IMG/VR virus record: IMGVR_UViG_3300028590_000093
Span: 1-22,433 of that record
Length of the DNA stretch: 22,433 nucleotides
Reading direction: 5' to 3' (one strand)
Origin: a virus
The notes below the pieces were generated by a model that saw only the letters and a program-made list of their open reading frames with translations, was not told the DNA's origin and ran no database searches. Shown one piece after another: positions 1 through 22,433 of this stretch. A program made the translations under genes and the position numbers. The stretch's first letter is position 1. Each line of letters begins with the position of its first letter.

Positions 1-12
1 TCCGGGAGGAGG

Positions 13-50
13 GTGGACGAAATTCGGTTTGAGGTCCGAAAATCGTCCAC
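13..50. repeat. Imperfect inverted repeat / hairpin at window start
   Basis: GTGGACGA (13-20) pairs exactly with TCGTCCAC (43-50), and TTCGG (23-27) pairs with CCGAA (36-40), separated by a symmetric AA/AA internal loop, with an 8-base apical loop. No T-run follows, so it is not an obvious terminator. A related string, TTTTCGTCCAGTG, lies at about 116-128, just before the first gene. It could be an operator, the end of an upstream unit or a processing site. Function unknown. Confidence 0.45.
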
Positions 51-143
51 TGACGCGGCGTGGTGAAATGCAGAGTTCGGGGCGTCCGTTGGAGGATTTC
101 TCCGGCGGGCCCCAATTTTCGTCCAGTGCGGAGGGTTCGAGCG

Positions 144-746
144 ATGGGGATCGGGGAGCGGTGGGATCGGTTTGCGGAATGGGTGGGGGCGTGGACTGAG
201 AGGGCCCTCGGTGTCGTGTTGTGGCTGTCGATGGTGTCTGCGTTGGTGTTGGCGTTCTGGTTTATTTTGCAGTCAGTGCAGGACATGAACCGGCAACGCC
301 TCCGCGAGATCCCGGCCGCCGAGCCGGAGCCGGTGCGGATCGATTTCGTCGGGCCGTGGCAGGGCGGGGGAGACGTGACGTCGCTCTACGTGTGGCGTCG
401 GAAGCCGGTGAGCATCCTCGCCGGCGGAATGCACTATGGCGGCCGCGTCTCCTGCGCCTACTTCGCGATGAGTCCGCCGCGGAATTACATCGGGTTCGGG
501 TTCGAGAAGTGGTGGGACCGGAAAGACTCGCCGGCGCAGTTCGTGTTCGCCGAGAGGAACTACCGTGGCGACACGCCGGAGGATCGACAGCGGGCCCGTC
601 CCGGCCGCCTACGCTTCGGAGCGTGGTCGATCGACGATCGGTTCCTCCTGGGGATCATGCCGCTCCGGGCGGCGTTCCATGCGACGAGAGCGGGGCTCCT
701 CTTGCGAGAGGTCTTGACGGAGCCGGTTGCGCTGGAGAAGATTTGA
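144..746 (+). CDS. Single-pass membrane protein, unknown function
   Basis: This 200-residue protein is not recognised. Residues about 21-45 form one long hydrophobic segment (ALGVVLWLSMVSALVLAFWF and onward), preceded by a short N-terminal region and followed by about 155 mostly hydrophilic residues. It is therefore probably an inner-membrane protein with one anchor and a soluble C-terminal domain; which side the domain faces is not clear. The reading frame is open upstream to a GTG at 60, but I chose ATG 144 because GGAGGG sits about 8 bases before it and the region before that ATG looks non-coding. The gene ends just before a strong terminator. It precedes the terminase genes but is separated from them by a convergent gene, so it is probably the last gene of a module that starts outside the window. 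One anchor and this length do not fit a classical holin. Confidence 0.7.
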   Translation: MGIGERWDRFAEWVGAWTERALGVVLWLSMVSALVLAFWFILQSVQDMNRQRLREIPAAEPEPVRIDFVGPWQGGGDVTSLYVWRRKPVSILAGGMHYGGRVSCAYFAMSPPRNYIGFGFEKWWDRKDSPAQFVFAERNYRGDTPEDRQRARPGRLRFGAWSIDDRFLLGIMPLRAAFHATRAGLLLREVLTEPVALEKI

Positions 747-777
747 CCGCCGAAGGTTGAGATCGGCGCGAAGGGGG

Positions 778-825
778 GACCGGCTCCGGGGACTCATGCG
801 AGATCCCGGAGCCGGTCTTGTTTTT
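778..825 (+). terminator. Strong intrinsic terminator between convergent genes
   Basis: A perfect 13-bp stem (778-790 with 805-817, GACCGGCTCCGGG and its complement) has a 14-base loop and is followed by TTGTTTTT (818-825). It ends transcription from the membrane protein gene. The stop codon of the minus-strand gene lies in the same T-run. There is no T-run on the other side, so termination of minus-strand transcripts is less certain. Confidence 0.9.
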
Positions 826-1291
826 AGAGGCGGTCGGAGTATTCGACGTCCGTCCGGGTCTGGTGGTATTCCTTCGCCCAAACCCGTTTCCCGTCCTGGG
901 TCCGCAGGATCAGGTATTTGACCTGTCCGTTCCGGACGGCGACGAGTGCCGGCTCTTTCTCCGGGACCGTCATGATGTGGAAGCTGTAGCCGTACCATTC
1001 CCGATTGCGAAACAGGCGTTTCGCGTCGTCCGTCATTTTCTCGAACCGATCGCGGGCGGCCGGTTTGATGTGGACGGCGGGAGCGGAGGCGGCGATCTCG
1101 TTCGCACGCTGCCGGATTTCGTCCGCCTGGGGATTCTTCTCCCAATGGGGGGCGAACTCGAACGGCGTTCCCGGGGGGAGCGTGGCGAGATCCGCCGTCG
1201 AGACGACGGGGCGGAATTGCGTGAGCGGGATATGCCGCTCGAACGCATGGACAGTTGCCGAGTCGGCGTTGCGGGCAACGATGGCGATCAT
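824..1291 (-). CDS. Hypothetical protein, the only minus-strand gene
   Basis: This 155-residue protein is not recognised. It begins MIAIVARNADSATVHAFERH and is rich in charged residues. A middle helical stretch (about 55-95) is followed by a region with beta-strand character (WYGYSFHIMTVPEKEPALVA, then VKYLILRTQDGKRVWAKEY). It has no signal peptide or membrane segment. Start ATG 1291 has AAAGGGG about 8 bases upstream. The frame shows normal amino acid composition and GC-rich third positions, whereas the overlapping + strand frames read as Arg/Gly-rich noise. It converges on the membrane protein gene and diverges from the terminase gene. Its upstream region carries a degenerate copy of the palindrome found at the four promoters. 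In temperate phages a lone reverse gene is often a regulator or lysogenic-conversion gene, but no DNA-binding motif is visible here. Confidence 0.75.
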   Translation of the reverse strand: MIAIVARNADSATVHAFERHIPLTQFRPVVSTADLATLPPGTPFEFAPHWEKNPQADEIRQRANEIAASAPAVHIKPAARDRFEKMTDDAKRLFRNREWYGYSFHIMTVPEKEPALVAVRNGQVKYLILRTQDGKRVWAKEYHQTRTDVEYSDRL

Positions 1292-1351
1292 GGTGGAACC
1301 CCTTTCGGTTCTCGCGGTTCACGTTGAGGTTATGTTACGCTGCCGATCGAC

Positions 1352-1367
1352 AACGCGATATCGAATT
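1352..1367 (-). promoter_or_regulatory. Degenerate copy of the regulon palindrome
   Basis: AACGCGATATCGAATT differs at three positions from the operator AATCTGATATCGAATT at 9516. It lies in the divergent gap between the minus-strand gene and the terminase gene. Read on the minus strand it runs straight into TTGTCG, the same arrangement of palindrome then -35 box seen at the four strong copies, but no convincing -10 box is visible at 17-18 bp. The assignment is weak. Confidence 0.35.
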
Positions 1368-1380
1368 TTTCGGGGCGCTT

Positions 1381-2055
1381 ATGAGTGGGACACAAGACAC
1401 GGGAGAGAGGATCGTTCCCGACGACGGCGAATCGGTTGAGATCGCAAAACTGAATCTCGACCAAAGCAACCGGCGTGCCTTGATCTTGCGCTATGCAATC
1501 GAGGGGCTTTCGATCCGCCAAATTGCCGCGCGTATCGGAGTTTCGAAGTCGCAAGTCGGCCGGGACTTTCAGGATCTTCATCGGGAATTCGCGGCGTACC
1601 GGAGGCAAACCTACGCCGAGTATGTCGACGCGGCGCTGGCGGAACTGGAATACATCCGGAGCGAGGCGGCGAAAGCGTGGGCCCGGTCGAAGCAACCGAC
1701 GTCGGTCAAGATCCGCGGCGCGAAGCAAGGGAAGATCGCCGGCGTCTCCGGGGCGTCCATTGCGACGGTTCACGAAAAGACGGTCGACCAAATCGGAGAT
1801 CCGCGGTTCCTCCGGGTGATGCTCGAATCCCTCCTCTCCCGGATGAAACTCCTCGATCTCCAAGTGCCGCGGCAGTTCATTCAGCAGCAGGACAAACAGG
1901 ACGACGGGGCGGAGGACGCGAAGACGGCCGCCGATCGTCGAGTGATGGAAAAGCTCTATGACATGCTCTCCGGATCAGGCGAAAGCGCTCCTCCGCAAAC
2001 TGGAGAGGGAGAACCCGGCGGAGGCTCTGCGGATCACGACGCGGCTCGCGCGTGA
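1381..2055 (+). CDS. terS: Probable terminase small subunit (helix-turn-helix)
   Basis: Small terminase subunits recognise the packaging site on concatemeric phage DNA and load the large subunit. This 224-residue protein has a helix-turn-helix at about residues 41-66 (EGLSIRQIAARIGVSKSQVG), then long helical stretches (about 70-100 and 135-165) suited to oligomerisation, and a low-complexity acidic/Gly-rich tail. The call rests on the HTH, the size and the position directly before, and overlapping by 98 bases, the large subunit gene. The open frame extends upstream to 1255, but ATG 1381 is the natural start: the upstream part overlaps the divergent gene and reads as noise. The ribosome site is weak (GGGG at 1372-1375). 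Family membership could not be checked, so another phage DNA-binding protein remains possible. Confidence 0.72.
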   Translation: MSGTQDTGERIVPDDGESVEIAKLNLDQSNRRALILRYAIEGLSIRQIAARIGVSKSQVGRDFQDLHREFAAYRRQTYAEYVDAALAELEYIRSEAAKAWARSKQPTSVKIRGAKQGKIAGVSGASIATVHEKTVDQIGDPRFLRVMLESLLSRMKLLDLQVPRQFIQQQDKQDDGAEDAKTAADRRVMEKLYDMLSGSGESAPPQTGEGEPGGGSADHDAARA

Positions 2056-3856
2056 CGGGAACCCGATTCCCCTGGTCGAGTTCCTGTGGGGGACGCTCGT
2101 CACCGACGAGGAGTTCCTAAGCGATCGGGAGGGGTTCGAGTCCGGCCGGCACGGTCGATATCTGATCCTCGATCCGTGGCAGATTCAGACGATCAAGGCG
2201 GTTTTCGATCCGACGGTTCACGATGTTCTCGTGAAGGGCAATGCCGGTTGCGGAAAGGGGGCCGTCTCGGGGATCGCCGTCGTCGCCTACTTCGTGGCGT
2301 TCGATGATGCGAAGGTCGTCATTACGCGCGACACGTGGGAGACGGCGGTCGCGAACGCCTATTCCGAAGTCGTGAAATGGTGGAAGAAAGCGCAGGAGAG
2401 TGGCGCCCCCATCAACGCGAAGGTCGGGGCGGACGAGATCCGGGCGACGGAGCAACATTTCATCCGGTGCGCCAACCCGGGGACGGATGAGGGGTTCTCC
2501 GGCTGTCACGGTCCGCACGTGCTGTTTTGGTTCGACGAGGCGACGGCGGTCCCGGACTCGCGTTGGAAGATGGCGGAGACGCAGGCGACGACGCTCCTCG
2601 CGACGGCGAACCCGCGGACGACGTCGGGCCAGTTCCGGAAATCGTTCTCCGTGGCTCAACCGAATCGGACGCAAAAAGTGTGGGCGTCGAACGGGTATCG
2701 GTGGCTCATCACGGTAGGCGGCCGGGACTGCGGGAACGTCCGGGCCCGGTGCCTCCTCAAGCCGGTCGCGCCGATTGGGGGGATCGAGCTAAAGGGGGTG
2801 GCGTACGTTCCAGGGCAGTTGATCCCGAAAGACGTCTACGATGAGAAGTGCCGGCCGATCGTCCCCGGTCAGACGACGCTCGACACGTTCTTGTCTCTCG
2901 ACGCTCATCCCGATCGCCGGTTCGCCGCGATCATGGCGCACGGGCATTTCCCCGACAGCGATCCGGAATACGCGATCTTTTACCGGGAGCGGGTGGACGC
3001 CGGGCAACGGAAGTGGAGGGCGTTCCGCCGGCTGGAGGAGATCGCGGCCGGGCAGCGGGGGCGAGATCCGAAACTCTGGTGGATCAAGCGCCGCCGGCCG
3101 TGGGCGATGCGGGCCCTCGAAAGAATCCTCCCGATCGAGGCGGGCGGGCTCGACATCGGGGGCTCATCTCAGGGGGACGATTCCGTTTTGACCTTGGGGG
3201 GATCTCGCGGCGTCCGCTCCCAATGGGAGATCAAAGAGCAGTCGTCGACGCGGATCGTCGATTGGCTGATCGAGGTTCTCCGCTCCCTAGGGATCGATCA
3301 TCACGGTTTCCCGATCGGGATGGACGCCGTCGGGGTGGGGCTCGGTGTCGTCTCGGTTGCGAGAGATGAGGGGTTCAACGTGATCGAGTGTTTCGGCTCG
3401 GCCGCCGCGGATGAGCCGAAGCTCTACGGCAACCGGCGGGCGGAGATGTTCGTCACGCTGGGGGACCGCATGAACCCCGGGGGGGCGTTCCCCTACGATC
3501 TGGCGAGCCGCAAGGGGCGCTCCCGGATCTTTGCTCTCCCCGACGGGGAAAACATCGTGGAGGAGTTCCTCGCTCACGAAAAGGTGCCGGGCTCGGGGGC
3601 GGAGCGGATTCTCGTCACGCCGAAGAATGACCGGGGGGACGGAAAGAACGCAAAGGGGAACGACGTCCGGAGCAAGATCGGCCGCTCCCCGGACCGGGCG
3701 GATTCGATCCGGTATATGTGGGAGGCGCTCGCGGTCGGGGCTACGTCGATGCGTCAGTGGATCAAGGCGGCAACGGCTGTCATGGGAGAGGATGATCCGC
3801 AGGTGGAAAATCTGATATCAAATTCGATTGACGAGGGCGGTTGGAATCCGATATAA
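1958..3856 (+). CDS. terL: Terminase large subunit (packaging ATPase/nuclease)
   Basis: This 632-residue protein is the motor that cuts concatemeric DNA and pumps it into the prohead through the portal. The N-terminal ATPase has a Walker A-type loop GNAGCGKGA (about 94-102), a Walker B strand with catalytic acid VLFWFDEA (188-195) and a coupling motif LLATANP (213-219). The C-terminal RNase H-like nuclease shows GLDIGG (D399), GMDAVG (D456) and DRADS (D579, D582), the usual spacing for three metal-binding acidic positions. The length is at the long end of the family. The gene overlaps the end of the small subunit gene, which suggests coupled translation; its own ribosome site is weak. Promoter A of the downstream block is embedded in its last codons, and its TAA stop lies inside the -10 box. 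The portal gene, which normally follows directly, is more than 11 kb away. Confidence 0.95.
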   Translation: MTCSPDQAKALLRKLERENPAEALRITTRLARDGNPIPLVEFLWGTLVTDEEFLSDREGFESGRHGRYLILDPWQIQTIKAVFDPTVHDVLVKGNAGCGKGAVSGIAVVAYFVAFDDAKVVITRDTWETAVANAYSEVVKWWKKAQESGAPINAKVGADEIRATEQHFIRCANPGTDEGFSGCHGPHVLFWFDEATAVPDSRWKMAETQATTLLATANPRTTSGQFRKSFSVAQPNRTQKVWASNGYRWLITVGGRDCGNVRARCLLKPVAPIGGIELKGVAYVPGQLIPKDVYDEKCRPIVPGQTTLDTFLSLDAHPDRRFAAIMAHGHFPDSDPEYAIFYRERVDAGQRKWRAFRRLEEIAAGQRGRDPKLWWIKRRRPWAMRALERILPIEAGGLDIGGSSQGDDSVLTLGGSRGVRSQWEIKEQSSTRIVDWLIEVLRSLGIDHHGFPIGMDAVGVGLGVVSVARDEGFNVIECFGSAAADEPKLYGNRRAEMFVTLGDRMNPGGAFPYDLASRKGRSRIFALPDGENIVEEFLAHEKVPGSGAERILVTPKNDRGDGKNAKGNDVRSKIGRSPDRADSIRYMWEALAVGATSMRQWIKAATAVMGEDDPQVENLISNSIDEGGWNPI

Positions 3857-3857
3857 A
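3809..3857 (+). promoter_or_regulatory. Promoter A with palindromic operator
   Basis: Operator AATCTGATATCAAATT (3809-3824; two positions off the perfect palindrome at 12472) is followed by -35 TTGACG (3828-3833), an 18-bp spacer and -10 TATAAA (3852-3857). The whole element sits inside the 3' end of the large terminase gene and drives the gene starting at 3927. The AT-rich palindrome stands out in GC-rich DNA and recurs at three other gene starts. Confidence 0.82.
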
Positions 3858-3897
3858 ATTCTGCGTCGCCTCGATCGGGGCGGCCGGCGGGTCGGGG

Positions 3898-3909
3898 GCC
3901 GAGCAATCC
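3898..3909 (+). promoter_or_regulatory. Conserved leader box, copy A
   Basis: GCCGAGCAATCC lies in the 5' leader 18-29 bases before ATG 3927 and directly before the ribosome site GGCGGAG. The same box recurs before the genes at 9624 and 12584 and, with changes at its 3' end, at 10414, always behind the palindromic promoters. Confidence 0.65.
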
Positions 3910-3926
3910 CGGCGGAGAGTTCTGCG

Positions 3927-4328
3927 ATGAGCATCGACACGGCTCTGATCCTGCGGATGATTCACCGGGCCCGGCTGGCGGCTCGGGAGGTCAATGTCAT
4001 TTGGGAGGGGACGAAGCTCCCGCGGCGGGTTCCGACACTCGTTCAGGTGATCGGCGCAAACGGGATCTCGAACCGGCAATCGGTGATGACGCCGCTCGAT
4101 GCGGCCGTTCAGATCGATCGGTTCCTCCCGGACGTGCCGCGCTGGCGGATGGTTGTTCGGGACGCCGATCGCGATGGCGTGTTTCGGGTTCTCTCGTTCG
4201 TGACGGAGGAGGAATACCGGGCCGCCGTCGAGCGCAACCCGTCGGCGGTTCAGTCAACGGAGATGTCAACGGAGGCGGAATTCCTCGGTTCGTGGCCGGA
4301 GCATTTCGGCGAGTTGTCTTGGGCGTGA
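3927..4328 (+). CDS. Hypothetical protein, first gene after promoter A
   Basis: This 133-residue protein is not recognised. The N-terminal half is helical and basic (MSIDTALILRMIHRARLAAREV), the middle has strand-like segments (about 72-95), and the C-terminal 30 residues are Glu/Ser-rich. It has no signal peptide, membrane segment or Cys motif. The frame is open upstream to 3828, but ATG 3927 is preferred because GGAG sits 9 bases upstream and the longer form would start inside the promoter. As the first gene after promoter A it should be made as soon as the operator is free. A 55-base gap with a weak GC-rich hairpin (about 4335-4359) separates it from the next gene. Confidence 0.75.
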   Translation: MSIDTALILRMIHRARLAAREVNVIWEGTKLPRRVPTLVQVIGANGISNRQSVMTPLDAAVQIDRFLPDVPRWRMVVRDADRDGVFRVLSFVTEEEYRAAVERNPSAVQSTEMSTEAEFLGSWPEHFGELSWA

Positions 4329-4383
4329 GTCCTGGGGCCCGGCCGGCAGTCGGTCGGGCTCCGTTTCCCTGGGAGGGAGTCGG

Positions 4384-4941
4384 GTGAAAGTGTTCATCAA
4401 CGGGGCGATTCGCCTCAACATGCAATCGCAGTTAGAGGAGTTCGCGAGCGATCCGGAGTCCGTCTCGACTCGGGAGGAGATCATCGACGCGGAGTTCCTC
4501 CTCACGTTCGTGGAGGGGCTCCCGGCGTTCGATTCGGTTGCGTCCTGGGGCGAGATCGAGGTTCCGGAGGATCTCGTTCCGTTGTTCTGTCAGTGGCTCG
4601 CCTACTGCGCGGACCACACTCATTTCATCAGCATGCGGGAAGGGGGGGTAGCTGTGGCGACGGTACACGTGGCGGGGATCTCGTTGACGATGGAGGGGGT
4701 CCGGGTGATTCAGCGGTGCGCCTTGTGCGGGTTCAAGCTGATCGACACGGATCTCCGAAAGGTGGCGATCCCGGAAGGGCAGGAGGCAAAGGTTCCGGCG
4801 TTCGCTCCCTACGATCTCGTTGAGGTCGAGGGGAACCGCATGTCGGTGATAGTGGCGGAGCCAAGCCGGGAGCCTGGGGCGAAGCCGGGCGATCGGAAGA
4901 TGCCTCCGGGATTCTGTCTCGCTCTGGTCGAGGGCGAGTAG
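4384..4941 (+). CDS. Hypothetical protein with a CxxC pair
   Basis: This 185-residue protein is not recognised. The acidic N-terminal half (about 1-70) is predicted helical. The central part has a C69/C75/H78/H80 cluster, and RCALCGF gives a C112-xx-C115 pair followed by strand-like segments, so a single metal site built from C69/C75 and C112/C115 is possible. The C-terminal 25 residues are Pro/Gly-rich and basic. The start is GTG 4384, with GGGAGGGA about 7 bases upstream. It is followed after two bases by the next gene, so the two are probably co-translated in the promoter A operon. The short gap before it holds two CCTGGG motifs. Confidence 0.75.
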   Translation: MKVFINGAIRLNMQSQLEEFASDPESVSTREEIIDAEFLLTFVEGLPAFDSVASWGEIEVPEDLVPLFCQWLAYCADHTHFISMREGGVAVATVHVAGISLTMEGVRVIQRCALCGFKLIDTDLRKVAIPEGQEAKVPAFAPYDLVEVEGNRMSVIVAEPSREPGAKPGDRKMPPGFCLALVEGE

Positions 4942-4943
4942 CC

Positions 4944-5207
4944 GTGGAGACGTTCGAGGAGTCCGTTCGCCGGCAGGAGCGAGAGTTGATCGAGCGGCTC
5001 CTCATCGGGTTTCGCCGCGCCGAGAAGATGGGGCAGTCGGAGAGGGCGCGGCGGTTCCGCGGCTCGCCGATCGCCGGGCTGTCGCGGACGCGGCTGGAGT
5101 TCTTCTCCCGGTGTCTCCGGCAGGCGCTCCGGCATCACGTGCAGGGGAAGTTCGAAATCGTTGATATCACAATGCGGGGGCTTTGCCGCTCGCTCGGGTT
5201 GGAATAG
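4944..5207 (+). CDS. Small basic hypothetical protein
   Basis: This 87-residue protein is not recognised. It is strongly basic and helical: residues 1-30 form an amphipathic helix (ESVRRQERELIERLLIGFRR) and the rest is Arg-rich, ending in FEIVDITMRGLCRSLGLE. The charge and size would suit a nucleic-acid-binding accessory protein, but no named fold is visible. The start is GTG 4944, two bases after the stop of the upstream gene. It lies immediately before the topoisomerase VI A-like gene (12-base gap), so the two products may act together. A GATATC at about 5164 lies inside the coding frame and lacks the promoter arrangement. Confidence 0.65.
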   Translation: METFEESVRRQERELIERLLIGFRRAEKMGQSERARRFRGSPIAGLSRTRLEFFSRCLRQALRHHVQGKFEIVDITMRGLCRSLGLE

Positions 5208-5219
5208 GGGGATTGCGAC

Positions 5220-6215
5220 GTGCCGAAAATTCGATATGAGAATCTGAATCTCAGTGCCGGCGTTCTCGCCGTCATAAAACAGGCGAACGAAATCATTGAG
5301 GAGTATGCCGAGCAAGGGTTCGATTTGACCCTCCGGCAACTCTACTATCAGTTCGTCGCGCGGGATCTCATCCCGAATGAGCAAAAGAGCTACAAGCGGT
5401 TGGGAGACATCGTCTCCAAGGGGCGGCGGGCCGGGCTGATCGATTGGGAGAGGATCGTCGATCGGACGCGGGAGCTACGCCGCCGGGCGACGTGGGAGAA
5501 CCCGCAGGAGATCATCGCCGCGGTTGCCCAACAGTTCCGCCTCGATCTGTGGGAGGATCAGGAGTATCGGGTCGAAGTGTGGATCGAGAAAGACGCGCTC
5601 CTGGGGGTGTTAGAGGCGGCGTGTCTCCCTCATCGTGTTCCCTACTTCTCTTGCCGCGGGTTCGGGTCCGACTCCGAAATGTGGGCGGCCGGGCAGCGGA
5701 TGAAGGTCTATCGTAGCGAGAAGAAAACTCCGATCGTTATCCATTTGGGGGATCATGACCCATCCGGGATCGTCATGAGCGAGGACATAGAGGGCCGGCT
5801 CGAACTGTTCTCCGGACGGCCTGTCGAGGTCCGCCGGATCGCTCTGAATATGGATCAGGTGAACGAGTTCAACCCTCCTCCGAATCCGGCGAAGGAAACC
5901 GACTCCCGCTTTGCCCGGTATCAGGAGGAGTTCGGGGACGAGTCTTGGGAACTCGACGCTCTCGATCCGACGACGATCTCGGATCTGATCGCCAGGGAGA
6001 TCCGCGGGCTCCGTGACAACGATTTGTGGGAGGAGGCGAAGCGGCGGGAGTTGCACCATAGAGACGACCTTACGACGGTCTCGACCGAATGGGAGGTCGC
6101 GCTGCAAGCCGCGTGCGATGCGTTCGACGAACGGGAGGAGGATCGCCGCTCGGAATACCGGAACGATCTGGAGGGCGACGACGTGGACACTGACAACGGG
6201 GACGATGAGGAATGA
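5220..6215 (+). CDS. Topoisomerase VI A / Spo11-like Toprim protein
   Basis: This 331-residue protein has the two-part layout of type IIB topoisomerase A subunits. A winged-helix part carries LTLRQLYYQFV (about 37-47), matching the R-x-x-YY signature in which one tyrosine (Y42 or Y43) attacks DNA in Topo VI A and Spo11. A Toprim domain carries VWIEKDAL (E123) and HLGDHDPSG (D178, D180), the usual Glu and Asp-x-Asp metal ligands. The final 30 residues are highly acidic. No B subunit (GHKL ATPase) is encoded nearby, resembling the stand-alone 'Mini-A' proteins described in mobile elements. It may nick, cleave or bind DNA in replication or recombination; activity is inferred, not shown. The start is GTG 5220 with AGGGGGA about 8 bases upstream. 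The next gene overlaps by ATGA. Confidence 0.8.
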   Translation: MPKIRYENLNLSAGVLAVIKQANEIIEEYAEQGFDLTLRQLYYQFVARDLIPNEQKSYKRLGDIVSKGRRAGLIDWERIVDRTRELRRRATWENPQEIIAAVAQQFRLDLWEDQEYRVEVWIEKDALLGVLEAACLPHRVPYFSCRGFGSDSEMWAAGQRMKVYRSEKKTPIVIHLGDHDPSGIVMSEDIEGRLELFSGRPVEVRRIALNMDQVNEFNPPPNPAKETDSRFARYQEEFGDESWELDALDPTTISDLIAREIRGLRDNDLWEEAKRRELHHRDDLTTVSTEWEVALQAACDAFDEREEDRRSEYRNDLEGDDVDTDNGDDEE

Positions 6216-6517
6216 AGCGTTCGAAGCTGATCCGGGAACTCCTCGCGCTTGCGGCGGCGTCGAGGTACTACAAGGTTTCCGTCCGGTCCGTCGGGCGGCG
6301 GGACGGAAATATCAACGTCGTCATGGTGTCGAACGCGATCATCTGGCCGCGGCCGCCGTCTCAGGTGACAGATTACGGGTTGCTCGATCGCGTGTCGGAG
6401 AGGGTTGTCGCAACCGTCGATTCGTTCGAAGCTGCCGAGAGGATCGCCGGCAAGATCGAGGCAGAGTGGGAAGCGATGCCGAAGGGGACCGCAGAAAAGG
6501 GGGTGGGGGAGTGTTGA
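6212..6517 (+). CDS. Small hypothetical protein
   Basis: This 101-residue protein is not recognised. It begins with a basic helix (MKRSKLIRELLALAAASRYY), has strand-like segments (YKVSVRSVGRRDGNINVVMVSN, about 20-42), then a helix (FEAAERIAGKIEAEWEAM). This looks like a small alpha/beta domain. Its ATG overlaps the stop of the Topo VI A-like gene (ATGA), so translation is probably coupled and the pair may be functionally linked. The following gene begins inside its last codons. Confidence 0.7.
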   Translation: MKRSKLIRELLALAAASRYYKVSVRSVGRRDGNINVVMVSNAIIWPRPPSQVTDYGLLDRVSERVVATVDSFEAAERIAGKIEAEWEAMPKGTAEKGVGEC

Positions 6518-6915
6518 GGTTTGCCAAGTTCAACAGCGATGATCGGGTCGGGGTGTTCGACGTCTGGTTCATCCCGGAGGAGATTCGCGTTCCGGTTCGT
6601 TCGGGCCCCGTCTCTCGACTCTCCCCGAACTCGTCCCGGCCGGTGAGAGCGTGGCGGATCAAGCTGGAGGCTCGTTTTCCCAATCCGGCGGGGGGATGGT
6701 TTCACCGGGAGTATCGTTGGGCCGCGCAGATGAAATGGAGGCCAACGGAGACTCACGTTCGGGAACTCATCAAGAGGGCAAAGCGATATCACAAAGAGGG
6801 GCGAGAGGAGGTTCCGTCGGATGGGACGCAAGAGGGGGCGAAAATGGGGCGGGCCGAAAGTCTGGTTCCGGTGCGAACGGGGTTGCGGCTGGCGAGGCCG
6901 GAGGGGGATTCATAG
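6511..6915 (+). CDS. Hypothetical protein
   Basis: This protein of about 134 residues is not recognised. From residue 3 the sequence (RFAKFNSDDRVGVFDVWFIP) has strand character, with Trp/Arg-rich stretches (WRIKLEARFPNP, FHREYRWAAQMKW) and a basic helix (HVRELIKRAKRYHKEGREE). The start is probably GTG 6511 or TTG 6514, behind a G-rich ribosome site and overlapping the end of the previous gene. The frame is open much further upstream, but there it is a shadow of the Topo VI A-like gene. Its last 95 bases overlap the zinc-ribbon gene that starts at 6821, and the C-terminal tail there is low in structure. Confidence 0.6.
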   Translation: MLRFAKFNSDDRVGVFDVWFIPEEIRVPVRSGPVSRLSPNSSRPVRAWRIKLEARFPNPAGGWFHREYRWAAQMKWRPTETHVRELIKRAKRYHKEGREEVPSDGTQEGAKMGRAESLVPVRTGLRLARPEGDS

Positions 6916-7057
6916 CGCGACGGCGTTCTCCGCCTGTCCGCGGTGTCTTGTGGCGAGTGTCGAACGGGAGAGATCGAGCGATGACGAAACGCGAACGGGC
7001 GCAGATCCGAGCGGCTCACCGGGCCCTCGCGACGGGGACGGCGGACGGAAAGGTTGA
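6821..7057 (+). CDS. Small zinc-ribbon protein overlapping both neighbours
   Basis: This 78-residue frame has a very basic start (MGRKRGRKWGG) and two knuckles, C18-xxx-C22 and C39-xx-C42 (FRCERGCGW and CPRCLVA), typical of a zinc ribbon that could bind nucleic acid. ATG 6821 has a perfect AGGAGG 9 bases upstream (6806-6811), strong evidence that it is translated. It overlaps the end of the previous gene by 95 bases and the start of the next by 77, so its C-terminal 30 residues (Gly/Asp/Arg-rich) are constrained by another frame and look unstructured. Either the gene is real and nested, or the neighbours' ends are misjudged; the four cysteines and the ribosome site favour a real gene. Confidence 0.6.
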   Translation: MGRKRGRKWGGPKVWFRCERGCGWRGRRGIHSATAFSACPRCLVASVERERSSDDETRTGADPSGSPGPRDGDGGRKG

Positions 7058-7328
7058 GGCGCTCGCGATCCTCGACCGGCTGAAGGATCGGGAGCCGGCC
7101 GGCGACGGGAACCTCCGCCTCCGGGTGTCGCTCTATGAGAAGCTGTGCGGGGGGAACGTCCTGATCGAGAACGTCGAGTCCCCCGGCCGCCGGCATCTGA
7201 AACTCTCGATCACGGAGATTGACTCCGCGACGTGTCTCCCGGTCGGTCGGGTGACACTCTACCTTGAAGAAATCCGGCGACTCGGCCGGGCTCTGGTCCG
7301 ATGGTCAACTAAGTTTTCGGAGGCATGA
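6981..7328 (+). CDS. Hypothetical protein
   Basis: This 115-residue protein is not recognised. The N-terminal half is helical and basic (MTKRERAQIRAAHRALATGT, then KVEALAILDRLKDREPAG); the C-terminal half has strand-like segments (HLKLSITEIDSATCLPVGRV) and ends in a helix. ATG 6981 is chosen because GGGAGAGA lies upstream and the natural-looking protein begins there; the longer open frame upstream is a shadow of other genes. It overlaps the zinc-ribbon frame by 77 bases at its start, and its stop overlaps the next gene's start. Confidence 0.68.
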   Translation: MTKRERAQIRAAHRALATGTADGKVEALAILDRLKDREPAGDGNLRLRVSLYEKLCGGNVLIENVESPGRRHLKLSITEIDSATCLPVGRVTLYLEEIRRLGRALVRWSTKFSEA

Positions 7329-7642
7329 TGAGAGCGGTTTCTGTGTACGTGGCGGACTATGATTTGAACGTCGTCCGCCGGCGAACGGTCAAGGCCCTCC
7401 CCGGGCCGGAGGAGGAATTTCAGTGGGTCGAGTTGGTGGAGGGGGAGGGCGACAATCTCGGCGGCCGCCGGCTCCATCGTGAGGGGCTCTCCTATCGGGT
7501 CTTTGACTCCTGGGGAGCGGCTCGCGCTCATCTGGTGAAGAAACGCGAGGACGACGTCGATCAGTTCCGCCAGAGTCTTGAGCGATCGTTGCTCAGGGCG
7601 ACGGAGGCGCTCGCCATTCCTCCGACGGAGCCGGCGGCGTAG
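7328..7642 (+). CDS. Small hypothetical protein upstream of the tail fibre
   Basis: This protein of about 104 residues is not recognised. It starts with strand-like segments (MRAVSVYVADYDLNVVRRRTVKAL), has an acidic turn-rich middle, and ends with a helix (AARAHLVKKREDDVDQFRQSLERSLL). Two adjacent ATGs exist at 7325 and 7328; the second is preferred because GGAGG (7319-7323) is too close to the first. The start overlaps the previous stop, so translation is probably coupled. The tail fibre gene follows after 24 bases. Confidence 0.68.
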   Translation: MRAVSVYVADYDLNVVRRRTVKALPGPEEEFQWVELVEGEGDNLGGRRLHREGLSYRVFDSWGAARAHLVKKREDDVDQFRQSLERSLLRATEALAIPPTEPAA

Positions 7643-7666
7643 CATCTCCCCGCGAGGGGGTGAGGG

Positions 7667-9070
7667 ATGCCGACGTTCAATCAGGTTCCGTACGGGTGGT
7701 TTCAGTCGGGCACGCGCTACAAGGGCGTAGGCTCGGGGTCGGGAACGGCCGGGGCTCCGGGGTCGAAGTGGCGGACCGGCTCCGGCGCTCCCTCGGACTC
7801 CCTGGGGGCGAACGATGATCTATACCTCGACACGGCGACGGGCAACGTTTACGTGAAGTCGGGGGGCGCCTACTCCCTCTCCGTCAACATCACGGGCCCG
7901 GCGGGCAGCAATGGCACGAATGGAACGGACGGGTCCGACGGAGCGGACGGACGGAGCGCGTATCAGGTTGCCGTGGACGACGGCGGGTTCGTCGGCGACG
8001 TGTCGGCGTGGCTCGCCTCTCTGGTGGGGCCGGCTGGAACGAACGGGACCAACGGCGTCGACGGGGCGACGTGGCGCAGCGGGAGCGGGGCTCCGGACAA
8101 CGGGACCGGCGTCAATGGCGACTACTATCTCCGGACGTCGAACGGAGACGTCTATCTCCGATCGGGCGGGACGTACACAGTAACCGCGAACCTGATGGGC
8201 CCGGCCGGGGCGAACGGCTCGAACGGGCTGGACGGTCTACAGATGTCCGGCCGGCTCACTCTCGAAACCGGGGTGGCGGTCTCGACGTCCGATCAGGTTG
8301 CGAAGTCGACGCTGTACTACACGCTTTACGACGGTTGCCGAATCACGATTTGGGATGGCTCGGCGTGGGTCACTCGAACGTTCCCGTCCGAACTCTCCCT
8401 CACGCTGGCGTCTCTGACGAGCGGGAAGAATTACGACGTTGTCGCCTACTGGACTGGCTCCGCGGTCGCAATCGATCTGATGCCGGCGTGGGCGAGCGAC
8501 ACGGGGCGGGCCAGCGGGACGGGCGTGGTCGTCTTCAAAGACGGGATTCTTGTCAACAACGCCTCATTCACCGGCGTCCGGAACGGGGCGTCGATCGGGG
8601 CGAATCAAGGAACGGTTGTCGGGACGATCCGTACGACATCGACGAGCGGGACGGAGGATTCGCTGACAAAGCGGTTCGTCTGCAATTGGCTGAATCCCGT
8701 TCCGCGGATCATGTACAAGACGGACGCGACGCTCCATACGCTCACGCCGGTTACGGTCCGCGGATGGAATGGGGCGACTCACGCGCTCGAATGGATTCAG
8801 ACGAGTCCGCGGGATGGCGTGCTGTTGACGCTCACCGGGGCTCTAACGTCCAGCACGACGGGATCGCAGGGGGCCCGTCTGGCGTTGGGGGCGAATACGA
8901 CAACGATGAGCAAGACGATCGATATCAGCGGTTACACGTTCGGCGGCGGGGTGTCTCTGGTTCAGCATCCCAACAACGGTTGGAAAGCGTATTACGTGGT
9001 CGAGTCGGCAACCGGGAACGGGACGACGACGTTTTATTACTATGAAATCGAGGCGGTGATTCAGGCATGA
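7667..9070 (+). CDS. Collagen-like tail fibre / adhesin
   Basis: This 467-residue protein is probably a host-recognition fibre. Three collagen-like Gly-X-Y segments (GPAGSNGTNGTDGSDGADG at 78-96, GPAGTNGTNGVDG at 121-133, GPAGANGSNGLDG at 178-190) would form trimeric shafts. They are separated by a repeated module of about 46 residues (35-80 and 136-181) with the pattern WRxGSGAP, YL, VYxxSGGxY, GPAG, common in phage fibres. The segment AYQVAVDDGGFVGDVSAWLASLVGPAG also matches the usual fibre linker pattern. Residues 195-467 are beta-rich, Thr/Ser/Gly-rich and probably form the tip or receptor-binding part. GAGGGGGTGAGGG lies just before ATG 7667. Its position between terminase and portal, far from any tail gene, is unusual. 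The next gene overlaps by ATGA. Confidence 0.88.
   Translation: MPTFNQVPYGWFQSGTRYKGVGSGSGTAGAPGSKWRTGSGAPSDSLGANDDLYLDTATGNVYVKSGGAYSLSVNITGPAGSNGTNGTDGSDGADGRSAYQVAVDDGGFVGDVSAWLASLVGPAGTNGTNGVDGATWRSGSGAPDNGTGVNGDYYLRTSNGDVYLRSGGTYTVTANLMGPAGANGSNGLDGLQMSGRLTLETGVAVSTSDQVAKSTLYYTLYDGCRITIWDGSAWVTRTFPSELSLTLASLTSGKNYDVVAYWTGSAVAIDLMPAWASDTGRASGTGVVVFKDGILVNNASFTGVRNGASIGANQGTVVGTIRTTSTSGTEDSLTKRFVCNWLNPVPRIMYKTDATLHTLTPVTVRGWNGATHALEWIQTSPRDGVLLTLTGALTSSTTGSQGARLALGANTTTMSKTIDISGYTFGGGVSLVQHPNNGWKAYYVVESATGNGTTTFYYYEIEAVIQA
7769..8209 (+). repeat. Two diverged copies of a fibre module
   Basis: Bases 7769-7906 and 8072-8209 encode two aligned 46-residue modules. Both start with W-R-x-G-S-G-A-P, contain Y-L and V-Y-x-x-S-G-G-x-Y, and end in G-P-A-G before a collagen-like run. 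The copies have diverged at DNA level, so this is an old duplication within the fibre gene. Confidence 0.8.
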
Positions 9071-9522
9071 TTGACATCGAAGCGGCGAAGCGGTTGGCGG
9101 TTCCCGTTCTGGCGTTGATGGATCGCCTCCGGGCGGACGGAATCCCCGTGAGCGGGGTCTCCCGGCCGTCGGAGGAGGAGCCGCTCGGCCGGATCGATTT
9201 TCCGTTCGAGGCGACGGACCAGCAGCGGGACGCGGCGAACGCTCTCCTCGCCTCCTGGGATTGGACGCCGGCCGATCCCGCCTTGTCCGCCCCGAACGCC
9301 TCTTGCCGTCTGGCTCTGATCGAGTTCGGGATCTTTCCGTGGGCCGTCGATGCCGCAATCGCCGCGATCGAGGACGACGCGAAGCGGGCCCGCGTGCAAA
9401 CGATGTGGGAATACTTCGATCGGTTCCGGTCGGACGATTCCGTGTTGCTGGAGATGGCGGCTCTCCTGGGGATCACGGAGGAGGCGCTCCCGGTGATGTT
9501 CGCGCGTGCCGCTCAAATCTGA
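9067..9522 (+). CDS. Small protein paired with the tail fibre
   Basis: This 151-residue protein has a helical N-terminus (MIDIEAAKRLAVPVLALMDRL), a linker and a helical C-terminal part with the pattern W-x-Y-F-D-R-F-R-S-D-D-S-V-L-L-E-M-A-A-L-L-G-I-T (about 119-142). Similar short proteins with an LG-[IL]-T near the C-terminus are often found right after tail fibre genes in phages and prophages; their function is not known, and some are treated as fibre accessories. The ATG overlaps the fibre gene stop, so the two are probably made together. Promoter B begins within its last codons. Confidence 0.7.
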   Translation: MIDIEAAKRLAVPVLALMDRLRADGIPVSGVSRPSEEEPLGRIDFPFEATDQQRDAANALLASWDWTPADPALSAPNASCRLALIEFGIFPWAVDAAIAAIEDDAKRARVQTMWEYFDRFRSDDSVLLEMAALLGITEEALPVMFARAAQI

Positions 9523-9564
9523 TATCGAATTAGTATTGACGGTCCCGGCGGCCGTCGATAGATT
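9516..9564 (+). promoter_or_regulatory. Promoter B with palindromic operator
   Basis: Operator AATCTGATATCGAATT (9516-9531) is followed by -35 TTGACG (9536-9541), a 17-bp spacer and -10 TAGATT (9559-9564). It overlaps the end of the preceding gene and drives the gene at 9624. Confidence 0.85.
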
Positions 9565-9599
9565 GAGCGTGTCGGCAATCGCCGGCAACGGCGAACGGA

Positions 9600-9611
9600 G
9601 CCGAGCAATCC
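9600..9611 (+). promoter_or_regulatory. Conserved leader box, copy B
   Basis: GCCGAGCAATCC in the leader of the gene at 9624, running directly into the Shine-Dalgarno site CGGAGG. Identical to copies A and D. Confidence 0.7.
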
Positions 9612-9623
9612 GGAGGCGACATC

Positions 9624-10298
9624 ATGACGGCGATCGAAACTCCCGAAATTCTGACGCGGAACGGAATCGAGGTTGTCGAGACGACGGTCGGTCCGCGGGC
9701 AAAGGTGACGTGCGATCGGTGCGGCGGAACCGGACGTTTCTCCCATTGCGAACAGTGGGGATCGCGGTGTTTCGATTGTGACGTAGCCTCCGGCGGGAAG
9801 AACATCGGGTTTCAGTTCATCCCGGTTGAAAAGGCGGTTAAGCGCCTCAAACGGAGCGAGGCGATTGCGCGGCGGGTGGCGAAGAATGCGGCCGAGCGGG
9901 AGGAGCGGCTCCGGGCCCTCGATCTCCGGATCGACGTCGATCTGGCGGACGTTCAGGCGGCCGGGGTGGAGTTCGCTCGCCGGCAGGAGGAGGCTCGGCG
10001 GGCCGCTCAGAAGTTCATCGGAAAGCCGGGCGAGCGGATGACGTTCGTTGCTCGCCTCTCGTTCGTCACGGACTTTCAGTCGAGCTATGGGGTTCGCGTT
10101 CTCTGCCGGTTCGACGCCGACGGTTCCGCCGTGGTGTGGTGGACGACGTGGAGTGCGTTCCCTGGGGATCTCCGAAAGGGGGATCTCGTTGAGGTCACGG
10201 CAACGATCAAGGCGCACGGGGAGTACAAGGGGAACAAGCAAACCGAAGTCTCTCGGCTGAAACTGGTCCGCGTCGTCGAGGCGGCGCCGGAGGAGTGA
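9624..10298 (+). CDS. Zinc-ribbon plus OB-fold-like nucleic-acid-binding protein
   Basis: This 224-residue protein has three parts. Residues 30-52 hold a DnaJ-like zinc ribbon (C30-xx-C33 GGTGRF, then C49-xx-C52). Residues about 70-135 form a long charged helix or coiled coil rich in Arg/Glu/Ala. Residues 140-218 look like a single OB-fold-type beta barrel (strands around FVARLSFVTDF, YGVRVLCRFDA, VVWWTT and GDLVEVTATIKAHGEYKGNKQTEV), a pattern seen in phage proteins that bind single-stranded DNA. It is probably a DNA-binding replication or recombination protein; the OB assignment is by pattern, not search. It is alone between promoters B and C, so its expression is set by its own operator. 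SD GGAGG lies 8 bases before ATG 9624. Confidence 0.72.
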   Translation: MTAIETPEILTRNGIEVVETTVGPRAKVTCDRCGGTGRFSHCEQWGSRCFDCDVASGGKNIGFQFIPVEKAVKRLKRSEAIARRVAKNAAEREERLRALDLRIDVDLADVQAAGVEFARRQEEARRAAQKFIGKPGERMTFVARLSFVTDFQSSYGVRVLCRFDADGSAVVWWTTWSAFPGDLRKGDLVEVTATIKAHGEYKGNKQTEVSRLKLVRVVEAAPEE

Positions 10299-10347
10299 AA
10301 TCTGATATCGGATTTCTGTTGACGATCTCCGGCGTGGCCGATATCTT
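10299..10347 (+). promoter_or_regulatory. Promoter C with palindromic operator
   Basis: Operator AATCTGATATCGGATT (10299-10314) begins right at the stop of the upstream gene, followed by -35 TTGACG (10319-10324), a 17-bp spacer and -10 TATCTT (10342-10347). It drives the gene at 10414 and the run of genes to 12470. Confidence 0.87.
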
Positions 10348-10385
10348 CTGACGTGTCGGGGTTCACTCGACGACGGCGAACCCCG

Positions 10386-10397
10386 GCCGAGCAACGG
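10386..10397 (+). promoter_or_regulatory. Leader box, copy C, with a hairpin before it
   Basis: GCCGAGCAACGG matches the other boxes in its first nine bases. Just upstream GGGGTTC (about 10358-10364) can pair with GAACCCC (about 10378-10384). The box leads into the ribosome site GGGGAGGGA before ATG 10414. The other three leaders do not preserve this exact stem. Confidence 0.55.
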
Positions 10398-10413
10398 GGA
10401 GGGAGTTCAGGAA

Positions 10414-10974
10414 ATGGCAAAACACACTCATACGGGCGAGTGTCAGATTTGTTGCCGCCGGCAAGCTGTTCTCGTTCGAGGCGGCCGGATCGCGAAACAC
10501 GGCTACACGGTGGACGGGTATTTCAACGGCACGTGTCACGGGGCCGGGCATCCTCCGTTCGAGCATTCGTGCGACGCGACGAAAGCGGCGATCAAGGGGA
10601 CGGAGGATCAGATCGCCAAGATTCGGAAAGGGATCGAGAACCTCCGGGCGAATCGGAAAGATCGAGGCGCTCAGGCGTGGTTCTTTGTCCGTTCGTCGTT
10701 CCGGTCCAAGTTTTCGTATTGGGTCGAGATCCGCGTCGATCGCTCCGGAGCGGCGACGTTTGGCGTCGAGGTCGGAGATCCGAGTAAGCGGCACAACCTC
10801 TACGTGAGTCCTGGGGCGCCGGTCGAGGAGATCGCGAAGGATCTCGACGAGGAGTATTGCAACGGTCTCGCGCGGCAGATCGCCGGGCTGACTCTGTGGC
10901 TCAAAGATGCGAAAGCGAGGGTTGCGACATGGGCTCCGAAGGATCTGACGCCGGTAACTCTGGCCGGGATTTGA
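10414..10974 (+). CDS. Cys/His-rich zinc-finger protein
   Basis: This 186-residue protein opens with a Cys/His-rich module (C10-xx-C13, H29-G-Y, C41-H42, H46, H51, C53) that probably binds zinc. I have an impression of related proteins with the pattern C-x-x-C, G-G-R-I-x-x-H-G-Y and C-x-G in GC-rich bacteria and phages, of unknown function. Residues 54-80 form a Lys-rich helix, and 88-125 have strand character (WFFVRSSFRSKFSYWVEIRVDR). The C-terminal part is helical. It is the first gene after promoter C, with GGGAGG upstream of ATG 10414. The next gene starts within its last 46 bases. Confidence 0.72.
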   Translation: MAKHTHTGECQICCRRQAVLVRGGRIAKHGYTVDGYFNGTCHGAGHPPFEHSCDATKAAIKGTEDQIAKIRKGIENLRANRKDRGAQAWFFVRSSFRSKFSYWVEIRVDRSGAATFGVEVGDPSKRHNLYVSPGAPVEEIAKDLDEEYCNGLARQIAGLTLWLKDAKARVATWAPKDLTPVTLAGI

Positions 10975-11285
10975 TCGTTCAGGCATATCCGAAGCTGGAA
11001 GCCGTCCCCGTGGAACGTTGCCCGTTCTGCGGGGGCGAGACGGAATATCGCATTCAGTCCGGGGCAACGTTCTGCGTCCCGGACTGCGGCGGTTGGAAGC
11101 CGGCCGACGAGCCGTGGCAACAGGAGATGGCGTTAGAAGATCCCCGGCTCGACAACGATCCGGAGGCGTTGAGGATGCGGGCGGCGTACGCGGCCGCTCT
11201 CGAACAATCAGGGGGTGACGTATGGGGGGCGTGGGAGATCCTGGGGATAGTCAAGCCGACTCCCCGGCCGAAGATCGAGGGTTGA
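10929..11285 (+). CDS. Small zinc-ribbon protein
   Basis: This 118-residue protein carries a four-Cys ribbon (C31-PF-C34 and C49-VPD-C53) in the arrangement CPFCGG, a beta-hairpin, then C-x-x-x-C, typical of short phage zinc ribbons, and a helical C-terminal part (residues 68-105). The function is unknown; a role in binding nucleic acid or a protein partner is inferred. ATG 10929, inside the end of the previous gene, is chosen because GAGGG lies about 7 bases before it; the frame further upstream is a shadow of that gene. It overlaps the next gene by 64 bases. Confidence 0.7.
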   Translation: MGSEGSDAGNSGRDLIVQAYPKLEAVPVERCPFCGGETEYRIQSGATFCVPDCGGWKPADEPWQQEMALEDPRLDNDPEALRMRAAYAAALEQSGGDVWGAWEILGIVKPTPRPKIEG

Positions 11286-11644
11286 AGCGGGATGAGTGTT
11301 TCTCCCGCCTCGCGGCGTTCGTGGACATGACGTGCCGGCTCTGCGGGGTCGAGGAGAATCAGACGATCGAGCGGATTTGCTATGAGGTCGCGGCGCCTGT
11401 CGAGTCTGATCCCGGGCAACCCGGTTGGCGTCTCGCGGTCTTGCTCGCGTGCCGGAAGTCGGTCGATCTGATCGAACAGTTCGAGGCGGCCGAGCGAGAT
11501 CCGCCGGCGCCCCCCCCTCCGCCGCCGATCCCCCGTTGCCCGAACTGCGGGTCGGAGTGCCGGCTCGGGTTCCCTGTTACCGCGTGCGCGGCGTGCGGAT
11601 ACCGTTGGCGTCCGCCGCCGACAGTCCCCCCGATGAGGAATTGA
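11222..11644 (+). CDS. Protein with polyproline linker and C-terminal zinc ribbon
   Basis: This 140-residue frame has a helical N-terminal domain with several Cys (C26, C38, C41, C53), a linker of eight prolines in ten residues (about 94-104), then a zinc ribbon C106-PN-C109 with C122-AA-C125. The ribbon is convincing; the role is unknown. The start is uncertain: ATG 11222 has a G-rich site upstream but overlaps the previous gene by 64 bases, and TTG 11282, overlapping the previous stop, is the alternative. With the shorter start the protein still holds all the Cys residues listed. Confidence 0.65.
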   Translation: MGGVGDPGDSQADSPAEDRGLKRDECFSRLAAFVDMTCRLCGVEENQTIERICYEVAAPVESDPGQPGWRLAVLLACRKSVDLIEQFEAAERDPPAPPPPPPIPRCPNCGSECRLGFPVTACAACGYRWRPPPTVPPMRN

Positions 11645-11648
11645 GACG

Positions 11649-12035
11649 ATGGAGAAAGACGAAAAGCCGGCGTCGATGCGATGGATCTCGATTCCCCTCC
11701 GCGTCGAAAACGTCGTGGTCGAGGAGAGGATTCACGTTGAGGCCCGGTTCCTGGGGCTCCATCTGTGGGGCGGGGAGATCCGCCTACACGTGATCGAGCC
11801 GGGGGAGAAATACGGTTGGTTTCCGTGTCCCGTGTACGTTCTCCGGTCGGACTTGAAGTGCGATCCGGTGTTCCTTCACGGAAGCCGGTTCCGGCTCCTG
11901 GGGAGCGTTCAGTCGGACGTAGGCGGCCGATGCGTGGTTCGACACGTGTTCCTCGACGGGGATCAGTGGTCGAGGAATCAGGGGGTCCAATGCGTGTTAG
12001 GATCTCTCGAAGTCAATTTGAATCCGGAGGGTTGA
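11649..12035 (+). CDS. Hypothetical beta-rich protein
   Basis: This 128-residue protein is not recognised. Alternating hydrophobic stretches (MRWISIPLRVENVVVEERIHVEARF, IRLHVIEPG, RFRLLGSV) point to a mainly beta fold. It has no signal, membrane segment or metal motif. ATG 11649 has GAGGA about 9 bases upstream and follows the previous gene after four bases; the next gene follows after three. It belongs to the promoter C operon. Confidence 0.7.
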   Translation: MEKDEKPASMRWISIPLRVENVVVEERIHVEARFLGLHLWGGEIRLHVIEPGEKYGWFPCPVYVLRSDLKCDPVFLHGSRFRLLGSVQSDVGGRCVVRHVFLDGDQWSRNQGVQCVLGSLEVNLNPEG

Positions 12036-12038
12036 GAA

Positions 12039-12470
12039 GTGGTCAACGTTAAGCATCTCGGGGACGTCGTTCCCCGCGTCTATCTGCGGGCCCCTGGGGT
12101 CTCGGTTCCCGTGATGCTCACCGGGGCGGTCCGGGAGATCGAGGTCCGCGGGGACGTCCGGGAACGCCGGGCTCTGACGCTCACGGTCTACCGTTGCCAC
12201 GACGGGGAGTTCGCCGTCAACGTGGCCGCGTCGTCCGAGTGGAAGGGGGAGGAACAAGGGCATCAAGTCGCCTACTTCGGGCGGCCGGCGCAGATCGCCG
12301 CCGCGCTGTCGATGCACAACCCCTTGCCGGAGGGGTGGGGGTTCCCGCCTCACGCGAAATACGCGAAGCAACAGGAGGCGCTCCAAGCGGAGATCGGCCG
12401 CGTGTTCGCCGACGCGGCGTTCCTGATGATGATCGAGATGGAGTGGGCCGATCCCGCTCCCGTCGGTTAG
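12039..12470 (+). CDS. Hypothetical protein, last gene before promoter D
   Basis: This 143-residue protein is not recognised. The first 65 residues look beta-rich (MVNVKHLGDVVPRVYLRAPG, then REIEVRGDV, RRALTLTVYR), and residues 80-140 are helical (YAKQQEALQAEIGRVFADAAFLMMIEMEW). The start is GTG 12039 with GGAGGG about 9 bases upstream. It closes the promoter C operon, and operator D starts one base after its stop. Confidence 0.7.
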   Translation: MVNVKHLGDVVPRVYLRAPGVSVPVMLTGAVREIEVRGDVRERRALTLTVYRCHDGEFAVNVAASSEWKGEEQGHQVAYFGRPAQIAAALSMHNPLPEGWGFPPHAKYAKQQEALQAEIGRVFADAAFLMMIEMEWADPAPVG

Positions 12471-12471
12471 A

Positions 12472-12520
12472 AATCTGATATCAGATTGTGTTGACACGCG
12501 GAGCGGGTGGTCGATATCTT
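12472..12520 (+). promoter_or_regulatory. Promoter D with perfect palindromic operator
   Basis: AATCTGATATCAGATT (12472-12487) is a perfect 16-bp palindrome, followed by -35 TTGACA (12491-12496), an 18-bp spacer and -10 TATCTT (12515-12520). It is the best-matching member of the set and is probably the strongest. It drives the operon from 12584 to 15222. Confidence 0.9.
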
Positions 12521-12557
12521 CTCCCGTGTCGACACACGTCGACGACGGCGCACCGGA

Positions 12558-12569
12558 GCCGAGCAATCC
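12558..12569 (+). promoter_or_regulatory. Conserved leader box, copy D
   Basis: GCCGAGCAATCC, identical to copies A and B, runs directly into the Shine-Dalgarno site GGGAGG before ATG 12584. A short inverted repeat GTCGAC/GTCGAC separated by four bases lies upstream in the same leader. Confidence 0.7.
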
Positions 12570-12583
12570 GGGAGGATGGACAG

Positions 12584-13045
12584 ATGGCCGACAAGACTTG
12601 GAACGTGATCGGGGTTGATCGGGTCGCTCGCAAAGTCGTCGTGTACGCATGCGAGAACAAGCCGCAACAACGGCAGATGCTCGCGGCTCTCCTGGGGAGC
12701 GGGTGGCAGGCTCTCGCCTCCGAAGCAAAGGTGACGATCGAAGACACGATTGCCCGTCTCCGGGAGGAGTGGGCGGAGGCGCCGATCGAGATCGGGGACG
12801 CGGCCGATGTTCTGGAGATCGCCGCTCGTCCGACGCTGCAAAGTCTGACGAAGGAACTCACGGCGTTCTCGACGTGGTTCGAGTTCGCGGAAGCGATGCA
12901 CGCCGGGTATGTTCCGACGTTCATGCTCACGCCGGGCAAGTCTCAGGCGACGCTCGCGAAGAATGATAAGGTCCGGGATCTGGCTCGGCGCGTCGCCGAG
13001 TTGGGATTCAAGGTTCACAAGCCGGCCGGGCCGATGCCGTGGTAA
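12584..13045 (+). CDS. Hypothetical protein, first gene after promoter D
   Basis: This 153-residue protein is not recognised. The N-terminus looks like a small alpha/beta unit (WNVIGVDRVARKVVVYACEN), followed by charged helices (TIEDTIARLREEWAEAPIEI, LQSLTKELTAFSTWFEFAEAM) and a basic C-terminus. ATG 12584 is chosen over an upstream start in the same frame because GGGAGG lies 8 bases before it and the longer form would begin within the promoter. As the first gene of the operon with the best promoter, it should be the most highly expressed product of the inserted block. Confidence 0.75.
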   Translation: MADKTWNVIGVDRVARKVVVYACENKPQQRQMLAALLGSGWQALASEAKVTIEDTIARLREEWAEAPIEIGDAADVLEIAARPTLQSLTKELTAFSTWFEFAEAMHAGYVPTFMLTPGKSQATLAKNDKVRDLARRVAELGFKVHKPAGPMPW

Positions 13046-13057
13046 AGGGGGTGGGGA

Positions 13058-13474
13058 ATGGACGGGGTTCCGTCGATGGTATTCGTGAGCGAGCGGATCG
13101 CGAGGAATGTCCGCTCGCTCGGTGTCACGCTGGAGGAGGCGGCCGCGGCGTTCCGCGGGGCCGGGGTAAACGCCGAGCGGCTCTCCGCGAAACTGGCGGA
13201 TCTCAACTCGATCCCGGTCGAGACGGTGCCGGACTTCACGCGGCCGAAGGTGAAACAGTCCCGGCTCGTCTCGGCGTGCGGGTTCACCGAATACGATCCG
13301 GAGGACGCCGATTGGGCGGTTCCGGCGGGGCTCGCCAGATGGGAGACGGTCGAGGTCGAATGCGACGTCGTCTATCTGATCGATCCGGGGATGTTTCAGA
13401 TCGGGGCCGGGTTCGATCCGTCGTTCGGGGTGAAGTCGATCATGAGGAACCCGGCTCCCTGGGAGTTGCCGTGA
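13058..13474 (+). CDS. Hypothetical protein
   Basis: This 138-residue protein is not recognised. The N-terminal half is helical (VFVSERIARNVRSLGVTLEEAAAAFRGAG, then LSAKLADL); the C-terminal half looks beta-rich (WETVEVECDVVYLIDPGMFQIGAGF). It has no membrane segment or metal motif. ATG 13058 has a G-rich ribosome site. Its stop overlaps the GTG of the next gene. A competing frame from 13039 overlaps it but reads as Arg/Gly-rich noise before 13471. Confidence 0.72.
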   Translation: MDGVPSMVFVSERIARNVRSLGVTLEEAAAAFRGAGVNAERLSAKLADLNSIPVETVPDFTRPKVKQSRLVSACGFTEYDPEDADWAVPAGLARWETVEVECDVVYLIDPGMFQIGAGFDPSFGVKSIMRNPAPWELP

Positions 13475-13818
13475 GCCGTCCGCGTCGTCCGCCGATGGAG
13501 GAGTTCCTCCGGCAAGTCGCGTCCCTCCTCCTCGCGGTGGGGTGGACGGACGACGGGCGGACGCAGACGGAGACGGTCCGCATCCCGACGACGCGCTCCC
13601 CGGTGTTCGGCGGGGCCGGCGGGGAGATCCGGACGTTCGGCGGCCGGCGGCGGTTCAAGCGTGGCGAGGAGAGGGTGACGATCGGGGCCCGGTCGATCGC
13701 GTGGTTCCGCGTCGGGGACCGGGGCCGGTTCGTCGAGATGATCGCAGTTCGGAAAACGGTCGAGGCGGTCGAGGCCCCGGAGTTCGGGCCCGTGTTCCGT
13801 CCGGCGAAGGGGGAGTGA
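13471..13818 (+). CDS. Small basic hypothetical protein
   Basis: This protein of about 115 residues is not recognised. It begins with GTG 13471, overlapping the previous stop (GTGA). It has a short basic start (MSRPRRPPMEEF), a helix, a Gly/Arg-rich loop region (about 48-70) and strand-like segments (VTIGARSIAWFRVGDRGRFVEMIAV). Its stop overlaps the start of the next gene (TGATG), so the run 13058-15222 forms a tightly coupled translation series. Confidence 0.65.
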   Translation: MSRPRRPPMEEFLRQVASLLLAVGWTDDGRTQTETVRIPTTRSPVFGGAGGEIRTFGGRRRFKRGEERVTIGARSIAWFRVGDRGRFVEMIAVRKTVEAVEAPEFGPVFRPAKGE

Positions 13819-14204
13819 TGAATTTCGACATGACGCGGCCGTGTGACAATTGCCCGTTCCGGACGGACGTGAAACCGTTCATCGGGGCGAGCCGGGCGAT
13901 CGAGATCGTTGGCGGTTTGGATGGGTGTTTCCCATGCCACAAAACGACGAAGTTCGATCAGGATGAGGCCGGGCCGCAGCACGTTCCGCACGATGACGAG
14001 CAGCATTGCGCCGGGGCTCTCATCATGCAGCTAAAAGAGGGGTGGCTCGGCCAGATGGGGCGGATCGCCGAGCGGACCGGGTGGGACTCGGGGGCGATGG
14101 ATCTCGGCTCTCCCGTGTACGAATCCCGGGAGGAGTTCATCGCCGCGCATGTCGAGGCGGAGGAGGAGGCGAAGCGCCTCCGGAAAGGTGGCGATCGGAA
14201 ATGA
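13818..14204 (+). CDS. Cys-rich small protein (DUF6283-like pattern)
   Basis: This 128-residue protein has a Cys/His cluster: C9-DN-C12-PF, C37-FP-C40-H41, and H63-C64-AGA. The order CxxCPF(R), an acidic or helical spacer, CxxCH, then HCAGA resembles small phage and actinobacterial proteins grouped as DUF6283 or similar, which probably bind zinc or an iron-sulfur cluster; the exact family is a guess. The C-terminal third is a charged helix (EEFIAAHVEAEEEAKRLRKG). It overlaps the previous gene by one base and the next by ATGA. Confidence 0.7.
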   Translation: MNFDMTRPCDNCPFRTDVKPFIGASRAIEIVGGLDGCFPCHKTTKFDQDEAGPQHVPHDDEQHCAGALIMQLKEGWLGQMGRIAERTGWDSGAMDLGSPVYESREEFIAAHVEAEEEAKRLRKGGDRK

Positions 14205-14458
14205 TTCAGTCCATGCGGCCGGCGGGGTTTCACCGGGTCCATCTGGTTCGGTTTCTTGAGGGCGGGACGACGGAGGTTCTCGAAACCTTTTTCGAGTCCC
14301 CGGCTCACGCATTCGTGGCGATCCTCGCCTACAACAACGACGACAATTGCGAGGGGCTCTTGGCTCCGTGCCGGTGTGATCGAGTGGCAACGTTCGATCC
14401 GCCGGCGGACCAGATTTGGCCGAAGTGTGCGGTACTGAAACAGGAGGGCGAGGGGTGA
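14201..14458 (+). CDS. Small hypothetical protein
   Basis: This 85-residue protein is not recognised. It looks like a small alpha/beta unit (FHRVHLVRFLEGGTTEVLETFFESPAHAFVAILAY) followed by a Cys-containing segment (C49, C57, C59, C76). ATG 14201 overlaps the previous stop, and its own stop overlaps the GTG of the winged-helix/DUF4326 gene. It could be a partner of either neighbour. Confidence 0.68.
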   Translation: MIQSMRPAGFHRVHLVRFLEGGTTEVLETFFESPAHAFVAILAYNNDDNCEGLLAPCRCDRVATFDPPADQIWPKCAVLKQEGEG

Positions 14459-15222
14459 TTCGACAAATCGATATCATGCGGGCGGTGGCGGCCGGGATCT
14501 CGAACGCTTACGAAATCTCGGGGGCGTTGTTCCCGGATCTCTCGCGGTTCCGCTCGACTCACGGCGGGCCCGACAAAGGGGAGATCCGGGCATCGTGGCA
14601 ACTCGCGAAGCTGGAACATCGGGGGTTGCTCCGGGAGAAGCCGGCTCAACGCCGATCGGCTCGCGGCAAGTTCCGAGAGTTCGAGGTTACGGACGTCGGC
14701 CGACAGTGGGTCCGGATTCAGTCCGGCGAGCGCGGCCGGCTCTCCCGCGCGAAGGGATCTCGGAAGCAACCGGGGATCGTTTGCTCGCGGCCGGGCCCCC
14801 TGGGGAATCCGTTCGCTCCACTGGTGATCGGCGGGCAGGAGTTCGGACGCGGGCCGGCGGTCGCGCTGTTCAAGGTTTGGGCGGATGCGATGGTGTCCGG
14901 GTTGGACATCGACATCCGGACGGCCGGGGCTGGTCCCGTGATCGTCTATTGCGACGAGCGGCTCCGGAAGTATTGCACGGAGTTGAACCCGCTGGCGTTC
15001 TATGGCGTCGACGTCGTCGGGAAATGGAAGCTCGATCAGATGGAGCGGGCGAAGTGGCTCGGCGAGATCCGCCGGTTCGAGGCGCTCGTGTCCCGCCGGG
15101 CGTTTTGCTGGTGTCCGCTCGATTCGTGGTGTCACGTCGACGTCTTGCTCGGACTCGATCGCCGGGAGGTCTGCCGGGCTCACAATGAGCTATGCCGGGA
15201 GTTCCCCGGTTTGCTGCGGTAG
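14455..15222 (+). CDS. Winged-helix fused to a DUF4326-like domain
   Basis: This 255-residue protein seems to join two parts. Residues 1-95 look like a winged-helix DNA-binding domain (MRAVAAGISNAYEISGALF; EIRASWQLAKLEHRGLLREK as recognition helix; then KFREFEVTDVGRQWV as the wing). Residues 108-235 match the DUF4326 pattern: a GPLGNPF loop (114-120), a central helix, C218-W-C220 and C226-H227-V-D-V-L (the CxC...CHxDVL signature). DUF4326 is widespread in phages, and its function is unknown to me. A regulatory role is possible because it is the only other clear DNA-binding protein in the block, but nothing shows that it binds the palindromes. The start is GTG 14455. A GATATCAT resembling an operator half lies in its first codons (about 14468-14476). 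Confidence 0.72.
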   Translation: MIRQIDIMRAVAAGISNAYEISGALFPDLSRFRSTHGGPDKGEIRASWQLAKLEHRGLLREKPAQRRSARGKFREFEVTDVGRQWVRIQSGERGRLSRAKGSRKQPGIVCSRPGPLGNPFAPLVIGGQEFGRGPAVALFKVWADAMVSGLDIDIRTAGAGPVIVYCDERLRKYCTELNPLAFYGVDVVGKWKLDQMERAKWLGEIRRFEALVSRRAFCWCPLDSWCHVDVLLGLDRREVCRAHNELCREFPGLLR

Positions 15223-15239
15223 TTCCGGGCGGATTATGC

Positions 15240-15273
15240 TCCCTCCCTGTTGCTTCTCCCTGGGAGGGATTTT
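15240..15273 (+). terminator. Hairpin before the portal gene, hides its ribosome site
   Basis: TCCCTCCC (15240-15247) pairs exactly with GGGAGGGA (15262-15269), followed by TTTT (15270-15273). The right arm is also the Shine-Dalgarno site of the portal gene (ATG 15276). The element could end part of the transcription from the promoter D operon and, in transcripts that read through, limit portal translation. Confidence 0.7.
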
Positions 15274-15275
15274 CG

Positions 15276-16850
15276 ATGGCTGGTTTGATGGTCGAGCAGT
15301 GGCGGACGCAGGCGGCCGCGGTCCCCGTTTCCCTGGGGGCTCCTGGGGCGTTCATGGCTCCGCCGTCCAGTTCGACTCCCCCGTTCGCGACGTCGAGCGG
15401 GCCGTCGGGCGCCGCCGTCTCAACGAACGAAATGCGGGCGAGCTATCGGGGTTGGCGATACATCGGTATCCGACGACTCATTGAGTCCTGCGCCGCCGTG
15501 GCTCCGTGTCTTTGGGTGAAGCGGGGCGGGGAGCCTCCGATCACCGATTCCCGCTTTGCCGCGTTTCTCCGGCAGAACTACGGGTTCGCCTCCCCGCAGG
15601 GGGCGGAGGGGCTCCGGCCGGTGACGTCTCACCGGATGCTCGCTCTCTGTTCGCAACCCAATCCGCAAGACGATTGGGCCGCGTTCATTGAGGACTATCT
15701 CATTCAGTGGCACGTGACGGGGAAAGTGTTTCTCTGGTTCCTCCGCGACAAGGGGTTCGGCAAGCCGGGAGAGATGTGGATCGTCCCGCAAGAGTGCATT
15801 CGTCCGAAGCAACAGACGGGCGCCGTCACGCATTGGATCATCTCATCGAACTGGTACGGGCAGGACGTCGAGGTTCCAATCTCCGACGTGATCTTTCGGT
15901 GGCAGAAATCCCCCTGGGGGAAAAACTATTCCTACTCCACGACGGAGGCGATCGCGACGTGGCTCCGGGCCGATCGGACGATCGACGATGCGCGGCTGAC
16001 GTCGTTCCAAAACGAGATCAAGCCGGACGTCGTGTTGCGTCCAGATCCGAAGGTGTACAACCCGCAGGACATGCCGGCGCTCGTCCAGTTGCAGGAGCGT
16101 TTCAACGCTCGTCTTGCCGGAGTGAACAAGCGAGGGGGCGGGGTCTACATTCCGCCGGGCGTGGAGGCGGAGCGGGTCGACCGGCCGCCGTCGGAGATGG
16201 ACTATCCCATGTCGTCGTCTCAGATGCGGGACAACATTCTCGCGGCCGCCGGCGTCAACAAGTTCGTTGCCGGCATCACGGAGGAAGTCAACCGGGCGAC
16301 GGCGGAGGCGGCTCGGGAGAATTATGCGTGGCTCGCTCTCAATCCGGAGTTGGGTCGCGTGGCTCGAATCCTCACGCGGGTGGCTCGGGAATACGATCCG
16401 GCTCTCGTTGTCACGTTCCCCGATCAAACGCCTCTCAACGCGGAGGAGGAGCGGGCGGAGACGCAACTCGATTGGACGATGGGGGCGGTGACTCCTGGGG
16501 AACGCCGCGGCCGCCGCGGACGTCCGACGCTCAACCTCCCGGGGATGGACGTTCCTTGGATCGGGTCGGGCATGGTCCCGATCGATCAGGCGGCCGAGCC
16601 GGTCGAGCCGGCGCCGCTCCCTGGGGCGATCCCGGACGCGCTCGATACGGGCGAGGAGGACGAGGAGGAGATCGACGGCGAGGGCCAAGACGAGGAGGAG
16701 GACGAGGCGGACGATCAGGACGACGCGGAGGACGGCGACGGTCCCCCGAAGAAAAAGCCGGTCAAGGCCGCCTCCCCGAAGAAAGCGGCGCCGAAGAAAG
16801 TCGCCACCAAAAAAGCCGCTCCGAAAAAGCCGGCCGCCGGGGGTAAGTGA
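15276..16850 (+). CDS. Portal protein, HK97-like, with acidic and basic tail
   Basis: The portal is the dodecameric ring through which DNA enters and leaves the head. This 525-residue protein has the family's look: a variable N-terminus, a core from about residue 55 (YRGWRYIGIRRLIESCAAV), then WHVTGKVFLWFLRD, the ring stem region, and late segments MSSSQMRDNILAAAGVNKFVAGI and EEVNRATAEAARENYAWLAL typical of phage portals. The C-terminus is unusual: residues about 458-490 are nearly all Asp/Glu/Gly, followed by 35 residues of Lys/Ala/Pro repeats (PKKAAPKKVATKKAAPKK) like histone H1 or HU tails. ATG 15276 is chosen because GGGAGGGA precedes it; the frame is open further up but would run over the previous gene. 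It overlaps the next gene by one base. Confidence 0.9.
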   Translation: MAGLMVEQWRTQAAAVPVSLGAPGAFMAPPSSSTPPFATSSGPSGAAVSTNEMRASYRGWRYIGIRRLIESCAAVAPCLWVKRGGEPPITDSRFAAFLRQNYGFASPQGAEGLRPVTSHRMLALCSQPNPQDDWAAFIEDYLIQWHVTGKVFLWFLRDKGFGKPGEMWIVPQECIRPKQQTGAVTHWIISSNWYGQDVEVPISDVIFRWQKSPWGKNYSYSTTEAIATWLRADRTIDDARLTSFQNEIKPDVVLRPDPKVYNPQDMPALVQLQERFNARLAGVNKRGGGVYIPPGVEAERVDRPPSEMDYPMSSSQMRDNILAAAGVNKFVAGITEEVNRATAEAARENYAWLALNPELGRVARILTRVAREYDPALVVTFPDQTPLNAEEERAETQLDWTMGAVTPGERRGRRGRPTLNLPGMDVPWIGSGMVPIDQAAEPVEPAPLPGAIPDALDTGEEDEEEIDGEGQDEEEDEADDQDDAEDGDGPPKKKPVKAASPKKAAPKKVATKKAAPKKPAAGGK

Positions 16851-17743
16851 TGACGTTCCGGGAGGAGGAGGATGAGTGGCTCGCGCTCGGCGGCGCTCCT
16901 CCTGCGCCGGGGATCATCGTTCGAGGCATGACGCAACGGGCCGCGCGCCGGCGCCGGGCGATGCGGGATTGGGGCCGCAACCGGGAGACGGGGGAGCGGA
17001 GGATCTCCGTTCCGGTCAAGCGCATTCTCACGCGATGGTGCGCCGCTCAAGATCCGGAGAACCTCAACCCCGATGCGATCCTCGGGGACTCCGAACTCCG
17101 CCGCGCCTTGATGCGGGTGTTCGAGACGACGGTCCGCGATACGTGGATCTCGGGTTACTCCTGGGAGCAACGGTGGATCGAGGATCGCGTTCAGATGGAG
17201 CGGCAGGCGCAAATCAAGCTGCCTCCGTGGATCGAGAATCAGATCCGGGCGTGGCTCGGCGTCCGCGGGCCCGGGTTCTGGAACCGGATCTCGATGAGGG
17301 TCCGGGACACGATTCGAAAGATCATGAGCCGGTCCGCCTCCGACGGGCTCACGCTGCGGGAACGGTCGAAGAAAATCGCCGACGCTCTCGGCGTGGCTCC
17401 GGGGTACGTGTCGCAGCGGATCGCGAGGACGGAGTCGGTCGCCTCGATCAACAACGGGCAACAGGCGAACCGGACCGAACTCGGGATCGAGTTCAAGGAA
17501 TGGAGTTCGACGATCGACAAGCGAACCCGCGTCGGGGTTTACGATCACGTCTCTCCCGATGGGGAGGTTGCCTACAACGACGACGCTTTTGAGGTCTCCG
17601 GGGAATTGCTTTTGCATCCTGGGGACATCAGTCTCGGCGCGACGGCCGGGAACGTGATTCAATGCCGGTGTGCGGCGCTGGCCGCGTTCGACGTGGAGGA
17701 GGCTCCCCCGCGGCGGGGGGTTTCGCCGCTCCTCCCTCGGTGA
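16850..17743 (+). CDS. Minor head protein, Mu F-like head morphogenesis
   Basis: This 297-residue protein belongs to the SPP1 gp7/Mu F head morphogenesis family (PF04233-like), whose members are minor head proteins linked to the portal, possibly ejected with DNA. Family signals: RIARTESVASINNG (190-203), FKEWSSTIDKRTRVGVYDH (215-233), FEVSGELLLHPGD (247-259) and the final motif NVIQCRC (268-274), where most relatives have NCRC. The N-terminal 60 residues are charged and Arg-rich. A GTG at 16847 is in frame, but ATG 16850 overlaps the portal stop by one base and is preferred. The position between portal and protease is standard for this family. Confidence 0.87.
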   Translation: MTFREEEDEWLALGGAPPAPGIIVRGMTQRAARRRRAMRDWGRNRETGERRISVPVKRILTRWCAAQDPENLNPDAILGDSELRRALMRVFETTVRDTWISGYSWEQRWIEDRVQMERQAQIKLPPWIENQIRAWLGVRGPGFWNRISMRVRDTIRKIMSRSASDGLTLRERSKKIADALGVAPGYVSQRIARTESVASINNGQQANRTELGIEFKEWSSTIDKRTRVGVYDHVSPDGEVAYNDDAFEVSGELLLHPGDISLGATAGNVIQCRCAALAAFDVEEAPPRRGVSPLLPR

Positions 17744-17795
17744 TATCGTTTTGCCGGATGCAATGGGCATCGGCGCAGATCAGGAGACTCTCGAA

Positions 17796-18272
17796 ATGGT
17801 TTACACGATTCTGTATCAGGACGACAAAAAGGGCGTTCATCGCAAGCGGGCCGACACGATGTTCTCTCCCGGGAAGGGTGGGGCGAAACTCCCGCAGTCG
17901 TTTATCGACGACGTGACGAGAGCCCTCAACAAGCGGTTCCCGATCGAGATCGTCGGGGTAACGGGCGGGGATTTCAGTTGGCCGTCTGAGGAGGCGGCCG
18001 CGGAGATCAATCGGAAGCTGGCGCAGGCGAAAGCGGGCGAGACGGCGCCGCAGATCCGCGAGCCGGAACACGTCGTCCCGCCGACGAAAGACGACATCAA
18101 CAAGGCGTCGAAAATCGAACTCGCGCAAGCGCTGATGTCACTCAAAGAGGGGGGGAAGCCGGAGGTACGGGAGATCCTCCGCGAAGTCAGTCCGGACTCC
18201 CCCGCGGAGGAGATCCGGAACGCGCTCATTGCGGTCGCGTCCGACGCTCCCGCTTCTCCTGGGAAGCCGTGA
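17796..18272 (+). CDS. Hypothetical head-module protein
   Basis: This 158-residue protein is not recognised. It has a short alpha/beta start (MVYTILYQDDKKGVHRKRAD), a helix around residues 35-45, then a long charged segment (about 65-110) and a helical C-terminus (KIELAQALMSLKEGGKPEVREIL). Its place between the minor head gene and the protease suggests an assembly or virion role, possibly a scaffold-like factor, but this is inference. ATG 17796 is chosen because AGGAG lies about 10 bases before it; ATG 17763 in the same frame has no good site. A strong terminator follows at 18302. Confidence 0.65.
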   Translation: MVYTILYQDDKKGVHRKRADTMFSPGKGGAKLPQSFIDDVTRALNKRFPIEIVGVTGGDFSWPSEEAAAEINRKLAQAKAGETAPQIREPEHVVPPTKDDINKASKIELAQALMSLKEGGKPEVREILREVSPDSPAEEIRNALIAVASDAPASPGKP

Positions 18273-18301
18273 GGGGTTACGCTCTCCGTCAATGTCCGGC
18301 G

Positions 18302-18331
18302 AACGCTCGGCAGAAATGCCGGGCGTTTTTT
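18302..18331 (+). terminator. Strong intrinsic terminator before the protease gene
   Basis: An 11-bp stem (18302-18312 with 18317-18327; AACGCTCGGCA with its complement, one G-T pair) has a GAAA tetraloop and is followed by TTTTTT (18326-18331). The protease gene starts 22 bases later behind AGGAGG, so either a promoter lies here unseen or read-through supplies the capsid genes. Confidence 0.93.
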
Positions 18332-18352
18332 CATTGATAGGAGGTTCGAGCT

Positions 18353-19477
18353 ATGAGACGGTTTTGGTTCAATCAGGACGCGACGGGCGGGACGACGGGC
18401 CCGGCCGCCGAAACGCAGTCCGCGGCGCCGGCGCTTGTCGAGTTCGGCGACGCGACGTCCGCTCCGTTCGACGTGGCGGAGCCGGAGGGGATCGGGGGGC
18501 AGGGCCCTCCGCAGCGGATCGAGGGGAGTCTGTTTCAGGCGGCCGCCGGGGCGATCGGTGACGCCGATCAGTCCGAAATGCGTCAGTCGTTCGTGATCGT
18601 CTCGAACGAGCGGAACCGGAACGGCAATCAACTCCAGATGGGGCGGAACAAAAAGGGGCAAGGGGCGATCGTCGCGCAGCACAAGCGCAACCCGGTTGTT
18701 CTGTTCGAGCATGGTTTCGACTCCCGCCGCGGGAACCTCCCGATCGGCTCATCGCAGTCGCCGAAGGGGAACAAATACACGCTCCGGGCGAGCGCGTCGC
18801 AGATCATCGCCGACGTCTATTTCCGCCAGAACGATGCGTTCTCGGCCGACGTCTTCGCGATGGTCAAAGACAAAACGCTCCGGATGGCGTCGATCGGATT
18901 CGATCCCGTGTTGGGGCTCCGCCTCGAACCGGCGCAGACGAATCAATCGGAGATGCCGAGCGGCAACCCGAATCAACCGACGGTCGTCAATTTTCAGAAC
19001 GGCTACGGGTGGTACTTCTCGGAATGGGAACTCCGGGAATGGAGTGTCGTCGCCGTCGGTGCGGACAAGAACGCGCTAGCGCAAGCGGCGTGGGGATCTC
19101 GAACCGTCGGCGGCGATGCGTTGGAGTCCCGCGAGTTGGTCCAGTCACTCCGGGATCTCCTGGGGCCGCTCAAGTCGTTCGCCGCGTTCGGAGCCGAACT
19201 GTTCGGCAACCGTTCGGCTCCCGTGTCGAACAGTGCGCCGGCGTCTCCGGCAATTGAAACGCAGGCGGCCGCGGCGGGTTCGGCTCTCTCTGTCGAACAG
19301 TTCCCGGCGATCGCGGCGCCCCCGGCGGCTCCGGTGATTCAGTTGCCGGCGCCCGATCCGAATGCGGTGTTGGTGGATCTCGTCCGGCAGGCGTGCGCGG
19401 GGTACGTGACGCAGATCGGAAACCGGGTCGAGGCCCTCGAAAAACAGATCGCCTATCAATCCGGCGCAGTCCCTTGA
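18353..19477 (+). CDS. Prohead maturation protease with long C-terminal extension
   Basis: HK97-type prohead proteases (S21/S78-like fold) cut the capsid protein during head maturation. In this 374-residue protein the protease core lies at about 75-245: PVVLFEHGFD gives candidate catalytic H120, LRMASIGFDP gives candidate S180, and WELREWSVVAVGADKNAL (225-242) matches the family's EvSvV segment. The first 70 residues are Ala/Gly/Pro-rich. After residue 255 comes a flexible Ala/Pro/Gln-rich linker and then a final helix (VLVDLVRQACAGYVTQIGNRV and onward, about 345-367), which may act as a scaffold arm. The core has the usual size; the extension is long. SD AGGAGG is 8 bases before ATG 18353. 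Confidence 0.88.
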   Translation: MRRFWFNQDATGGTTGPAAETQSAAPALVEFGDATSAPFDVAEPEGIGGQGPPQRIEGSLFQAAAGAIGDADQSEMRQSFVIVSNERNRNGNQLQMGRNKKGQGAIVAQHKRNPVVLFEHGFDSRRGNLPIGSSQSPKGNKYTLRASASQIIADVYFRQNDAFSADVFAMVKDKTLRMASIGFDPVLGLRLEPAQTNQSEMPSGNPNQPTVVNFQNGYGWYFSEWELREWSVVAVGADKNALAQAAWGSRTVGGDALESRELVQSLRDLLGPLKSFAAFGAELFGNRSAPVSNSAPASPAIETQAAAAGSALSVEQFPAIAAPPAAPVIQLPAPDPNAVLVDLVRQACAGYVTQIGNRVEALEKQIAYQSGAVP

Positions 19478-19528
19478 CGGCTCGGCGATCCCTGATCCGG
19501 GTTGACGCCGCCGGCGGAGTCGAGCAAG

Positions 19529-19551
19529 ATTCCGCCGGCGGAATTGCTTTT
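19529..19551 (+). terminator. Palindromic hairpin with T-run before the capsid gene
   Basis: ATTCCGCCGGCGGAAT (19529-19544) is a perfect 16-bp palindrome (six pairs with a CCGG loop), followed by TGCTTTT to 19551. The capsid gene's ribosome site AGGAG (19552-19556) comes directly after, so the element may be a partial terminator or an mRNA-stabilising 5' hairpin. TTGACG (19502) with AAGATT 18 bp later is a possible weak promoter without the operator. Confidence 0.65.
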
Positions 19552-19565
19552 AGGAGTCGGTCGAA

Positions 19566-21326
19566 ATGGTCAAATCGTCCATCACGGGCGGGGTTTGCTA
19601 CGGTCTTGCGTCCGCGGTCGGGATGGGCGCGCGGATGTTCCTGAATCACAACGCGCCGGGCGGATCGACGGGTTCCGTTCCCGCGACGCATCTTCCGCCG
19701 AATGCTCCGCCGGCAACGACGCAGGGCGCCGCCGCTCCGTCGAACAACAACCCGCAACACACTCATCTCCCTCCGCCGAGTCCGCCGCCGGCGCAGACGC
19801 AGGGCGCCGCTCCTGGGGCGACGACGGCCGCTCCGCCGGCGCAGACGCAGGGCGCCGCTCCCGCGGGGAACGACAATCTCGCGATTGCGGGGCTCGTTGC
19901 GGCCGGGATCGGTCAGGCGTTCGCTCCGATGAATCAGCGGCTCGACGCGATCGAGGCCCGGCTGAACAACGGGCAGCATGTCGCGTCGCCGGCGACGACG
20001 CAGACGGCGACGCAGACTCCGCAGGCTCCGGGCATCCGCCGGGGCGAGAACACGATGACGAGTCGTCCGTTCTCGATTACGCGGGTCATGCAGGCGGCCG
20101 CCGGCGTTCTCCCCTGGGAGCAAGCGCGGGTTGAGCAGGACATGCACAACCGGCTCCGTCAGACGTACGGGAACGGGCATGCCGATCTGTCGCAACAGGG
20201 CGTTCTCGTCCCGATGTCAACGCGGCATATGCTCGACATCGATCCGACGCTCGCGGAGGAGTGTCGCCAGCACATGAGCGCCTCAACCGTCGGCATGGAC
20301 GGGGACGCTTTCCGGGCGATGGTGCAGTCGATCGCGCGGAACCCCAACACGCCGGCCGGACACTGGACGCAGAACGCGGCTCAGTGGGACGAGACGCATT
20401 GGGGGAATTTCCTCAACGCGAACGGCGAGCCGGGCGAGATCATCGCCTATCTGCGGCCGATGAACCCGTTCACGGTCGCGGGCTCCCGGGAGGTTACGCT
20501 CCCGCCGACGGGCCGGCTCCCGATGGGCCGGCAGGTCGGGGTGACGGACGCCTATTGGGTCGGCCAGAATGCCGTGGGGCGGACGATCCCGGAGAGCAAG
20601 CCGACGTTCGGCGGGCAGCTCATGCAGTCGAAGAAACTCGCGGTGATCGTCACCTATCCGAACGAGTTCATCCGGTTCGGAACCGCCATGCAGGAGGCGT
20701 TCGTGAAGACGGACGTCGCCGCCGCGATGGCGTACAAGGAAGGCGTCGCGATGTTCTCCGGTCCGGGCGGGTTTGCTCCGCTCGGACTGATCTATCAGGA
20801 GGGGCTCCTCACGCATGAATGCGACGTCGTGGGCGCGAACGGTGACACGTTCATGCCGATCGATCTCGACATCATGGCGGCGAAGGTCGAGGAGCAGAAC
20901 ATCCCGATCACGAATTTCGCGTTCATGGGGCGGCCGCTCCTGTGGGCCCGCGCGAAGAACCGCCGGGCCGACGCCGTCACGGGCGGGGATCAGGCGGGCC
21001 CGTATCTGTTCGGGGCGATCGCCAACGAGGGAACCCTCGGCGGCATCAAAACGAGCCTCGGCGGGTATCGGTTCATCAAGTCGACGATGATCCCGTCGAA
21101 CCGGGTCAAGGGTGGATCGGGGGCAACCCTCACGATGGTGGTTGCCGGCGAGTGGTCGGAGCATATCATCGGCCGGCACGGCGTTCTGGACGTCGCCATG
21201 TCGCAACACCACAACACGAATTTCAAGGAAGATTTGACGTCGTGGCGGTTCATCGAATACGTCGACGCCGCTCCCCGGCGCCCGAATGCGTTCGTGATCT
21301 GCGACGACGTTCTCCCGGATGCGTGA
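19566..21326 (+). CDS. Major capsid protein, HK97-like, with long N-terminal domain
   Basis: This 586-residue protein forms the head shell. Residues about 168-580 look like an HK97-fold capsid protein: FSITRVMQAAAGVLPWEQARVEQ, VLVPMSTRHMLDID, a strand-rich E-loop/P-domain region (KLAVIVTYPNEFIRFGTAM), then FAFMGRPLLWARA, and a final part with VAGEWSEHIIGRHG typical of the A-domain. The first 163 residues are unlike the core: a short start, a Pro/Thr/Gln-rich stretch with three PPAxTQGAA repeats (about 48-100), a helix NDNLAIAGLVAAGIGQAFAP to ARLN (102-134), and a second linker. This may be a delta-type scaffold segment removed by the protease. ATG 20055 (residue 164, MTSRPFS) is a possible internal start. 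SD AGGAG is 9 bases before ATG 19566. Confidence 0.88.
   Translation: MVKSSITGGVCYGLASAVGMGARMFLNHNAPGGSTGSVPATHLPPNAPPATTQGAAAPSNNNPQHTHLPPPSPPPAQTQGAAPGATTAAPPAQTQGAAPAGNDNLAIAGLVAAGIGQAFAPMNQRLDAIEARLNNGQHVASPATTQTATQTPQAPGIRRGENTMTSRPFSITRVMQAAAGVLPWEQARVEQDMHNRLRQTYGNGHADLSQQGVLVPMSTRHMLDIDPTLAEECRQHMSASTVGMDGDAFRAMVQSIARNPNTPAGHWTQNAAQWDETHWGNFLNANGEPGEIIAYLRPMNPFTVAGSREVTLPPTGRLPMGRQVGVTDAYWVGQNAVGRTIPESKPTFGGQLMQSKKLAVIVTYPNEFIRFGTAMQEAFVKTDVAAAMAYKEGVAMFSGPGGFAPLGLIYQEGLLTHECDVVGANGDTFMPIDLDIMAAKVEEQNIPITNFAFMGRPLLWARAKNRRADAVTGGDQAGPYLFGAIANEGTLGGIKTSLGGYRFIKSTMIPSNRVKGGSGATLTMVVAGEWSEHIIGRHGVLDVAMSQHHNTNFKEDLTSWRFIEYVDAAPRRPNAFVICDDVLPDA
19785..19861 (+). repeat. 29-bp direct repeat inside the capsid gene
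   Basis: Bases 19785-19813 and 19833-19861 are identical over 29 bp, with a 48-bp period, and encode two copies of PPAQTQGAAP. A third diverged copy (PPATTQGAAAP) is encoded upstream at about 19707-19740. The near-identity suggests recent duplication or slippage. Confidence 0.85.
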
Positions 21327-21392
21327 TCTACCCTCCTGGGTGGGTGAGCCGGTGGCGAGTGGGATTCTCGTTGTCGTCGCCGGCTGGTAGTT

Positions 21393-21444
21393 CGAGGGGG
21401 AGCCGATACGGGATAGGCTCCCCCTCGCGGGATCGGCTCTTTCT
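21393..21444 (+). terminator. Terminator with two mutually exclusive folds
   Basis: Fold 1: CGAGGGGGAGCC (21393-21404) pairs exactly with GGCTCCCCCTCG (21416-21427). Fold 2: GAGCCGAT (21400-21407) pairs exactly with ATCGGCTC (21432-21439), followed by TTTCTT (21440-21445 region). The two stems share bases 21400-21404, so they cannot form together. Only fold 2 ends next to a U-rich run. The region separates the capsid gene from the next virion gene. Confidence 0.7.
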
Positions 21445-21474
21445 TCACAACTCAAACCCCTGGGGGGATCAATC

Positions 21475-21930
21475 ATGCGTGGTGCGGATCATCTGGATTT
21501 CTTCGCTCGGTACTCTCGTTCGGTGCCGGTCGGGATCAACAAGGAACACTCGGCCGGGACGGTCAATCAGAACCCGTTCTTTGACATGCGGTCGAATGCG
21601 TTCGGGGCGGCCGTCCCGATTTTCTGTCTGGTCGCGGTCGGGGCTCCGACGGGGACTCCGGACTCGTTCTCCGTGATCGCCTCAATTCGTCAGTCCGCGA
21701 GTTCCGACGGCTCGTCTTCTGTGGCGGTCGAGGACTGCTACATGGACGCGAACGGCGATCTCGCCGATTCGGTGACGCTGACGGAGGGGAATACCGAGAC
21801 GTGCCTCCGGTTCGAGTTGAGCGGCGACTATCAGTATTTCGGGCTCCGGATCGTCGTCGCGTTCGTGAACGGGACGACGCCGAAGGTTCCCGTCGCGGCG
21901 TTCTTTGTGTCCGAGAAAAAGACGTGGTAA
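21475..21930 (+). CDS. Probable virion protein after the capsid gene
   Basis: This 151-residue protein is not recognised. Ser/Thr/Gly-rich with alternating hydrophobic residues (FSVIASIRQSASSDGSSSVAVEDCYMD, YFGLRIVVAFVNGTTPKVPVAAFFV), it looks like an all-beta domain such as a head decoration or jelly-roll protein. Its place directly after the major capsid gene, as its own unit between two terminators, fits a decoration or head-stabilising protein, but no named family is recognised. ATG 21475 has GGGGGGA about 7 bases upstream. Confidence 0.7.
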   Translation: MRGADHLDFFARYSRSVPVGINKEHSAGTVNQNPFFDMRSNAFGAAVPIFCLVAVGAPTGTPDSFSVIASIRQSASSDGSSSVAVEDCYMDANGDLADSVTLTEGNTETCLRFELSGDYQYFGLRIVVAFVNGTTPKVPVAAFFVSEKKTW

Positions 21931-21960
21931 CGTCCTAGTCTCGTCTGCGCGGATTAGGAT

Positions 21961-21993
21961 GAGCCGGGGGCGATGGTCGCTCCCGGCTCTTTT
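21961..21993 (+). terminator. Strong intrinsic terminator
   Basis: A 13-bp stem (21961-21973 with 21977-21989, one G-T pair, GAGCCGGG outer arm) has a TGG loop, followed by TTTT and, after CG, another TTTT. It lies between the virion gene and the last gene of the window. Confidence 0.93.
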
Positions 21994-22014
21994 CGTTTTG
22001 AGGGGGATCGGGCA

Positions 22015-22433
22015 ATGGGACTGTTCAGTTCGAGCGACTATCTCGCGGCGGGATTCAAGATGCCGGGCGGGCTCACGGCGGAGCAATTCGACGCGCTCCT
22101 CCTCCCCGCGGTCGAGTTGGCGATCGGCCGATCGATCCGCCGCAAGCTGGCTCCGGAGACGATCACGGAGTTTCCGGCGTCGAGTGTCCAACCATCGTCC
22201 CATCTGTGGCTCTCCTGGGAGGTCCGGAACGGGGCGTTCGGCGACGTCGAGGCGTGGGACGATTGGGAAGCGAACGCCGGACAGTCCCCCGATCCGGCGC
22301 CGTTCCCGGACGAGACGAAGCTGACGACCGGCACGGACTTCTACGTTGATCCCCGGATGAGGGATTGCCTTGTCATGGCGGGCGGCCGGCGGTGGGGGAT
22401 TCGGCCGGGCGGGTCGTTCAAGGTCGTTTACCC
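22015..22433 (+). CDS. Probable head-tail connector protein, partial (3' end outside window)
   Basis: An open frame runs from ATG 22015 to the window edge without a stop (139 codons). The sequence starts MGLFSSSDYLAAGFKMPGG, then LTAEQFDALLLPAVELAIGRSIRRKL, an amphipathic helix, followed by Trp-rich and Asp-rich loops and a beta segment (TTGTDFYVDPRMRDCLVMAGG). In HK97-type head modules the slot after the capsid gene normally holds the adaptor (gp6-like connector), and a start with a short helix and a DFYVD-like segment is compatible with it. The call rests mainly on position. GGGGGA lies about 9 bases upstream of the ATG. Confidence 0.55.
   Translation, partial: MGLFSSSDYLAAGFKMPGGLTAEQFDALLLPAVELAIGRSIRRKLAPETITEFPASSVQPSSHLWLSWEVRNGAFGDVEAWDDWEANAGQSPDPAPFPDETKLTTGTDFYVDPRMRDCLVMAGGRRWGIRPGGSFKVVY

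Follow-up and report, generated by a model that had tools for sequence, protein, structure and literature searches.

A block of phage genes between terminase and portal carries four near-identical control units, each starting one gene cluster, which suggests that one regulator switches the four clusters together. The units were analysed in the window, the whole stretch of 22,433 nucleotides of the virus record IMGVR_UViG_3300028590_000093 (IMG/VR). Each unit combines a 16-bp operator dyad, a sigma-70-type promoter and a leader of about 60 nt, common to all four units, that runs from the predicted transcription start to the start codon (Table 1). As a reading of the DNA sequence, it is well supported that these elements serve as operators for a regulator, are joined to sigma-70-type promoters and are confined to one block, because the spacers have diverged while the elements were kept, and because of the dyad symmetry, the fixed geometry and the absence of the unit elsewhere. 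Our fuller proposal, to which we give about an even chance, is that the four elements are the operators of one phage-specific regulon, with a dimeric phage regulator, likely repression, joint transcription and a common leader.

Table 1. Control elements and gene clusters in the window
Feature	Positions	Strand	Remarks
Operator palindrome of P3809, AATCTGATATCAAATT	3809..3824	+	within the large terminase gene, at its 3' end
Second operator-like site of P3809, AATCCGATATAAAATT	3845..3860	+	1 mismatch to consensus; covers the -10 box
Operator palindrome of P9516, AATCTGATATCGAATT	9516..9531	+
Operator palindrome of P10299, AATCTGATATCGGATT	10299..10314	+
Operator palindrome of P12472, AATCTGATATCAGATT	12472..12487	+	perfect dyad
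Weaker operator-like site, AACGCGATATCGAATT	1352..1367	.	2 mismatches
Weaker operator-like site, AATTCGATATGAGAAT	5228..5243	.	2 mismatches; start of the topoisomerase-like gene
P3809 core promoter	3828..3857	+	TTGACG-18-TATAAA
P9516 core promoter	9536..9564	+	TTGACG-17-TAGATT
P10299 core promoter	10319..10347	+	TTGACG-17-TATCTT
P12472 core promoter	12491..12520	+	TTGACA-18-TATCTT
Structured leader of P3809	3862..3926	+	hairpin 1, hairpin 2 with loop GCCGAGCAA, Shine-Dalgarno; ATG 3927
Structured leader of P9516	9566..9623	+	ATG 9624
Structured leader of P10299	10350..10413	+	ATG 10414
Structured leader of P12472	12523..12583	+	ATG 12584
P3809 cluster	3927..9522	+	small genes without assigned function, topoisomerase-like and collagen-like genes
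Topoisomerase-like protein, P3809 cluster	5220-6215
Collagen-like protein, P3809 cluster	7667-9070
P9516 single gene	9624..10298	+	phrog_2319 / phrog_4095, no function assigned
P10299 cluster	10414..12470	+	genes without assigned function
P12472 cluster	12584..15222	+	genes without assigned function; the last contains DUF4326

Operator sites and promoter geometry

The four 16-bp elements that an earlier note had reported at 3809, 9516, 10299 and 12472 were recovered exactly at those positions. Its description of the promoters, with TTGACG/A after 3-4 bases, spacers of 18, 17, 17 and 18 bp and the -10 boxes TATAAA, TAGATT, TATCTT and TATCTT, was likewise accurate. Symmetry was complete at 12472 (8 of 8 dyad pairs), slightly lower at 3809 and 10299 (7 of 8) and lowest at 9516 (6 of 8).

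The consensus AATYYGATATCRRATT occurred in the window as four exact sites, one site with one mismatch (3845) and two sites with two mismatches (1352 and 5228). In simulated sequences with the same dinucleotide make-up as the window, 0.025 sites occurred at two mismatches and zero at fewer. The consensus was derived from the four exact sites themselves, so only the three extra sites provide independent support. About 0.03 sites are expected by chance at up to two mismatches, against seven present; at three or four mismatches the window showed no excess. For AATCTGATATC, allowing up to two mismatches, 15 matches were counted compared to 2.56 expected, and 15 was reached in none of 100 shuffles. 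All seven consensus sites were confined to 1352-12487, and none was present in the portal, capsid and later head genes up to 22433. The 1352 site lies in the gap between a minus-strand gene (824-1291) and a small-terminase-like gene starting at 1381. The 5228 site may partly reflect protein coding, since relatives of that gene begin with a similar KIxY motif.

The gap between dyad and -35 box was 3-4 bp at the four promoters. The distance from the palindrome start to the GATA of the -10 region was 41 bases in all four, despite a 1-bp shift of the -35 box, as gap and spacer compensate each other. This constancy may be meaningful but is suggestive only, with a chance of about 7% if gap and spacer vary independently. 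Relative to the predicted start, the dyad spans about -55 to -40 and is centred near -47.5. A second site of the same consensus, which the earlier note had not listed, was found 36 bp downstream of the dyad at P3809 only. The other three promoters have just YCGATA at this position, which could simply be promoter sequence. A sigma-28-like reading of YCGATA was ruled out by the -35 sequence, TTGAC.

Identity between copies was 88-94% in the palindrome, compared to 8-46% in the core spacers, 21-36% in the 60 bases upstream and 22-29% in the downstream coding stretch. Since spacers and flanks are near-random while the elements are kept, the shared elements are under selection rather than merely recently copied.

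The dyad points to a dimeric regulator. Repression is the more likely mode on sequence grounds: the -35 boxes (TTGACG/TTGACA) come close to the consensus, which suggests activator-independent promoters, and a second site lies over the -10 box of P3809. Two observations point away from repression: a dyad centre near -47.5 is not the commonest location for simple repression, and the complete second site is limited to a single promoter.

It is possible, though we consider it doubtful, that an activator of the phage binds the dyad, immediately upstream of the -35 box, and recruits RNA polymerase at one infection stage. Such a protein would fit a dyad that adjoins the -35 box in 4 of 4 promoters and keeps its distance to the -10 box while the -35 box moves by 1 bp, and it would fit -10 boxes that, besides TATAAA, match only 4 of 6 positions; however, the -35 boxes match 5 or 6 of 6, which is unusual for activator-dependent promoters, and an additional site lies over a -10 box. 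Activator sites are usually centred at -41.5 and -61.5, and the centre observed here is out of phase with both.

The dyad is unlikely to be an UP-like element contacted by the RNA polymerase alpha subunit with no dedicated regulator. Its dyad symmetry and invariant G/C positions, in place of A-tracts, speak against this, as do the further copies over a -10 box and at places without a fitting promoter, although an AT-rich element within 64% GC DNA at -55 to -40, the location of UP elements, is what such a reading would predict.

Probable host, relatives and searches for the unit

The phage host is probably a member of Planctomycetota, as judged from the relatives of the terminase, capsid and other head genes found there. 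Near-full-length relatives of the large terminase (39-42% identity) were detected in 9 of 392 Planctomycetota genomes, compared to weak partial relatives only in 297 genomes of the phylum reached via an Acidobacteria locus. The best locus, G398, contained homologs in the same order for the capsid (35%), protease (42%), Mu-F-like protein (38%) and portal (29%). Capsid relatives of 31-37% identity were present in three more genomes, belonging to the order of G398 or to the Phycisphaerae class.

The distance between terminase and portal is about 1 kb in G398 and 11.4 kb in the window. No block genes were found with confidence in Planctomycetota prophages with related head genes, and the operator-bearing block is, by this sequence comparison, an extra segment relative to those prophages. 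The earlier note had proposed scanning relatives for the sites; relatives of the head genes do exist, yet neither the block genes nor the palindromes are kept there.

Searches for the unit need fairly close sequence and the collections may lack near-identical records, so the following absences mean that no close relative was seen. The dyad followed by TTGAC was present in 0 of 392 Planctomycetota genomes, and the strict unit pattern gave zero matches in genome_contigs (84,980 species genomes). The unit was also absent from 170 genomes in the order to which the best relative belongs and from about 200 other loci. In IMG/VR, the exact dyad with TTGAC gave five matches, all in AT-rich contigs and in one common, apparently coding stretch without the unit, and these were attributed to chance. 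When the terminase, the capsid and the portal were each queried as a single protein, no relatives were returned from IMG/VR. Relatives of the topoisomerase-like gene are numerous among phages and prophages; their loci share no further window gene and do not contain the unit, so this gene appears to be widely exchanged and useless for tracing the unit. No regulator gene was identified in the 22-kb fragment. Two of these results, that no relative with the unit was seen and that no regulator was found in the window, weigh against the regulon reading.

These results also bear on whether a host regulator, exploited by the phage, binds the dyad. The failure to find a phage regulator in the window and the poor knowledge of regulators in the apparent host phylum would leave room for it; against it stand the absence of the dyad with TTGAC from the Planctomycetota genomes and of the stricter pattern from the species genomes, and we regard a host protein as improbable. 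A phage-encoded regulator is favoured because the site is missing from the sampled genomes of the host phylum.

A structured leader in four copies

The earlier note had not described the leader. Hairpin 1 consists of CGU and six pairs with a 1-nt bulge close to its base, and hairpin 2 has the invariant GCCGAGCAA loop and a 3' strand that meets the Shine-Dalgarno sequence. The stems showed compensatory base changes between copies. Pairing held in 94.5% of cells compared to 75.6% in shuffles (n = 4 sequences), and 7 of 14 pairs were changed on both sides compared to 2.2 in shuffles; neither value was reached in 500 shuffles, and this covariation rests on four sequences, which is few. When partners were slid by 1-3 columns, pairing fell to 21-64%, in a control that favours the structure because it was read from the same sequences. 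In shuffle tests of single leaders, the p values were 0.06, 0.013, 0.026 and 0.007 for hairpin 1 and 0.052, 0.013, 0.007 and 0.009 for hairpin 2.

A covariance model of the leader scored the four units at 68-77 bits (by construction) and reached at most 12.8 bits elsewhere in the window. A coding copy of GCCGAGCAA at 5307 had no stem. The hairpin at 19508-19541 before the major capsid gene (loop GAGCAA), considered as a fifth leader, scored 7.9 bits and was rejected as terminator-like. No Rfam match to the leader reached the gathering score in the window. In IMG/VR, neither the 33 matches to the leader pattern nor the 21 matches to the -10/start pattern had such a dyad or promoter. Covariance-model matches in six Planctomycetota genomes scored 27-31 bits, less than half of the scores of the four units, and were set aside as GC-rich chance matches.

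The location of the leader at the 5' end, against the ribosome site, suggests a control of mRNA stability or translation. A bolder reading, which we think rather unlikely, is that the leader represents a new class of phage cis-acting RNA, with two hairpins, the GCCGAGCAA loop and a possible compact pseudoknot (loop GCC with upstream GGC), that would act by put-like antitermination or protein-bound translation control of the four clusters, in addition to operator control at the DNA level.

The idea that the units are recent copies of one promoter cassette, and resemble each other through descent rather than function, is very improbable: operator, promoter and leader do always occur together (4 of 4), but the near-random spacers and flanks around kept elements and the compensated leader stems have already largely refuted it.

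Proposed regulation and known phage systems

Under the regulon reading, a dimeric DNA-binding protein, probably encoded by the phage outside the 22-kb fragment, would recognise the AATYYGATATCRRATT dyad and bind the four sigma-70-type promoters at about -55 to -40, with P3809 also bound over its -10 box. The bound regulator would most likely hinder RNA polymerase and keep the promoters off. Once repression is lifted, all four clusters of the block would be transcribed together. Each transcript would start with the two-hairpin leader ending at the Shine-Dalgarno sequence, and the leader would probably tune mRNA stability or translation start alike for all four. The earlier note had proposed one dimeric regulator for the whole block. 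Its promoter-linked operators and their restriction to one block are supported, and the single protein and the control of the whole block are plausible.

Some features of the unit recur in other phages. In Streptomyces phage phiC31, conserved inverted repeats of about 17 bp in the early region near promoters are bound by the phage repressor. The dyads here likewise lie near phage promoters and differ in sequence, host and the presence of the leader. The put RNA antiterminator of HK022 folds into two hairpins at the extreme 5' end of transcripts from more than one promoter. The leader described here is also a two-hairpin RNA at the transcript start of several promoters; its hairpin 2 contacts the Shine-Dalgarno sequence, and this points to a role in translation or stability.

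By analogy of layout, the closest known system is found in Cluster K mycobacteriophages (TM4 and Adephagia), namely their ESAS/SAS promoter-leader repeats. Adephagia contains seven ESAS motifs of 46-47 bp, in which the SigA-like hexamers are separated by 17-18 bp and the inverted repeats are imperfect; a conserved sequence comes next, at the start codon of non-structural genes (PMC3203893, PMC11373665). The authors of those studies propose that the repeats mediate repression by a regulator not known to them (PMC3203893, PMC11373665); that ESAS promoters too have been proposed to be repressed via inverted repeats agrees with repression here (PMC11373665). Both systems have a multi-copy sigma-70-type promoter with a 17-18 bp spacer beside inverted repeats, a conserved element after it at the translation start, and non-structural genes. 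However, the ESAS arms are 15-17 bp long and 12-14 bp apart, whereas a single 16-bp dyad without spaced arms is present here. The SAS is a 13-bp GGGATAGGAGCCC near the start codon, in contrast to the 60-nt two-hairpin leader; the four leaders end before the start codon with GGCGGAGAG, CCGGAGGCGAC, GGGGAGGGAG and CCGGGAGGATGG, none of which contains GGGATAGGAGCCC. Sequences and hosts are unrelated, and the units resemble the Cluster K repeats in layout without belonging to them.

The stoperators and operators of Cluster A phages such as L5 are also multiple copies of one repressor site, spread across the phage genome; the stoperators, which lie away from promoters, lack symmetry, are recognised by a monomer and serve to terminate elongation at many places (PMC9283540). 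In contrast, the consensus here is symmetric and all four strong sites adjoin promoters. A site that overlaps or adjoins promoter elements at several promoters, a feature of phage repressor operators, was found here.

To our knowledge, gene control in Planctomycetota phages is almost unexplored. In a phage group that has received little study, the units represent a genuine regulon signature, to which an RNA element is added. Operator, promoter and leader are defined precisely and could serve to fish out the regulator. Furthermore, the comparison with Cluster K suggests that unrelated phages arrived at one layout, in which a repeated promoter is flanked by an operator and, on its other side, by a conserved leader at the ribosome site.

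Apparent accessory region between terminase and portal

The interval between the terminase and portal genes holds an 11.4-kb block in the window, whereas the two genes lie only ~1 kb apart in a related planctomycete prophage (G398). This block is apparently an accessory region. Relatives of its topoisomerase-like gene were 50-60% identical and were present in phages and prophages from many phyla. Among the loci of these relatives that were examined, no second window gene was found in common.

Other proteins were also encoded within the block. The collagen-like protein and the small gene that follows it may represent a tail fibre and its helper. The DUF4326 protein, likewise encoded here, might bind DNA.

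Features of the block and of the capsid-proximal region
Feature	Positions	Description
Block	3857-15275	
Topoisomerase-like gene	5220-6215	phrog_6247 match, E 1.5e-108
Collagen-like repeat protein gene, then small gene	7667-9522	small gene of phrog_14311/phrog_6034
DUF4326 protein	14455-15222	N-terminus resembles winged-helix (putative)
Long hairpin	19508-19541	GC-rich 14-bp stem, loop GAGCAA, then AATTGCTTTT; directly upstream of major capsid gene

Hairpin and strand-biased motif

The long hairpin separates the protease gene from the capsid gene and has the appearance of a terminator or attenuator.

Across the whole window (1-22433), CCTGGGG was counted 26 times on the + strand and 0 times on the - strand (1.8 expected), with the + strand copies spread over all three frames. 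The shorter CCTGGG showed 36 copies versus 0. Strand bias of this kind was absent from another planctomycete prophage relative, G768 (23 versus 29). In the window, the strand-biased CCTGGGG is possibly a Chi-like or packaging-related oriented motif.
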